NCBI GenBank assembly: GCA_017474845.1
Contig: JAFVGS010000024.1
Coordinates: 1 to 57,634, forward strand
Length of the DNA stretch: 57,634 nt
Reading direction: 5' to 3'
Origin: Prevotella sp.
GTDB lineage: Bacteria > Bacteroidota > Bacteroidia > Bacteroidales > Bacteroidaceae
Shown: positions 1-57,634 of the stretch, piece after piece
Position numbering within the stretch: position 1 is the stretch's first letter
How the letters are laid out: every line of letters begins with the position of its first letter
Program-made: the position numbers and the translations under genes
Notes under the pieces: generated by a model
Told to the model about the DNA's origin: nothing
What the model saw: only the letters and a program-made list of their open reading frames with translations
Databases searched by the model: none

Positions 1-977
1 CCGAATGGAGTGTGACGACCACCCTCTTCCTTCTTCAGGACATAGATAGAAGCCTTGAACTTCTTGAAGGGCTTGATCTGACCCGGATGGCAGAGCACCA
101 TACCGCGCTTGATCTCGTTCTTGTCGATACCACGGAGCAGCAGACCAACGTTATCACCAGCCTGACCCTCATCCAGGATCTTACGGAACATCTCAACACC
201 AGTCACAACACTCTTCTTGTCCTCACCGAGACCGAGCAGCTCGACCTCATCACCCACGTGGATCACACCAGTCTCGATACGACCAGTAGCAACAGTACCA
301 CGACCTGTGATAGAGAACACGTCCTCAACAGGCATCAGGAAGGGCTTGTCAGTAGCGCGGGGAGGCTCCTGAATCCACTCGTCACAAGTGTTCATCAGCT
401 CCATCACCTTGTCTTCCCACTTCTCAACGCCATTCAGAGCACCGAGAGCAGAACCACGGATAATAGGAGTATCATCCTCGAACTCATACTGAGCAAGAAT
501 CTCCTGGACCTCCATCTCAACGAGCTCCAGCATCTCCTCGTCGTCAACCATATCGCACTTGTTCAGGAACACCACCAGACGGGGAACGTTCACCTGACGG
601 GCGAGCAGCACGTGCTCACGGGTCTGAGGCATAGGACCGTCAGTAGCAGCAACCACGAGGATAGCACCATCCATCTGGGCAGCACCAGTCACCATGTTCT
701 TCACATAGTCAGCGTGTCCCGGGCAGTCAACGTGAGCATAGTGACGCTTTTCAGTCTCATACTCCACGTGAGCGGTGTTGATAGTGATACCACGCTCTTT
801 CTCCTCAGGAGCATTGTCAATCTGATCGAATGACTTGATCTTACCCTCGTTACCAGCAACGCGCTTTGAAAGCACGAGTGTGATAGCGGCAGTCAAAGTT
901 GTCTTACCGTGGTCAACGTGACCGATAGTACCAATGTTTACGTGCGGTTTGGTGCGCACAAAATTCTCTTTTGCCAT
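1..977 (-). CDS. tuf: Elongation factor Tu, 3' end outside the window
   Basis: EF-Tu is the GTPase that delivers aminoacyl-tRNA to the ribosomal A site. The minus-strand frame starts at an ATG (975-977) and runs to the window edge, giving 325 codons; a complete EF-Tu has about 395. The N-terminus reads [20 protein letters not shown], followed by the P-loop [10 protein letters not shown], the switch-[10 protein letters not shown] motif and the base-recognition NKCD motif. Domain 2 is present, with [12 protein letters not shown]; the C-terminal part of domain 3 is cut off. The gene lies directly downstream of four tRNA genes, a usual arrangement, so it is probably co-transcribed with them. A long open frame on the opposite strand is a codon-bias shadow. 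Confidence 0.98.
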
Positions 978-1037
978 TTTTGTTGTTATTAAATGTTTAT
1001 AAATTCTGAATTTTCAGTCTCCTCCTCTTTACAAGAG

Positions 1038-1109
<72 letters not shown>

Positions 1110-1116
1110 GAGTGTG

Positions 1117-1189
1117 AGCGGAAAACGGGGCTCAAACCCGCGACCCCCAGCTTGGAAGGCTAGTGCTCTATCGACTGAGCTATTTCCGC
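1117..1189 (-). tRNA. tRNA-Gly (TCC)
   Basis: The minus strand begins GCGGAAATAGCTCAG and ends in the complementary TTTCCGC-type arm. The anticodon loop is CTTCCAA, giving TCC, and the T-loop is GTTTGAG. CCA is not encoded. It is seven bases from the neighbouring tRNA-Thr. Confidence 0.93.
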
Positions 1190-1204
1190 AAACGTCTCTT
1201 GAAG

Positions 1205-1287
1205 TGGGTGCTGATGGATTCGAACCACCGAAGTCGAAAGACAGCAGATTTACAGTCTGCCCCATTTGGCCACTCTGGAAAACACCC
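1205..1287 (-). tRNA. tRNA-Tyr (GTA)
   Basis: This is an 83-base tRNA with a long variable arm, as expected for tRNA-Tyr. The acceptor arms are GGGTGTT / AGCACCC, the anticodon loop contains TGTAAA (anticodon GTA), and the T-loop is GTTCGAATC. Confidence 0.93.
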
Positions 1288-1351
1288 AAATCGTTTGCTC
1301 TTTCGAGCCAACGCGGATTGGCTTTCGCCGACCCTTTTTTCCGCCTTTTTG

Positions 1352-1425
1352 AGCCTCTTGTCGGATTCGAACCAACGACCCCGAGATTACAAATCACGTG
1401 CTCTGGCCAACTGAGCTAAAGAGGC
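1352..1425 (-). tRNA. tRNA-Thr (TGT)
   Basis: The acceptor arms are GCCTCTT / AAGAGGC, the anticodon loop is TTTGTAA (anticodon TGT) and the T-loop is GTTCGAATC. One U-U mismatch is visible in the anticodon stem. It is the first tRNA of the cluster after hpf. Confidence 0.9.
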
Positions 1426-1527
1426 TTTTCTAAGCAGCCGCTCTCTTCTTCAGATTTACGACCTGTCGGAAAACGGCTGCAAAGTTACTACTTATTTTTG
1501 AATTACCAAAACTTTTCGAGGATTTTT

Positions 1528-1827
1528 TTATCTATTCCTTAATTTTTCCTTGAATTTCTGCAGTTGCGAGCGCATAGAATCGACGCAAAGATCGACACTT
1601 TCCTCAAAAGTGTCAGTGGTCTTCTCCACAAACAGAGTGCTTCCGGGCACTGCCACGGAGAGGCTGGCCTCCTTGTTCTGGGCCGTGGCCGGCTTCACTA
1701 CTTTCAGCTGCACCTCCACCTTCTGTATATCCTCAAAAGATTTTTCCAACTTGGCGACCTTCTTTTCGATGAACGCCTCTAACTTCTCAGTAGCGTCGAA
1801 GTGAATCGACTGGATCTTAATCTCCAT
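1528..1827 (-). CDS. hpf: Ribosome hibernation promoting factor, short HPF/YfiA type
   Basis: This small protein (99 residues from this start) matches the HPF/RaiA fold, which binds the 30S decoding centre and stabilises inactive ribosomes. The start MEIKIQSIHFDATEKLEAFI and the basic lysine-rich helices (KKVAKLEKSF, KFKEKLRNR) fit the short form without the dimerising C-terminal domain. I chose the ATG at 1825-1827. The frame also opens at an upstream TTG, but there the bases GGAGG sit just before the ATG as a Shine-Dalgarno-like sequence. The gene lies between the Xer-type recombinase and the tRNA cluster, the usual Bacteroidales order. Confidence 0.93.
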   Translation of the reverse strand: MEIKIQSIHFDATEKLEAFIEKKVAKLEKSFEDIQKVEVQLKVVKPATAQNKEASLSVAVPGSTLFVEKTTDTFEESVDLCVDSMRSQLQKFKEKLRNR

Positions 1828-1864
1828 AGTTACCTCCAATTTTTTAAAGGGTTAATAATAAGGT

Positions 1865-2743
1865 TCAGGCTCTGGGATGAGCCTCTTCATACACTCGTTT
1901 CAACTGTTCGAACGTGGTGTGGGCATAGATTTCCGTCGTACTGACGCTCTCATGGCCCAGCAGGTTCTTGATACTCTCAAGTCCTGCACCGTTGTTCAGC
2001 ATCGCCGTGGCAAAAGTGTGACGCAGTACGTGGGGTGAGCGTTTCTTTAGTGACGTCAATCCCGTCAGGTGCTGATGCACAATCTGATACACCTGGTCGC
2101 CCGTCATCCGATAGCCCTTGTCACTCAGGAACAGGGCGTCGCAGTCGCCCTTCACTTGTTCGTCGCGCACAGTGATATACCTTTTAAGGTTCTCTGCCAG
2201 TTCTGTGCCGAAGGGCACGATGCGCTGTTTGTTGCGTTTACCCGTCACCTTAAGCTGACAGGCCTCGAAGTCCACGTCGGCATTGTTCAGTCCAGTCAAC
2301 TCCGAACGGCGGAGTCCTGTCTCATATAATAATATAAATAAGGTACGCGCGCGAACCTCTTTATAGTCGTCACCCCACTCGACATCGTCGAGCAGACGGT
2401 CCATCTCTCCCTCACGGAGGAACTGTGGCAGGGGCTTCGACTTTTTCGGTCCCGTCACAGCGTGGGCAGGATCTTTCTCCACCAGCCTTCGCTTCAGGGC
2501 AAAGCGAAAAAAGGAACGCAATGCGCTCAACTTCTTATTGATCGTTGATGCATTGTTTCCTCTGTCCATCAGACTCTCCATCCAGTCACGGATCAGGTCG
2601 GTGTCCACCGTCCCTAAAGAGAGTCCGCCATCCCTAAAAGCCAGATACGATTCAAACTCCCGAAGGCTATCCTCGTATGTCTGCACGGTCTGCGGTGATG
2701 CATTCCGCTCGAAGCGCAGGTAGTTTAGAAACTGGTCTATCAT
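1865..2743 (-). CDS. Tyrosine recombinase, XerC/XerD type
   Basis: The 292-residue protein has an N-terminal core-binding (SAM-like) domain and a C-terminal tyrosine recombinase domain. All catalytic residues are visible: R145 (GLRRSEL), K169 (GKRNKQR), H238 and R241 (HVLRHTFAT), H264 (LLGHESVSTT) and nucleophile Y273 (EIYAHTT). The family resolves chromosome dimers at dif with FtsK. The housekeeping position between rpsU and hpf, and the compact size, argue for a Xer role over a mobile-element integrase. Whether it is XerC or XerD cannot be settled here; no partner xer gene is in the window. It is probably transcribed with rpsU and hpf. Confidence 0.92.
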   Translation of the reverse strand: MIDQFLNYLRFERNASPQTVQTYEDSLREFESYLAFRDGGLSLGTVDTDLIRDWMESLMDRGNNASTINKKLSALRSFFRFALKRRLVEKDPAHAVTGPKKSKPLPQFLREGEMDRLLDDVEWGDDYKEVRARTLFILLYETGLRRSELTGLNNADVDFEACQLKVTGKRNKQRIVPFGTELAENLKRYITVRDEQVKGDCDALFLSDKGYRMTGDQVYQIVHQHLTGLTSLKKRSPHVLRHTFATAMLNNGAGLESIKNLLGHESVSTTEIYAHTTFEQLKRVYEEAHPRA

Positions 2744-2838
2744 TCTCTTGCCTTTTCACAGAATTTTAGAAACATTCTGTTTTCGGCTACGAATTTACGA
2801 AGAATTTCCGAAACTACCAAATTTTTCGGGAACTTTTT

Positions 2839-3030
2839 TTATTCCTCGTTCGCACGAAGCTGCTGTACGTAAATGGCGTGCTCCATCTTCAGGCGCTTCA
2901 GTACAGACGGCTTATCGAACTGCTGACGACGGCGCAGCTCCTTGATAACCCCTGTCTTCTCGAACTTTCTCTTGAACTTCTTGAGGGCCTTCTCGATGTT
3001 CTCGCCTTCTTTTACCGGTACAATAATCAT
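2839..3030 (-). CDS. rpsU: 30S ribosomal protein bS21
   Basis: The 63-residue basic protein starts MIIVPVKEGENIEKALKKFK and contains the family pattern KFEKTGVIKELRRRQQFDKP. It is the first gene of the minus-strand run rpsU - xer - hpf - tRNAs - tuf. A -7 type promoter element lies about 70 bases upstream. The C-terminal tail ends in acidic residues; the length is typical for the Bacteroidetes protein. Confidence 0.96.
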   Translation of the reverse strand: MIIVPVKEGENIEKALKKFKRKFEKTGVIKELRRRQQFDKPSVLKRLKMEHAIYVQQLRANEE

Positions 3031-3098
3031 TTGTCTTTTGCTTTAAAATTTTATGTTAAACTTCATGCCTCGGGCACAGGTGCCACGAAAAGCGGGTG

Positions 3099-3106
3099 CA
3101 AAGTTA
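3099..3106 (-). promoter_or_regulatory. Bacteroidetes -7 element for rpsU run
   Basis: The minus strand reads TAACTTTG, matching TAnnTTTG used by the Bacteroidetes primary sigma factor. It sits 69 bases upstream of the rpsU start. No clear -33 element was checked. Confidence 0.6.
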
Positions 3107-3183
3107 CAACATTTTTAGGAATCCACCAAGTTTTTATCTTATTTTTATTAAAAACAACCATCATTTTTCCAATATTTTATCAA

Positions 3184-3282
3184 AACGACAACAAAGACAA
3201 CCAAGACAACAATCTCGTGAACTCCGTAGACGGCGTTGTCGTCGTAGGCAGATCGTTGTCTCAGTTGTCATAGTTGTCGTTA
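3184..3282. repeat. GACAAC-phrase inverted repeat
   Basis: The left part repeats ACGACAAC / AGACAAC phrases and the right part carries the reverse complements (GTTGTC, repeated). The whole folds as an imperfect hairpin of about 100 bases. The right arm reaches the pepP stop codon: its last bases supply the TAA at 3280-3282. The same phrase family recurs at 50481-50557. The element lies between the end of pepP and the rpsU promoter. Confidence 0.8.
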
Positions 3283-5118
3283 AAAATAGACAGGAGCGCA
3301 AGCCTCCTGAAGCCAAGCTATTTCGTCGTCGGAAAGATGGGGCGACAATGTGTCGAAGACCATCTTGTGGTAGTCGTTGAGCCAGCCGATCTCCTCCGGC
3401 AGGAGCATATCGACGAGGATGGGCGTCTTGTCGATGGGACAGAGGGTGAGCGACTCGAACTGCAGGAACTTACCGAACTCCGTCTCCTTGTAAGGCACGA
3501 TAAGAAGTGTGTTCTCGATACGGGCACCAAACTTACCAGCAAGATAGATGCCAGGTTCGTCCGTGATGGTCATGCCTGCCACCAAAGGCGCAGGTTTCCA
3601 CTCCATACGGAACTGATGCGGGCCTTCGTGTACGTTGAGATAAGTACCCACGCCGTGACCCGTGCCGTGCAGATAGTTCAGTCCTTCGCGCCACATCGCC
3701 TGACGGGCAAGAATGTCGATCTGCGTACCACTGGCACCACTGGGGAACTTACACAATTCTATCTGGATATGACCCTTCAGCACCAGCGTATAGACCTTCT
3801 TCATCTCCTCCGTCAGCGGTCCGAGGGCAATGGTACGGGTGATGTCTGTCGTGCCGTCGAGATACTGTGCACCGCTGTCGAGCAACAGCAACCCCTCAGG
3901 TTTCAATGGAATATCCGTCTCCGGCGTGGGCTCATAGTGGACTACAGCCCCATGCTCGCCATAGCCTGCGATGGTATCGAAGGAGATTCCTCTGAAAAGC
4001 GGCTGCTCAGCACGCAAAGCCGTCAGCATTTCATCAACGCCGATCTCCGTTAATGGCTCATTCTCTAAATTCTTAATTCTTAAATCTAAAAACCTCAGGA
4101 ACTTCACCATTGCGATGCCGTCTTTCAGCATCGCCGACCTAAAACCCGCTATTTCCCTTTCGTTCTTAACAGTCTTCATCCGTTTCACAGGCGACTCTTC
4201 CTCCACGATTTTCGTCTGGGGACAGCTGTTCTGCTTTCCCTTATTCCTGACCACCTCATAGAGCCGGTAGTTCACCTCGTCAGGATCAAGCAGGATATTG
4301 TATTCGAAATACGCCTTCAGCCCGTTCTCCACCTGCTCATAGTCCTCCACCTTGATATCCTCAGCCTTCAGACAGGCCAGCACCTCAGGCGTCAGTTTCA
4401 CCTTATTAATATATAGGGTGACGCTCTTCGGCGAGATGAGCAGATACGAGACGAAGACAGGATTGCAATGCACGTCCGAACCCCTGAGGTTCAGCGTCCA
4501 GGCGATATCGTCGAGAGCCGCCATCAGCATCCCGTCGGCATGTTTCTCTCTCAAGGCCTGACGGATACGTCCGATCTTATCGCGACAACTCTCACCGGCA
4601 TATTCCATCGGATAGATCTCCACAGGATTCTCAGGTATCACAGGGCGGCCCTTCCAGATCAGTTTCAGCGGGTCGAAGTTCGTACGTAGCGTGATGCCGT
4701 TCTGCTTGCGAAGGTCAGCAATCAACTCCTTCACCGCATTGGCAGAACTGCATCGGCCGTCAATAGCCACCTCGCTCCAGTCCTCATAAGGATGTCGGCT
4801 CTGCATGATCTCCTTGCCCAGCCACTCGGCAATCGTAGGCGTACCCTCGATCTTCAGCTTCATCAACTGATACTCCGTCCCCTTCAGCTGTTCCTCAGCC
4901 GCAAGGAAATAGCGCGAGTCCGTCCAAAGGGCTGCCGACGTCAGCGTCACCACCGCCGTACCAGCCGAGCCGTTGAAGCCGCTGATCCACTCCCTACCCT
5001 TCCAGTGATCGGCCACATATTCACTCTGATGAGGATCCGTACTGGGGAAGATGTAAGCCGCAAGATGCTCCCGCCGCATCACTTCCCGAAGACTTGCCAA
5101 ACGTTGATTAATATTCAC
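3280..5118 (-). CDS. pepP: Xaa-Pro aminopeptidase (M24B), long form
   Basis: This 612-residue metallopeptidase removes N-terminal residues preceding proline. Two creatinase-like N-terminal domains (about 1-310) precede a pita-bread catalytic domain. The dinuclear metal ligands are visible: D414 and D425 (LLLDSGAQYLDGTTDITRT), H488 (HGTGHGVGTYLN), E521 (TDEPGIY) and E535 (GARIENT). The length fits the long eukaryotic-like aminopeptidase P form with a C-terminal extension. No signal peptide is seen, so it should be cytoplasmic. Residues about 344-355 (LDLRIKNLENEP) are encoded by an AT-rich repeated phrase and may be an in-frame insertion; see findings. The promoter is at 5149-5156. Confidence 0.93.
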   Translation of the reverse strand: MNINQRLASLREVMRREHLAAYIFPSTDPHQSEYVADHWKGREWISGFNGSAGTAVVTLTSAALWTDSRYFLAAEEQLKGTEYQLMKLKIEGTPTIAEWLGKEIMQSRHPYEDWSEVAIDGRCSSANAVKELIADLRKQNGITLRTNFDPLKLIWKGRPVIPENPVEIYPMEYAGESCRDKIGRIRQALREKHADGMLMAALDDIAWTLNLRGSDVHCNPVFVSYLLISPKSVTLYINKVKLTPEVLACLKAEDIKVEDYEQVENGLKAYFEYNILLDPDEVNYRLYEVVRNKGKQNSCPQTKIVEEESPVKRMKTVKNEREIAGFRSAMLKDGIAMVKFLRFLDLRIKNLENEPLTEIGVDEMLTALRAEQPLFRGISFDTIAGYGEHGAVVHYEPTPETDIPLKPEGLLLLDSGAQYLDGTTDITRTIALGPLTEEMKKVYTLVLKGHIQIELCKFPSGASGTQIDILARQAMWREGLNYLHGTGHGVGTYLNVHEGPHQFRMEWKPAPLVAGMTITDEPGIYLAGKFGARIENTLLIVPYKETEFGKFLQFESLTLCPIDKTPILVDMLLPEEIGWLNDYHKMVFDTLSPHLSDDEIAWLQEACAPVYF

Positions 5119-5148
5119 TTTCTATTCGTTTTTGTAATTTCGACTTTA

Positions 5149-5156
5149 CAAAGGTA
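5149..5156 (-). promoter_or_regulatory. -7 element for pepP
   Basis: The minus strand reads TACCTTTG 31 bases upstream of the pepP start, matching the Bacteroidetes TAnnTTTG consensus. Confidence 0.65.
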
Positions 5157-5230
5157 CAAATAATTGGTCAGAGTTTCAACAGATTAACTAAGATTAATAA
5201 TAAAAAAGAACGATTATCAGTCTTTTTTCG

Positions 5231-5238
5231 TATCTTTG
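5231..5238 (+). promoter_or_regulatory. -7 element for mdh
   Basis: TATCTTTG matches the TAnnTTTG consensus and lies 42 bases upstream of the mdh start codon. It is divergent from the pepP promoter about 75 bases away. Confidence 0.65.
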
Positions 5239-5279
5239 CAGCACTTTTTGATACAACTTTTAAATTATAATTATACATT

Positions 5280-6272
5280 ATGGCATTTTTAACAAACGAA
5301 AAATTGACCATCGTCGGCGCAGCCGGTATGATTGGTTCGAACATGGCTCAGTCTGCCCTGATGATGGGTCTGACAAGTGAAATCTGTCTTTATGACGTGT
5401 TCTCTCCCGAGGGTGTAGCTGAGGAGATGCGCCAGAGTGGCTTCGACGATGTGAACATCGTGGCTACCACCGACGCTGAGGAGGCTTTCAAGGGTGCTAA
5501 GTACATCATCTCTTCCGGTGGCGCTCCCCGTAAGGCTGGCATGACCCGTGAGGATCTGCTCGCAGGCAACTGCAAGATCGCAGAGGAGCTCGGCCAGAAC
5601 ATCAAGAAGTTCTGCCCCGATGTGAAGCACGTTGTGATCATCTTCAACCCCGCTGACCTCACTGGTCTGGTAACGCTGCTCTATTCTGGTTTGAAGCCCG
5701 GACAGGTGACAACCCTCGCAGGTCTCGACACCACCCGTCTGCAGAGCGCTCTGGCCAAGAAGTTCGGTGTGATGCAGAATCAGATCACTGGTTGCGCTAC
5801 CTATGGTGGCCACGGTGAGCAGATGGCCGTCTTCGGCAGCCACGTAGAGATTGCAGGTCGCAAGCTGACTGACATCATCGGCACAGCAGAGTTCCCCGCC
5901 GAGGAGTGGGAGCAGATGAAGGTCGACGTCACCAAGGGTGGTGCCAAGATCATCGAGCTCCGCGGACGTTCTTCATTCCAGAGTCCCAGCTACCTCTCTG
6001 TTGAGATGATCCGTGCTGCCATGGGTGGTGAGCCCTTCCGCTTCCCCGTTGGTACATATGTAAAGACCGACAAGTACGACCACATCATGATGGCCATGAA
6101 GACCACCATGACTGCTGAGGGCGCGAAGTTTGAGGTTCCCCAGGGTACTGCCGAAGAGAACGCCAAACTGGATCAGAGCTACGAGCACCTCTGCAAGATG
6201 CGTGACGAGCTGGTGACGCTGAACATTGTTCCTCCCATCTCTGAGTGGAGCAAGATCAATCCGAACCTCTAA
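5280..6272 (+). CDS. mdh: Malate dehydrogenase
   Basis: The 330-residue NAD-dependent enzyme interconverts malate and oxaloacetate. In Prevotella it works in the reductive branch that makes succinate. The N-terminal Rossmann motif is GAAGMIGSNMA (about residues 13-23). Later come the substrate-loop arginine region (GGAPRKAGMTRED), NPADLTG and the catalytic histidine in TYGGHGEQM. The sequence is the distinct Bacteroidetes type and not the LDH-like MDH of Firmicutes. It is a single gene with its own promoter and a clear terminator at 6300-6341. Codon use is strongly biased, suggesting high expression. Confidence 0.95.
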   Translation: MAFLTNEKLTIVGAAGMIGSNMAQSALMMGLTSEICLYDVFSPEGVAEEMRQSGFDDVNIVATTDAEEAFKGAKYIISSGGAPRKAGMTREDLLAGNCKIAEELGQNIKKFCPDVKHVVIIFNPADLTGLVTLLYSGLKPGQVTTLAGLDTTRLQSALAKKFGVMQNQITGCATYGGHGEQMAVFGSHVEIAGRKLTDIIGTAEFPAEEWEQMKVDVTKGGAKIIELRGRSSFQSPSYLSVEMIRAAMGGEPFRFPVGTYVKTDKYDHIMMAMKTTMTAEGAKFEVPQGTAEENAKLDQSYEHLCKMRDELVTLNIVPPISEWSKINPNL

Positions 6273-6299
6273 TCGCTATTCAATAGCATTAGCCAATAC

Positions 6300-6341
6300 A
6301 CTCAGGCGGGGATTCCAGGAAATCTCCGCCTGAGTCTTTTT
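6300..6341 (+). terminator. Rho-independent terminator of mdh
   Basis: A 15-base stem with one G-U pair (ACTCAGGCGGGGATT with AATCTCCGCCTGAGT) and a short loop is followed by CTTTTTATT. It begins 28 bases after the mdh stop codon. Confidence 0.85.
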
Positions 6342-6506
6342 ATTATAACATTTTCTCAGATGAGCATAATCCCGCCTACCAGGTTGGACATATATCTATG
6401 TTCCATTACCATTACTGACTTTGCATCAATAATAATTTGCAAAAAAAGAATTGAATTTCACTTCCACCTCACCTCCACTTTCCTAACAGAAGAGTTGGTG
6501 CTTATA

Positions 6507-6640
6507 GGCAGTAAAGTCCAACTTTAGTTAGGGTAAAGTGGGAGTTTAGTTAGGGTAAACCTCCAAATTCTCTAGAGAATTTGGAGGTTTACTGCCTAGT
6601 TTCTCCGACTTTCACGCCTGGTTTCTTGGACTTTCGTGCC
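6507..6640. repeat. Mirrored array of 22-base units around a 38-base palindrome
   Basis: Three degenerate 22-base units read rightward (6507-6528, 6529-6550, 6551-6572) and three read leftward (6575-6596, 6597-6618, 6619-6640). Units share patterns such as GGCA..AAAGTCC and TAGGGTAAA. The inner pair forms a perfect 38-base palindrome at 6555-6592, centred on CTCTAGAG. Matching outer units are clearly related but diverged, so this is not one simple hairpin. Confidence 0.8.
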
Positions 6641-6726
6641 TGCAAACTCTCATTCTGATGCCTTGAATAATTCGTTCTGATATCAGTCAGAATCCGTTAA
6701 AATGCATGTCAAAACTTGTTAAGACG

Positions 6727-6846
6727 CCTTCCATAATAGTGAGATGCGTCAACTACGATAGTAAGGGATAACTGTTATGGGGGTATAGAAGGCATTTCTA
6801 TCACCTTGACTTGGCTTATCTCACTATATTAGAAGGTATTACCGTC
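6727..6846. repeat. Imperfect inverted repeat
   Basis: CCTTCCATAATAGTGAGAT at 6727-6745 pairs with ATCTCACTATATTAGAAGG at 6828-6846, 16 of 19 positions complementary. The 82-base interior holds a smaller palindrome, TAGAA..TTCTA. Confidence 0.6.
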
Positions 6847-6924
6847 AGCCATAGTAAGCATCTCCAACAACATTGGCCGACATAATTATCGCAAAAAGGT
6901 GGAAGTGAGGTGGAAGTGTAAAGA

Positions 6925-6992
6925 TTCACCTCCACCTCTGTAAACCCATTTATATAAAGGTGTTTTCAGCAATTTGGTGGAGGTGGAAGTGA
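6925..6992. repeat. Hairpin of CACCTCCACCTC phrases
   Basis: TTCACCTCCACCTC at 6925-6938 faces GGTGGAGGTGGAAGTGA at 6976-6992 on the same strand. The pair can form a hairpin that reuses the phrases of the larger 6457/6895 repeat. Confidence 0.6.
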
Positions 6993-7317
6993 TTTTAATG
7001 AAAAAAAAGTGAAGTTCCAATTCATCATCTACAGATTCTTATAATTCAACAATTAGAAGAGGAACCCTAACATCCACAAAGGCAGTTTGTTGCCTTTTGG
7101 TATCTCTATATCATCGGATAAAGATAAAGCATACTTAACTTGCCCTATGGGTCTATGATTGAAAAGATTGAAATACTGCAACATGGTGAACTACGATAAT
7201 AGTACTTAGTTGTATAGGCATCACAAAGTTACTAAAAATCAAAGATATGTGCTACACCTCTTCGTCTATGGAAAGGTTAAAATCACACAAATCCTTGCCA
7301 ATCTCAACAAATAGTCG

Positions 7318-7325
7318 TAAATTTG
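7318..7325 (+). promoter_or_regulatory. -7 element for the gamma-carbonic anhydrase gene
   Basis: TAAATTTG fits TAnnTTTG and lies 25 bases upstream of the chosen start codon. A short leader of this kind is common in Bacteroidetes. Confidence 0.55.
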
Positions 7326-7349
7326 CATCCGCAAGAAATAGATAAAAAT

Positions 7350-7862
7350 ATGGCACTGATAAAGAGTTACCGCGGGCTTAGCCCCAAGTGGGGGCGAGAC
7401 TGCTATTTCAGCGAGAATGCTACTATTGTGGGAGACGTGACGATGGGCGATGAGTGCTCCGTATGGTTCAATGCCGTCGTCCGTGGTGACGTGGCTCCTA
7501 TCACCATCGGCAACTGCACGAACATCCAGGACGGCAGCTGCGTCCATGTCACCTTCGACACAGGTCCCACGCATATCGGCTCGTATGTGACCATCGGCCA
7601 CAACGTAACCGTCCATGCCTGCACCATCCACGACCACGCCCTCATCGGGATGGGCTCTACCCTGCTCGACGGCTGTGAGGTAGGCGAAGGGAGCATCGTG
7701 GCAGCTGGTGCCCTCGTACTCCAGAACACGAAGATCCCTGCAGGCGAGATCTGGGGAGGCGTACCTGCGAAATACCTCAAGCCCGTACGTCCAGGCCAGA
7801 CAGACAACGCCGAGCACTACGTGGCGTACTCGAAATTCTACCTGAACGAAGACAAAGAATAA
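7350..7862 (+). CDS. Gamma-carbonic anhydrase family, hexapeptide-repeat protein
   Basis: The 170-residue protein is a left-handed beta-helix of hexapeptide repeats. Three histidines at the zinc positions of gamma-carbonic anhydrases are present: H66 (DGSCVHVTF), H84 and H89 (TIGHNVTVHAC). That supports metal binding and possible CO2/bicarbonate interconversion. The family is often annotated YrdA/PaaY-like and its activity is frequently untested. I chose the ATG at 7350 (MALIKSYRGL); an upstream start in frame would fall on the promoter. The C-terminal helix after GGVPAKYLKPV is typical of the family. Confidence 0.88.
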   Translation: MALIKSYRGLSPKWGRDCYFSENATIVGDVTMGDECSVWFNAVVRGDVAPITIGNCTNIQDGSCVHVTFDTGPTHIGSYVTIGHNVTVHACTIHDHALIGMGSTLLDGCEVGEGSIVAAGALVLQNTKIPAGEIWGGVPAKYLKPVRPGQTDNAEHYVAYSKFYLNEDKE

Positions 7863-7877
7863 TCACGCTTCTTTTTC

Positions 7878-7940
7878 ACCACGAATTACACTAATTACAC
7901 GAATTATTCTGTGCGCTGTCAAAATTAGTGGAATTCGTGG
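7878..7940. repeat. CACGAATTACACTAATT inverted repeat
   Basis: The left arm CACGAATTACACTAATT and right arm AATTAG..GAATTCGTGG fold as a hairpin between the convergent ends of the gamma-carbonic anhydrase gene and nrdG. It may act as a shared terminator. A relative lies at 8455-8535. Confidence 0.7.
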
Positions 7941-7944
7941 TCTT

Positions 7945-8442
7945 TTATACATCAATGTTTGGTTGCCAGAGGATGTTCTTGCCGGCATAGAGCGAGGCTG
8001 GGACGTCGATAAGGCGTTGGTTCGACGAGCCTCGGAACAAGAGGTCTGGGTCTCGCAACTTCTGGATGAACGGTCCGTCCACCAACACGTCGAGCTGTTC
8101 CAGCAGTTCCCGCTGGTCCTCACTGATCAGGCTTTCAAACGTAAAACCCGTATAGCACCAGATGTCCTTGTTCGACTGCTCGTGGATAGCCCTTGCCAAC
8201 TCTGCAAAGCCTGCCGCCTGATACATGGGGTCACCACCAGAGAATGTCACATTGGCGAAGGGGTCGGCCATGATGATACGCATCAGCTCTGCCGTCGACA
8301 TCTCGCGTCCGCCACTGAAATCCCATGACTGGGGATTATGACAGCCAGGGCACTGATGACTGCAGCCCGCACAATAGATGGAGGTCCGGAACCCCGGACC
8401 ATCCACCATCGTATCTTCTATGATATCAAGAACTCTAATCAT
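7945..8442 (-). CDS. nrdG: Anaerobic ribonucleotide reductase activating protein
   Basis: This radical SAM enzyme (165 residues from the ATG) uses S-adenosylmethionine and a 4Fe-4S cluster to create the glycyl radical on NrdD. The cluster motif is CSHQCPGC (C27, C31, C34), preceded by TMVDGPGFRTSIYCAG, and is followed by the SAM-binding TFSGGDPMYQ motif. The frame also opens at a TTG five codons upstream (MSKDK), but the ATG of MIRVLDI is the better start. It lies 96 bases downstream of nrdD on the same strand, separated by a palindromic repeat; the two are functionally paired. Confidence 0.94.
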   Translation of the reverse strand: MIRVLDIIEDTMVDGPGFRTSIYCAGCSHQCPGCHNPQSWDFSGGREMSTAELMRIIMADPFANVTFSGGDPMYQAAGFAELARAIHEQSNKDIWCYTGFTFESLISEDQRELLEQLDVLVDGPFIQKLRDPDLLFRGSSNQRLIDVPASLYAGKNILWQPNIDV

Positions 8443-8454
8443 TTTATCTTTTGA

Positions 8455-8535
8455 CAACGAATTTAAACGAATTACACGAATTCAAATTAATTCGATATAA
8501 TTAGTATAATTCGTGCAATTCGTCTTAATTCGTTG
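8455..8535. repeat. ACGAATT-phrase palindrome between nrdD and nrdG
   Basis: Left phrases (AACGAATTTAAACGAATT, ACACGAATT) are mirrored by right phrases (AATTCGTGCAATTCG, TTAATTCGTTG), giving an 81-base imperfect palindrome. It almost fills the nrdD-nrdG intergenic space, so it could act as an intra-operon stabiliser or partial terminator. Confidence 0.75.
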
Positions 8536-8538
8536 TTT

Positions 8539-10815
8539 CTATTCTCCGAAAAGATCTTTTGTTCCGTGGTCGATGTGTGTCACACGGTCGTTGAGCTCAG
8601 CGAGCTTGCCAGAGTTCCAGCGGTCTGTCGTTCCTACGAGATAGCCCGTGATACGCTGCAGTTTGTCGATATTCTTCGAGCCGCACTTCGGACAGGTGTC
8701 GAGATGATCATCCGCATTCTCGTAGCCACAGTCCATACAGCGGTTACGGTTGTGGTTCACGGAGCCATAGCCCATGTTTAGCTGGTCCATCATGTCCACC
8801 ACGCTCATGATCACTTGAGGATTATGGGTGGCATCGCCGTCAATCTCCACATAGAAGATATGTCCGCCACGCGTCATCTCATGATAGGGTGCCTCCACCT
8901 CGGCTTTATGACGGGCAGAGCACTTGTAATAGACAGGCACGTGGTTCGAGTTCGTATAGTAGTCACGATCCGTCACACCAGGGATGGAGCCGAACTGCTT
9001 GCGGTCCTTCTTCGTGAACTTGCCGCTCAGTCCCTCTGCGGGTGTGGCGAGCACGGAGTAGTTGTGATGATAATGCTCACAGAAATCGTTGATGCGCTGA
9101 CGCATGTAACTGACGATCTTCAATCCCAGCTCCTGACTCTCTGCGCTCTCGCCATGATGCTTGCCCGTGAGGGCGACGAGACACTCTGCCAGTCCGATGA
9201 AGCCGATGCCGAGGGTTCCCTGATTGATCACGCTCTCCACGGTATCATAGGGCTTCAGCTTGTCGGCACCGATCCAGAGACTCTTCATCAGCAGGGGGAA
9301 CTGCTTGGCGAAGGCGGTCTTCTGGAACTGGAAGCGGTCGTCGAGCTGCTTGGCAGCCACCTCGAGCATATGGTCGAGTTTGGCGAAGAACAACGCCACG
9401 CGCTTATCCTTCACATCCTGGGGGATCTCTTCTCCCTCACTCTTCACTCCTCCTGTCTCGAGAGCAGCCTCGATGGCGAGTTTCACGATATTGATGGTCG
9501 TGAACGAGAGATTACCACGTCCGATACTTGTCTTGGGACCGAAACGGTTCTCAAACACACGGGTACGGCAACCCATCGTGGCCACCTCGTGTATATAGCG
9601 CTTCGGATCGTCAGCCCGCCAGTCACTGTCCTGATTGTAGGTGGCGTCAAGGTTCAGGAAGTTGGGGAAGAACCTGCGGGCCGTCACCTTACAGGCGAGC
9701 TGGTAGAGGTCGAAATTACGGTCCTCAGGCAGATAGTTCACGCCGCGCTTCTTCTTCCATATCTGGATGGGGAAGATAGCTGTCTCGCCGTTGCCCACAC
9801 CCTCGTAGGTGGAGAGCAGGATCTCACGCATGACGCAGCGACCCTCCGCGCTCGTGTCCGTACCATAATTAATAGAGGAGAAGACCACCTGGTTACCACC
9901 ACGCGAGTGGATGGTGTTCATATTATGGATAAAGGCCTCCATCGCCTGGTGCACACGACCCACGGTCTTGTTGATGGCGTGCTGCTGGGCGCGCTCCTTT
10001 CCCGTCAGTCCGTCGAGCGGCTTCTTGAGATAGTCCATCAGCGGCTCGTCGTACAGGTCCTTGTAGCTCTCGCCGTTCAGGTCTTCCAATGCCTTCAGCT
10101 CTTCCACATAGCTCATCCGCACGTAGGGGGCGAGGTAGAAGTCGAAGGCAGGGATGGCCTGGCCACCATGCATCTCGTTCTGGGCACACTCCATCGAGAT
10201 ACAGGCCAGCACCGAAGCCGTCTCAATACGACGGGCAGGGCGCGAGGCACCATGACCAGCGATAAAGCCACAGTTCAGGATATTATCCAGCGGATGCTGC
10301 ACACAGGTAAGCGACTTCGTCGGATAGTAGTCCTTGTCGTGGATGTGCATATAGTTCTTGTCAACGGCCTCGCGGCTCTCCTCCGACAACAGGTAGTCGT
10401 CGACGAAGGGCTTCGTGGTCTCCGAGGCGAACTTCATCATCATGCCGGCAGGCGTATCGGCATTCATGTTGGCGTTCTCGCGCGTCACGTCAGTGCTCTT
10501 GATGTTCACGATGTCGAGGAACACGTCACGGGTCTTCGCCTTACGGGCCACACTGCGCTGATGGCGGTAGGCGATGTACTTCTGGGCCACGTCCTTACGG
10601 CTCGACTTCATCAGCTCCACCTCTACCCGGTCCTGGATCTGCTCCACGGTCATCTGGCTGTCGCCACCCTGGGCAATATGGTCTGTGATCTGATACAACA
10701 GCCGTTCATCCTCACCCTTGTCAGTATGGAGCATGGCCTTACGGATGGCAGCCATAATCTTCTGCTCATTGAATCCCACGATGCGTCCGTCACGCTTTAC
10801 TACAGTTTGAATCAT
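8539..10815 (-). CDS. nrdD: Anaerobic ribonucleoside-triphosphate reductase
   Basis: The 758-residue class III reductase makes deoxynucleotides without oxygen. An N-terminal ATP-cone (about 1-95, KRDGRIVGFNEQKIMAAI) precedes the ten-stranded catalytic barrel. Near the C-terminus are the zinc cysteines C693, C696, C708 and C711 (CMDCGYEN..CPKCG) and the radical glycine G724 in RITGYLVGT. Around DNA 9411-9470 the protein has a stretch GGVKSEGEEIP between AIEAALET and QDVKDKR. From memory, relatives are shorter here, and the DNA is built of AGTGAAGAGTGAGG phrases; see findings. The gene has its own promoter and is followed by nrdG. Confidence 0.95.
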   Translation of the reverse strand: MIQTVVKRDGRIVGFNEQKIMAAIRKAMLHTDKGEDERLLYQITDHIAQGGDSQMTVEQIQDRVEVELMKSSRKDVAQKYIAYRHQRSVARKAKTRDVFLDIVNIKSTDVTRENANMNADTPAGMMMKFASETTKPFVDDYLLSEESREAVDKNYMHIHDKDYYPTKSLTCVQHPLDNILNCGFIAGHGASRPARRIETASVLACISMECAQNEMHGGQAIPAFDFYLAPYVRMSYVEELKALEDLNGESYKDLYDEPLMDYLKKPLDGLTGKERAQQHAINKTVGRVHQAMEAFIHNMNTIHSRGGNQVVFSSINYGTDTSAEGRCVMREILLSTYEGVGNGETAIFPIQIWKKKRGVNYLPEDRNFDLYQLACKVTARRFFPNFLNLDATYNQDSDWRADDPKRYIHEVATMGCRTRVFENRFGPKTSIGRGNLSFTTINIVKLAIEAALETGGVKSEGEEIPQDVKDKRVALFFAKLDHMLEVAAKQLDDRFQFQKTAFAKQFPLLMKSLWIGADKLKPYDTVESVINQGTLGIGFIGLAECLVALTGKHHGESAESQELGLKIVSYMRQRINDFCEHYHHNYSVLATPAEGLSGKFTKKDRKQFGSIPGVTDRDYYTNSNHVPVYYKCSARHKAEVEAPYHEMTRGGHIFYVEIDGDATHNPQVIMSVVDMMDQLNMGYGSVNHNRNRCMDCGYENADDHLDTCPKCGSKNIDKLQRITGYLVGTTDRWNSGKLAELNDRVTHIDHGTKDLFGE

Positions 10816-10867
10816 ATCTTTTTACCTTGCTTTTAGTGTAGAGTTAATTATAAACGAAAATCGTTTG

Positions 10868-10875
10868 CAAAATTA
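10868..10875 (-). promoter_or_regulatory. -7 element for nrdD-nrdG
   Basis: The minus strand reads TAATTTTG 53 bases upstream of the nrdD start. I did not identify a convincing NrdR or Fnr-type operator by eye. Confidence 0.5.
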
Positions 10876-10966
10876 CAAATAAAATCCGTAAGTTTTCCAT
10901 TTCGGGAAACTTTTCTTCTGTTAATAATTGTCAATCACCTGATTATCAGACAGTTAATTTATTAAT

Positions 10967-11009
10967 GCGGAAAACTTTATACAAAACGGCCATATATAAA
11001 GTTGTCCGC
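10967..11009. repeat. Inverted repeat upstream of nrdD
   Basis: GCGGAAAACTTTATA faces TATATAAAGTTGTCCGC with one clear mismatch, giving a 43-base hairpin. It overlaps by three bases the next hairpin (11007-11047). It could belong to the 3' end of sufE transcripts or to nrdD regulation. Confidence 0.65.
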
Positions 11010-11047
11010 TTTGGAAAACTTCTGACAAACATCAGTTCTCCAAAGCG
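11007..11047 (-). terminator. Hairpin after sufE
   Basis: CGCTTTGGAAAACTTCTGA faces TCAGTTCTCCAAAGCG, with a six-base loop. It starts about 20 bases beyond the sufE stop codon. It lacks a proper T-tract, so termination is an inference; it may only protect the 3' end. Confidence 0.5.
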
Positions 11048-11068
11048 GGCAGTTTTCTGTATCCTGCT

Positions 11069-11539
11069 TTATCGTTTCAGGCTGAAAGCCAATGCGTAAC
11101 TGCGCATCTGCTTCACCATTGCTACAAGTCCGTTAGAACGTGTGGGCGACAAGTGTTCTTTCAACCCAATCTCCTCGATGAAGTAAAGGTCGGCATCCAG
11201 TATCTCCTGAGGCGTATGGTCTGAGAGCACCCTGATGAGCAGGGCAACGATGCCCTTCACGATCAGCGCGTCACTTTCCGCCCGGAAATGGATAACCGCA
11301 GGCTCTCCATCCAGACTCCCCTCCCTTAGGGAGGGATTGGGGGTGGGTACCAACTCCGCCACCAGCCACACCCTGCTCTGGCAGCCATCGATCAGGTTCT
11401 GCTCCGTCTTATACTTCTCCTCCAGCGGCTCCTGCTCGTTGCCCAGGTCTATCAGCAGCTGATACTTGTCCATCCAGTCGTCGAAACCGGAGAACTCCTC
11501 AATGATCTCGTCTTGTATTTCGTTTATTGTCATATTCAT
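11069..11539 (-). CDS. sufE: SufE-like sulfur acceptor, with repeat-encoded insertion
   Basis: SufE accepts persulfide sulfur from SufS and passes it to the Fe-S scaffold. The 156-residue protein has the family start (MTINEIQDEIIEEFSGFDDW) and the catalytic C53 in NLIDGCQSRVWL. After WLVAELV there is an unusual stretch, PTPNPSLREGSLDGEP (residues about 65-80), before the normal VIHFRAESDALIVKGI. That stretch is encoded by a GC-rich palindromic repeat at 11312-11350 that keeps frame. It sits where a short beta-turn is expected, so the protein is probably still functional. It is the last gene of the patatin - U32 - sufE run. Confidence 0.9.
   Translation of the reverse strand: MNMTINEIQDEIIEEFSGFDDWMDKYQLLIDLGNEQEPLEEKYKTEQNLIDGCQSRVWLVAELVPTPNPSLREGSLDGEPAVIHFRAESDALIVKGIVALLIRVLSDHTPQEILDADLYFIEEIGLKEHLSPTRSNGLVAMVKQMRSYALAFSLKR
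11312..11350. repeat. CCCTCC palindromic element inside sufE
   Basis: The core CCCTCCCT T AGGGAGGG (11319-11335) is an 8+1+8 perfect palindrome. It is flanked on the right by ATTGGGGGTGGG. The same family lies inverted inside rnr at about 49519-49550. Here it encodes residues about 65-78 of SufE. Confidence 0.85.
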
Positions 11540-11560
11540 CTGTTTTTGAATTTCCTATGA

Positions 11561-12808
11561 TTAATCTGTATCTTCGCTCTTCTCTAACTTGAAGAGTTTG
11601 TCGCTGGGGCGGACCTTGGAGGGGACGGCGATGGAGACGCGGGTACCCTGCTGGGCGACGGAAACGGGACCGTTGTCATCGTGGATCTCCGAGGCGGTGA
11701 CGTAGATGACGCCAGTGGTAGGGCCAGTGATGAGCATTTTGTCGCCCACCTTAAAGGTATTGGCCTCAACGGTGAATTCTGCTACACCGAGCTTTGAATA
11801 GTATTTCGTGCCCTTGCCGATATAGACCTTGTGTTCAGTGGCGTTGGAACCGTAGTTCTTGTTCCACTCGCCCATGAGCTGGCCCTGATAGTAGCCGTCC
11901 CAGAATCCGCGGTTGAAGACGGTGGCGAGACGCTCGTCCCACTCGTCCTTGCGCGCCTCCGTAAACGTGCCGTCGAGCACCGCCTGGATAGCCTCCTTGT
12001 AGCACTTCACGACGGTATAGACATACTCTGGTCCACGAGCCCTGCCCTCGATCTTGAACACCCGTACGCCGGCCTTCATCATGCGGTCGATGAAACGGAT
12101 GGTCTTCAGGTCCTTGGGCGACATGATGTATTTGTTGTCGATGTCGAGCTGATAGCCCGTCTCGTTGTCTGTGGCGGTATACGAGCGACGGCACACCTGG
12201 ATGCACTCCCCACGGTTGGCTGAGCGGTTGGCGGCGTGCAGGCTCATGTAGCACTTGCCGCTGATGGCCATGCAAAGGGCACCGTGACAGAACATCTCAA
12301 TACGGATCTGCTCACCAGAAGGGCCGCAGATATGCTCGGCCTCCACCTGACGGTATATCTCCGATACCTGTTCCATGTTCAGCTCTCGTGCCAGCACGAC
12401 TACATCGGCAAACTGGGCATAGAATCGCAGGGCCTCGATGTTGGAGATGTTCAGCTGAGTACTCAAATGCACCTCCTGCCCCACCTTATTACAATAGGTC
12501 ATCACAGCGACATCGGAGGCGATAACTGCAGAGATGCCTGCCTCACGGGCTGCATCGATGATCTCATGCATCAGGGGGATGTCCTCGCCGTAGATAATGG
12601 TGTTGACAGTGAGGTAGCTCTTGATGCCGTGCTCACGACAGGTCTGTGCGATCTCCTTCAGATCGTCGATGGTAAATGTAGAAGCGGAGTGGGCGCGCAT
12701 GTTCAGCTTCTCTATGCCGAAGTAGATGCTGTCTGCCCCTGCCTGTATAGCAGCCGCCAACGACTCACGTGAGCCGACGGGCGCCATGATTTCATATTCA
12801 GAACACAT
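11561..12808 (-). CDS. U32 family peptidase-like protein (TrhP/RlhA type)
   Basis: The 415-residue protein matches family U32 and its cysteine-bearing signature IRIEMFCHGALCMAISGKCYMS. Biochemically characterised U32 members (TrhP, RlhA) act in prephenate-dependent hydroxylation of tRNA or rRNA bases, so 'peptidase' is probably a historical name. The start region MCSEYEIMAPVGSRESLAAAI is typical, and translation could also begin at the internal M of MAPVG. A second domain (about 330-410) is beta-rich. It overlaps the end of the patatin gene by 11 bases, indicating translational coupling, and precedes sufE by 21 bases. Confidence 0.88.
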   Translation of the reverse strand: MCSEYEIMAPVGSRESLAAAIQAGADSIYFGIEKLNMRAHSASTFTIDDLKEIAQTCREHGIKSYLTVNTIIYGEDIPLMHEIIDAAREAGISAVIASDVAVMTYCNKVGQEVHLSTQLNISNIEALRFYAQFADVVVLARELNMEQVSEIYRQVEAEHICGPSGEQIRIEMFCHGALCMAISGKCYMSLHAANRSANRGECIQVCRRSYTATDNETGYQLDIDNKYIMSPKDLKTIRFIDRMMKAGVRVFKIEGRARGPEYVYTVVKCYKEAIQAVLDGTFTEARKDEWDERLATVFNRGFWDGYYQGQLMGEWNKNYGSNATEHKVYIGKGTKYYSKLGVAEFTVEANTFKVGDKMLITGPTTGVIYVTASEIHDDNGPVSVAQQGTRVSIAVPSKVRPSDKLFKLEKSEDTD

Positions 12809-15032
12809 ATCCTAAATTAATATAGAAATAAGGAGACTTAGTGCGTCTGGAGTAGCCGACGGTGCCTCCCAACGGACCAAACATCGAGTTATAATAATAC
12901 GCCAGCTGACCGCCTAACTGCGTCTGGGTCTTCAGCAGATCCTTCAGATCATTGGCTTGTTGGGCCGCAGCCACCTTGAGCAGCACGTAATGGCTGCGTC
13001 CGAGGCGTTGCTGTCCCTGGAGCTGAATGCCAACGAACTGGTCGCCAACATGCTCCAAGTGGCCCATGCCGGCAAAGGGCATTTGCTGCTCCAAATAGTG
13101 CCCGAAGGTATCACCGCCAAAGAAATTGCGAAAGATGCTGGGGATAAGCGGGCCGAAAAGCAGCCGTCCATAGAGCAAGGGCTGGAAGGTGAAGCTGTCA
13201 CTCAGCGGGAACGACTTCCGCCAGGAGGCACTCAGGTCGCCCACGCCACGGTCGACAAACGCACCCTCAACGACGCTCATCTGGTAGAAGTTCGTGGTGA
13301 TATAGGCATAGGCCGCCTGGAAACGTGCACCACGGGTGGGGAAATGCCAGTCGTTCTCGGAATTGAAATTCACGGAAGCCCTATAACTGAAGTAATGTTC
13401 ATGCTCGAAATACAATTCATTCCATTCTTCCGACCACAACTGGTTGCTGAAGTGGTAATAGTCCCATCGGAGACCTATGCGGAAATTGAAGTTCCGGATG
13501 CTGAAGTTGAGGGGTTCAATGGCAGCCTGGTGATGGTTGTAAAGGATGGTGTAGTTACGGTCGCCTTCAGAATAGATGTCGATATCGTTACGACGGAAAT
13601 AGTAAGAGAAGGTAGGACGCGTCAGTCGCAGGCCATGCGAGTGGTACATAATCTCACCGCCAGCCAGTACCCGCTTACCCAGACGGAGCGTAATGTCGGA
13701 GCTGAAGTACAGCGTCTCTTTCAACGGCAGGTTCGCATTCAGCTGCAGAGCCACCATCTCCTCCGTATCAAAGCGGAAGCCCAAGTTCAACTGGCTCGTC
13801 TTACGGTTGCCTGCCGTCAATACGAGGATGTAGCCAGTAGACTGGCCCTCACCGCCTTCTGCCTCCACCAGTTTTGACGTGGCAGTCTGGAAGTACAAGT
13901 CCACGCGCATCGACGTGGTTATTTCCTCCTCGCCCTTGGTATTGATGCTGTCGAGGCTGTTCAGGTGGAACTTCTGACTCAGGAACTTCTCGTCCTGTGG
14001 TGTCATATTTTCAAACTTAATGCCGACGATGCGCACCTTTTCCGTCATCACCGTAGGACGCAGGGGACTCAGGCGGACAGGCTCGAAGTCTGGTCCGATG
14101 CCAATTTTTTCCTTCAGTGCGATGAGCTCGTCCCAATGACGCCTGGCCTCCTCCTCGCCACGACGGAGCAGCGTGTCGACGGCAGCAGGATTGAAACTGG
14201 CAGCACTGTAGCCTTCAGGATTCACGCGGATGGCCACATCGGTGATACCGAGGTTTTCGTTGTACTTGTTCAGCGTGTTCAGGTCGACGAGCTGCAACAG
14301 GATATTGAGCGTACTGCCCAGGTCGTCGGCTTTCTTCAGCGAGTCCTGTACGGTGACACCAATGACGATATCGGCTCCCAACTTCCTGGCGAGATCGGCA
14401 GGATAGTTATTACACAGTCCGCCATCGCAGAGCACCTGGTCTCCGATACGTACTGGTGAGAAGACGGCAGGTATGGCCATCGAGGCACGCATCGCCAGAG
14501 GCAGGATGCCAGAAGTGAAGTCCACCTCGCTGTTGTCGACGATATTCGTAGCCACACAGGCGAACGGGATGGGCAGACGGCTGAAGTCCATCGAGTCGGT
14601 ATAGCCCATACAGAGTTTCTGCAACAGCACATCCAGGTTCTTTCCCTTGATGATGCCTCCGCCTTTACTGTCACGCTTTCCGAACGTCAGTCCCCGCGAC
14701 AGCATATAGGTGTTCTGCCGCTTTCGGTCTTCAATACTCTGACGGCTCATGTCCTCCCTGTCAGAGAGCGCATAGCTCCAGTCCATATGACGGGCGATGG
14801 AGTCGAGGGAATGGGCATTGTAGCCGATGGCGTAGAGACCGCCCACCAGACTGCCCATCGACGTTCCCGCGACGATGTCTATGGGGAGACCTGCCTCCTC
14901 GATGACTTTCAGGGCACCGATATGGGCGACGCCTTTGGCACCGCCCCCGCTGAGTACGACGGCGACCTTTTTCCTAGAAAGGCAAGGCACAACCGTCATC
15001 ACTGCCAACAACAAACAAACCACCTTTTTCAT
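12798..15032 (-). CDS. Patatin-like phospholipase with outer-membrane barrel
   Basis: The 744-residue protein starts with a signal peptide (MKKVVCLLLAVMTVVPCLS). The patatin domain (about 20-300) has the oxyanion hole GGGAKG (29-34), the nucleophile S58 in GTSMG and the catalytic aspartate in DGGLCNN. A linker of POTRA-like character follows, and then a C-terminal region of alternating aromatic strands ending in YFYINLGYVF, as in Omp85/BamA barrels. This two-part architecture is known for surface or periplasmic lipases (PlpD type). I chose the ATG at 15030-15032. The open frame continues upstream, but that part only translates a CACAGAG repeat. Confidence 0.88.
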   Translation of the reverse strand: MKKVVCLLLAVMTVVPCLSRKKVAVVLSGGGAKGVAHIGALKVIEEAGLPIDIVAGTSMGSLVGGLYAIGYNAHSLDSIARHMDWSYALSDREDMSRQSIEDRKRQNTYMLSRGLTFGKRDSKGGGIIKGKNLDVLLQKLCMGYTDSMDFSRLPIPFACVATNIVDNSEVDFTSGILPLAMRASMAIPAVFSPVRIGDQVLCDGGLCNNYPADLARKLGADIVIGVTVQDSLKKADDLGSTLNILLQLVDLNTLNKYNENLGITDVAIRVNPEGYSAASFNPAAVDTLLRRGEEEARRHWDELIALKEKIGIGPDFEPVRLSPLRPTVMTEKVRIVGIKFENMTPQDEKFLSQKFHLNSLDSINTKGEEEITTSMRVDLYFQTATSKLVEAEGGEGQSTGYILVLTAGNRKTSQLNLGFRFDTEEMVALQLNANLPLKETLYFSSDITLRLGKRVLAGGEIMYHSHGLRLTRPTFSYYFRRNDIDIYSEGDRNYTILYNHHQAAIEPLNFSIRNFNFRIGLRWDYYHFSNQLWSEEWNELYFEHEHYFSYRASVNFNSENDWHFPTRGARFQAAYAYITTNFYQMSVVEGAFVDRGVGDLSASWRKSFPLSDSFTFQPLLYGRLLFGPLIPSIFRNFFGGDTFGHYLEQQMPFAGMGHLEHVGDQFVGIQLQGQQRLGRSHYVLLKVAAAQQANDLKDLLKTQTQLGGQLAYYYNSMFGPLGGTVGYSRRTKSPYFYINLGYVF

Positions 15033-15040
15033 ATCGCGTG

Positions 15041-15048
15041 CAAAGTTA
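15041..15048 (-). promoter_or_regulatory. -7 element for the patatin run
   Basis: The minus strand reads TAACTTTG eight bases before the patatin start codon, implying an almost leaderless transcript if used. It lies on the left side of the CACAGAG palindrome. Confidence 0.5.
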
Positions 15049-15061
15049 CTATATTTTTCCA

Positions 15062-15134
15062 ACACGGAGACACAGAGACACAGAGAAAATAATAAAAAAA
15101 ACAAAAAACTCCATATCTCTGTGCCTCTGTGTTT
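15062..15134. repeat. CACAGAG-phrase palindrome between divergent promoters
   Basis: Phrases ACACGGAG and ACACAGAGACACAGAG on the left are mirrored by TCTCTGTGCCTCTGTG on the right around an A-rich loop. It lies between the patatin promoter (15041-15048, minus) and the susC promoter (15145-15152, plus). A related palindrome follows at 17905-17987. Confidence 0.85.
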
Positions 15135-15144
15135 CATTTTTATA

Positions 15145-15152
15145 TATCTTTG
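15145..15152 (+). promoter_or_regulatory. -7 element for susC-like gene
   Basis: TATCTTTG lies 22 bases before the susC start and directly next to the right arm of the CACAGAG palindrome. Confidence 0.6.
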
Positions 15153-15174
15153 CAAACAAGAAACAAGAAAACGG

Positions 15175-17856
15175 ATGTCAAAGAAAAGAATCTATGGTAC
15201 GATGCTGCTGCTCACAACGACGCTCTTCTCGGCAGCACAAACCGAAAAACGCGACTCGGTAGAGCTGCCCACCGTGCGCGTGGGTTACTCTAAAGGGAAC
15301 CAAAATACACTGGCAGGTGCTGTGGACCAGGTGACGGAGGCTCGCATGAACAAGGGTCTGATGACCTCGTCGCTCGACGCCCTGAGCGGTCAGGCGGCAG
15401 GTGTGCAGGTGACCAACGACGGCAACCAGGAGGCGATGGTCTCGGCCGTACGCGTACGTGGTACGACGTCGCTGACGGGTAACAACAACCCGCTGGTGAT
15501 CATCGACGGTGTGACTGCAGACCTCGACATCCTCTCAACCATCTACCCTGCCGACATCGAGAGCTTCACCATCCTTAAAGACGCCTCCGAGACGGCCCAG
15601 TACGGCAGCCGCGGTGCTGCGGGCGTCATCGAGGTAGCCACGAAGAAGGGCAAGAGCCAGAAGTTCCATATCTCCTACGACGGCAGCATCGGCTTCGAGA
15701 AGGTGTTCAAGCACACAGAGATGATGAATGCCGACGAGTACCGCCAAGCATGCCAACGCTACGGACGACCGTATATCGACATGGGCTATGACACAGACTT
15801 CCGCGAAACCATCGAGCGCACGGGATTCGTGCAGAACCACCATGTTGCCTTCGGCGGCGGTTCGGAGACGGCCAACTACCGTGCCTCGATAGGTATGATG
15901 GAACACAATACGGTGGTCAAGACCCAGAGCAACAAGAGCTACATCGCCAAGCTCGACATCACACAGCTGGCCTTCGACAACCGCCTGACGGTTGAGCTTG
16001 GCATGGTGGGTTCGCTGCACCGCATCTCCTACCCGCCCTTCAAGCAGAAACTGCTCTATTCGGCCGCCACCTTCAATCCCACTTACCCTGACACAAAGAA
16101 CGACTTGGGAGCATACGACCAGGTGACGGAAGCCCTTTGGATCAGCAACCCCCTGTCGCTGTTGGAGATGGTACAGGATGAGGACAACGGACACTTCAAT
16201 GTCCACCTGAAGGGAAAGGTTCTCCTCAGCAAGAACCTGACGCTGCGCGTCTTCGGATCCTATTCCTTCAACAACATTGACGATGCCCACTACTACCCCA
16301 CCAGCGTATGGAACAGGGGACAGGCCTACCGGCAGCACGAGAAGACCGAAGACATGCTGGGCAACATCTCGCTCACCTACATCCTCAACACCAGCCATTC
16401 TTCCCTGAACGTAATGGCACTGGCAGAGGCAGAGAATACAAAGAAGAAAGGATTCTATGTCACCTCGACCGGATTCACTACCGATGCCTTCGGCTACGAC
16501 AAACTCTCGGCAGGTGTGTCACGTCCCTGGGACGGCGCCGACTCCTACTACACCGACTCACACATGGAGTCGTTCATGGTGCGTGCCCAGTACACGCTCT
16601 TTGACAGATACACGCTGACTGCGAATGCACGTGCCGACGCCTCCTCGAAGTTCGGCAAGAACCACCGCTGGGGCTTCTTTCCCTCTGTCAGTGGCGCATG
16701 GGTCATCAGCAAGGAGTCGTGGATGAAGAAACAGAAGATCATCAACAACGCCAAGCTGCGTATAGGCTACGGCCTTTCAGGAAATCAGGCCGGTATCGAC
16801 TCCTACAACTCCTTGCAGCTCATACAGCCCAACGGTGTCGTTCCTGTGGATGGTACGCCTGCCGTGACCCTCGGCATCGTGCGTAACGCCAACCCCGACC
16901 TGAAATGGGAGATCAAGCGCACATTCAACATTGGCCTCGACCTCACTTTCTGGAACAACCGCATCGCCATTACCATTGACAATTACACCTCGAAGACCAC
17001 CGACATGCTTTATGTCTACGACGTGCCCGTGCCGCCATATACCTACGACAAGCTGCTGGCCAACCTGGGGTCGATGGAGAGCTACGGACTGGAAATCGGC
17101 TTCGGTATCACGCCCCTCAGGACCAAGGACGTGGATCTTGCCATCAACATGAACTGGACGTTTGAGCGCAACAAACTCCTCTCGCTCGACGGCTATTACA
17201 ACGGGCAGTACCTCACGGCACCCAGCGTGAAGGGCATCTCCGCACTCTGGGGTGCAGGCTTCCATGGCTCCAGCGACGTCTGCTATCAGATTGTAGGAGA
17301 ACAGATCGGTGTATTCTACCTGCCACACTGTAATGGACTCTCTGTGGATGAGGACGGCAGCAAATTCTACGACGTCGACGACGAAAAGCACATCTGCGGC
17401 CAGGCCACACCCAAGGCCATGATGGGTTCGAACATCGCCTTCCGCTACAAGCAGTGGGACATGACGATGCAGATCAACGGTGCCTTCGGACACAAGATCT
17501 TCAACGGCGATGCAATCACCTATAACAATGTGCTGTCGCTGTCGAACTATAACGTGGCCAAAGGAGCCGACATAGAGAACATCCAGGACCAGACCATCAG
17601 CGACTACTGGCTGGAATCTGGCGACTATGTGAACATCGACTACATCACCGTTGGCTGGAACATTCCCGTACGTTCGAAATACATCCAGGCACTCAGGCTC
17701 TCTGCCTCCGTCAACAACCTCGCCACCATCACTGGCTACAGCGGTGTAACGCCGAAGATCAATTCGAGCGTCATCAACGGCACACTCGGCATCGACGACA
17801 AGAACGTCTATCCGGTCTATCGTTCCTACACCATGGGACTGAGTGTCAAGTTTTAG
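15175..17856 (+). CDS. SusC/RagA-type TonB-dependent outer-membrane receptor
   Basis: The 893-residue protein imports large ligands across the outer membrane with a SusD-like lipoprotein and TonB energy. The signal peptide (MSKKRIYGTMLLLTTTLFSA) leads directly to a TonB-box-like segment and the plug domain. Plug motifs include VRVRGTTSLTGNNNPLVIID and SIETFTILKDA-like SFTILKDASETAQYGSRGAAG. The usual N-terminal carboxypeptidase-regulatory domain is absent. The beta-barrel ends RSYTMGLSVKF, with a terminal phenylalanine. The susD-like gene is downstream, after a palindromic repeat. The ligand cannot be told from sequence. No polysaccharide lyase or exported glycosidase is adjacent. Confidence 0.93.
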   Translation: MSKKRIYGTMLLLTTTLFSAAQTEKRDSVELPTVRVGYSKGNQNTLAGAVDQVTEARMNKGLMTSSLDALSGQAAGVQVTNDGNQEAMVSAVRVRGTTSLTGNNNPLVIIDGVTADLDILSTIYPADIESFTILKDASETAQYGSRGAAGVIEVATKKGKSQKFHISYDGSIGFEKVFKHTEMMNADEYRQACQRYGRPYIDMGYDTDFRETIERTGFVQNHHVAFGGGSETANYRASIGMMEHNTVVKTQSNKSYIAKLDITQLAFDNRLTVELGMVGSLHRISYPPFKQKLLYSAATFNPTYPDTKNDLGAYDQVTEALWISNPLSLLEMVQDEDNGHFNVHLKGKVLLSKNLTLRVFGSYSFNNIDDAHYYPTSVWNRGQAYRQHEKTEDMLGNISLTYILNTSHSSLNVMALAEAENTKKKGFYVTSTGFTTDAFGYDKLSAGVSRPWDGADSYYTDSHMESFMVRAQYTLFDRYTLTANARADASSKFGKNHRWGFFPSVSGAWVISKESWMKKQKIINNAKLRIGYGLSGNQAGIDSYNSLQLIQPNGVVPVDGTPAVTLGIVRNANPDLKWEIKRTFNIGLDLTFWNNRIAITIDNYTSKTTDMLYVYDVPVPPYTYDKLLANLGSMESYGLEIGFGITPLRTKDVDLAINMNWTFERNKLLSLDGYYNGQYLTAPSVKGISALWGAGFHGSSDVCYQIVGEQIGVFYLPHCNGLSVDEDGSKFYDVDDEKHICGQATPKAMMGSNIAFRYKQWDMTMQINGAFGHKIFNGDAITYNNVLSLSNYNVAKGADIENIQDQTISDYWLESGDYVNIDYITVGWNIPVRSKYIQALRLSASVNNLATITGYSGVTPKINSSVINGTLGIDDKNVYPVYRSYTMGLSVKF

Positions 17857-17904
17857 TTTATAATTTAAAGTTTAGTGACATGCAAAAAATAAGTTGGTAT
17901 AAAT

Positions 17905-17987
17905 CTCACCACAGAGACACGGAGAACACTGAGTCTTTTGCTGAGTCAGGAAGGAAAAACTCTGTGTACTCAGTGCCTCTGTGGTGA
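17905..17987. repeat. CACAGAG palindrome in the susC-susD gap
   Basis: CACCACAGAGACACGGAG and ACACTGAG on the left are mirrored by CTCAGTGCCTCTGTGGTG on the right. The 83-base hairpin lies 48 bases after the susC stop. A hairpin here could set the ratio of SusC to SusD. Confidence 0.8.
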
Positions 17988-18053
17988 ATATCATTCGTGT
18001 CAAGTATTAGATTACAGTTTATGGTTTACAGTTTACAGATGATTACTATACAG

Positions 18054-19694
18054 ATGAAGAAAGTAGCGATGAGAGTATTTTCTTACCTCTTACCTCTTAC
18101 TTCTTGCCTCTTATATTCATGCAGTCTCGATGAGCACCCGCGGGACCAGATTGCAGAGGAAGAAGCCTTCAGCAACCCTGAGGCCCTCTTCCGCAACACC
18201 GTCGCCACCTTATATAATTATATAGGCGGGAATGATGACGGGCAGGGGCTTCAGGGCACCTGCCGAGGCATCTACGACCTGCAGACCTTCGGCTCCGACG
18301 AAGCCATGATTCCCACACGTGGCATCGACTGGTACGACGGTGAGATCTGGCAGGACATGTATCGTCACTCCTGGACGCCGGGACATCCCATGCTGAAGAA
18401 TTCCTGGCTGTACCTCTATAAGGTCATCACCCTCTGCAACCGCTCCATCGAACAGCTCGATGCCCACAGCCATCTGCTCAACGCTTCCGAGTTGATCTCC
18501 TACAAGGCAGAGGTGCGCAGCATCAGAGCCATCTGCTACTGGTATCTGCTCGACCTCTTCGCACGCGTGCCCATCATCACTTCGACCGGCAAATCCATCA
18601 ATCAGATACAACAGGCGGAGCGCAGTCAGGTGTTCGACTTCGTGGTGAGCGAACTGATGGAGTCCTGGCCCCACCTCTCTTCAGAGAACAGCGTTGCCCC
18701 CGGAGACTCTTACGCACGTGTCACCCAACCCGTGGCCATATTCGTACTCGCCAAACTGATGCTCAACGCCGAGGTCTATGCCGATGATGACTGGACAGAC
18801 TCCGACCGTCCTGACGGCAGCAAGATGCAGTTCAACATCGACGGACAGGCGATGAATGCCTGGGAGGCAACCATCCACTACTGCGACATCCTGGATGATG
18901 AATTCGGATTCAAACTGGCGGAAACGTACCGCGATAACTTCGCCGTACACAACGAGAACTCACCTGAGAACATCTGGACTATCCCCATGGACAAGGACCT
19001 CTACTACAACGAAATGCAGTATATGTACCGCTCCTGGCACTATCGCCATGCTGCCGCCTATGGATTCACCGGCGAAAATGGCACCTGCGCCACACTGAAG
19101 ACACTCCAGGTATTTGGCTACGGTTCGGAGGAGCAGGACGAGCGCTTCAACTTCAACTACTGGGCTGATGAGGTCTACGACTATAATGGCGACCTCGTGT
19201 TAGACCGTTCTGGGAATGTACTCACCTACTACCCGTGGGAAGTGCAGCTCTACCTCGGCGGCAGTCCTTATGTCGAAACGGCTGGTGCCCGTATGAAGAA
19301 ATACGAGGTGGACAAGAACGCCACGAAAGACGGCAAGCTGATGAACAACGACATCGTGCTCTTCCGTTTTGCCGATGCACTGCTGATGCGGGCAGAGGCC
19401 AATTTGCGCAATGGTGAGGACGGACAGGCAGACTTCGATGCCGTGCGTTGTCGCGCCTGGATGAATGAGAGGCAGATCAGTCTGGAGGCACTGCTCGACG
19501 AGCGTCTGCTCGAACTCTGCTGGGAGGGCTGGCGGCGTCAGGACCTGATACGCTTCGGACAATATGAGAGTCTTTTCCAAGGCGATGCCTATGACCAAAA
19601 AGTGGACGAGACAGACCATCACACCACCGTCTTCCCCATCCCCGGAGACATCATCACCCTCAATCCGATCCTCACACAAAACAAAGGATATTGA
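18054..19694 (+). CDS. SusD/RagB-type surface lipoprotein
   Basis: The 546-residue protein is the lid partner of the upstream SusC-like receptor. A lipobox (LLYSC) is followed by SLDEHPRDQIAEEEAFSNPEAL. SusD-family motifs include the N-terminal TPR-like helices (VRSIRAICYWYLLDLFARVPI) and the C-terminal block ALLDERLLELCWEGWRRQDLIRFG. Start choice is uncertain: I use the ATG of MKKVAMRV, but MRV (18069) also gives a signal peptide. Upstream frame extension to a GTG would add 19 residues encoded by a repeat. The hydrophobic core of the signal peptide is encoded by a TTACCTCT phrase repeat (18081-18114). Confidence 0.92.
   Translation: MKKVAMRVFSYLLPLTSCLLYSCSLDEHPRDQIAEEEAFSNPEALFRNTVATLYNYIGGNDDGQGLQGTCRGIYDLQTFGSDEAMIPTRGIDWYDGEIWQDMYRHSWTPGHPMLKNSWLYLYKVITLCNRSIEQLDAHSHLLNASELISYKAEVRSIRAICYWYLLDLFARVPIITSTGKSINQIQQAERSQVFDFVVSELMESWPHLSSENSVAPGDSYARVTQPVAIFVLAKLMLNAEVYADDDWTDSDRPDGSKMQFNIDGQAMNAWEATIHYCDILDDEFGFKLAETYRDNFAVHNENSPENIWTIPMDKDLYYNEMQYMYRSWHYRHAAAYGFTGENGTCATLKTLQVFGYGSEEQDERFNFNYWADEVYDYNGDLVLDRSGNVLTYYPWEVQLYLGGSPYVETAGARMKKYEVDKNATKDGKLMNNDIVLFRFADALLMRAEANLRNGEDGQADFDAVRCRAWMNERQISLEALLDERLLELCWEGWRRQDLIRFGQYESLFQGDAYDQKVDETDHHTTVFPIPGDIITLNPILTQNKGY
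18081..18114. repeat. CTTACCTCT phrase repeat inside the susD signal peptide
   Basis: The phrases TCTTACCTCT, TACCTCTTAC and TTCTTGCCTCTTA follow each other and encode FSYLLPLTSCLLY, the hydrophobic core of the lipoprotein signal. From memory, such phrases are common between genes in Bacteroidetes. Confidence 0.65.
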
Positions 19695-19699
19695 GGTAA

Positions 19700-21838
19700 T
19701 CAGTCGCAAATGCGCGTGCCGCTCTTGCCTACCAATATCATAATGGAACGACCGCCCACGAGCACCTCACCCTGATTCTCTACGAGGGGTTCCTCACCCG
19801 GTTCGCAGATATCATTGGGAGGAGCCATCTCAGTGTTGGCAAACACATGCCATTTGTATTCCTCCGGCAACTGCGGCAGTTCGAAGCCATGCATCTCCCA
19901 GTGCATGTTCATGGCCACATAGATGAAGTCGTCAGGGGTATCGCCATCGTCGGCATAATGTCCGTTTAGCATGAATGCCAACGTCAGGTTGTTATAGCCG
20001 GTCCACGGCTGCCAGGCTTTGACGCCATGCCATGAGAAGTCGGGATAGCCCAGATTGCGATAATCATTGTGACTGAGATGTTCGTCGTAGCGCAGCACCT
20101 TGTGCATCCTGCGGAACTTGATGATTTTCTTGAAGAAGTTGAAGAGGTCGGCATTCTTCTCCAGGCTATTCCAGTCGAGCCAAGCAATCTTGTTGTCCTG
20201 ACAGTAGGCGTTGTTGTTACCCCACTGCGTGTTGCCCATCTCGTCGCCCGAGAGTACCATGGGAATGCCTTGGCTGGTCATCAGCATCGTGACGGCATTC
20301 TTGATCTGCTTGTGGCGCAGGTTGTTGACGCTCTCATCTTCGCACTCACCTTCCCAGCCGCAGTTCCAGCTGTTGTTGCGGTCCTCACCGTCGCGGTTGT
20401 CCTCGCCATTGGCCTCGTTGTGCTTGCCGTTGTACGACACGAGGTCCATCATCGTAAAGCCGTCATGGGCGGTGATGAAGTTCACGCTGGCCTTGATGCC
20501 GCGGTTCTGTGAGGCATAGAGGTCGGGAGAGCCGATAATACGCTCCTTCACATCGTCGAGTACTTGCTCGTCGCTCTTCAGGAAACGCCGCATGGCATCG
20601 CGGAACTTTCCGTTCCATTCTGCCCAGCGTCCCCATGAGGGGAACGATCCCACTTGATACAGGCCGCCGGCATCCCAAGCCTCGGCAATCAGCTTGGTCT
20701 TACCGAGTATCGGGTCGTGAGCCAGTGACTCCAGCAGCGGAGGATTCGACATCGGATTACCATTCTGGTCACGTCCGAGGATCGCGGCAAGATCAAAGCG
20801 GAAACCATCCACATGATAGTCAGTCACCCAATAGCGCAGACTTTCTACAATCATATCGCGCACATTGGGATTATTGCAGTTCAGCGTGTTACCACAACCG
20901 CTGAAGTTGAAGTAGTAGCCATCCTGAGTCAGCATGTAGTAGGTCTTGTTGTCGATACCCCTGTAGGAGATGTACGGTCCGTTTTCGTTACCTTCTGCAG
21001 TATGGTTAAACACGACATCAAGGATGACCTCTATGCCGTTGGCATGCAACTGCTTGACCAGGTTCTTCAACTCGTCCACCTGCATGGAGAACTTACCCGT
21101 GGAGGCGTATGCAGCCTTGGGAGCGAAGAAGCCCACATTGCTATACCCCCAAAGGTTATAAAGCATGTGCCCGTCAACAGGCGAAGGCCGGTGGTTCTCA
21201 AACTCGTCGAACTCATGAATGGGCATCAGCTCCACACAGTTCACGCCCAGCTCCTTCAGATAGGGGATTTTTTCCGCAATACCGGCAAACGTGCCAGGAT
21301 GCTTCACGCCTGAGGCAGCACCACAGGTGAAGTTACGCACATGCATCTCGTAGATCACAAGATCGTTGACAGGGGTTTCCAAAGGAAGGTCATTCCCCCA
21401 GTCAAAGTCATCGAAGACCACGCGCGAACGATACTGGTACTTGTTGTTCCAGTCGGGCTGCTTGCCCCACACGTCACGGCCCACGATGAGTTTCGAGTAG
21501 GGATCCATGAGTATCTTCGTCTTGTCGAACCGATGCCCCTGCTGTGGATCGAAGGGACCGTCCATGCGGAAACCGTATTCAATGTTCTCATAGTTGAGGT
21601 CGAACACCATCATCGAGAATACATTGCCTAAACGAAACTCCCTGAAGAAGGGGATCTCCACAAAGGGTTCCTCCTCACGGTTGTGGAAGAGCACCAGTGT
21701 ACAGTCTGTGGCATAACGGGAGTATATGGAGAAGTTCACCGCATTACCGATGACCATAGCCCCAAAGGGATACGGCCGGCCTGTACGCAGCTTCAGCCCC
21801 TGATACTCATGAGTCGGAAATAAGTCTACTCTTTGCAT
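19700..21838 (-). CDS. glgX: Glycogen debranching enzyme, GH13 isoamylase/GlgX type
   Basis: The 712-residue protein hydrolyses alpha-1,6 branches in glycogen or starch. An N-terminal CBM48-like domain (about 1-150) precedes a GH13 barrel. The four conserved regions are visible: DVVFNHTAEG, DGFRFDLAAIL with the nucleophile aspartate, LIAEAWD with the acid/base glutamate, and FITAHDGFTMMD. No signal peptide is seen, so it should be cytoplasmic and act in glycogen turnover. Its gene converges on susD with only five bases between the stop codons. GlgX and TreX-like names are both possible. Confidence 0.92.
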   Translation of the reverse strand: MQRVDLFPTHEYQGLKLRTGRPYPFGAMVIGNAVNFSIYSRYATDCTLVLFHNREEEPFVEIPFFREFRLGNVFSMMVFDLNYENIEYGFRMDGPFDPQQGHRFDKTKILMDPYSKLIVGRDVWGKQPDWNNKYQYRSRVVFDDFDWGNDLPLETPVNDLVIYEMHVRNFTCGAASGVKHPGTFAGIAEKIPYLKELGVNCVELMPIHEFDEFENHRPSPVDGHMLYNLWGYSNVGFFAPKAAYASTGKFSMQVDELKNLVKQLHANGIEVILDVVFNHTAEGNENGPYISYRGIDNKTYYMLTQDGYYFNFSGCGNTLNCNNPNVRDMIVESLRYWVTDYHVDGFRFDLAAILGRDQNGNPMSNPPLLESLAHDPILGKTKLIAEAWDAGGLYQVGSFPSWGRWAEWNGKFRDAMRRFLKSDEQVLDDVKERIIGSPDLYASQNRGIKASVNFITAHDGFTMMDLVSYNGKHNEANGEDNRDGEDRNNSWNCGWEGECEDESVNNLRHKQIKNAVTMLMTSQGIPMVLSGDEMGNTQWGNNNAYCQDNKIAWLDWNSLEKNADLFNFFKKIIKFRRMHKVLRYDEHLSHNDYRNLGYPDFSWHGVKAWQPWTGYNNLTLAFMLNGHYADDGDTPDDFIYVAMNMHWEMHGFELPQLPEEYKWHVFANTEMAPPNDICEPGEEPLVENQGEVLVGGRSIMILVGKSGTRICD

Positions 21839-21914
21839 GAATCTCTAATCTTTTATTGTTGTTGGTACACGTTATCTTTTTTCCTGTTATTTCTGGTTCT
21901 GCTGGATGACACAG

Positions 21915-22513
21915 TCAACGAGCGTCATTCCACAGGCCAGGCAGCGAGAGGTCGGCTACGAGGCGGCTGTCGGCCAGCGACTTCATCCATTGGCTGTTGT
22001 CCACGTCCATGGGCTTGTAGTCGTTGACGTTGTATTTGGTTTTATCACTGCCGCCATTCAGATCTACTATACTGGTCAGCATCGTCATGGCACCGCAAAT
22101 CAGGAGGCTTTGGCTACGGCTTGCACCTCGGAGCTGTTGTCGCCATAGAGGTCCTTGGCAGCCTGGAGGTGGCAGAGGCGGATATCTGCATACTGTGACT
22201 GGCTGGTGGCATACTGGACACGACCGTCTCTGACGTGCAGCAGCACCTGTGAATATTCCACCTCGACGCCGCCGACGTACTGGCGATATTCTATGCGTTC
22301 CATACCGATATTGTCGGTCTGACGGCTCACCTCGCGCCACTCTGTATCCTCGGGCAGTGCAAACCACTGGTCAAAGAGTGCGGAAGCAGCCTTCACCATC
22401 GGCTGAACGTCGCTGAATGTCTTGAAGAAATGGCCCTCACGCAGTTGCAGGGCATGCACGGTGATGGCACACATCATCATCAGTGCTACAAACAACAGTT
22501 TCTTTGTATTCAT
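21915..22513 (-). pseudogene. Decayed chimeric gene: FTP-like propeptide plus PI-PLC-like start
   Basis: The first frame (22513 down to 22100) encodes a signal peptide and a segment like the FTP propeptide domain of M4/M36 peptidases (MERIEYRQYVGGVEVEYSQV). It ends at a TGA. In another frame the sequence continues with DVDNSQWMKSLADSRLVADL and SLPGLWNDA, which resembles the start of PI-specific phospholipase C domains (normally W..SELSIPGTHDS). It stops at once. The piece looks like two gene remnants joined by a deletion. Family matches are remembered patterns, not searches. Confidence 0.6.
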
Positions 22514-22589
22514 TGTTTTTATATATGTCGCTGCAAAAATACTGATTTTTCTCGAAACACCCTTGATTTTTACATTATTTATTATTCAT

Positions 22590-22655
22590 TGATACAGAGG
22601 GGACGGTTCTTTTGTTACATCGCGCGATATAACAAAAGAACCGTCCCCTGTATCA
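22590..22655. repeat. REP-like palindrome (GGGGACGGTTCTTTTGTTA)
   Basis: Arms at 22599-22617 and 22630-22648 are perfect 19-base inverted copies around the 12-base loop CATCGCGCGATA. The match extends weakly into GATACAG / CTGTATC. The motif resembles palindromes mobilised by RAYT (Y1 TnpA-REP) transposases in other bacteria. No such transposase is in the window. Confidence 0.8.
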
Positions 22656-22764
22656 TGACCTCGATTAGAGACCGATTAACTTCTGAAAGTAAAAAATTAG
22701 TTAAGGTTTCGTCTCTCAAAAGCAAAAAACAGATTAAATATTTGTTTTTCTAAAGCAAAATGCG

Positions 22765-22772
22765 TAAATTTG
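22765..22772 (+). promoter_or_regulatory. -7 element for the DUF4143 ATPase gene
   Basis: TAAATTTG lies 26 bases before the start codon. Confidence 0.5.
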
Positions 22773-22797
22773 CCGCAGTTTTAAAAAGAATAAGACA

Positions 22798-23991
22798 ATG
22801 GACAGACTGTTTAAGACTTATGGCCGACTGCTGGCTGAAACCAATTTGCGTTTTACCCGTTATCTCTATGAAAAGATAAACTGGGACAATAGGCTAATCG
22901 TCATTAAAGGTGCCAAAGGTGTAGGTAAAACCACTATGATCTTGCAGCATATTCTGCGCAGTTTTGAAGATAAAGAAAAAGCGCTCTATGTCTCATTAGA
23001 CCATATTTGGTTTGCCAATCATTCTGTGCTTGACTTGGCAGAATACTTCTATACGCATGGTGGGACGCATCTCTTCTTAGACGAGGGACACAAATATAAA
23101 GGATGGCAGCAAGAGGTAAAAAACATCTACGATGCCTATCCGGGAATGCACATCGTTGTGACTGGTTCCTCCATGTTAAAGTTAGAAGAGTCACTGATGG
23201 GAGACCTCTCACGCCGTCATCGGCAATATACTTTAGAGGGGCTCTCCTTCAGAGAATATCTGCTTTTGGAACAGGTGGCGGAACTACCAGTCCTGACTTT
23301 GGAACAGATACTCTCTAATCATTTTATGGAGGCGTCTCAGATCACTTCGAAGGTGAAGGTCCTTTCCTATTTCGAGAAATACCTTATTGCAGGCTATTAT
23401 CCGTTTTACAAGGAGGAAGGAGACGGTTTTGCCGACCGCTTACAGCAAGTCATCGATACTATTGTCACTTCTGAAATACCATCTGTTGCCAACATAGAAT
23501 ACGACTCCGTATATAAAGCAAAGCAATTGTTGGCAATATTGGCTGAAACATCTCCTTATACGCTGAACATTTCATCATTATGCACCGCGCTTCAGTCTTC
23601 AAGAAACAATGTATTGAAACTCATTGACCTGATGGATAAGGCCGCCTTAATCCGTCGTCTCTATGCAGCATCTGAGGGAATGAATATTCTGACAAAACCC
23701 GAGAAGATACTTTTCAACAACACGAATCTGATGTATGCCCTATCCCCTCAAGTTGAGGCAGGAACTAAGCGTGAGACATATCTTGCTTCACAATTAAGTG
23801 TCGGACATCAGTTGCACATGCCCGTCCAAGGTGACTTGGTGGTTGACGGGAAGTGGCTCTTTGAGGTCGGAGGGAAAAGCAAGGGCTTCTCACAAATCAA
23901 GAATATAGAGGACAGCTTTGTGGTAAGTGACAGCATTGACATCGGTCATGGTGACAAGATTCCCCTCTGGCTGTTTGGCTTGCTATATTGA
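22798..23991 (+). CDS. AAA-family ATPase with DUF4143 domain
   Basis: The 397-residue protein has a Walker A motif GAKGVGKT (38-45), a Walker B motif HLFLDEGH (about 91-98) and a sensor-like GSSMLKLEES. The C-terminal DUF4143 part resembles a restriction-endonuclease fold, with the segment LVVDGKWLFEVGGKSKG. The family is widespread in accessory DNA of Bacteroidetes and its role is unknown; defence or nuclease regulation has been suggested. It lies between two REP-like palindromes, next to the HU-like gene, and its base composition looks more AT-rich than the flanking housekeeping genes. Confidence 0.85.
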   Translation: MDRLFKTYGRLLAETNLRFTRYLYEKINWDNRLIVIKGAKGVGKTTMILQHILRSFEDKEKALYVSLDHIWFANHSVLDLAEYFYTHGGTHLFLDEGHKYKGWQQEVKNIYDAYPGMHIVVTGSSMLKLEESLMGDLSRRHRQYTLEGLSFREYLLLEQVAELPVLTLEQILSNHFMEASQITSKVKVLSYFEKYLIAGYYPFYKEEGDGFADRLQQVIDTIVTSEIPSVANIEYDSVYKAKQLLAILAETSPYTLNISSLCTALQSSRNNVLKLIDLMDKAALIRRLYAASEGMNILTKPEKILFNNTNLMYALSPQVEAGTKRETYLASQLSVGHQLHMPVQGDLVVDGKWLFEVGGKSKGFSQIKNIEDSFVVSDSIDIGHGDKIPLWLFGLLY

Positions 23992-24070
23992 ACCCAAATC
24001 GGTCGTTAGGGCTGTCTTGAGGTATTTCTCAATAATCCAAAAAAAAATTGTTTGGTTGGAGGAATTTGCT

Positions 24071-24078
24071 TACCTTTG
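24071..24078 (+). promoter_or_regulatory. -7 element for the HU-like gene
   Basis: TACCTTTG is preceded by TTTGGTTG, about 20 bases upstream, as a -33 element. Its predicted transcript start falls at the edge of the 21-base repeats. Confidence 0.65.
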
Positions 24079-24091
24079 CAACCGGATAATA

Positions 24092-24151
24092 TTTCAAGAC
24101 CTGAAATATTTATTCCAAGGCCTGAAATTTATATTCCAAGGCCTGAAATAT
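24092..24151. repeat. Three 21-base-spaced CCAAGGCCTGAAAT repeats
   Basis: The pattern TCAAGACCTGAAAT / CCAAGGCCTGAAAT recurs at 24094, 24115 and 24136, exactly 21 bases apart, or two turns of B-DNA. A weaker CCTGA follows at 24158. Each unit has a partial dyad (TTTCA..TGAAA). They fall in the leader of the HU-like gene and could be operator sites, perhaps for the protein itself. Confidence 0.8.
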
Positions 24152-24211
24152 TAAACGCCTGATATAGGAGTAAAAAATAGCACTAAGCACAAGAAAATAA
24201 AGATAGCGATT

Positions 24212-24838
24212 ATGGCAAACTATGTAGTAAAGGAGATGCCTGAGGGCATGAACAGCAGCAATGGCAAAGCATTCCCCAAGATGCAAGTATATACAGAGTT
24301 CGACTACGACAAGGTGGTTGAACTCGTCATCACCTATTCACCTGCATTCAGCAAGGGAGTTGTCAAGGGCGTGCTCGACACACTGACTTTCATCATGAAA
24401 AACGTACTGCCGATGGGTCATACCCTGAAGATTGACAATCTGGGCGTGTTCTCGTTGGCGCTGGAGTTTACTGACAGTATAACAGATTCTGCCGATGCAG
24501 AAACAGAAAAGGACAAGACAAAATACCATCACGTGAGAGCCAAGGGCATTAACCTAAGGGTGGATCAGAATCTGATAGACGAAATAAACCGCGAGAACAC
24601 TTTCGAACGGAGCGGACACCTGGCAGCATCGCCCTCACCATTCTCGCGTGAGCAAAGGCTGCAACGCGCCTTGGCGTTTATCGATAAAAATGGAAGCATC
24701 AGGCTGCAGGAATATGCGAACCTCAATGCCCTGAGCCGTACACAAGCCTCCAGGGAACTGGCAAAATTTGTCAGTGACCCCACCTCTGGCATCAAGGCCA
24801 GTGGCAGCGGTCCCCTGAAATGCTGGGTAAAAGGATAG
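24212..24838 (+). CDS. HU-like DNA-binding protein (HU-HIG type) with C-terminal HTH-like part
   Basis: The 208-residue protein has an HU/IHF-like domain (about 10-125): FSKGVVKGVLDTLTFIMKN, then GHTLKIDNLGVFSLAL, the arm-preceding strands. The C-terminal part (about 140-208, RALAFIDKNGSIRLQEYANL, ALSRTQASRELAKFV) looks like a winged-helix domain. The domain pair is known in Bacteroidetes but its role is not established. Its leader carries three direct repeats, suggesting autoregulation. A palindrome directly overlaps its stop codon. Confidence 0.8.
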   Translation: MANYVVKEMPEGMNSSNGKAFPKMQVYTEFDYDKVVELVITYSPAFSKGVVKGVLDTLTFIMKNVLPMGHTLKIDNLGVFSLALEFTDSITDSADAETEKDKTKYHHVRAKGINLRVDQNLIDEINRENTFERSGHLAASPSPFSREQRLQRALAFIDKNGSIRLQEYANLNALSRTQASRELAKFVSDPTSGIKASGSGPLKCWVKG

Positions 24839-24868
24839 GGACACAGTTTCTGACCCTCCTGTGTCCCT
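24837..24868. repeat. REP-like palindrome (AGGGACACAG)
   Basis: AGGGACACAG (24837-24846) faces CTGTGTCCCT (24859-24868) perfectly around a 12-base loop and starts within the stop codon of the HU-like gene. There is no T-tract. Its GGGAC start recalls the palindrome at 22590-22655. Confidence 0.65.
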
Positions 24869-25102
24869 GCGGTATTTATAGGTGTACACAGCATAATTAA
24901 AGCTTGTAAGCAGCTTAGCAGGCTGTGCCTGCAAAGGTACAACTTTTTTTATTTTTGGGGGGAAATAAATACGGGAATCTTTCAAATAAACACGTAAACC
25001 TTTGCATATATCTCAGTTCATAAAAATATAAAAAATCACACGGGGCATGTTAATCTATAATAAATCGAAGCCGTAATGTAACATATACTATATTTTATTT
25101 GT
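24869..25102. other. AT-rich gap without a gene
   Basis: I see no coding frame here. The stretch is AT-rich and leads into the promoter of the HipB-like regulator. Confidence 0.6.
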
Positions 25103-25110
25103 TACATTTG
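25103..25110 (+). promoter_or_regulatory. -7 element for the HipB-like gene
   Basis: TACATTTG lies 19 bases before the start codon. Confidence 0.5.
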
Positions 25111-25128
25111 CATACCAAAATATACATT

Positions 25129-25446
25129 ATGACGAAGTTCAGCAAATCAAATTGGCTACCGGCTCCATTGGCAGAGAACCTTTCTGTCGTAGGAGAGCAG
25201 ATACGTCTGGCACGTCTGCGCCGTGACCTCAGTATCGAGCAGATAGCAGAAAGGGCACAATGCAGTCGAATAACCGTTGCTAAACTTGAGAAAGGTCTAC
25301 CGACTGTTTCCATCGGAGTACTGTTGAGAGTGCTGTATGCACTCCAACTTGACACCGACATTCTACTGCTGGCACGTGATGACAAGCTCGGACATGTCAT
25401 TCAGGACATAGAGATCAAGAACAAGAAAAGGGCATCAAAGAAATAA
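25129..25446 (+). CDS. XRE-family regulator, HipB-type antitoxin
   Basis: The 105-residue protein has one helix-turn-helix (VGEQIRLARLRRDLSIEQIA, then ERAQCSRITVAKLEKGLPTV). In Bacteroidetes this small XRE type normally precedes a hipA kinase toxin gene. Here only a 38-codon piece of the expected partner follows, so it is probably an orphan antitoxin. The basic C-terminus ends KNKKRASKK. I chose the ATG at 25129; a TTG upstream in frame adds ten residues that overlap the promoter. Confidence 0.82.
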   Translation: MTKFSKSNWLPAPLAENLSVVGEQIRLARLRRDLSIEQIAERAQCSRITVAKLEKGLPTVSIGVLLRVLYALQLDTDILLLARDDKLGHVIQDIEIKNKKRASKK

Positions 25447-25455
25447 GGCACTTGA

Positions 25456-25572
25456 ATGATGGAAAGATTTGAAGTCGTTGCCAACTTCGACTGGGAATCA
25501 ACTGCCAGAGATTGTGGTATTAGTCATAAGGAAATGGAATTGTTTTCACAAAGATTTAAAGAAGGATATTGA
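25456..25572 (+). pseudogene. hipA 3' remnant
   Basis: A 38-codon frame (MMERFEVVANFDW, then GISHKEMELFSQRFKEGY) starts nine bases after the hipB-like stop. It recalls the C-terminal helix of HipA kinases (pattern W..A...GI......). A whole hipA has more than 300 codons, so most of the gene appears deleted. A genuine short gene cannot be excluded. Confidence 0.55.
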
Positions 25573-25577
25573 CAAAA

Positions 25578-26351
25578 ATGAAGAAGATGGTATTGATAGG
25601 TGTAGTGTCTCTGCTCTGTAGCTGCGTCGCAGAGGAGAAGCACTATACCCATGAGGTGTTGAACCGGATGACGCCCATCAAGGATCAGGGGAGGTCGCAG
25701 ACCTGCTGGATCTACGCCATGCTCGCCGCCATCGAGACGGAACATCTGGCGTGGGGCGACTCGGTGAACCTCTCACCTTATTATATAGAGAAGATGCTGG
25801 AACGGGAACCGCAATGTCCGAAGAGCAAACGCGGCGAACCAGCCACCCTGCTACGGCTATTGGAGAAATACGGCATCTGCGGCTACGACGCCATGAGGAA
25901 GATAGAGACGCCTGCGCCCAGATGGGTCTTTATGTATGGCGCCACCTACACTCCCCAGGAGTTTGCACGCAGCGTCTGCAAGCCTGGGGAATATATGCAG
26001 CTGATGAGCGACGACAGCAAGCCCTACTATGAGGAGTCGGAGCTCGAAGTGGAGGACAACTGGCTGCACGACCGTTATCTGAACATTCCCATGGACTCGC
26101 TCTTCGCCAAGACGGAACGGGCTGTGCGTCAGCATCACGGTGTCTGCTGGGAGGACAAGGGACACGGCATGGCCATCGTCGGCATCGCACACGACGACAA
26201 GGGCGAAAAGTATTTCATCATGAAGAACTCCTGGGGCACCAAACGTCCCTACGGCGGACTGGAATACATCTCATTCGACGATTTCCGCAAAAACACCATC
26301 GCCGTCGAAATGACAAAAGAAGCGTATTCTATTTGTTCAGTTTCCAGGTGA
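25578..26351 (+). CDS. Papain-like (C1) cysteine peptidase lipoprotein
   Basis: The 257-residue protein starts with a lipoprotein signal (LLCSC, lipidated C16 expected). The C1 triad is complete: C43 in [13 protein letters not shown]196 in KGHGMAIVG and N217 in MKNSWG. The spacing is that of compact C1 peptidases of the bleomycin-hydrolase-like group in Bacteroidetes. It is probably a periplasmic or surface protease. Its 3' end overlaps cysS by 23 bases in convergent orientation. I chose the ATG at 25578, since the upstream in-frame TTG lies inside the hipA remnant. Confidence 0.87.
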
Positions 26352-27819
26352 CACCGTCCTTGGTATCCTTGACTTCGAAGCCAGCGGCAGCAAGTTCGTC
26401 GCGGATCCTATCACTGGTAGCCCAGTCCTTGTCGGCCTTGGCCTTCGCACGGAGTTCGAGCACCATGTCCACCACCTTGCCGAAGGCTTCCTCACGGCTG
26501 TCGTTAGAGCCGCTCTTCTCTGCCTTCAAACCGAGGATGTCGAAGGCGAAGAGGCGCATGGTCTCTGAGAGTTCCTTCAGGCAGTCGGCACAGATGGTAG
26601 CCTTGTGGTCGACAAGTTTATTGATGACTGTGCAGGCCTCGAAGAGGTAGCTGATAACCTGCGGTGTGGCAAAGTCATCGTTCATGGCGTCGTAGCACTT
26701 CTGGCGCAGGCCCTTCACAACCTTCTCTGTCTCAGCGTCACACTTGTCGGATGCCTGCACACGCTCCAGGTCTGCGATGGCGTTCAGGAGCTTCTCTAGT
26801 CCCTTCTCTGCAGCCTCAAGAGCTTCGTTAGAGAAGTCGACGGTGCCACGATAGTGGGCACTCAGGACGAAGAAACGGATGGTCATCGGCGAATAGGCCT
26901 TCTTCAGCAAGGGATGGTTGCCCGTGAAGAACTGCTCCAGCGTGATGAAGTTGTTATACGACTTACCCATCTTCTGACCGTTGATGGTCAGCATGTTGTT
27001 GTGCATCCAGTATTTCACGGCAGGATGGCCCATCGAAGCCTGTGCCTGGGCGATCTCACACTCATGGTGCGGGAACACCAGATCCAAACCACCACCGTGG
27101 ATATCGAACTCTTCACCCAGATACTTACGACCCATCGCCGTACACTCACAGTGCCAGCCGGGGAAACCGTCACTCCAGGGGGATGGCCAGCGCATGATGT
27201 GCTCTGGCTGTGCCTTCTTCCACAAGGCGAAGTCGGCCTGATTATGCTTCTCACCGACACCGTCGAGCTCGCGCGAGGCATCCTTGATATTCTCAAGGCT
27301 TCGGCCTGAGAGGATACCATACTGGAACTTCTTATTATAAGCCTCGATGTCGAAGTAGATCGAGCCGTTGCTTTCGTAGGCAAAGCCGTTGTCGATGATC
27401 TGCTGCACCAGCTGCTGCTGTTCGATGATATGGCCCGAGGCGTGCGGTTCAATAGAGGGGCGCAACACATTCAGCGCATCCATCGCAGTGTGGTAACGAT
27501 TGGTGTAGTATTGGGCTATCTCCATCGGCTCCAACTGTTCCAGCCGTGCCTTCTTGGCAATCTTATCCTCACCCTCGTCGGCATCGTGTTCCAGATGACC
27601 TACATCGGTGATGTTACGCACATAACGAACCTTATACCCCAGATGCTGCAGATAGCGGAACACGAGGTCGAAGGTGATGGCAGGACGGGCATGTCCCAGA
27701 TGGGGATCACCATAGACCGTAGGGCCACACACATACATTCCCACATTGGGGGCATGCAGCGGCTCGAAGCGTTCCTTCTGCCGCGTCAGCGTATTGTAAA
27801 TGACAAGTTTTGATTCCAT
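26329..27819 (-). CDS. cysS: Cysteinyl-tRNA synthetase
   Basis: This 496-residue class I synthetase charges tRNA-Cys. The HIGH-type motif reads GDPHLGHAR and the KMSKS-type motif reads KMGKSYN, a tolerated variation. Zinc ligands are visible in [18 protein letters not shown] and HHECEIAQ. The C-terminal DALR-like and anticodon domains follow and the protein ends VTWKLNK. The length is normal. The promoter is at 27862-27869. Confidence 0.96.
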
Positions 27820-27907
27820 CTATAAACTATAAACTTTAAACTATCAACTGATAAACGGCTGCAAAGGTACAAAATAAAAGTGAAAAGTGAGGGGTGAAAA
27901 GTGAAAA
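27818..27907. repeat. Two phrase repeats upstream of cysS
   Basis: ACTATAAACTTTAAACTATC phrases (about 27825-27845) flank the cysS promoter on one side. AAAGTGAAAAGTGAGGGGTG and GAAAAGTGAAAAATT phrases lie on the other (27877-27908). The second set belongs to the same TCACTTTTCAC family as the repeats inside trhA (32695-32721) and at 54808-54830. Confidence 0.7.
27862..27869 (-). promoter_or_regulatory. -7 element for cysS
   Basis: The minus strand reads TACCTTTG 43 bases upstream of cysS. It is bracketed by phrase repeats. Confidence 0.6.
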
Positions 27908-27933
27908 ATTTACTACCGCCTCACGATTTCCTA

Positions 27934-29841
27934 TCAATAGCCCAATCCTACATAGCTGTGCGCTGCAAGCTTCAAGTCGAAGACTGTGGCTCCTTCTGCA
28001 TAGCCGAAAAACCTGTTGCGGAAGGGAAATACCTGACCACTCGTCTTCTCTGCGGGCTTCAGTTCTTCACCCGTCAGGAGGTTGCGAAGGGCACCGACCT
28101 TGGTATTGATGACCACACGCAGGCTCACCGCTTCATCATTGAAATTCTCCACCACAAGCGTCTTGTTGTCGTAAGGGAAGAGCGCCACCTTCGACGGTCC
28201 CTCGATGTAAGCACCGACATCCTTGCTCATGGCGCGACGGATGACATTGAGCGCTCCCGCAGGAAAATCGTAAAGGTTGCCGAAGTCATCGGGAATGGTG
28301 AGCACGAAGAGCATACCCTTCGAATAAGTGTCTCGTAGCAGGATGGGATAGCCGGAGACTCCGCCGCTGAGCGGACGCCCCGCAGAGACCATCTCCCAGG
28401 CATCGTTGGTGAAGTACTTTACCTGCGGGATGATGAACTCACGCTCCGACTTACCAAACCAACCAAAATCATTGACGATGGCTTTCAGGTCACCGCAGTA
28501 GAGCTCGCAGACATCGGCAATCTTCTCACGGATGGCCTTCAGCAGACCTGTTGTGATGATCACGTCGCCACCCTTCTTCAGCTGTGCCTTGATCTTATCC
28601 ACAATCTGCGGATCTTTCGCAGCCTGTTCAGTCAGAAGGATCTGCTGGCGGTCATTCAGGAACTGCGGGTGCATATCCATCGGCAGGCCGATCATACCGA
28701 GGTAATTCTGAAGGAAATCCTCGCCTGAGGAATGGTAAGGCTTGTAACTGACGAGTCCCACGGGATTACCCAGTTGTCCCATGAGCTTGTCCGTCTGCTG
28801 GAGCGTAACGCTGGCAAAACGGGCCATCGTCGTAGGGGTCATGGTCTTGCCGGCTTTCTGATACGGCGCCACCATCTCGTCATAGCGGAAACTATTGTCT
28901 CCCGCATCCTGCCACTTCGCCCGCATCTGTGGCGTAATCTTTACATCGTTCAGCTGCATGTAGTTCCAAAGCATGATCTCTGGTGTTTTCGAGAGCATCG
29001 TCAGGTGCAGCTGCTCGGCGTAGCGGTCCATGCTCATGTGGATGCCGCCAGCATCCACCCAACCGCCGCCATTTTTACCTGGGGCGATGTTATCGAAATA
29101 CCTGACGACGTTATAGCTCAGGTAGTTCTGAAGATGTTGCGCCGAACCTGGATCACGTGTCTCAGTACCCGTCCAGATGCCGTCGAAGTACTGTGGTTCC
29201 TCTTCTAGATTGAAGCCAAGGCCATGGAAATGGTCATACCAGTTGGGATACTTGATGATCACCTTTACCTTCGGATTTACTTTCTTCGCTGGTTCGAGTA
29301 CGAGTTCACGACCTGCGTCGGCCATCAGTCGCAGACGGTATTCCGTCCAGCTCTTGCCACTTTTCTCCTTAGCTGCTATCTCGTCATCGTTCTTCAGATC
29401 GATGAAGAAGAAGTCGTCAAGGATGAAGTCATCAAAGAGCTTAGCTGTATACTCGGCCACCTCCCTGACCTGCTGACGTTCCACAGGGCGTGCGTAGCTG
29501 TAGGTCTCGAAGTCAGTAGGTTCGCTGCGGGTGTAGGTGATGCCGCCGCCCACTTCAAGGCCTTTCGAGAGAAAGAACTTCTTCACTTTCGTCATCGTTT
29601 TCTCATCGACGGTGAAGGCATCGCGGTGGGTCTCCAAGTAGATCTTATCGAGATCCACCTGCGAGCTCACGGTCTCCCAAGTCTGGTTAAGGAACTTGTC
29701 GTCGGCCATCCGCGCCACATCCTGCGCACGGATATAGGTCGACACCTTGAAGTTCTGATACTTTCCTTTACCCGCTGCGGGAAGGACTGCCAATACAGCT
29801 ACTGCTGCTAACATCATAAGCCTTAGTTTTCTGTTATTCAT
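27934..29841 (-). CDS. Secreted protein of unknown function, possible glycosidase-type barrel
   Basis: I do not recognise this 635-residue protein with confidence. It has a clear signal peptide (LRLMMLAAVAVLAVLPAAG). The middle contains FDDFILDDFFFIDLKNDDE, the strand-like VKVIIKYPNWYDHF, and a DGIWTGTETRDP segment. Acidic residues at strand ends suggest a TIM-barrel glycoside hydrolase-like fold. The part from about residue 400 (GGDVIITTGLLKAIREK) resembles the amidotransferase-like module found after some GH barrels. The C-terminus is beta-rich. The nearest genes, cysS and a CoA transferase, give no functional hint. Confidence 0.6.
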   Translation of the reverse strand: MNNRKLRLMMLAAVAVLAVLPAAGKGKYQNFKVSTYIRAQDVARMADDKFLNQTWETVSSQVDLDKIYLETHRDAFTVDEKTMTKVKKFFLSKGLEVGGGITYTRSEPTDFETYSYARPVERQQVREVAEYTAKLFDDFILDDFFFIDLKNDDEIAAKEKSGKSWTEYRLRLMADAGRELVLEPAKKVNPKVKVIIKYPNWYDHFHGLGFNLEEEPQYFDGIWTGTETRDPGSAQHLQNYLSYNVVRYFDNIAPGKNGGGWVDAGGIHMSMDRYAEQLHLTMLSKTPEIMLWNYMQLNDVKITPQMRAKWQDAGDNSFRYDEMVAPYQKAGKTMTPTTMARFASVTLQQTDKLMGQLGNPVGLVSYKPYHSSGEDFLQNYLGMIGLPMDMHPQFLNDRQQILLTEQAAKDPQIVDKIKAQLKKGGDVIITTGLLKAIREKIADVCELYCGDLKAIVNDFGWFGKSEREFIIPQVKYFTNDAWEMVSAGRPLSGGVSGYPILLRDTYSKGMLFVLTIPDDFGNLYDFPAGALNVIRRAMSKDVGAYIEGPSKVALFPYDNKTLVVENFNDEAVSLRVVINTKVGALRNLLTGEELKPAEKTSGQVFPFRNRFFGYAEGATVFDLKLAAHSYVGLGY

Positions 29842-29880
29842 ACGAAATGTTGGTAGGATAATTTACAAATTGCTGGCAGG

Positions 29881-31410
29881 CTAACCACCTGCCAGCAATG
29901 CGTTGCGTATTATGTATTCTGAGAAGTCCGTGAGTTTCATGTCACCCTTACGTGCCAGCGTGTCGTGCATGGCAAAGGCTGCAGTGAGGCAGTGACGGGT
30001 ATGTCCGCCCGTACCCAGCTTCAGGTAATCCCACAGCAACTGCTTGTAGTCGGGATGGGCACAGTTCTCGATGATGGTCTGTGCACGCTGCATCGGGCTC
30101 TTGCCGCGCAGGTCGGCCACACCCTGCTCCGTCACGATGACATTCACGTCGTGCTCCGAACTGTCCTGGTGGGTCACGAAGGGCACCACACTGGAGATAC
30201 AGCCACCCTTGGCCACAGAAGGACAGGTGAAGATGCTCAGGTAGGCGTTGCGGATAAAGTCACCCGAACCGCCGATACCGTTCATCATCTTCGTACCGCT
30301 GATGTGTGTAGAGTTGGCGTTACCGTAGATATCCACCTCGATGGCCGTGTTGATGGCGATGACGCCGAGACGACGGATGACAGCAGGGTGGTTGGAGATC
30401 TCACTCTGGCGCAGCGTCAGATGATCCTTGAAGTAGTCCATATTGTCATACACCTGCTTCAGGCACTCGTTAGAAACGGTCAGCGAACAGGCAGAGGCAT
30501 CCTTCACCCGACCATGCAGCATCATGCCGACCACGGCATCCTGCAGCACCTCGGTGTAGATATTGAAGTCGGGCACGTGCTTGTCTTCTCCCAGAGCGCC
30601 GAGGATGGCGTTGGCTGTCGAACCCACACCACTCTGCAACGGCAGGAACTCCTTGGGGATACGGCCCTTGTGCAGCTCGTCAACGAGGAACTCAGCCGTC
30701 AGATAGCCGATCTTATCCGTCACAGGGTCACTGTCCTTGAAGGCACGGGCCTCGTCGGGGATGTTACACTCCACGACACCTACCACCTTATCCTTCGGAA
30801 TCGAGACGTAGGGCACACCGATGCGGTCGCTCACGTTGAAGATGGGGATGGGCTTGCGGTAAGGGGGATCCAACGGCTCATAGACGTCGTGGATGAACTT
30901 CGCATTGGGGTTATGGAACGAGTTCAACTCCAGAATGACCTTCTTTGCCAGACGGGCAGCTGTAGGAGAGATACCACCGGCAGCGGTCAGATAGACATGA
31001 TAGTCGTTGCCCACCTCCTCGATGTCACACACCTCGAGGATGGCCCAGTCCACCGGACCGTAGAAGCCATAGCGCAGCTCCTGTGCCATGTGACTCAGGT
31101 GCAGGTCGTTATAGGGGATCTCACCCAGGTTCACGTGCTTACGGAAGTCGGGGTTCGTCGTGTAGGGAGCACGGTACTTGATAGCCTGGGCATTAGCCAG
31201 GTCACCGTCAGTGCTCTGGCCTGTGGAGGCACCAGTGAAGATAGCCACCTTGAACTCACGGCCAGCCTCATGCTCGGCAATGGCAATCTTTGCCAACTCT
31301 TTCGTTGTAGCCTTGGCCACACCAGCGGGTGTGAAGCCACTCATGGCGATCTGGTCGCCATTCTTAATAAGTGCTGCAGCCTCGGCAGCAGTCATACGTG
31401 TATAAGCCAT
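29881..31410 (-). CDS. Acetyl-CoA hydrolase/transferase family, probable succinate:acetate CoA transferase
   Basis: The 509-residue protein belongs to the family with AarC/Cat1-type CoA transferases, which move CoA between acetate, succinate or propionate. Visible features are MSGFTPAGVAKA near the start, the substrate loop QSGVGSTANAILGAL, and the catalytic glutamate region IEVDIYGNANSTHISGT, followed by NGIGGSGDF. In Prevotella such an enzyme fits acetate/succinate fermentation. Substrate preference cannot be read from sequence. The length is normal and the promoter is at 31439-31446. Confidence 0.9.
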   Translation of the reverse strand: MAYTRMTAAEAAALIKNGDQIAMSGFTPAGVAKATTKELAKIAIAEHEAGREFKVAIFTGASTGQSTDGDLANAQAIKYRAPYTTNPDFRKHVNLGEIPYNDLHLSHMAQELRYGFYGPVDWAILEVCDIEEVGNDYHVYLTAAGGISPTAARLAKKVILELNSFHNPNAKFIHDVYEPLDPPYRKPIPIFNVSDRIGVPYVSIPKDKVVGVVECNIPDEARAFKDSDPVTDKIGYLTAEFLVDELHKGRIPKEFLPLQSGVGSTANAILGALGEDKHVPDFNIYTEVLQDAVVGMMLHGRVKDASACSLTVSNECLKQVYDNMDYFKDHLTLRQSEISNHPAVIRRLGVIAINTAIEVDIYGNANSTHISGTKMMNGIGGSGDFIRNAYLSIFTCPSVAKGGCISSVVPFVTHQDSSEHDVNVIVTEQGVADLRGKSPMQRAQTIIENCAHPDYKQLLWDYLKLGTGGHTRHCLTAAFAMHDTLARKGDMKLTDFSEYIIRNALLAGG

Positions 31411-31438
31411 AATAATCTGTAAATTTACAATTTTGCTG

Positions 31439-31446
31439 CAAAATTA
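31439..31446 (-). promoter_or_regulatory. -7 element for the CoA transferase
   Basis: The minus strand reads TAATTTTG 29 bases upstream of the start codon. Confidence 0.5.
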
Positions 31447-31514
31447 CATATTATTTCAGACATAGTATCGATTTTAAGACATAATAACATACTAACAACC
31501 TAATTTTCCCTAAA

Positions 31515-32312
31515 TTAGTTCGTTGACACTTTCATGATCACCTCATATTCTCCCGGGTCAATTTCCTCATACCGGCAAAAGACGGTGCCATAAGGTAAAT
31601 CCACCTGATAGATGGTGCCATAAGTGATCTCACCCTCTCCGTACTCCGAGATAATGTGCCTCTTATAGACTTCCCAGCGTTTCTTCGCAACGACTTCCGA
31701 ACTCACATAATCAATAGACGAGACTTCCCTTACAAGGCCATCCTCCTCTGTAATGGAGACTTGGGATGTCTGGCTACTTTTCTTATCCTCTGAAAAAACC
31801 TTTTCATAGACCACTCCTTCTAAGAAGATATCATCAGAGTTGGAACTATAACCGTCGCCTTCGGTAAAGCCACGACTTATTAAAGCCTGTCCGAACTTCT
31901 TTGCATCAGTGCCCAACTCCAGCCCAAGGAACTTCATGCGCTTACCACTTGCAGGAGCCTGAAGCTTAGAACCTTTGGCGGGCTGACTTGGGGTTTGGCC
32001 AGAGGCCCTCAGCAAACCTTCAAGAGTCACTGTTCCCTGGGAACTTGATGCTGCATTTGTCCTTTTGCCATTCTGAACACCCTTTTGAGAAGTTTTCGAC
32101 GTCTGACCACTCTGTCTCACAGTAACAGATTCCTGTTGGGACCGTTGTTCAGAACCCTTTGAGTTTTTGCTTTTATTAATTATGTCTTGAACACCTCCAA
32201 CTATCTCCACAGTCGTCTTAACGTCATCTAAAACCTGAGCCACTACAGGCTGTGAAGCAGCCGTCATCATAGCTACTGTCATTACCAAAGAATAAACTCT
32301 CGTTTTCATCAT
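31515..32312 (-). CDS. Secreted protein of unknown function with Ser/Gln-rich linker
   Basis: This 265-residue protein is not recognised. A signal peptide (MKTRVYSLVMTVAMMTAASQ) leads to a polar, low-complexity linker (about 45-120) rich in Ser, Gln, Lys and Thr. A folded C-terminal part (about 125-265) starts MKFLGLELGTDAKKFGQALI and contains beta-strand pairs such as TYGTIYQVDLPYGTVFCRY. The pattern of 'small module after MKFLGLELG' recurs in Bacteroidales secreted proteins, from memory. No close operon partner; hemolysin III follows upstream on the same strand with 46 bases between. Confidence 0.65.
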   Translation of the reverse strand: MMKTRVYSLVMTVAMMTAASQPVVAQVLDDVKTTVEIVGGVQDIINKSKNSKGSEQRSQQESVTVRQSGQTSKTSQKGVQNGKRTNAASSSQGTVTLEGLLRASGQTPSQPAKGSKLQAPASGKRMKFLGLELGTDAKKFGQALISRGFTEGDGYSSNSDDIFLEGVVYEKVFSEDKKSSQTSQVSITEEDGLVREVSSIDYVSSEVVAKKRWEVYKRHIISEYGEGEITYGTIYQVDLPYGTVFCRYEEIDPGEYEVIMKVSTN

Positions 32313-32358
32313 CGTTTTGATAGTTATTGTTCTTATGTTATATATAATGTATAGCCCG

Positions 32359-33042
32359 TTAGAGATACTCCATCAGCACGTCCCAGACGGCGATGATATG
32401 GCAGACGGAGCCTGCAAGGACGAAAAAATGGAACACAGAGTGCATGTATTTCTTCTGATGGAAGGTATAGAACACGGCACCCGTGATGTAACAGACACCC
32501 TCAGCAATAAGCCAGATGACGGCAGCCGGCGATACGGAGTCCATCAGCGGCCCGAAAGCTACGAGTACACTCAGCCCCATGCCGATGAAACAGAATGTCT
32601 CCACATTTGAATGTTCCTTCAGACGAATGAAACTGATAATCGTACCCACGATGGCACATGTCCACACAAACACGAACAGCGCCCAACCCCAATTAAGTGA
32701 AAAGTGAATAGTGAAAAGTGAGCATTTTGCTGCCGCGTTTCGTAGGGCAACAAGTGTCAAAGGCGAATACGAACCTGCGATGTGCCAATAGATGGCCGCA
32801 TGGTCCCATTTGCGCAGTCGCTCCTTCCATTTCGAGTGATGCTTCATCGAATGATAGAGCGTTGATGCCACATACGAGCCGAGCATGCCGAACAGGTAGA
32901 GAATCACCCCCCATCGTGCCCAGTTATTGTCGCTCTGGAAACACCACACCAAGAAGATCACACCGAATACCACACCCAGCAGGATACCCCCGCCGTGCGA
33001 CGCCGCATTCCATATTTCCTCCCGTTTTGTGTATCTGATCAT
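32359..33042 (-). CDS. Hemolysin III / TrhA (PAQR-type) membrane protein with repeat-encoded insertion
   Basis: The 227-residue protein has seven predicted membrane segments. Family signatures are HGGGILLGVVF, STLYHSMKHHSKWKERLRKW and, near the end, HQKKYMHSVFHFFVLAGSVC, with the histidines expected to bind metal. Between YSPLTLVALR and WGWALFVFVW, where relatives have only a short loop, lies a stretch NAAAKCSLFTIHFSLN. It is encoded by TCACTTTTCAC phrases (32695-32721). The insertion falls between membrane segments and keeps frame. TrhA members affect membrane energetics or lipid homeostasis; pore formation is not shown for most. Confidence 0.86.
   Translation of the reverse strand: MIRYTKREEIWNAASHGGGILLGVVFGVIFLVWCFQSDNNWARWGVILYLFGMLGSYVASTLYHSMKHHSKWKERLRKWDHAAIYWHIAGSYSPLTLVALRNAAAKCSLFTIHFSLNWGWALFVFVWTCAIVGTIISFIRLKEHSNVETFCFIGMGLSVLVAFGPLMDSVSPAAVIWLIAEGVCYITGAVFYTFHQKKYMHSVFHFFVLAGSVCHIIAVWDVLMEYL
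32695..32721. repeat. TCACTTTTCAC phrase repeat inside trhA
   Basis: On the coding strand the bases read TCACTTTTCACTATTCAC followed by TTTTCACTT. The same phrase order is found between genes at 27877-27908 and 54808-54830. It encodes CSLFTIHFSL within the hemolysin III protein. Confidence 0.8.
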
Positions 33043-33077
33043 CGTGGTTGAAGCTTATACCCGTTTGAAATCGGGGA

Positions 33078-33085
33078 CAAAGGTA
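33078..33085 (-). promoter_or_regulatory. -7 element for trhA
   Basis: The minus strand reads TACCTTTG 36 bases upstream of the trhA start. Confidence 0.6.
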
Positions 33086-33242
33086 GTGCAAAAAATCGAT
33101 TAAGCGAGCATTTTCATCAGTTTTTTTGCCATTGGCGACAAGTTTTAAGCCCATTTGTCCAAATTGTCGCTTATCGTCTCCTGTGTCGCCTATAGTTTTG
33201 AAGAAATTCGCAAAAAAAGTTGGAATGAGCCGAAAACCGTCG

Positions 33243-33250
33243 TAACTTTG
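33243..33250 (+). promoter_or_regulatory. -7 element for the tssD-like genes
   Basis: TAACTTTG lies 42 bases before the first tssD-like start codon. Confidence 0.6.
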
Positions 33251-33291
33251 CATCGTCAATCAGAACAAACGACATCTGAACGACAAATTCA

Positions 33292-33663
33292 ATGACCATC
33301 GATGGTTACAAAGATCGCGAGGTACTGATGGTGACTTACGAGTTCACACAGACAACAGACGTAGAAGGCCAGATGGCCGGTATCCCCCGCGGCGGTAAGC
33401 TCACTGTCCGTGTGAAGGCTCTCAACGATGGTACCCCCGACCTGCTCGCTTGGATGTGCGAACGCAGCCTGCCGAAGAACGGCGAGATCAAGTTCCTCGA
33501 GACGAAGACCAACAAGGAGATGAAGAGCATCAAGTTCACCAACGGCTACTGCATCAACTTCGAGGAGAAGTGGGAAGACAAGCTGGGTCACTTCGAGGAG
33601 ATCGAGATCACCTGTAAGCAAATCGAGTTCGGCAACGTGAAGTATGAAAACGACTGGGCATAA
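33292..33663 (+). CDS. TssD/Hcp-like tube protein, Bacteroidetes type
   Basis: The 123-residue protein resembles the Bacteroidetes T6SS tube protein TssD: IDGYKDREVLMVTYEFTQTT, GGKLTVRVKALNDG, EKWEDKLGHFEEIEITCKQI. It begins at MTIDG, about eight residues shorter at the N-terminus than the neighbouring copy (MAENVTPVVLAIDG). A stop codon in frame upstream rules out a longer form. No other T6SS genes (sheath, ClpV, baseplate) are in the window, so it may be an orphan tube or secreted-domain protein. It is followed by a broken paralogue. Confidence 0.8.
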   Translation: MTIDGYKDREVLMVTYEFTQTTDVEGQMAGIPRGGKLTVRVKALNDGTPDLLAWMCERSLPKNGEIKFLETKTNKEMKSIKFTNGYCINFEEKWEDKLGHFEEIEITCKQIEFGNVKYENDWA

Positions 33664-33786
33664 GATATAAGAACAGGTCTATAGACATAAGAACAAAAGA
33701 ACAAAAGAATATATGTTGTTCTTCTGTCAAAAAAAAAGAAAAATAGAAACAAGTTTAACAATTAAAGAATAGAAAGGAAATAAGAT

Positions 33787-34153
33787 ATGGCAGAGAATGT
33801 AACACCAGTAGTCCTCGCAATTGATGGATTCGCAGAGAGAGAGAAGTAATGATGGTTGACTACAAGTTCGATCAGGCTATGGCGGCAAGGTGACCATCCG
33901 TGTAAAGGCACTGAATGACGGAAACAACGAGCTGATCGCCTGGATGCTCGACCCCACGAGCCCGAAGAATGTCTCAGTGAAGTTCGTGAACACCGTCGAC
34001 GGCGCAGCCATGAAGGAGCTGAAGGGCACCAACTGCTACTGCATCGACTACATTGAGAAGTGGGAAGACGGCCAGCAGCACTACGAGCAGATCGAGATCG
34101 TGTGCCAGAAGCTCGAGAACGGTCCTGTCGCTTACGACAATCCCTGGAAATAG
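33787..34153 (+). pseudogene. Second tssD-like gene with two frame lesions
   Basis: The frame begins MAENVTPVVLAIDGFAERE and then meets a TAA at 33847-33849. The homologous text resumes in a second frame as VMMVDYKFDQA, and in a third as YGGKVTIRVKALNDG to the natural end. The first shift is two extra bases inside a GAGAGAGAGA run (33834-33844). The second is a deletion that removes about a dozen residues of the loop present in the upstream copy. The remaining 3' part (33890-34153) is well conserved, so decay is recent or the lesions are assembly errors. Confidence 0.85.
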
Positions 34154-34194
34154 CAGCTTCTTCGATGCGCAGCATCAGGTAATTCCAAAATTTT

Positions 34195-34225
34195 CCGCAT
34201 ATTACCACAATATGCGGATTTTTTT
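34195..34225 (+). terminator. Terminator after the tssD-like genes
   Basis: CCGCATATT faces AATATGCGG perfectly with a five-base loop, followed by ATTTTTTT. It separates the tssD-like pair from the next operon. Confidence 0.88.
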
Positions 34226-34343
34226 GTGCTTCCTCTCTTGACGAAGCACTGAAAGAAAACGCCCTATCATCGCAAAGGTCATTACATCGTGAAAGGGAAG
34301 AAAGCGATGAAGTAGAAATAAAAACTAAAAAAACAAAAAATTA

Positions 34344-34375
34344 TTTGGCGGTTTAAGAAATAATTCCTACCTTTG
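34344..34375 (+). promoter_or_regulatory. Promoter of the eight-gene envelope operon
   Basis: A -33 TTTG (34344-34347) and a -7 TACCTTTG (34368-34375) have the spacing expected for a strong Bacteroidetes promoter. The first start codon is 74 bases further on. No other good promoter was seen by eye inside the operon. Confidence 0.7.
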
Positions 34376-34449
34376 CCCCATGTAAGTGCTTTTTGGCATA
34401 AATTTAGTTAAGAATGACTACATCGTTAAATAATTAAAAACAAAAGATT

Positions 34450-35013
34450 ATGAAGACTATTAAGTTTTTCGCAGCAGCACTGCTGTTGTTCGCCTTTACG
34501 GCAAATGTGAATGCTCAGCGTACGCTTGACAAGAAGCAAATTAAGATTGCCGAAAAGACGGCCAAAGAGCATGAGAAAGAGGGATGGAAAGTGAAGCCGG
34601 GCACCCTGCCCCTGGTTGAACAGGAGAAGATGGCGCTGAGCTATCAGCTTGACATCGCTAACTGGCAGATTGGATCAGCCAGCAGTATCGGCACCGTCTA
34701 CGATGCCGCATTGGTATCCGCACTCGCTATCGCCAAGGCAAACTTAGCCTCAAACATCAAGACACAGCTCTCTGCAAAGATTGGTGTGGACGTGGGCAAC
34801 TCGCAAACAGGTATCGATGAAGCCAATTCGAAGGCTGAGGCTGCCATGAAGTCGCAGGCCATCACCGTCAATCAGACGCTCTCCAACCCAGATATCATCT
34901 ACCAGGCCTATCTGACACGCCCCAACGGCAGCATTGAGGTGACTGTGCAGATTGCCATCTCAAAGCATAAGTTAGACAAGCTGGTTGACGACATCTTCGA
35001 GAACGCGAAGTAA
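34450..35013 (+). CDS. Periplasmic LPP20-like protein (operon gene 1)
   Basis: The 187-residue protein has a signal peptide (FFAAALLLFAFTANVNA). After it comes a pattern seen in LPP20-type proteins: a helix of alternating Ala/Lys (VSALAIAKANLASNIKTQLS) and a late strand EVTVQIAISKHKLDK. The assignment is from pattern memory and is weak. It is the first gene after the strong promoter and lies one base upstream of the DUF4384 gene, so it is clearly part of the operon. Confidence 0.7.
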   Translation: MKTIKFFAAALLLFAFTANVNAQRTLDKKQIKIAEKTAKEHEKEGWKVKPGTLPLVEQEKMALSYQLDIANWQIGSASSIGTVYDAALVSALAIAKANLASNIKTQLSAKIGVDVGNSQTGIDEANSKAEAAMKSQAITVNQTLSNPDIIYQAYLTRPNGSIEVTVQIAISKHKLDKLVDDIFENAK

Positions 35014-35014
35014 G

Positions 35015-35917
35015 ATGACTGCTCGTTTATTGGTACTACTTGCCGCCTTCTTGGCACTGCCAGCCAGTGCCAAGAAGGAAGGGCGAGTGGCTAATGTTTC
35101 GGGGACGTATATGATAGAGATTCCATCATATATGTCACTCGACCAGGCAAAACATGAAGCATTGGTAAAAGCACAGAACCAGGCTATTGAAAATGAGTTT
35201 GGCTCAACAAATACCAATTATACCATCTCCTGGATTGATAATAATAGCAATAGTTCCGATGTCAGCATTCATTCCTTCAATCAAGGCGTGGTAAGGGGCG
35301 TCTGGCTGGGCGACGAAGCCGAACCCATATTCAAACAGATCATCCAAGACGGGAAGAACTGGCTGGAAGTGAAGGTGAAAGGAAAGGTGAGAGAGCTCAT
35401 CACTGCCGGAATAGAGTTTGAGGCCCAACCACTATGCATCGAGCCGAGAAAGGACCGCGCGACGACGGAATTCAAGAATGGTCAGGACTTGTTCCTATAC
35501 TTCCGTTCACCAGTTGACGGATATCTCACCGTGTTTCTTTTTGACAACACATCCAACGAGGTCTTTACGATGCTACCTTATCAGAGCAGCAGTTTAGGAC
35601 ATTACCGCATCAACCACGACGAAGATTACTTCCTGTTTGCGCCTTCCAAGGCCAAACCGGACGACGGTACAGTAGACGAACTTGTCATTACTTCTACAGA
35701 GGGGAAAACAGAGGAATTCAATTACATCTATGTCATTTTCTCCCCCAATGCTTTCTACAAAGTCAATTCGACCAAGGATCAGCAGAAAATCTCAGATGAA
35801 CTGGTCCTGCCGAGTTCGCTCCCATACAAGGACTTCAACAAATGGCTGATTAAATATCAGCAGAAGGACGAGGATATGCAAGTCATGCGCATACCCATAC
35901 ATATTACTAACAAATAA
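35015..35917 (+). CDS. Periplasmic DUF4384 protein (operon gene 2)
   Basis: The 300-residue protein has a signal peptide (MTARLLVLLAAFLALPASA). An N-terminal part (about 25-140) again has an LPP20/FlgT-like helix (SLDQAKHEALVKAQNQAIEN). A DUF4384 module follows (about 160-260: GQDLFLYFRSPVDGYLTVFL, FDNTSNEVFTMLPYQ). DUF4384 is known next to caspase-like genes in many bacteria, which fits operon gene 4. I chose the ATG at 35015, one base after the previous stop; an upstream frame start lies inside gene 1. Function is unknown. Confidence 0.8.
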   Translation: MTARLLVLLAAFLALPASAKKEGRVANVSGTYMIEIPSYMSLDQAKHEALVKAQNQAIENEFGSTNTNYTISWIDNNSNSSDVSIHSFNQGVVRGVWLGDEAEPIFKQIIQDGKNWLEVKVKGKVRELITAGIEFEAQPLCIEPRKDRATTEFKNGQDLFLYFRSPVDGYLTVFLFDNTSNEVFTMLPYQSSSLGHYRINHDEDYFLFAPSKAKPDDGTVDELVITSTEGKTEEFNYIYVIFSPNAFYKVNSTKDQQKISDELVLPSSLPYKDFNKWLIKYQQKDEDMQVMRIPIHITNK

Positions 35918-35929
35918 AGAACAATCAAC

Positions 35930-38900
35930 ATGAAAAAAATCCTGTTCTCTCTGTTCATATTACAATTATTCGTAGGAAAGATTTCTGCGCAGGTCAATAT
36001 GAATCTCAGTCTCGATGACTTTAACAACTCCATTCAAAGTGAGCATGAAAAATTCACAGACGAACAAATCAAAGAGTATACAGAATTCCGTGACAAGATC
36101 AATGCGGAATACGCTGATTTCATGGAGAAGCTATGGAAGGACTACCCTATCGAGGAAGGTGAGAAGAAACCTATCGAGAAACAGATAGAGCCTATCGAGT
36201 ACGACGAGAAAAAAGATGAGCGGTATCTGCAAGAACAAAAGCGATTGGAGGAGGAAAAGCGTCTTGCCGAAGAGAAAAAGCAGCAGGAGGAACAGCAGAA
36301 GCAGTTAGCTGAGGAAAAGCAGAAGCAGGAAGAACAGCAGAAGCAGCTTGCTGAGGAGAAACAGAAGCAGGAAGAACAGCAGAAGCAGTTAGCCGAAGAA
36401 AAGCAGAAACAGGAAGATCAGCAGAAGCAACTGGCTGAGGAAAAGCAAAAGCAGGAAGAACAACAGAAGCAATTAGCTGAAGAAAAACAGAAGCAAGAGC
36501 AGCAGCAGAAGCAGTTAGCTGAGGAAAAGCAGAAGCAGGAAGAACAGCAGAAGCAGTTAGCTGAGGAAAAGCAGAAGCAGGAAGAACAGCAGAAGCAGTT
36601 AGCTGAGGAAAAACAGAAGCAGGATGAACAGCAGAAGCAGTTAGCTGAGGAAAAGCAGAAGCAGGAAGAACAGCAGAAGCAGCTGGCTGAGGAAAAGCAG
36701 AAGCAGGAACAGCAACAGAAAGAGTTGGCTGAGGAAAAGCAGAAGCAGGAACAGCAGCAGAAAGAGCTGGCTGAGGAAAAGCAGAAGCAGGAGCAGCAGC
36801 AGAAAGAGCTGGCTGAGGAAAAGCAGAAGCAGGAACAGCAGCAGAAAGAACTGGCTGAGGAAAAGCAGAAGCAGGAGCAACAGCAGAAACAGTTAGCTGA
36901 GGAAAAACAGAAGCATGAGCAACAGCAGAAACAGCTGGCTGAGGAAAAGCAGAAGCAGGAGCAGCAGCAGAAACAGTTAGCTGAGGAAAAACAGAAGCAG
37001 GAGCAGCAGCAGAAACAGCTGGCTGAGGAAAAGCAGAAGCAGGAGCAGCAACAGAAGCAGTTAGCTGAGGAAAAGCAGAAGCAAGAGCAGCAGCAGAAGC
37101 AGCTGGCTGAAGAAAAGCAGAAACAGGATGAACAGCAGAAACAGTTAGCTGAGGAGAAGCAGAAGCAGGAGCAGCAGCAAAAACAGCTGGCTGAGGAGAA
37201 GCAGAAACAAGAACAGCAGCAGAAGCAACTGGCTGAGGAAAAGTTGAAGCAGGATGAGCAGCAGAAGCAGTTGGCTGAGGAGAAACAGAAGCAGGATGAG
37301 CAGCAGAAGCAGCTGGCCGAATTGAAACAGCAGCAGGAGCAGGAGAAACAACGTCTGGCTGAAGAAAGGAAGAAGTTGGAGGAACAACAGCAACAGTTGG
37401 CCGCACAGATACGTCAACAGGAAGAGCAACAGAAACTTCTGGAAGATCAGCAGAAACAAGACGAACTGAAGAAACTCCTCGAGGAGAAGAAGAAGAAGGA
37501 GGAGGAACAGCAGCAGTTAGCTGAGAAAGCAAAGCTGCAGCAAGAGCAGGAGAATCGCCTCGCTGAGAAGCAAAAGCAGCAACAAGAACAGGAACGTGCC
37601 CTGGCCGACAAGCAGAAGCAGCAACAGGAACAAGAGCGCGCCCTGGCCGACAAGCAGAAGCAGCAACAGGAACAGGAACGTGCCCTGGCCGACAGGCAGA
37701 AACAGCAACAGGAACAGGAACGTGCCCTCGCTGATAAGCAGAAGCAGCAACAGGAGCAGGAGCGTATCCTTGCCGAAAATCAGAAGCAGCAGCAGGAACA
37801 GGAACGTGCCCTCGCTGAACAGCAGAAGAAACAACAGGAACAGGAACAGCTCTTAGCTGAACAACAGAAGAAACAACAAGAACAGGAGCGTATCCTTGCC
37901 GAGAATCAGAAGAAACAGCAGGATCAGGAACGTGCCCTTGCCGAGAGTCAGAAGAAACAGCAGGATCAGGAACGTGCCCTTGCTGAAAATCAGAAGAAAC
38001 AGCAAGAACAGGAGCGTGCCCTTGCTGAGCAGCAGAAGCAGCAACAGGAGAAAGAACGTGCTTTCGCCGAGCAGCAGAAGCAGCAGCAAGAGAAAGAACG
38101 TGCTTTCGCCGAACAGCAGAAGCAGCAGCAAGAGAAGGAGCGTGCTTTCGCCGAGCTCCAGAAGCAGCAGCAAGAGAAGGAGCGTGCTTTCGCTGAGCAG
38201 CAGAAGCAGCAGCAGGAGAAAGAGCGCGCCCTCGCAGAACAGCTGAAGAAACAGCAGGAACAGGAACAGCTCCTGGCTGATAAGCAGAAACAGCAGCAGG
38301 AGAAAGAACGCTCTCTCGCTGAACAGCAGAAGAAGCAACAGGAACAAGAGCGTCTCTTCGCCGAGAACCAGAAACAACAGCAGGAGCAGCAGCGCCAGTT
38401 GGCTGAGCAAAAGCAGAAACAACAGGAGCAGGAACAGCTCCTAGCCGAGAAACAGAAGCAGCAGGAAGAACTGCAGCGCAAGTTGGAAGAGCAGCAAAAG
38501 CAGCAGCAGGAACTGCAACAGAAGCTGGAACAGCTTCAGAAGCAGCAGAAAGAACAGGAGAACCAACTCGCTGAGAAGAAAAAGCAACAAGAAGAACAAG
38601 AGCGTCTCTTAGCTGAACAGAAGAAGAAGCAGGAAGAGAAAGAACGTCAGCTGGCCGAGCAGAAGAAGAAACTTGAGGAGGAACGTTCGAAACCCCTCGA
38701 GGCTGTGGTCGTACCTATCAAGGAAGACAAGAAAGAGCAGCCCAAGCCCCCCGTGCCCATTCCTGAGAACGACAAAGTCCTCGCCACCAACAGCTTTGAG
38801 TACTACGGCACACCGATGGGTGTGAGATGGGGTAACATCAAGCAGTTCAAACTCAAAGGTACCACGCCAAAGGACTTTGCCAACGGCTACCGCGAACTCT

Positions 38901-39886
38901 CGAAGAGCGAATATAGCAACTTGGTTCACGACTGTCTGAAGTTGCGCGATGACTATGAGCTCTGTGACTGGGCCTATTACAAGATGCTTCAGGCTCTCTC
39001 CGAGGATGCCTGCGGCAAAGGCACCAACGAAGCAGTATTCCTGCAGGGATACATCTTCAACCAGTCCGGCTACCAGATGCGTTTTGCCAAGGAGGCTGGC
39101 ACCAACAAGTTGCATCTGCTGACCCGAATCAATGGTACGCCCTATAACTGTGGCCGCACATCCGTCGACGGCAAGATCTTCTGTGTCATGGACGGCTCAA
39201 AGCTAAATAACCTCGAGATCTGCGAGGCTTCGGCACAGAAGGAACAGGAGATGAGCCTCGCTGTGAACAAGCTGCCCAAGCTGAAGAATGACCCGTCAGA
39301 CAACCGTAAAGTTATCTCACGTTTCGTCTCGGTAGAAGCCCAGACGAGTGTCAATAAGAACATGCTCAAGTTCTTCAGCGACTATCCCTCATCCTATGAC
39401 GGCAACGACATGATGTCACGCTGGGCATACTACGCCAACACGCCCATTACACCAGAAGTCAAGGAAAAGGTCTATCCGCAATTGGAACAATACGTCAAGG
39501 GCGTGTCGAAGTTCGCTGGTGCCAACAAGTTGCTCAACTGGGTTCAGATGGGACTGACATACGAATACGACGAGAAGGTATGGGGACAAGACCGGGCCTT
39601 CTTCGCTGAGGAGAGTCTCTACTACCCCTACTGCGACTGCGAGGACCGCAGCATCCTGTTCTCACACCTGATGCGAGACCTGCTCGACCTTGATGTCGTT
39701 TTGGTCTATTACCCCGGACACCTTGCCACCGCCGTATGCTTCAACGAGCCGGTGGAGGGTGACTACATCATGGTAAACGGCAGGAAGTTCACCGTGGCTG
39801 ACCCCACATACTATAATGCCAATGTAGGTAAGACCATGAGCCGCATGGACAATTCACAAGCGAAAGTTATACTCTTAAAACGATAA
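35930..39886 (+). CDS. Giant exported coiled-coil protein with C-terminal transglutaminase-like domain (operon gene 3)
   Basis: The 1318-residue protein has a signal peptide (MKKILFSLFILQLFVGKISA), a short helical head, then about 820 residues (100-920) of 14-residue repeats such as EEKQKQEEQQKQLA and DKQKQQQEQERALA. Fourteen residues equal two heptads; as one helix the rod would be about 120 nm, far longer than a periplasm is wide. The C-terminal domain (940-1318) has a transglutaminase-like triad: C1235 or C1237 (YCDCEDRS), H1264 (PGHLATAV) and D1291 (VADPTYY). This suggests a cysteine protease or cross-linker on a long stalk. At DNA level the rod is a 42-base tandem repeat. Confidence 0.85.
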   Translation: MKKILFSLFILQLFVGKISAQVNMNLSLDDFNNSIQSEHEKFTDEQIKEYTEFRDKINAEYADFMEKLWKDYPIEEGEKKPIEKQIEPIEYDEKKDERYLQEQKRLEEEKRLAEEKKQQEEQQKQLAEEKQKQEEQQKQLAEEKQKQEEQQKQLAEEKQKQEDQQKQLAEEKQKQEEQQKQLAEEKQKQEQQQKQLAEEKQKQEEQQKQLAEEKQKQEEQQKQLAEEKQKQDEQQKQLAEEKQKQEEQQKQLAEEKQKQEQQQKELAEEKQKQEQQQKELAEEKQKQEQQQKELAEEKQKQEQQQKELAEEKQKQEQQQKQLAEEKQKHEQQQKQLAEEKQKQEQQQKQLAEEKQKQEQQQKQLAEEKQKQEQQQKQLAEEKQKQEQQQKQLAEEKQKQDEQQKQLAEEKQKQEQQQKQLAEEKQKQEQQQKQLAEEKLKQDEQQKQLAEEKQKQDEQQKQLAELKQQQEQEKQRLAEERKKLEEQQQQLAAQIRQQEEQQKLLEDQQKQDELKKLLEEKKKKEEEQQQLAEKAKLQQEQENRLAEKQKQQQEQERALADKQKQQQEQERALADKQKQQQEQERALADRQKQQQEQERALADKQKQQQEQERILAENQKQQQEQERALAEQQKKQQEQEQLLAEQQKKQQEQERILAENQKKQQDQERALAESQKKQQDQERALAENQKKQQEQERALAEQQKQQQEKERAFAEQQKQQQEKERAFAEQQKQQQEKERAFAELQKQQQEKERAFAEQQKQQQEKERALAEQLKKQQEQEQLLADKQKQQQEKERSLAEQQKKQQEQERLFAENQKQQQEQQRQLAEQKQKQQEQEQLLAEKQKQQEELQRKLEEQQKQQQELQQKLEQLQKQQKEQENQLAEKKKQQEEQERLLAEQKKKQEEKERQLAEQKKKLEEERSKPLEAVVVPIKEDKKEQPKPPVPIPENDKVLATNSFEYYGTPMGVRWGNIKQFKLKGTTPKDFANGYRELSKSEYSNLVHDCLKLRDDYELCDWAYYKMLQALSEDACGKGTNEAVFLQGYIFNQSGYQMRFAKEAGTNKLHLLTRINGTPYNCGRTSVDGKIFCVMDGSKLNNLEICEASAQKEQEMSLAVNKLPKLKNDPSDNRKVISRFVSVEAQTSVNKNMLKFFSDYPSSYDGNDMMSRWAYYANTPITPEVKEKVYPQLEQYVKGVSKFAGANKLLNWVQMGLTYEYDEKVWGQDRAFFAEESLYYPYCDCEDRSILFSHLMRDLLDLDVVLVYYPGHLATAVCFNEPVEGDYIMVNGRKFTVADPTYYNANVGKTMSRMDNSQAKVILLKR
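36280..38690 (+). repeat. 42-base tandem repeat encoding the coiled-coil rod
   Basis: Units such as CAGTTAGCTGAGGAAAAGCA, continuing with GAAGCAGGAAGAACAGCAGA, recur about every 42 bases, many nearly identical. They drift into a related CAG/GAA-rich phrase set after about 37550. Long identical arrays like this are prone to copy-number change and to assembly collapse. It is coding and is not a CRISPR array: no spacers are present. Confidence 0.9.
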
Positions 39887-39898
39887 ATATCTCAAATT

Positions 39899-41584
39899 AT
39901 GTTATTACGTACCTTATTATTAATATTAGGAACAGTCAGTAGTCTTGGTATTGCCAAAGCCCAGAGCGATATCGACACAAAGATTGCAGTAAACGATGTG
40001 AAGGATCCCAACCTCGTTGTGCTGATTATTGCCAACGAGCATTATAAAGAACAGGGATTCGAGGTGGAAGACGTACCCTTTGCCGTCCGTGATGGAGCAG
40101 TCTTCGAGGCCTATTGCAAAAAGACACTGGGTGTGAAAGATGACAACATCAACTTCATCTACGACGCCACAGGAGGCAAGATCAGGGCTGCGCTCAACAA
40201 GCTGAGCAGCCGTCTGAATGCCTATGCCGGCAATGCCAGGGCCATCGTGTACTACAGCGGTCACGGCATGCCCGACGAGGCGACCAAGGATGCCTACCTG
40301 CTGCCTGTCGACGGACTGCCTGCCGATCCGGAATCAGCCATTAAGACAAGCTGGATCTACAAGCGTTTTGAGAGCATGAACACCAAGAGCATCACCGTAT
40401 TCCTCGATGCCTGCTTCAGCGGTGCAAGCCGTGAGGGAAACACCCTTTCGAAGGGTGCCCGCGGCGTAGCCATCAAGACGAAGGAGAGCCCTGTGGGCAA
40501 CAATACCGTCGTCTTCTCCGCTGCCCAAGGCACTGAAACGGCCTATCCATATCAGGAGAAACAGCACGGTCTGTTCACCTACTACATTCTGGAGAAGCTG
40601 CAGCAGTCAAAGGGAAACGTGACACTTGGCGAACTCTCCGACTATGTGACACAGCAGGTGAGACTGAAATCATCGGCCAACGGCATGAAAGACCAGACTC
40701 CTATCGTCGCTGCCGCAGAGAGCAACAAGGACTGGCGCAACTGGAAGATGGCTTCCACTCCCGCCACGAAATATGTGAACACGACGGTGGCCATTCCCTC
40801 GGGCGGCGGCAGTGCTCCTGCAGCAGATAAGCCCAGTCGTCCTGCCGCCACAGCTACGGCCAGCACAGCGACATCAAAGGCGTTGCCCTCAAAGGCTGGT
40901 GTCTATGAGCTGCTGCCAGGCATCTATTATGAAATGATCCGTATCGACAAAGGCACATTCCTCATGGGGTCGAAAATTACCAATGGCCATAGTTCCTTCT
41001 ACATGAACCAACCGATCCATGAGGTGGCTCTCGGCGCCTACACCATCGGCAAGACCGAAGTATCGCAGGAACTGTGGCAGGCCGTGATGGGCAGTAACCC
41101 ATCAGAGAACAAGAACCCCAAGAACCCTGTGGAGAATGTGTCGTGGGAAGACTGCCAGGAGTTTATCTCCAAGCTCAACGAGAAGTGCGGCACCCGCTTC
41201 CGTCTTCCTACTGAGGCTGAATGGGAATATGCCGCCGATGCCCGTGTCAGCAGCAACTGCGACACCTACTCCGGCAAGACCCATTTAAGAAATATCGCCC
41301 ACAGAGGTTCGTCTACAGCCCCCTGCGGCACCTATGAGGCCAATGCACTCGGACTGCAAGATATGACTGGCAACGTAGCCGAGTGGTGCGAAGACTACCT
41401 TGGACTCTACTCCCCTGCCCGTCAGGTGGATCCCCGCGGCCCATCGAAGGGTTACCAGCGTGTGGTCAAGGGCGGTTCGTACAAGGACGATCCGGAAATG
41501 ATGCGCAACAGCTTCCGTGGTCACATGAGGGCCTACGACAAAGCCCCCACCGTGGGTCTGAGACTGGTGCATGATGCGAAATAA
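39899..41584 (+). CDS. Exported caspase-like peptidase fused to an FGE-sulfatase (SUMF) domain (operon gene 4)
   Basis: The 561-residue protein has a signal peptide (LLLILGTVSSLGIAKA). A C14 caspase-fold domain (about 30-290) contains the catalytic dyad H122 (YYSGHGMPD) and C172 (VFLDACFSGAS). After a Pro/Ala/Ser linker, a formylglycine-generating-enzyme-like domain (about 345-561) shows FLMGSK, EVSQELWQAVMGSNP, RLPTEAEWEYAA, GNVAEWCED and VKGGSY. Both modules are known in bacterial caspases, where the SUMF part often mediates binding. Here the pair is exported. The likely substrates or ligands are unknown; operon gene 3 is a candidate. Confidence 0.88.
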   Translation: MLLRTLLLILGTVSSLGIAKAQSDIDTKIAVNDVKDPNLVVLIIANEHYKEQGFEVEDVPFAVRDGAVFEAYCKKTLGVKDDNINFIYDATGGKIRAALNKLSSRLNAYAGNARAIVYYSGHGMPDEATKDAYLLPVDGLPADPESAIKTSWIYKRFESMNTKSITVFLDACFSGASREGNTLSKGARGVAIKTKESPVGNNTVVFSAAQGTETAYPYQEKQHGLFTYYILEKLQQSKGNVTLGELSDYVTQQVRLKSSANGMKDQTPIVAAAESNKDWRNWKMASTPATKYVNTTVAIPSGGGSAPAADKPSRPAATATASTATSKALPSKAGVYELLPGIYYEMIRIDKGTFLMGSKITNGHSSFYMNQPIHEVALGAYTIGKTEVSQELWQAVMGSNPSENKNPKNPVENVSWEDCQEFISKLNEKCGTRFRLPTEAEWEYAADARVSSNCDTYSGKTHLRNIAHRGSSTAPCGTYEANALGLQDMTGNVAEWCEDYLGLYSPARQVDPRGPSKGYQRVVKGGSYKDDPEMMRNSFRGHMRAYDKAPTVGLRLVHDAK

Positions 41585-41624
41585 GAATAATAAACATCAT
41601 TAATAATTAAACATCAATAACAAA

Positions 41625-42449
41625 ATGAAAAAGCTACTTACATTAGTCACTGTCTTTATGATGGCAGTATGTGCTTCGGCACAGGATGAACAATTGACAA
41701 TCTTCGTCGAGAAGTTCGTTAACAACAGTTCCCAGAAGGACATTCTTGTGCGCAACCTCCACGAGGCCATTATCTCCGGCCTCTCCGGCACTGGCCGACT
41801 CATCGTGATTGATGCTGGCAACTATGTTGGCAAGCCCCTCCCCAAGGAGCGCCGCGATCGTGTCAAGGCCCTGGGTGAGAAATTCGACTACTTCCTGGAG
41901 GGCACGCTGAACTCCGTCACATCAAAGCATGTCTCCACAAAGAACGGCTCCTACTATTCAGCCACCTCCAACTTCACACTGATCCTCACCGACCCTCACA
42001 CGGGTATTGAGAAAGTGAGAAAGGTCTATTCAAGCGAGTCTACCGGCGGTACCGACGAGGAGGCCATCCTGGAGTCAGTCACCAGCGCAAGCGGCTACAT
42101 GAAGAGGTTTGTTGAGGACAACTTCAAGGTGGAAGCCGTCGTTAAGGGTCTGGATGATGTTGACCTGAAGAAGAACGTCGTAAAGACCTGCTATGTCTCC
42201 ATTGGTGAGGATATGGGTATAGCCAAGGGCCAGATCTTCGAGGTGTTTGCCAACATCGAGGTGCTGGGCGAGCCGGTACGCAAGAAGGTGGCTGAGCTGA
42301 AGTGCGACGAGGTGCTTAGCGGCACTATGTCACACTGCTCCGTGAAGAGCGGCGGCGACCTGATCAAGAAATATTTCGACGAAGGCATTACCCTGACGGT
42401 TATCAGCCGCGCCAGAAAGCAGAGCATTCTTTCAGGAATAGGACTGTAA
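41625..42449 (+). CDS. CsgG-like periplasmic protein (operon gene 5)
   Basis: The 274-residue protein has a signal peptide (LLTLVTVFMMAVCASA). The N-terminal half looks like the CsgG/TolB-N fold: QLTIFVEKFVNN, a helix NLHEAIISGLSGTGRLIVID, FDYFLEGTLNSV, and a tolerant strand pair NFTLILTDPHTG. The C-terminal part (about 165-274) is a beta domain with GIAKGQIFEVF. CsgG-like proteins usually work in export or in outer-membrane-associated assembly. The match is moderate and inferred by eye. Gap to gene 4 is 40 bases. Confidence 0.65.
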   Translation: MKKLLTLVTVFMMAVCASAQDEQLTIFVEKFVNNSSQKDILVRNLHEAIISGLSGTGRLIVIDAGNYVGKPLPKERRDRVKALGEKFDYFLEGTLNSVTSKHVSTKNGSYYSATSNFTLILTDPHTGIEKVRKVYSSESTGGTDEEAILESVTSASGYMKRFVEDNFKVEAVVKGLDDVDLKKNVVKTCYVSIGEDMGIAKGQIFEVFANIEVLGEPVRKKVAELKCDEVLSGTMSHCSVKSGGDLIKKYFDEGITLTVISRARKQSILSGIGL

Positions 42450-42453
42450 GCAT

Positions 42454-42981
42454 ATGATGAAGTACAAGAGACTGTTCTCCCTTTGCATCCTGATGCTGAC
42501 GGCGATGGCACTCCACGCCCAGGACAGCAGGGTGAAAGTAGAACTGCTGACCATCGACGGGCCGAAGGCTATCTTCAGTTCCGAAGGCTACGGCAGCGAC
42601 AAGAAAGATGCCATTGCTAACGCTCAGATAGAGGTTCTGAAGAAGGTGCTCTATGAAGGCGTGATGGATTTCAATGGCAGCTATCCCATCGTGAAGAGCG
42701 GGCGTGACACCAACGCGTGGCTGCGCCGCTTCTTCAACGAGGATGGCAGGAACACGGTCTACAAGGCATTCCTCGGTGAGGTCGAACTGGTAGGCGACTT
42801 CGATACTTCGCCCTCTGGTGAGACTCACTGCCATTCCAACGTCGTCGTCTTCCACCAGCGGCTTCTGAAAGACGCCGAGAATCAGGGCGTCACCAAGTCT
42901 GAGGGTGCACAGGTACCTGTCAAACCCACTGCCGGAAACCGCAAGGACCCCAAGAGAACTTCGAAAACCTTTACAGACTAA
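42454..42981 (+). CDS. Small periplasmic protein, LPP20/FlgT-like start (operon gene 6)
   Basis: The 175-residue protein has a signal peptide (LFSLCILMLTAMALHA). The motif EGYGSDKKDAIANAQIEVLK recalls the helix of FlgT-N or LPP20-type domains, which is also seen in genes 1 and 2 of this operon. It ends in a polar basic tail. Two adjacent ATGs at 42454 and 42457 could start translation. It follows gene 5 by four bases and precedes the CHASE2-like gene by three. Function is unknown. Confidence 0.65.
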   Translation: MMKYKRLFSLCILMLTAMALHAQDSRVKVELLTIDGPKAIFSSEGYGSDKKDAIANAQIEVLKKVLYEGVMDFNGSYPIVKSGRDTNAWLRRFFNEDGRNTVYKAFLGEVELVGDFDTSPSGETHCHSNVVVFHQRLLKDAENQGVTKSEGAQVPVKPTAGNRKDPKRTSKTFTD

Positions 42982-42984
42982 GGC

Positions 42985-44232
42985 ATGCTTTTGGAAAGCC
43001 TCCGAGGATGGATTAAGAGCAATCGGAAGACGCTGAGAGTCTCGCTATTGGTGAGCTTGGCCATCACATTGTTCAGCTATGTGGTGGCCAACTCAGCCTA
43101 TCCGATGGCGGGCGAATATGCTGCGCAGAAGGAAATCAGCGACTTTAAGAAGTTCTTCGGACAGCAGATGGACAACGTCCCCGACAGCCTGCTGTTCATC
43201 AACGTCTGCTACGACAAGCAGCTCACGCCCTTTGAGGAACAGGGCATGCCTGTAGGCGACCTGGTCATCACCGACCGTGAGAAACTGTTGCAACTGCTGA
43301 CCATCGCCAAGGAGGCCGACAACTACCGGTACATCTTCATGGATGTACTCTTTGAACAAGGCATTGAGACCCCGACAGACTCGGCCCTCTTCCAGACCAT
43401 CGCCTCCATGGACAGGCTGGTCATTCCCATACATCAGGGCGTGACGCTGGCCGACAGCCGGCTCACCGCCAAGGCTGCCAACGCCGATTACCTCACCACG
43501 TGGAAGCAGCTGACCTGCGCCCACATCCAGTTCCTTCACGGTGACACCATCCCCTCCGTGGCACTCAAGATGTATGCCGACAGGAACCATCTCGAAGGCT
43601 TCGGCATCACGCCACACTTGGGAGGACTATGGTATACCGACAACGGCCGACTCTGCCAGAACGGGGCGACACTGTTTGTCGATGTCACAATCACAGGCAG
43701 CCTGTTCAACGAAGAGGGCCAGATGCGGGAACGTAACTACATCTACCTCGGTGCTGACCTGCTCGACCTCGACTCCATCATCCCCGTCAAAGAGCAGATT
43801 GAAGACAAAATCCTTGTCATCGGAGACTTCAAGAGCGACGTCCACAGCACATACGTCGGTGCTCAGCCAGGCTCTGCCATCTGCATCAATGCTTTTCTCA
43901 TGCTGATGAAAGGGAAGCACCTTGTCAACTGGCTGGCAGTCCTGCTGTTGTTCATCGTCTATACCACCGTGGGCACTTTCTATCTACGCGGCACCTCCTT
44001 CCAGGCTCTCTTCGCACATCCGTGGCTGGGTGTGCTGATGTCATTCCTCAGCACGGCAACGCTGTTCTTAGTCATTGCCATTATCGCCTATTGGAACGGC
44101 ATCGCCTTCAACATGTGGGTACCAACCACCATCTACTCGTTCATCGATACTTATGTGCAAAAACGTAACTTATATAAGAAGAAGAAAAATGAAAAGAATC
44201 TTGTCCATCATGCTCCTAAGTCTGGGGCTTAA
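42985..44232 (+). CDS. CHASE2-like membrane sensor without an output domain (operon gene 7)
   Basis: The 415-residue protein has one N-terminal membrane segment (about 17-38), an extracytoplasmic domain (about 40-315) and three further C-terminal membrane segments, the CHASE2 topology. CHASE2-like text includes LLFINVCYDKQLTPFEEQGM, IFMDVLFEQ, the repeat-containing VIPIHQG, and ILVIGDFKSDVHSTYVGAQP followed by INAFLMLMKGKHLVNW. Typical CHASE2 proteins carry a kinase, cyclase or GGDEF domain after the third segment. Here the tail is only about 25 residues, lysine-rich. It must signal through a partner or have no catalytic role. Confidence 0.82.
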   Translation: MLLESLRGWIKSNRKTLRVSLLVSLAITLFSYVVANSAYPMAGEYAAQKEISDFKKFFGQQMDNVPDSLLFINVCYDKQLTPFEEQGMPVGDLVITDREKLLQLLTIAKEADNYRYIFMDVLFEQGIETPTDSALFQTIASMDRLVIPIHQGVTLADSRLTAKAANADYLTTWKQLTCAHIQFLHGDTIPSVALKMYADRNHLEGFGITPHLGGLWYTDNGRLCQNGATLFVDVTITGSLFNEEGQMRERNYIYLGADLLDLDSIIPVKEQIEDKILVIGDFKSDVHSTYVGAQPGSAICINAFLMLMKGKHLVNWLAVLLLFIVYTTVGTFYLRGTSFQALFAHPWLGVLMSFLSTATLFLVIAIIAYWNGIAFNMWVPTTIYSFIDTYVQKRNLYKKKKNEKNLVHHAPKSGA

Positions 44233-44809
44233 CATGGCCTATGCCGACGATTTCAAAGTGCTCCTGGTCAACGATGCCAGCCTGAAATACAAGAGCGGCA
44301 AAACCGTGAAGATCGGCGACGTGTTCAAGAGTGCCGAGGACATCAACTGGCAGAAAGAAAAACAGGCCGTCAAGGCATACAACATGACGACCAAGAAGCA
44401 GGTTATGTTTCTTGGCAAGAAGTATATCCGTAAGTCAGGCAGCGAAACCATGGTCAACCAGAAATTTCTGTCCACCCATAGTCCCGGTGATACAATCCAA
44501 GCCAAATTGGCCAGCGTCTTTGCAAATGAGTATAATCTGCTCGACTCTATCATGGTAGACACCGAAGTAAACCTCGACGAGAAGAGTTTCTTCCAGGCCA
44601 CATATAACTACGGCGACGCGAAGATTACCAAGCGACTCCCCCGCGAAAAGGGCATCGTAATCATCGACAGGTCCATCTTCACCATTGGCAACCAAAAACT
44701 GGAGCCCCGCGACATCTACCTCTCCATCGATTACGTCAACGAACTGATGGTCAGCACCCCCGTCAAATACGGTATTGACTTATTCGTCATTCCCGAGAAA
44801 CTCGAGTGA
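44189..44809 (+). CDS. Periplasmic protein of unknown function (operon gene 8)
   Basis: The 206-residue protein has a signal peptide (MKRILSIMLLSLGLNMAYAD). The mature part opens FKVLLVNDASLKYKSGKTVK and IGDVFKSAEDINWQKEKQAV, a beta-sandwich-like pattern I cannot place in a family. It ends in a strand-rich module (VKYGIDLFVIPEKLE). I chose the ATG at 44189. That start overlaps the CHASE2-like gene by 44 bases, which argues for coupled translation and for a shared function. A bidirectional terminator follows. Confidence 0.7.
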   Translation: MKRILSIMLLSLGLNMAYADDFKVLLVNDASLKYKSGKTVKIGDVFKSAEDINWQKEKQAVKAYNMTTKKQVMFLGKKYIRKSGSETMVNQKFLSTHSPGDTIQAKLASVFANEYNLLDSIMVDTEVNLDEKSFFQATYNYGDAKITKRLPREKGIVIIDRSIFTIGNQKLEPRDIYLSIDYVNELMVSTPVKYGIDLFVIPEKLE

Positions 44810-44883
44810 GCAGGATGATCAGATTTCTTCCCCGTTACATGGGCCTTTTACCCAACGCCAGTAGGCTTTCCCTTCCCATTAGC

Positions 44884-44924
44884 ACAAATCCCCGCAGGGC
44901 ATTTTCAGCCTTGCGGGGATTTGT
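44884..44924. terminator. Bidirectional terminator between two convergent operons
   Basis: ACAAATCCCCGCAGGGC faces GCCTTGCGGGGATTTGT with one mismatch and a seven-base loop. It serves the eight-gene operon from the left and the ATPase pair from the right. Confidence 0.85.
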
Positions 44925-44926
44925 AA

Positions 44927-45415
44927 TTATTGGTTATATACTCGCCGATAGTGGCGGCGTTCCAAGAAACACATGAAAGTCTGCTCCAAATACCAGTAGA
45001 TGGCGAGGGCAGCTTGACAAGCGGCGATGTAGAAGGCAATCAGCTTCTTGTCGGGAATCAGTTCCACCAGGTTCAACGTCAGATAGGTGTAGATAATGAG
45101 CAGGACCACCGTGTAATTCTCCTGCATCATCCGCTGGACGTTGTGGACATGATAGTCGATAATCTCATTGACGAGCTGTCGTGTCTCAGGATGGTCTTTC
45201 CCCAAGCAGGTACAGAACATATCGTAAGCCTTCTCATAGTAATAATCAGCAGGTCCACGCTTGCAGATTTCAAGACTGGCATCGAGGTTCATAAACTCCA
45301 AGAGATCGTAATCATCTTCATTATAGCCGTCAACCTGTTTGTATCTGGCATAGCCCCTTGCCTTCTTGATGAAATCACGGGCCAAAGCGAGAGTGTTATC
45401 TTTGTCTTTCATCAT
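44927..45415 (-). CDS. Small membrane protein with tetratricopeptide-like head
   Basis: I do not recognise this 162-residue protein. Its first half (about 1-95) is helical with a TPR-like feel (YYYEKAYDMFCTCLGKDHPE, TRQLVNEIIDYHVHNV). Two membrane segments follow (VVLLIIYTYLTLNLVELI and AFYIAACQAALAIYWYLE), then a short basic tail. It lies 33 bases downstream of the AAA+ ATPase gene on the same strand, so the two are probably co-transcribed. It faces the envelope operon across the shared terminator. Confidence 0.65.
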   Translation of the reverse strand: MMKDKDNTLALARDFIKKARGYARYKQVDGYNEDDYDLLEFMNLDASLEICKRGPADYYYEKAYDMFCTCLGKDHPETRQLVNEIIDYHVHNVQRMMQENYTVVLLIIYTYLTLNLVELIPDKKLIAFYIAACQAALAIYWYLEQTFMCFLERRHYRRVYNQ

Positions 45416-45448
45416 ATACTTATCTAGGATTGATGAAAGAGGGCACCG

Positions 45449-47791
45449 TCAGGCGCTGAAGCCTGACACCACTTTGTGATGGGGCTTCAGCTGGACGGTT
45501 TGGGGACGGAAGCGCTCGAAGGCCTTAGTGACGTCGGAGGCTTCGATGCGCTGGAAGTCAACAGATAACGCAAAGAGGTCACCTTCGGCATTCATGGCAG
45601 AGGCGTCACCTGCATTCATGGCGGAGATGACACGGTCGGCCATAGCGGGAATGATGCCGTTGCGGACGAACTGCTCTATCCAGCGAGCGTTGCCGAAATG
45701 CTGGTCCTTCGCCTTCAAGGCCTGGTCGATGGCGCTGCGCATCTCCTTGGAGGCCTCGGGAGAGAGGGTGTAGTCATCTCGCTCGAAGAGCCGCATGGCA
45801 ATCTCCATCAGCTGGGCGGCACTGTAGTCGTCGAACTGGTAGCGATAGGGGAAACGGCTGGAGAGTCCGGGGTTGGAGTTGAGCATGGCGTCCATCTCCT
45901 GGGTGTAGCCCGCGAAGACGATGAGCATATCGGGGTTGGGCTGCGTGAGGACGGTGAGCAACGAGTCGAGCACACGGGCGCCGAAGTCCTTCTTGTCGTC
46001 GTTGCTGACGCTGAGGTTGTAGGCCTCGTCGATGAAGAGCACATTGCCCTTGGCTTCCTCGAGGATGCCCTTCATGTTCTCCTCCGTCTGTCCAATATAC
46101 TGTCCCACGAGACGTGTACGATCTACGGCGATGACCTCACCCTTGGAGAGGAGTCCGAGGGAGTGGTAGATTCTGCCGAGCTTGCCAGCGACAGTGGTCT
46201 TGCCTGTGCCGGGATTGCCTGTGAAGACGCAGTGGTAGACCTGTTCCTCGCTGTTACGGAGCCCCCTGCGGCTTCGCTCCTGGAAGAGTCGCGTCTGATT
46301 GGCCATCGACTGTATGCCTTGCTTCACATTGTCGAGTCCGATCATCTCACGCAATTCGCGCATGCTCTCCTCGAAAGGCGAGCCCTTGCTGGTGAGTTTG
46401 TCGAAGGGGATGTCTTCTTGCTGAAGCAGCGTGGTCTCGTCATCCGCCATGAGGGGAATGGCGCGCTGGAGGAACCTTGGTCTCACCTCCTCGGCAATGA
46501 AACGCCGGATATCGTCGCGCGACCAGCCGGCAAGTGCACCTTGTTCCCAGCCTTGGATGATGGTGCGTGCGAGGCGGTCCTTCGTGGCGGCGGAGGGTGC
46601 GAGATTGCTGACGAGAAGTTCGCGGTAGAAGACCTGCACGAGGTCGAAGGCGGTATAGGGCTCCTGCTCAATCACGCTCTTGGCGTTGAAGAGTCGTCGC
46701 AGCGAGGGGAATTGTTCCATCAGCTGGTCGGTCTCCTGTCGTGAGCCGCAGAGCCAGAGGAAGGTCTTGCCGTAAGAGCAGCGCACCTTGTTGATGACTT
46801 TCCGCATGATCACCTTGCCGCTGGCTCCAGTGAGCTCGCTGAGGTGAGTCAGGCAGAGAATCTTCATGTCACAGTCCTCAATCTCCTCGGGCAACAGCTC
46901 GTAGGGATTGGTGCGCGAGACGTCGAAGAGTGTGGCGCAGTCGATGCAGTTGAGCGTGTAGTCGGACAAGATGTTCTGCTGGAACAGTTTGAGGATTCCC
47001 GTCGATACGTCGTTGTTGCGGGTATTGATGATCAGGTTGCCTTCGGGCTGAAAGGCCTCCCCTCCGAGCTCCTTGCGGAACTCGTTGTACAGGAGCAGCA
47101 GCCGTTCCTGCATCATCTTCTGTCGGAACTGGGCCATGCCAGGCTGTCGGGCCACCATGTCCCATTCTGTTTCGATCGTCTGCATGCAGGAGGTCAGCGT
47201 GTGCTCGATGCCATAGCTCTGGCAGGCGACAGGCTTTCCAGCCTTGACATTCAGAAGATCATCGAGGGCAAAGTCGACGCGCACAAGGCTTTCGCCTGGG
47301 CCGACGACAAAAAGGATGTACCGTCCGGGCAGCCAGATGTTCAAGCTGGGAATCTCGTAGGAGGCCTTGCGCTTGGTGTGCTTCTCCTCGCAGCCGGCAT
47401 CGCTGGCGCACATCGGATAGTAGGTATCGGTATAGACATAACAGGTGAAGCGGTGGTTTCTCAATTCAGCACCTGACCTCGCCCTCAAAGTAACGGCTAC
47501 GGGGCCCTCGCCATACACTCCCTTCTCGCAGCCGGGCATCACCTCCACATCGATGGAGGTCACATCATCAATCCATTGTTGCTTTTCATGGTCAGATTTC
47601 ATCAGTACGTCGGCCACCCTGTCGTCAATCGGTCTCGGGAAAGGGAGCCCTGACGGTTCTGCCTCATCAGGCTCATCAAAGGTGTCCGTGGTGTCCAGGT
47701 CGTCTTCATCATCGTAGTCCAGTGCATCGCCGATAAAGTCCTGGAGCAGCTTTTCAAAATCATCATCATACTGTGTCTTGTCATTCTTCAT
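45449..47791 (-). CDS. CbxX/CfqX-type AAA+ ATPase with large N-terminal extension
   Basis: The 780-residue protein ends in a CbxX/SpoVK-like AAA+ domain: Walker A GNPGTGKT (about 522-529), Walker B NVLFIDEAYN (about 585-594), sensor IVFAGYTQEM and arginine finger region NPGLSSRFPYRYQF. The middle (about 300-420) reads like a degenerate second ATPase domain (MKILCLTHLSELTGASGKVI, RKVINKVRCSYGKTFLWLCG) without a P-loop. The N-terminus is very acidic (DDFEKLLQDFIGDALDYDDE) and then beta-rich. The closest known relatives by layout are EccA-like chaperones. The gene is preceded by an unusual leader. Confidence 0.82.
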   Translation of the reverse strand: MKNDKTQYDDDFEKLLQDFIGDALDYDDEDDLDTTDTFDEPDEAEPSGLPFPRPIDDRVADVLMKSDHEKQQWIDDVTSIDVEVMPGCEKGVYGEGPVAVTLRARSGAELRNHRFTCYVYTDTYYPMCASDAGCEEKHTKRKASYEIPSLNIWLPGRYILFVVGPGESLVRVDFALDDLLNVKAGKPVACQSYGIEHTLTSCMQTIETEWDMVARQPGMAQFRQKMMQERLLLLYNEFRKELGGEAFQPEGNLIINTRNNDVSTGILKLFQQNILSDYTLNCIDCATLFDVSRTNPYELLPEEIEDCDMKILCLTHLSELTGASGKVIMRKVINKVRCSYGKTFLWLCGSRQETDQLMEQFPSLRRLFNAKSVIEQEPYTAFDLVQVFYRELLVSNLAPSAATKDRLARTIIQGWEQGALAGWSRDDIRRFIAEEVRPRFLQRAIPLMADDETTLLQQEDIPFDKLTSKGSPFEESMRELREMIGLDNVKQGIQSMANQTRLFQERSRRGLRNSEEQVYHCVFTGNPGTGKTTVAGKLGRIYHSLGLLSKGEVIAVDRTRLVGQYIGQTEENMKGILEEAKGNVLFIDEAYNLSVSNDDKKDFGARVLDSLLTVLTQPNPDMLIVFAGYTQEMDAMLNSNPGLSSRFPYRYQFDDYSAAQLMEIAMRLFERDDYTLSPEASKEMRSAIDQALKAKDQHFGNARWIEQFVRNGIIPAMADRVISAMNAGDASAMNAEGDLFALSVDFQRIEASDVTKAFERFRPQTVQLKPHHKVVSGFSA

Positions 47792-47997
47792 AAATAAAGA
47801 AAGATTTTTGTTTTTGTTGAAAGGTTATCGTATGCCCCTCTGGAAAAGGGCGCAAGTGGTATTTGGGCAACGGTGTAAAATCGCTGTCCAGTAAGGTTCA
47901 CAGAAACTTGACTCGAAGTCTCTATCACAAAACGTTATTGTTGTTCCAAAATGTCAAAGAGCGTACGATCCCGCCGGCCTCCTATCAGCCGGTGCAT
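47788..47997 (-). other. 5' leader of the AAA+ gene with an interrupted small open frame
   Basis: An ATG at 47995-47997 opens a 20-codon frame (MHRLIGG ... FDILEQQ) ending in TAA at 47935-47937. The same frame then stays open for 48 codons, including SVNLTGQRFYTVAQIPLAPF, and ends in a TGA that overlaps the AAA+ start as ATGA. The continuity could mean a broken small gene, a leader peptide, or a structured RNA. A boxA-like bit lies inside. Confidence 0.5.
47952..47962 (-). promoter_or_regulatory. boxA-like sequence in the AAA+ leader
   Basis: The minus strand reads GCTCTTTGACA, close to the rRNA antitermination boxA (TGCTCTTTAACA in E. coli). It is about 90 bases after the predicted transcript start. 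Its presence outside an rrn operon is unusual. Confidence 0.45.
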
Positions 47998-48054
47998 AAA
48001 TTTACTGAGTTTTGTGATACGTTTTCTTGATTGTTATGTTTAAAATTGACGCTG
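47998..48054. other. First part of the AAA+ leader, non-coding
   Basis: Between the promoter and the small open frame I see no gene. TTTTGTGATA (about 48010-48019) is inversely repeated at TATCACAAAA (about 47923-47932), so the leader can fold over the small frame. Confidence 0.45.
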
Positions 48055-48062
48055 CAAAGATA
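48055..48062 (-). promoter_or_regulatory. -7 element for the AAA+ gene
   Basis: The minus strand reads TATCTTTG. It is 264 bases upstream of the AAA+ start, so the leader would be about 255 bases. Confidence 0.55.
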
Positions 48063-48065
48063 AGC

Positions 48066-48104
48066 AAAAATCCCGATACCAACCAAATAAGTATCGGGAT
48101 TTTT
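48066..48104 (-). terminator. Terminator of rnr
   Basis: AAAAATCCCGATAC faces GTATCGGGATTTTT perfectly with an 11-base loop. It lies 64 bases past the rnr stop codon and just upstream of the AAA+ promoter. Confidence 0.88.
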
Positions 48105-48167
48105 ATTCAGAAAATATGTTATTTAACACTTCCTCGCGGGCGTAATAATATAAGGTACGCGAAATGG

Positions 48168-50405
48168 TCAGTCATCGGCGAGGGTGAAGTCGAGCTGCTT
48201 GCGCTCAAGGTTGGCACGGGCCACCTGAATGCGGATAGGATCGCCGAGCTGATACTTCGTGTGATGACGACGGCCTACGATGACGAAGTTCTTCTCGTCG
48301 AAGTCGTAGTAGTCGTCACCCAGGTCGCGGATGGGGATCATACCCTCGCAGTGGGTCTCGTCAATCTGGGCATAGATGCCGTAGGAAGTAAGACCGGAAA
48401 TATGGGCATCGTAGGTGTTGCCGATCTTGTCGGCCATGAACTCCACCATCTTGTACTTGATCGAGTCGCGCTCTGCATTCTGCGATACCTGTTCCATGTC
48501 AGAGCAGTGCTCGCAGTACTCCTCGTACTTCTCCTTATTGGCCGAGCGTGCGCCACTCTGGTATTTTGTCAGCAGACGGTGCACCATCACGTCAGGATAT
48601 CGGCGGATGGGCGAGGTGAAGTGGGTGTAGTAATCGAAGGCCAGTCCATAGTGTCCGATGTTGTGGACGCTGTATTTCGCCTTCATCATGGCCCGCAAGG
48701 CGACGGTCTCGATGGCATTCTGCTCACGAGTTCCCTCGGCATCGGCCATCAGGGCATTGAGTGATTTCGTGATGGCACCCTTCGTGCCGCTGGTCTTCAC
48801 CTTATAGCCGAACTTTGAGACGAACTGACGCAAGTTCTCGAGTTTCTGGGGATCGGGTTGGTCGTGGATACGATAAGGAAGCGTCTTCGCCTTCACGCCC
48901 TTCTTCACACGGCCGACAGACTCTGCGACGGTCTTATTGGCAAGCAGCATGAACTCTTCGATGAGTTTGTTGGCATCTTTCGAGGTTTTGAAGTAAGCTT
49001 TGATGGGTTTGCCCGTCTCGTCGATGTCGAAATGGAGCTCCTCACGGTCGAACTTCACGCTGCCGTTCTTGAAGCGGGCGGCACGGAGTTTCTTGGCGAG
49101 GGCATCGAGTTTGATGAGTTCGTTGGCATATTCGCCTTTGTAGGGATTCTTTTTCGTGGCAGGAGGCGCAGGTTCACCAGTACCATCCTTAACCCCATTG
49201 TCTTCAAGTATCTGCTGCACCTCTTCATAGGCATAGCGACGGTCGCTCTTAATCACCGTATGGGCGAGGTGCCACTTTTTGATGTTCGCCTCGTCGTCGA
49301 GTTGGAAGATAACACTGTAACATAGCTTCTCCTCATTGGGTCGGAGAGAACAGATGAAGTTGCAGAGACGCTCGGGCAGCATGGGGATGGTACGGTCCAC
49401 GAGGTATATACTCGTAGCTCGGTTATAGCCTTCCTTATCGATAACGGAGCCTTCCTTCACGTAGTGGGAGACATCGGCGATATGGACACCAACCTCCCAA
49501 AGAGAGCCGTTGTTCAGACCACCCCTGGCCCCTCCTGACTCAGGAGGGGAAATGCGGCGGATGGAGAGGGCATCGTCGAAGTCCTTGGCATCCTTAGGGT
49601 CGATGGTACAGGTGAAGACATCGCGGAAATCCTCACGACGGGCAATCTCCTGGGGTGTGATGCCTGGATCGATCTTCTCTGCCGCCTCCTCCACATTCTT
49701 CGGATACTTGTAAGGCAGGTTGTACTGGGCAAGGATAGCGTGCATCTCCGCATTGTTCTCACCCGTCTTTCCGAGGATATCCACCACGGATCCGATGATG
49801 TTCTTATGTTCGGCATCAGGCCATTGCACGACCTTCACCACCGCCTTGTCGTCTGTCTTACCACCTTTTAGCTTGCGCTTGGGGATGATGATATCGTGGA
49901 CGAAGGTGTTATCCTGCGGGATGAGGAAGGCCCAGTCTTTGTCGACGCGTAGTTTTCCAACGATCTGATCGTGGGCACGCTTGACGATTTCGATGACCAT
50001 CGCCTCCTTGATATGTTTATCACGACGGGCCATATACGACACTTTCACTCTGTCGCCGTCCATCGCCGACATCGAGTTGCGCTCTGCCACGAAGACAGGC
50101 GTACCGCCATCATCGGGCAGGAACGAGTTGCGTCCATTGGCCTTCCGACGGAACACACCCTCCTGCACCTGTGTCTTCAGGTTCAGGCGGTAGCTGTTGT
50201 CGTTGACCTTCAAGAGGAAGTCGTCCCATGCCATTTCCTCCATCACGTCGATGGCGAGCATCTTCAGCGGATGCGTGTCGAGTTTAAGAGCCCTGAATAT
50301 CTGCTTGAACGAGAACGTCTCGTTCGGATTGTGCTGGAAGAGATTCTGCAGCAGTTCGCTGACCTGTTTCTTCCCTAACCGTTTTCCTCCTTTATTCTTT
50401 CCCAT
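48168..50405 (-). CDS. rnr: Ribonuclease R, with repeat-encoded insertion
   Basis: This 745-residue 3'-5' exoribonuclease degrades structured RNA. It has an N-terminal helix-turn-helix, cold-shock-like domains, an RNB domain and a C-terminal S1 domain (ISGLTSYGIYAQIDETHCEG). The RNB active site is in IDPKDAKDFDDALS, and HFTSPIRRYPDVMVHRLL is present. Directly after DDALSIRR comes SPPESGGARGG (about residues 284-296), where relatives have a short turn, before NNGSLWEVGVHIADVSHYV. That stretch is encoded by a palindromic repeat at 49519-49550. I chose the ATG of MGKNKGGK (50405); the frame extends 12 codons further to a TTG. Confidence 0.93.
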   Translation of the reverse strand: MGKNKGGKRLGKKQVSELLQNLFQHNPNETFSFKQIFRALKLDTHPLKMLAIDVMEEMAWDDFLLKVNDNSYRLNLKTQVQEGVFRRKANGRNSFLPDDGGTPVFVAERNSMSAMDGDRVKVSYMARRDKHIKEAMVIEIVKRAHDQIVGKLRVDKDWAFLIPQDNTFVHDIIIPKRKLKGGKTDDKAVVKVVQWPDAEHKNIIGSVVDILGKTGENNAEMHAILAQYNLPYKYPKNVEEAAEKIDPGITPQEIARREDFRDVFTCTIDPKDAKDFDDALSIRRISPPESGGARGGLNNGSLWEVGVHIADVSHYVKEGSVIDKEGYNRATSIYLVDRTIPMLPERLCNFICSLRPNEEKLCYSVIFQLDDEANIKKWHLAHTVIKSDRRYAYEEVQQILEDNGVKDGTGEPAPPATKKNPYKGEYANELIKLDALAKKLRAARFKNGSVKFDREELHFDIDETGKPIKAYFKTSKDANKLIEEFMLLANKTVAESVGRVKKGVKAKTLPYRIHDQPDPQKLENLRQFVSKFGYKVKTSGTKGAITKSLNALMADAEGTREQNAIETVALRAMMKAKYSVHNIGHYGLAFDYYTHFTSPIRRYPDVMVHRLLTKYQSGARSANKEKYEEYCEHCSDMEQVSQNAERDSIKYKMVEFMADKIGNTYDAHISGLTSYGIYAQIDETHCEGMIPIRDLGDDYYDFDEKNFVIVGRRHHTKYQLGDPIRIQVARANLERKQLDFTLADD
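49519..49550. repeat. CCCCTCC palindromic element inside rnr
   Basis: CCCCTCCTGA (49529-49538) and TCAGGAGGGG (49540-49549) are a perfect 10+1+10 palindrome, flanked by ACCACCCCTGG. This is the reverse orientation of the sufE element relative to the reading direction of each gene. Confidence 0.85.
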
Positions 50406-50430
50406 AGACTTATACTTTAGTTCTTTGCCG

Positions 50431-50438
50431 CAAAGATA
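50431..50438 (-). promoter_or_regulatory. -7 element for rnr
   Basis: The minus strand reads TATCTTTG 26 bases upstream of the chosen rnr start, supporting that start. Confidence 0.6.
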
Positions 50439-50480
50439 CAATAAATTTTTGAAATAAAAGACAATTCGAGTATTTTTTTA

Positions 50481-50557
50481 ACGACAACTAAGACAACTAT
50501 AACAACATTCGACCTAGGTCGAAAAGAAAAAGTTGTCTAAGTTGTCCAAGTTGTCGT
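50481..50557. repeat. GACAAC-phrase palindrome between divergent promoters
   Basis: ACGACAACTAAGACAACTAT phrases on the left are mirrored by AGTTGTCTAAGTTGTCCAAG, continuing TTGTCGT, on the right. The centre is a perfect 16-base palindrome, TTCGACCTAGGTCGAA (50508-50523). It lies between the rnr (minus) and epimerase (plus) promoters. Confidence 0.85.
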
Positions 50558-50567
50558 AAAAAAATAG

Positions 50568-50575
50568 TACCTTTG
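50568..50575 (+). promoter_or_regulatory. -7 element for the epimerase gene
   Basis: TACCTTTG lies 18 bases before the start codon. The right arm of the palindrome supplies GTTGTCGT where the -33 element is expected. Confidence 0.65.
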
Positions 50576-50592
50576 CACCCAAATTTTGCAAA

Positions 50593-51588
50593 ATGAAGAT
50601 ATTAGTTACTGGTGCGAGCGGCTTTATCGGCTCGTTTATCGTAGAGGAGGCACTCAGGCAGGGATTCGAGACGTGGGCTGCCGTCAGGAAGAGCAGTTCG
50701 AAGGAATACCTGCAGGACGAACGCATCCACTTCATCGAACTGAACCTCTCGAAGAAGGACCAGCTTGTGGAGCAACTCAGGGGACATGACTTCGACTACA
50801 TGGTGCATGCAGCCGGCGTGACGAAGTGCCTAAACAAACAGGATTTCATGCGCATCAACTGCGAGGGAACGAAAAACTTAGTGGAGGCCATCCTCGAGCT
50901 CCAAATGCCCTTGAAGCGATTCGTCTACCTGAGCAGCCTCAGCATCTTTGGAGCCATCAGGGAGCAGCAGCCTTATCAGGAAATCCGCGAAACGGACACA
51001 CCACTACCGAATACCGAATACGGACGCAGCAAGTTGGAGGCAGAGAAATACCTCGAGTCCATAGGCTCGTGTATACCTTATATTATATTAAGGCCGACGG
51101 GTGTGTATGGTCCCAGGGAGAAGGATTATTTCGTTATGGCGAAGAGCATCAAGCAGCACTCCGACTTCGCTGTGGGCTACAAACGTCAGGACATCACGTT
51201 CGTCTATGTGACAGACGTGGTACAAGCCGTGTTCTTAGCAATGGAAAAGGGAGAGAACGGCCGCAAATATTTCCTCTCTGACGGCGAGGTGTATCAGAGT
51301 ACCACATTCAGCGACCTCATCCATGAGGAGCTGGGACGTCCGTGGTGGATTCGCATTACGGCACCTGTGTGGGTGTTGCGCATCATCACCTTCTTCGGCG
51401 AGTACACCAGTAGGTTGACAGGTAAGATCAGCGTACTGAACAATGATAAGTTCAATATTCTGAAACAGCGCAACTGGCGTTGTGACATCCAGCCTGCCAT
51501 CGACGAACTCGGTTATCAGCCGACGGTGAAGTTGGAAGAGGGCGTCAAGCGATCCATCAAGTGGTACAAAGAGAACGGATGGCTTTGA
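50593..51588 (+). CDS. NAD-dependent epimerase/dehydratase (extended SDR)
   Basis: The 331-residue protein starts with the Rossmann motif TGASGFIGSFIVEEA. The catalytic Tyr-Lys pair is in NTEYGRSKLEAEKYL and RPTGVYGPREKDYF follows. The substrate cannot be named: the group includes nucleotide-sugar epimerases and NAD-dependent reductases acting on lipids. The next gene, a PAP2 family protein, may share a lipid or envelope pathway, as the pair runs in the same direction with only about 28 bases between. Confidence 0.86.
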   Translation: MKILVTGASGFIGSFIVEEALRQGFETWAAVRKSSSKEYLQDERIHFIELNLSKKDQLVEQLRGHDFDYMVHAAGVTKCLNKQDFMRINCEGTKNLVEAILELQMPLKRFVYLSSLSIFGAIREQQPYQEIRETDTPLPNTEYGRSKLEAEKYLESIGSCIPYIILRPTGVYGPREKDYFVMAKSIKQHSDFAVGYKRQDITFVYVTDVVQAVFLAMEKGENGRKYFLSDGEVYQSTTFSDLIHEELGRPWWIRITAPVWVLRIITFFGEYTSRLTGKISVLNNDKFNILKQRNWRCDIQPAIDELGYQPTVKLEEGVKRSIKWYKENGWL

Positions 51589-51616
51589 AAGGCAAAAAGG
51601 TGAAAAGGTAAAAGGG
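51588..51616. repeat. AAAAAGGTGAAAAGGT phrase repeat
   Basis: AAAGGCAAAAAGGTGAAAAG, then GTAAAAGGG, fills the epimerase-PAP2 gap and runs into the GTG start codon of the PAP2 gene. Confidence 0.6.
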
Positions 51617-52587
51617 TGAAGATCATTAAGGATTTATTCAAGATTGAGAAGAAGCCGAGGAAGGGGCTTTTTGCAGTGGAATGGGTCATCATGGGCTATC
51701 TGCTGCTGACAACCTTGTTGGTGCTCTTCACCTATACGAAGGCCGTCAATCCCAATGCCATGCTATGGGGGCGCTTCCATATCCTGCTGCTCACGTTGGC
51801 CATGTGGCTCGTCTACCGTCTTGTGCCCTGCCGTTTCACCCACTTCTGCCGTATCTGTGTACAGATGCTGCTCCTGGGATGGTGGTATTCCGACACCTAT
51901 GAACTAAACCGTATCTTCCCCAATCTCGACCACGTGTTTGCCGGATACGAGCAATCACTCTGCAACTGTCAGCCAGCCCTGCACTTCTCGCAGGCCATCT
52001 CCCACCCTGTGTTCAGCGAACTGATGCACTTAGGCTATTCAGCCTATTTCCCGATGATCGCCCTTGTGTCGCTGTTCGCTTTCTTCTTCCGCTACAAGGA
52101 GTTCGACCGCACAGTGTTCATCATCCTCGTAGCGTTCTTCATCTACTATGTCATCTTCGTCTTCCTGCCCGTCACCGGACCGCAATACTACTATCAGGCC
52201 GTAGGACTGGACAAAATCGCAGCAGGTGTCTTCCCAAACGTGGGTCACTATTTCATGGACCATCAAGAGCCACTGCCCATGCCCGGATGGAGTGACGGTT
52301 TCTTCTATCACATGGTGGAGAATGCCCACAATGCAGGCGAGCGCCCCACGGCAGCCTTTCCCAGCAGTCATGTGGGCATAGCGACGATCCTGATGTTCCT
52401 CGCCTGGCGTCTGCGCAACCGATGGCTCCTCTGGGGTATGCTGCCCATTTATGTGCTATTGTGTCTGGCTACGGTCTATATCCAGGCCCATTACTTCGTC
52501 GATGTCATCGGCGGATGGGTGTCGGCAGTCCTCATTTACGTGGTTTTGCATTTTTTATGGGGAAAAATTTGTGCAATTAAAAAATAA
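51616..52587 (+). CDS. PAP2-superfamily membrane phosphatase or lipid transferase
   Basis: The 323-residue protein has about six membrane segments. PAP2 motifs are visible: PTAAFPSSHVGIATIL and, later, QAHYFVDVIGGW with the catalytic histidine. The family includes phosphatidate phosphatases and inositol-phosphorylceramide synthase-like (Aur1) enzymes; the latter occur in sphingolipid-making Bacteroidetes. The start is a GTG at 51616 inside a phrase repeat. A later ATG (51691, MGYLLLTTLL) would cut into the first membrane segment, so I prefer the GTG. Confidence 0.8.
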   Translation: MKIIKDLFKIEKKPRKGLFAVEWVIMGYLLLTTLLVLFTYTKAVNPNAMLWGRFHILLLTLAMWLVYRLVPCRFTHFCRICVQMLLLGWWYSDTYELNRIFPNLDHVFAGYEQSLCNCQPALHFSQAISHPVFSELMHLGYSAYFPMIALVSLFAFFFRYKEFDRTVFIILVAFFIYYVIFVFLPVTGPQYYYQAVGLDKIAAGVFPNVGHYFMDHQEPLPMPGWSDGFFYHMVENAHNAGERPTAAFPSSHVGIATILMFLAWRLRNRWLLWGMLPIYVLLCLATVYIQAHYFVDVIGGWVSAVLIYVVLHFLWGKICAIKK

Positions 52588-52591
52588 TGCC

Positions 52592-52599
52592 TACCTTTG
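52592..52599 (+). promoter_or_regulatory. -7 element for greA
   Basis: TACCTTTG is preceded by TTTG at about 52568-52571 as a -33 element. Transcription would start near 52607. Confidence 0.65.
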
Positions 52600-52635
52600 C
52601 ATCCGTAAGTAAGGATAAGGACATGTGAGTACCAG

Positions 52636-52676
52636 AGGATTCCGACATGGAGAAAGTCGGGATTCTTTTATTTTTG
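52636..52676 (+). terminator. Terminator-like hairpin in the greA leader
   Basis: AGGATTCCGAC faces GTCGGGATTCT (two G-U pairs) with a nine-base loop, followed by TTTATTTTTG. It lies between the greA promoter and the greA start codon, so it is likely an attenuator. Confidence 0.75.
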
Positions 52677-52735
52677 TCCGCCCGACCTAATTCGTAAATC
52701 GACAGAAGAAAATAATAATTAAATAGTAAATCATC

Positions 52736-53203
52736 ATGGCATATATGTCACAAGAAGGCTACGACAAACTGATAGCCGAATTACAACGTTTGGAAGGTGT
52801 TGAGCGCCCGAAGGCCTCAGCCGCCATCGCCGAGGCCCGTGAGAAGGGAGACCTCAGCGAGAACTCTGAGTATGATGCCGCCAAGGAGGCACAGGCCAAT
52901 CTGGAAGACAAGATCAACCGTCTGAAAATGACCATCTCCGAGGCGAAGGTAGTAGACACGTCGCGTCTGAGTACAGATGCCGTGCAGATCCTGTCGAAGG
53001 TGGAGATGACCAATCTCGTCAACAAGGCGAAGATGACCTACACCATCGTCAGCGAGAGCGAGGCCAACCTGCGCGAGGGCAAGATCTCCATCAAGACCCC
53101 TATCGCCCAGGGACTGCTGAACCACAAGGTGGGTGACGAGGTGGAGGTGAAGATTCCCCGTGGAAGCATCAAACTGAGAATTGACAAGATAACAGTAGGA
53201 TAA
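52736..53203 (+). CDS. greA: Transcription elongation factor GreA
   Basis: The 155-residue protein rescues backtracked RNA polymerase. The N-terminal coiled coil (about 1-75) includes the acidic tip GDLSENSEYDAAKE, whose residues act in the RNA polymerase channel. The C-terminal FKBP-like domain ends AQGLLNHKVGDEVEVKIPRG and then SIKLRIDKITV. It is followed after one base by a HIT-family gene, forming an operon. A terminator-like hairpin lies in its leader. Confidence 0.96.
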   Translation: MAYMSQEGYDKLIAELQRLEGVERPKASAAIAEAREKGDLSENSEYDAAKEAQANLEDKINRLKMTISEAKVVDTSRLSTDAVQILSKVEMTNLVNKAKMTYTIVSESEANLREGKISIKTPIAQGLLNHKVGDEVEVKIPRGSIKLRIDKITVG

Positions 53204-53204
53204 T

Positions 53205-53597
53205 ATGGACATTTTTTCTAAGATTGCTGCTGGTGAGATTCCCAGCTACAAGTGCGCAGAGAACGAGGAGTTCTACGCTTTCCTCGACATCAATCCGCTG
53301 GTGAAGGGTCACACCCTCGTGATTCCCCGCCGCGAAGTGGACTACTTCTTCGATATGGACGATGACGAGCTGGCCCGTTATCAGACTTTCGCCAAACGTG
53401 TGGCCAAAGCCATCAAGGCAGCCTTCCCCTGTAAGAAGGTGGCACAGATCGTGCTGGGCCTTGAAGTGCCCCACGCCCATATCCACCTGATTCCCATGCA
53501 GTCGGAACAGGATGCAGACTTCCGTCGTGAGAAGCTCAAACTGTCGGAAGAAGAATTCAAGGAAATCGCCGCTAAAATAAGAGATGAGTTTGTCTGA
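53205..53597 (+). CDS. HIT-family nucleotide-binding protein
   Basis: The 130-residue protein has the HIT motif HAHIHLIP near residue 90 and the upstream GHTLVIPRREV. HIT proteins hydrolyse or transfer nucleotides (Hint/HinT-like). The start MDIFSKIAAGEIPSYKCAEN is typical. It begins one base after greA. Its stop codon is immediately next to the stop codon of manC on the other strand. Confidence 0.93.
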   Translation: MDIFSKIAAGEIPSYKCAENEEFYAFLDINPLVKGHTLVIPRREVDYFFDMDDDELARYQTFAKRVAKAIKAAFPCKKVAQIVLGLEVPHAHIHLIPMQSEQDADFRREKLKLSEEEFKEIAAKIRDEFV

Positions 53598-54692
53598 TTA
53601 GACAAACTCATCTCCATATTTCATCTGCACCTCACTGGCATACTTCCTCACTAACGATGAAGAGTCGCCTTTCTTACAAATGAACAGCACGTTGTCGTGT
53701 TCCACCACGATATAACCTTCCAGTCCGCTGATAACGCCCAGACGTCCCTTCGGCAGACAGATGATGTTGTTATGACAATCCTCCATCTCTACCTCAGAGT
53801 TGAGAACCACATTATCGTCTTCCACTTTACTCATCGCCTCATAGATGGCATGCCACGTGCCTAAGTCAGCCCAGCCGAAGTCGCACTTCATCACATATAC
53901 ATCACGGCTCTGTTCCAGAATGGCATAGTCGAGCGACAGGTTCGGGTAACGCGGATAGTTCTCTTCGACATAAGCCAACTCCTCCTCATAGGTATAGCTC
54001 TTTCGATTGAGTCTCAAGTTACGCAGCACAACGGGGAAGATGGCCTCAAAACTCAGAATCAGATGGCGGGCGTTGGAAATGAAGATACCCGTATTCCAAT
54101 AAAACTCGCCACTCTCCATAAACATCGTGGCAAAGTCGCGCTCTGGCTTCTCCGTGAACGATTTCACCTTGTAGACGTCCGGCTTGCAACTCATATCGCC
54201 CAGCTGGATATAACCATAGCCGGGTTCCGGACGCGTAGGCTTCACACCTATCGCCAGCAGCACATCGTTCTCCGAGACGTAGCCAATGCCCACATTCATA
54301 CTTTGAAAGAAACGTTCTTCGTCGATGACCATCTGATCAGAGGGCGAAACGATGATGTTGGCTTCGGAATTCCGTTTCAAGATGCGCATGTTTGCCCATG
54401 CCACACTCGGAGCCGTGTTTCTGTGAATGGGTTCCACGAGAATATTCTCATCCGTCAGAAAGGGCAGCTGCTCTTTTACCTGCGGCAGGTATTCCCTACA
54501 CGTACATATATATATATTCTCTGGGGGTAGAATTTTGCAGAAACGGTCCACCGTGGTCTGGAGCATGGTCCTCCCTGTACCAAAGAGATCCATAAACTGT
54601 TTCGGATAGGCGTTCCTGCTCGCTGGCCATAGACGACGCCCCCTTCCTCCCGCGAGAATCACGCAGAAAGTTCTATTGTCCTTGATGTCCAT
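53598..54692 (-). CDS. manC: Mannose-1-phosphate guanylyltransferase
   Basis: The 364-residue enzyme makes GDP-mannose for glycan or capsule synthesis. Motifs are VILAGGRGRRLWPASRNAYP, KQFMDLFG, FTEKPERDFATMF, NTGIFISNARH and DYAILEQSRDVYVMKCDFGW. The C-terminal isomerase-type domain of bifunctional enzymes is missing, so this is the monofunctional form. I chose the ATG at 54692 (MDIKDNRTF); the frame continues 16 codons upstream but crosses the promoter region. The Wzc-like gene further on suggests a shared polysaccharide role. Confidence 0.93.
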   Translation of the reverse strand: MDIKDNRTFCVILAGGRGRRLWPASRNAYPKQFMDLFGTGRTMLQTTVDRFCKILPPENIYICTCREYLPQVKEQLPFLTDENILVEPIHRNTAPSVAWANMRILKRNSEANIIVSPSDQMVIDEERFFQSMNVGIGYVSENDVLLAIGVKPTRPEPGYGYIQLGDMSCKPDVYKVKSFTEKPERDFATMFMESGEFYWNTGIFISNARHLILSFEAIFPVVLRNLRLNRKSYTYEEELAYVEENYPRYPNLSLDYAILEQSRDVYVMKCDFGWADLGTWHAIYEAMSKVEDDNVVLNSEVEMEDCHNNIICLPKGRLGVISGLEGYIVVEHDNVLFICKKGDSSSLVRKYASEVQMKYGDEFV

Positions 54693-54719
54693 GAAATAGA
54701 TTAAGTAACATATTCGGTG

Positions 54720-54727
54720 CAAAGATA
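54720..54727 (-). promoter_or_regulatory. -7 element for manC
   Basis: The minus strand reads TATCTTTG 28 bases upstream of the chosen manC start, which supports that start. Confidence 0.6.
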
Positions 54728-54806
54728 GTAAAAAAAACAATAGGATGATAGAATAAAAGCATTAAAAAATAAAAAAATGTGATGGTGGAAGCAAATTTTT
54801 CACTTT

Positions 54807-54830
54807 TCACTCTTCACTTTTCACTTTTTT
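54807..54830. repeat. TTCACTTTTCAC phrase repeat before tRNA-Leu
   Basis: TTCACTTTTCACTCTTCACT followed by TTTCACTTTT matches the phrase repeats at 27877-27908 and inside trhA. It lies between the manC promoter and the tRNA-Leu promoter. Confidence 0.75.
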
Positions 54831-54834
54831 ATTG

Positions 54835-54842
54835 TACCTTTG
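54835..54842 (+). promoter_or_regulatory. -7 element for tRNA-Leu
   Basis: TACCTTTG lies 14 bases before the mature tRNA 5' end. The phrase repeat occupies the -33 position. Confidence 0.6.
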
Positions 54843-54855
54843 CACCCGCAAAGAG

Positions 54856-54937
54856 GCCCAGATGGCGGAATCGGTAGACGCGCTGGTCTCAAACACCAGT
54901 GGGGCAACCCGTGCCGGTTCGACCCCGGCTCTGGGTA
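54856..54937 (+). tRNA. tRNA-Leu (CAA)
   Basis: An 82-base class II tRNA with long variable arm. Acceptor arms are GCCCAGA / TCTGGGT, the anticodon loop is CTCAAAC (anticodon CAA) and the T-loop is GTTCGACCC. CCA is not encoded. It stands alone with its own promoter and terminator. Confidence 0.93.
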
Positions 54938-54954
54938 CTTTGGTCTCAAAGTGA

Positions 54955-54980
54955 GGGGAATCTTCGGATTCCCCATTTTT
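54955..54980 (+). terminator. Terminator of tRNA-Leu
   Basis: GGGGAATC TTCG GATTCCCC is a perfect stem with a TTCG tetraloop, followed by ATTTTT. It lies 17 bases after the tRNA. Confidence 0.88.
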
Positions 54981-55023
54981 GTTCCCGCGTACTTGTGTTG
55001 GTTTCTTGAAAGATAAGGTCAGC

Positions 55024-57384
55024 CTAAGCGCAATAGCCATTAAAGACAAAACAGGTGTTCGGCAGTTTGTTTTCAATGGATAACTGGTTCAGCTGGGCGA
55101 CGGCATAGTTGGGTGTATACTCGGCACGACAGACAAAAACGGTCACGTCAGCATATCGGCCGATGGGCAGGGTGTCTGTCACCAACCCCACTGGCGCAGT
55201 GTCAAGAATCACGTAATCGTACGCTTTCTTGAGTATGGCCATCACTTGTCCGAAACTTTCACGAGCAAGCAGTTCAGCAGGATTGGGAGGTATCGGCCCA
55301 GCCTGCAAAAGGTCGAGATTCCGGTCTGTTCCCGATGGCACAATCTGGTTGAATACATCAGCTTCAGTAATCTCTTCCATTCCTAAGAGATTTGTCAAGC
55401 CCTTGTCTCTGTCTTCCAACATGAACAGCTGGCCGAGGGCTGGCCTACGGAGATCCATCCCGCAGAGGACGACACGCTTGCCAAGGAGTGCACAACTCAT
55501 GGCAAGGTTGGCGGCACAGAAAGACTTGCCCTCACCCGATGTCGACGAGGTGAACAGAATGGTGTTCTTCTCACCCTTCAGCATGAAGTGGATATTGGTC
55601 CGCATCAGTCGGAATGCCTCCGTGATCGGCTCATTGATGCCCGACCGTATCACGATGCCAGCCTTCTGCTTGACGTCGTCACCCGCCAACGGCACTTCGG
55701 CGATGATAGGACGCTCGGTCATCTCCTCCAGATCCTTGCGGTTCTCAATCTTATACTTGAGAAAACCTAACAGATAGAAAATGGCGAACGGGCAGCCGAT
55801 GCCGACACCCAAGGCAATGCCGTAGGCTTTCCACAGGTTGGGCCGTATCTGGCCTTCAACCAGCGGCTCGTCGATGAGTTTGCCATGATTGGATGTCGAT
55901 GACAGGGCAATGGAGTTCTCCTCGCGTCTCTGCAAAAGTAGTTTGAACAAACGGTTCCTGACAGACTGCTGGCGTCCTACATCCGTCAGGGCTTTCTCAG
56001 CGACAGGCGTACCATAGACCTTCCCCCTGAAATTCGAATATTGTGACACAAGTCGCTCCTGCTCTGTTGCCGATGAGTGCTTGGCTTGTTGAAGGGCTGC
56101 CAGGATGGCGACGCTCATCTCATCGGCCTCCGCTGTGAGTGTCTTAACCTGTGGAGACTCCTCTGAGGCAGACTGCAGCAGACGTTTCCGTTTCTGCACA
56201 ATCTCGTTGTATCTACCAATCATCTTCTCCGATACGGAATTATGCATACCCATGTTCGAAGGGATAATCTCATATTTGTTCTCTGGTTTGCTGACATATT
56301 CGCCCAGATAGTCGAGCATCATTCCTTGTGCCTGGGCCTCGGTCAGTTCCGACCCGTATCTGTCGGCCTGCACTATCGAACGTGCACCGTCGGTAAGGTT
56401 GGTCAATCCGCCCTGTTGCTTGATTTCACTGATGGAATCGTCGGTCAGCCTGAGTTCCTTGCCCAGACGGGCTATCCGCTCATTGATAAAGGCCTCTGTG
56501 CGCAGGGCTATCTCGTTCTTGTCGACGTTGGCCTGATGGTTATAACTGATGGCAATCTGGTTGATAATGTCCAATCCCCGCCGTTTAAGATGGTCAATAT
56601 ATGTCAGTTCGACGATGCTCGACATCTTGAGAAAATAACTTGTGAACCAGCGGTAAGAGTCACTTTCCTTTTCCAGTTTCGCCACCCCCAGTCGGCCCAG
56701 ACAGTCCAACGCTGTCGCAAGGGGCGGCTCAATACTGATCAGCCACTCCTGCACTGCCGTCAACGGTTCCCCGTTGGGGTTCCTGGTGAGTGTCACCATG
56801 CCGAAGGGCGTTTCTATCACTTCCGGCAGAGCCTTGATCTGACGCTTGAATGTCCAGACGCTTTCACCGTTACAGTCCAATACGCCTTTCACTAAAATGG
56901 TGCTATCCTGATCGCTCTTGCGCTTCAACAGCATGTCTATCGTACAGAAATCCTCGTATGCTATCTTGTCAATGCTGTCCAGATGAAAGCGGTCCAGATC
57001 TGCACTGACGGGCTGCGTGGCATACACCTGGCGTTTCCTACGACCTTCTTTCACACGATAGTCTGTATAGAGCTTCAGACTCGTCACCACGTCACGCATC
57101 AGAGTACTCGACCAGAGCATCTCAATCTCGTTGTCCACGCCCTCTGTGCGTTTCACCTCGCCTAAGTTGCTGACATACCGCAGCATCATTGTTGAACCGC
57201 GATGCCCATAATTGTCGCTCTGATGAATCATCAGTCTGCCAGAGAATTTGTAGACAGGAGTTACGTAGTGGGTATACAACAGGGCTGCACACAGACATAT
57301 CACCACTGACAGCAGGAACCACTGCCAGCGATGCGCCACCATCTTTATCAGATGGGCAAAGCCTAGGCTGTTGCGCACTTTCAT
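55024..57384 (-). CDS. Wzc-like polysaccharide co-polymerase / autokinase without the C-terminal tyrosine tail
   Basis: The 786-residue protein has an N-terminal Wzz-type segment (membrane helix about 17-37), a large periplasmic part with coiled coils, a second membrane helix near 530-550 (GIALGVGIGCPFAIFYLLGF) and a cytoplasmic BY-kinase-like domain. Kinase motifs are TSSTSGEGKSFCAANLA (Walker A), CGMDLRRPALG (A') and YVILDTAPVGLVTD (Walker B). Wzc-type kinases usually end in a tyrosine cluster; here the protein stops at CFVFNGYCA. It controls chain length and export of capsule or exopolysaccharide. Its 3' end lies just beyond the tRNA-Leu terminator. Confidence 0.9.
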   Translation of the reverse strand: MKVRNSLGFAHLIKMVAHRWQWFLLSVVICLCAALLYTHYVTPVYKFSGRLMIHQSDNYGHRGSTMMLRYVSNLGEVKRTEGVDNEIEMLWSSTLMRDVVTSLKLYTDYRVKEGRRKRQVYATQPVSADLDRFHLDSIDKIAYEDFCTIDMLLKRKSDQDSTILVKGVLDCNGESVWTFKRQIKALPEVIETPFGMVTLTRNPNGEPLTAVQEWLISIEPPLATALDCLGRLGVAKLEKESDSYRWFTSYFLKMSSIVELTYIDHLKRRGLDIINQIAISYNHQANVDKNEIALRTEAFINERIARLGKELRLTDDSISEIKQQGGLTNLTDGARSIVQADRYGSELTEAQAQGMMLDYLGEYVSKPENKYEIIPSNMGMHNSVSEKMIGRYNEIVQKRKRLLQSASEESPQVKTLTAEADEMSVAILAALQQAKHSSATEQERLVSQYSNFRGKVYGTPVAEKALTDVGRQQSVRNRLFKLLLQRREENSIALSSTSNHGKLIDEPLVEGQIRPNLWKAYGIALGVGIGCPFAIFYLLGFLKYKIENRKDLEEMTERPIIAEVPLAGDDVKQKAGIVIRSGINEPITEAFRLMRTNIHFMLKGEKNTILFTSSTSGEGKSFCAANLAMSCALLGKRVVLCGMDLRRPALGQLFMLEDRDKGLTNLLGMEEITEADVFNQIVPSGTDRNLDLLQAGPIPPNPAELLARESFGQVMAILKKAYDYVILDTAPVGLVTDTLPIGRYADVTVFVCRAEYTPNYAVAQLNQLSIENKLPNTCFVFNGYCA

Positions 57385-57408
57385 TTTAGCTTTTGTCTAA
57401 AGTGCAGG

Positions 57409-57416
57409 CAAAATTA
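57409..57416 (-). promoter_or_regulatory. -7 element for the Wzc-like gene
   Basis: The minus strand reads TAATTTTG 25 bases upstream of the start codon. Confidence 0.5.
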
Positions 57417-57634
57417 CTTAAAATCTTTGATTTAATCCACTAGTGTCTCTTATAATATTTTAAAATCAAAAATAAGTATCTCATGCACAACGTTTTAACC
57501 CAACTTTAACGCCACAAACTTGATTTCATTTGCTAATCAGCGATTTGCACATTCTCGCTATGGTGACTGTGTTCTACAGATTTTGATTTTTCGGAACGGC
57601 ATTTTCTTGTAGTTCAACATGGAGTAGATGTCAG
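57417..57634. other. AT-rich region upstream of the Wzc-like gene
   Basis: I see no coding frame in this last stretch. It probably holds further regulatory sequence of the Wzc-like gene and the edge of the next locus. Confidence 0.5.

Follow-up and report, generated by a model that had tools for sequence, protein, structure and literature searches.

Eight genes on the forward strand of a 57,634-nucleotide stretch of Prevotella sp. DNA (hereafter the window) form an operon that encodes a divergent CHASE2-like membrane protein together with exported enzymes of the cysteine-protease type, and the partial co-recurrence of these genes in relatives suggests an undescribed mode of sensing and acting in the cell envelope. 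Our preferred reading, which we hold tentatively and with slightly less than even confidence, is that a CHASE2 receptor without a kinase works via exported cysteine hydrolases on putative envelope substrates, in a manner resembling LapD-LapG; here we infer the sensing, the proteolysis and the substrates. The operon joins bacterial caspases and CHASE2 domains, both of which are functionally little understood, with an exported enzyme. Together with the statistical linkage found across the order, it offers a concrete candidate pair of receptor and enzyme for experiments in bacteria of the gut and rumen.

The promoter ahead of gene 1, claimed in a previous sequence-only reading of this DNA, is present as a motif match of the Bacteroidetes type (TTTG-N20-TACCTTTG; 34344..34375, + strand, as are all features given below). 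The motif occurs at only three sites on the + strand of the window (22741, 34344 and 52568). Of 87 runs, 29 (counting that of the window) carry it no more than 250 nt ahead of their first gene, compared to 0/87 control segments taken inside gene 3, and it also lies 91-120 nt upstream of the first-gene start in L040-L044, L081, L086, L087 and L092. At the other end, the terminator scan places the claimed intrinsic terminator, a 17-pair stem, downstream of gene 8 (44884..44924). The only other terminator-like site on the + strand between 33000 and 45500 is at 34194-34218, upstream of the promoter. The terminator count alone is little informative, because the whole scan yielded 19 sites compared to 15.7 in shuffles. 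Between these signals lie eight co-directional open reading frames with intergenic gaps of 1, 12, 12, 40, 4 and 3 bases, and the reported gene overlap corresponds to 44 bases shared by genes 7 and 8. Promoter, eight same-strand genes and terminator thus confirm the eight-gene operon at the level of sequence. The domain calls made earlier were mostly upheld by Pfam and profile comparison. The predicted fold assignments are likewise drawn from profiles; when solved structures were searched with profiles of the gene 3 domain and of the gene 1, gene 5, CHASE2, caspase and DUF4384-like families, nothing pertinent was found.

Gene 7 (42985..44232) encodes an N-terminal membrane helix, a large domain and C-terminal membrane helices. 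A crude hydropathy analysis places the helices at residues 17-35, about 313-334 and 350-368, and detects no third one at the C-terminal end. The protein itself matches no Pfam family at E<=1, CHASE2 (PF05226) included. Four of ten members of its subfamily do match PF05226 (best 2.4e-9), and comparison of the gene 7 profile with that of 13 CHASE2 relatives scores 95.6%; PF05226 finds every one of the 13 at E<=1, with 1e-22 as the best value. Profile comparison thus favours its description as a CHASE2-like membrane protein. Pfam searches of gene 7 gave no output domain such as a kinase or cyclase, and among the eight operon genes they gave no kinase, response regulator or NTPase.

Gene 3 (35930..39886) consists of a predicted signal peptide, a long E/K/Q-rich helical stalk and a C-terminal transglutaminase-like domain (38768..39883, profile matches). 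The stalk of about 820 residues is encoded by 42-bp (14-residue) tandem repeats (36282..38471, repeat scan), with 24.7 copies at 36282-37317, 19.6 copies at 37568-38389 and longer-period rows up to 38471. The match of the window protein to PF01841 lies under the Pfam cut-off (E 0.095; 13.4 bits vs 23). Matches at E<=1 were obtained for 41 of 57 relatives, the strongest at 2.8e-4, and profile comparison with 17 Transglut_core domains reaches only 12%, yet aligns Cys to Cys. Cys, His and Asp, in that order, form the triad of the transglutaminase-like family PF01841. The triad postulated for gene 3 is invariant, being found in 111/111 non-redundant loci; in a more distant set 17 of 20 members carry Cys-His-Asp and the remaining three Cys-His-Glu. 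The LapG-type family is absent from the 24 Pfam families listed for 57 gene 3 domains.

Gene 4 (39899..41584) encodes a probably exported caspase with a second, FGE-type domain. The caspase-like dyad ascribed to it is corroborated by a match to PF00656 (Peptidase C14) well above the cut-off (E 4.9e-20; 72.7 bits vs 21.4) and by the His-Cys motifs GHG and DACFSG, and the dyad motif is kept in 34/38 homologues. The FGE domain (PF03781, E 9.1e-40) had been overlooked. Active FGE has a catalytic cysteine pair near the C-terminus; gene 4 has no Cys among its final 64 residues and is thus probably not an active FGE.

Seven signal peptides had been proposed. Six of them, those of genes 1, 2, 4, 5, 6 and 8, pass a crude rule, but gene 3 fails its cleavage test; the start of gene 3 has a hydrophobic core and is signal-peptide-like by eye. 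Among homologues, the crude rule finds signal-peptide-like starts in 32/38 caspases, 34/40 gene 2, 18/20 gene 8 and 94/121 gene 3 proteins, against a background of 172/499 opposite-strand genes. Gene 1 (34450..35013) and gene 6 (42454..42981) encode small, probably exported proteins, the former possibly LPP20-like. The FlgT/LPP20-like helix said to be common to three genes is borne out weakly, with scores of 26% (gene 1), 2% (gene 2) and 18% (gene 6) after the signal peptides had been cut off; the similarity of 75-93% seen at full length was mostly due to the signal peptide and was discarded. Gene 2 (35015..35917), also predicted to be exported, matches DUF4384 under the Pfam cut-off (E 0.0012); among 14 relatives, 13 give a match at E<=1, the strongest at 3.7e-7. 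Gene 5 (41625..42449), another putative exported protein, has no Pfam match to CsgG (PF03783) at E<=1; profile comparison with two CsgG-family proteins, made without the signal peptides, covers 205 columns and scores 95.3%. It favours the CsgG-like half of the claim of a CsgG-like assembly partner, but nothing was found that links gene 5 to the rest as an assembly partner. Gene 8 (44189..44809), directly 3' of gene 7, showed no relationship to a family of small proteins near CHASE2 (c21) in profile comparison without signal peptides (0.3-0.4%). That family had been considered FecR-like, which was rejected (0.1-1.7% in comparison with FecR proteins).

In the homologue survey, which comprised 111 non-redundant gene-3 loci, the eight genes are no constant set, so that the idea of one eight-gene system fails in part: the full set occurs in three loci, but genes 1, 2, 3, 7 and 8 are found together, all on one strand, in 14. 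A gene 1 homologue is present in the gene 3 run of 64 loci, gene 2 in 36 (always with gene 1), CHASE2 or its gene-7 form in 41 (70 lack it), a caspase in 29, and both caspase and CHASE2 in 14. Gene 8 occurs in 20 loci, and gene 7 precedes it in 20/20. Genes 5 and 6 are found in six and four loci, respectively, one of the latter being a weak match (L130, 3e-5), and 30 runs lack any of the six partner families counted. Twenty gene-3 loci came from sampling across the phylum, 19 from beyond the order, and at these the profiles detected no CHASE2, caspase or gene 2. The divergence of the core genes is correlated (Mantel r 0.61-0.97 over ten core pairs; 0/999 permutations as high), a measure that is confounded with host phylogeny. 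Co-occurrence and correlated divergence bear out the tie of gene 3 to genes 1, 2, 7 and 8. As judged from these sequence comparisons, genes 1, 2, 3, 7 and 8 are the travelling core, and genes 4-6 look like a cassette that a locus may have or lack. The caspase domain is coupled to the core at r 0.32-0.55, against 0.53-0.83 for the core in the same loci, and tracks gene 3 (r 0.33) more loosely than the core genes do. Whole-length caspases had seemed uncoupled (r -0.12 to 0.20), which we reject as an artefact, because these proteins carry variable extra domains and the caspase domain alone is coupled. A two-component system beside some gene-3 loci was also discarded, since the genes are an acetyl-CoA hydrolase and a haemolysin III, as was a link to type VI secretion, the TssD homologue being present at 1/111 loci, that of the window.

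A survey starting from CHASE2 alone, independent of the operon, covered 393 genomes of the order Bacteroidales and recovered 20 CHASE2 genes in 17 of them. Fifteen of the 20 have a gene of the caspase, CHAT or transglutaminase-like type nearby or form a fusion with one, and in 11/20 a caspase lies within 6 kb, compared to 0.29 expected. There are also one CHASE2-caspase fusion (L251), two TPR-CHAT neighbours and one more CHASE2 gene with a gene-3 neighbour (L266). The proposed tie of a CHASE2 sensor to cysteine-protease-type enzymes is thus recovered from the CHASE2 side as well; an envelope stress pathway built on it would be hypothetical. At L006, a locus from the genus of the window, gene 7 and a protein resembling gene 8 (34% over 100 residues) occur with a caspase in a genome without a gene 3 match, so that one cysteine enzyme may substitute for the other. 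In the fusion, crude hydropathy finds three membrane helices after CHASE2, and its caspase should therefore be cytoplasmic. The caspase of a Trichodesmium CHASE2-caspase fusion is, according to the part of the source available, likewise placed in the cytoplasm (PMC3501461). Caspases predicted to be secreted are hard to reconcile with a single topology.

In the receptor reading that we prefer, gene 7 would sense a ligand or the state of the envelope. Since a cytoplasmic output is lacking, signalling would proceed on the outer side of the inner membrane: gene 7 would bind gene 8 and either retain or free the gene 3 enzyme, whose helical stalk might give it access to its substrate. At the outer membrane, genes 1, 2, 5 and 6 may anchor the complex or serve as its scaffold, and gene 4 could be a second, exchangeable protease. 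Proteins of the envelope or cell surface would then undergo limited proteolysis or become cross-linked, under a control like that of LapG by LapD. In favour of this reading are the one-strand core with its correlated divergence, the linkage found from the CHASE2 side, L006, the invariant triad and the signal-peptide-like starts. Against it speak the sub-threshold transglutaminase-like match, the predicted cytoplasmic caspase of the fusion, the looser coupling of the caspase domain and the gene-3 loci that lack CHASE2, those beyond the order among them. A broader form of this idea is possible, though more doubtful: a widespread undescribed Bacteroidales route in which a CHASE2 receptor without cytoplasmic output couples sensing to cysteine hydrolases (transglutaminase-like, caspase or CHAT), all outside the inner membrane, with hydrolase modules exchanged under a conserved receptor core.

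The stalk also suggests another function, namely assembly of a surface structure: a surface layer would be formed or fixed in place by the stalk protein together with the CsgG-like protein and cross-linked by the transglutaminase-like domain, and CHASE2 would serve as a passive membrane anchor. With a rise of 0.15 nm per residue, the stalk would measure roughly 120 nm as one straight helix, which exceeds the periplasm and fits such a role, as do the families recurring in related runs, whose representatives are PEGA/beta-barrel (c8), CarboxypepD_reg/BACON/Laminin_G (c13) and LPP20 (c3) proteins. However, gene 3 is long (>730 aa) only in 15/20 gene-8 loci and rarely elsewhere (median 527 aa), and at loci without gene 3 the neighbours of CHASE2 are caspases or CHAT, neither of them a cross-linking enzyme. 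We consider surface assembly unlikely. Still less probable is that the genes share no common function and that an insertion site gathers exported genes whose neighbours are conserved by coincidence. The scarcity of the full set and the 30 runs without partners would agree with this, as would the haemolysin-III/acetyl-CoA-hydrolase genes that adjoin the operon in 15/111 loci with varying gene content, but the excess of caspases near CHASE2, the fusion in L251 and the invariant order of genes 7 and 8 argue against it.

Two further readings start from gene 4. Its match to the PADLOC caspase model (E 9.9e-11) could point to programmed death or caspase-type phage defence, the setting in which the portions seen of two papers discuss caspase-FGE and caspase-CHASE2 proteins (PMC3501461, PMC8195603). 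The operon products look exported, however, no NTPase was found among the eight genes by Pfam, and a PADLOC scan of seven of them, all but gene 3, matched nothing else at E<=0.1. This reading is very improbable. Finally, a type IX secretion accessory, with a GldK/PorK-like FGE part and a caspase acting on T9SS cargo, is most improbable: GldK (TIGR03525) is the best NCBIfam match of gene 4 (E 9.6e-21) and scores above its cut-off in 8/9 genomes, which were chosen because they contain the operon or a large part of the core, but gene 4 reaches only 74.5 bits vs the cut-off of 350, the remaining genome, that of the window (59% complete), has no GldK match besides gene 4, and several core loci lack gene 4.

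Among known systems, LapD-LapG is one in which an inner-membrane receptor, LapD, with cytoplasmic domains of its own, governs a periplasmic transglutaminase-like cysteine protease. The operon resembles it, as far as the available parts of the LapD-LapG papers go, in pairing a membrane receptor with an exported transglutaminase-like enzyme (PMC4359373, PMC3032545). It differs in that gene 7 has no Pfam match, the gene 3 domains no LapG-type family and the operon no c-di-GMP part, and in adding caspase, DUF4384-like and CsgG-like proteins. Membership was therefore rejected, as neither a LapG-type nor a LapD cytoplasmic-domain Pfam match was found in the gene 3 domains or gene 7. The open-access literature, subscription journals being outside the scope, yielded no paper joining CHASE2, caspase and FecR, CHASE2 and a CHAT domain, or LPP20 and DUF4384. 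The CHASE2-caspase pairing is already known: a cyanobacterial fusion, from Trichodesmium, is in print (PMC3501461, PMC2853523). As described in the sections at hand, it couples CHASE2 with a caspase, as the operon does, but is a single fused protein with a caspase predicted to be cytoplasmic, whereas the operon encodes separate, putatively exported proteins and a transglutaminase-like enzyme. The architecture of gene 4 recurs in the metacaspase-FGE proteins (33/671), and the portion available of that study contains no operon of such content (PMC3501461). The BiofilmReg operon of Burkholderia, from what could be seen of its description, shares with ours a CHASE2 membrane sensor in one operon with exported proteins; its CHASE2 lies inside a histidine kinase accompanied by a response regulator, neither of which has a Pfam match among the eight genes, and is preceded by one membrane helix and followed by three (PMC5192318).

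The eight genes were described from sequence as one operon, and they do form a compact array on the + strand (34450-44809), with intergenic gaps of 1-40 bases and one overlap of 44 bases. A motif scan places a Bacteroidetes-type promoter at 34344 (+), and within 33000-45500 the + strand terminator-like sites lie one just 5' of this promoter and the other just 3' of gene 8. Given the promoter and these flanking sites, a single predicted transcript spanning all eight genes is likely. The same type of promoter motif precedes 29 of 87 runs, i.e., consecutive same-strand genes around gene 3 (window counted), compared to none of 87 control segments. The assembly itself comprises 2.15 Mb and is 59% complete.

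Profile searches bear out most of the protein identities. Gene 7 appears to be a divergent CHASE2 protein, as had been suspected: four of ten members of its subfamily match PF05226, and its profile agrees at 95.6% with that of 13 relatives, all of which match PF05226. Profile comparison also points to a CsgG-like gene 5 (95.3%), and gene 2 is DUF4384-like, with 13 of 14 relatives matching that family at E≤1. Gene 4 was rightly read as a caspase (Pfam, 4.9e-20), but the FGE-type domain fused to it (9.1e-40) had been overlooked. Genes 1, 6 and 8 could be assigned to no firm family. In the gene 3 protein a 14-residue unit recurs about 44 times within some 820 residues rich in E, K and Q; the units measure 42 bp in the DNA (36282-38471; 87% matches in the first array). 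At the 20 gene-8 loci this protein ranges from 482 to 1318 residues. The C-terminal domain of the window copy matches no Pfam family above cut-off. Of 57 relatives, 41 reach E≤1 against Transglut_core (best 2.8e-4), and eight match another transglutaminase-like model; Cys, His and Asp are conserved in 111/111 loci.

The gene 3 domain occurs in 64/299 genomes of the genus and in 52/395 drawn from the phylum (window's own included in both). We examined 120 gene-3 sources: the window, 41 regions from genus genomes and 78 named loci, the best of at least 576 and hence weighted to close relatives, with Prevotellaceae, Prevotella and Xylanibacter records on top. Removing nine sources with an identical gene-3 end left 111 loci, among which near-identical pairs may persist. 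Gene 3's run includes the gene 1 family at 64 of these loci, CHASE2 or gene 7 at 41, gene 2 at 36 (always accompanied by gene 1), a caspase at 29, gene 8 at 20, gene 5 at four and gene 6 at three. At 30 loci the run lacks all six of the partner families counted (CHASE2, caspase, gene 1, gene 2, LPP20-represented c3 and PEGA/beta-barrel-represented c8). The cohesion expected by the sequence-only reading fails in part, with all eight genes found at 3/111 loci (window, L007 and L047); a five-gene core (genes 1, 2, 3, 7 and 8), whose divergence is correlated (r 0.61-0.97), lies on one strand in 14/111. In the window the caspase block separates gene 3 from gene 7; L007 and L047 carry it 5' of gene 1. 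Both the caspase and gene 5 of L040 and L081 are upstream on the opposite strand. Given these differences in place and strand, genes 4-6 look like a cassette.

A search that started from CHASE2 (PF05226) rather than from the operon found 20 genes in 17/393 genomes of the order. Eleven of the 20 have a caspase no more than 6 kb away, compared to 0.29 expected under random placement, a figure that carries no phylogenetic correction and includes loci of the same genus; the limit was picked after the map was seen, and extending it to 10 kb adds no caspase. In L251, from the same order, CHASE2 (5.8e-24) and caspase (1.4e-12) are fused in one protein of 1307 residues (L251:6637-10557, -). The caspase listing omitted this fusion and may therefore miss other caspases. 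The remaining 19 open frames have 374-461 residues, which leaves scant space for a kinase, and those of L256 and L269 reach the contig end and may be cut. A TPR-CHAT gene adjoins CHASE2 in L253 and L259, and gene 3 is nearby in L266, so that 15/20 have a caspase within 6 kb, a caspase fusion, TPR-CHAT or gene 3. The five in which no such partner was detected, short of a Pfam scan of the neighbours, are L256 and L268 (contigs of about 5 kb) and L260, L262 and L264 (one genus). The small-protein family c21 directly follows CHASE2 in 13/20, and in three more it follows one intervening caspase gene. L006, a locus of the same genus as the window, groups gene 7 with a caspase and a protein resembling gene 8; a search of its genome for gene 3 gave no match.

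At 20 gene-3 loci drawn from across the phylum, all but one from outside the order, the profiles used detected no CHASE2, caspase or gene 2. Thus, the CHASE2-caspase-gene 3 combination was met within the order only, in this sample, although remote forms may escape these profiles. Eleven of the 20 have a gene-1-like gene in the fetched stretch, in five cases on the same strand as gene 3; the c3-c8 pair occurs on this strand at four of the 20.

CHASE2 is an extracytoplasmic sensor domain that is frequently part of a kinase. A Pfam search of gene 7 found no output domain, and signal-peptide-like starts among the neighbours, scored by a crude rule, exceed background (172/499 opposite-strand genes). 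The simplest reading on these two grounds is that the signal would remain outside the inner membrane and control exported cysteine hydrolases; binding partners, activity and substrates in this scheme are inferred. Against it stands the L251 fusion, whose caspase should be cytoplasmic. Such a scheme would share the logic of LapD and LapG, built from other parts. Published work already includes a caspase-CHASE2 fusion of Trichodesmium and caspase-FGE proteins (PMC3501461, PMC2853523), as well as CHASE2 kinases in the BiofilmReg operon (PMC5192318). In the portions of the open-access literature covered, we found no account of this operon or of a CHASE2-transglutaminase-like pairing.

Upstream of the operon lie two TssD/Hcp-like genes on the + strand, at 33292-33663 (TssD match 7.6e-28) and, judged by eye, at about 33890-34153; no TssD homologue was seen at the other 110 gene-3 loci. 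Convergent with the operon is a SpoVK/CbbX/EccA-like AAA ATPase (45449-47791, with 44927-45415, -; spore_V_K 4.3e-71). It has homologues at five other loci of the 111, with about 50% identity in three (L045, L080, L088), and in L045 the homologue lies downstream of gene 8 on the operon's strand. A shared flank of the chromosome, marked by haemolysin III or acetyl-CoA hydrolase genes, adjoins differing versions of the gene-3 locus at 15/111 loci (window, 29881-33042; L040-L044, L053, L056, L080, L086-L089, L092 and L106) and is perhaps a site of gene exchange. Finally, in Xylanibacter rodentium (L126:1010-5768), a WD40 protein followed by a TPR-caspase is encoded upstream of genes 1-2-3.
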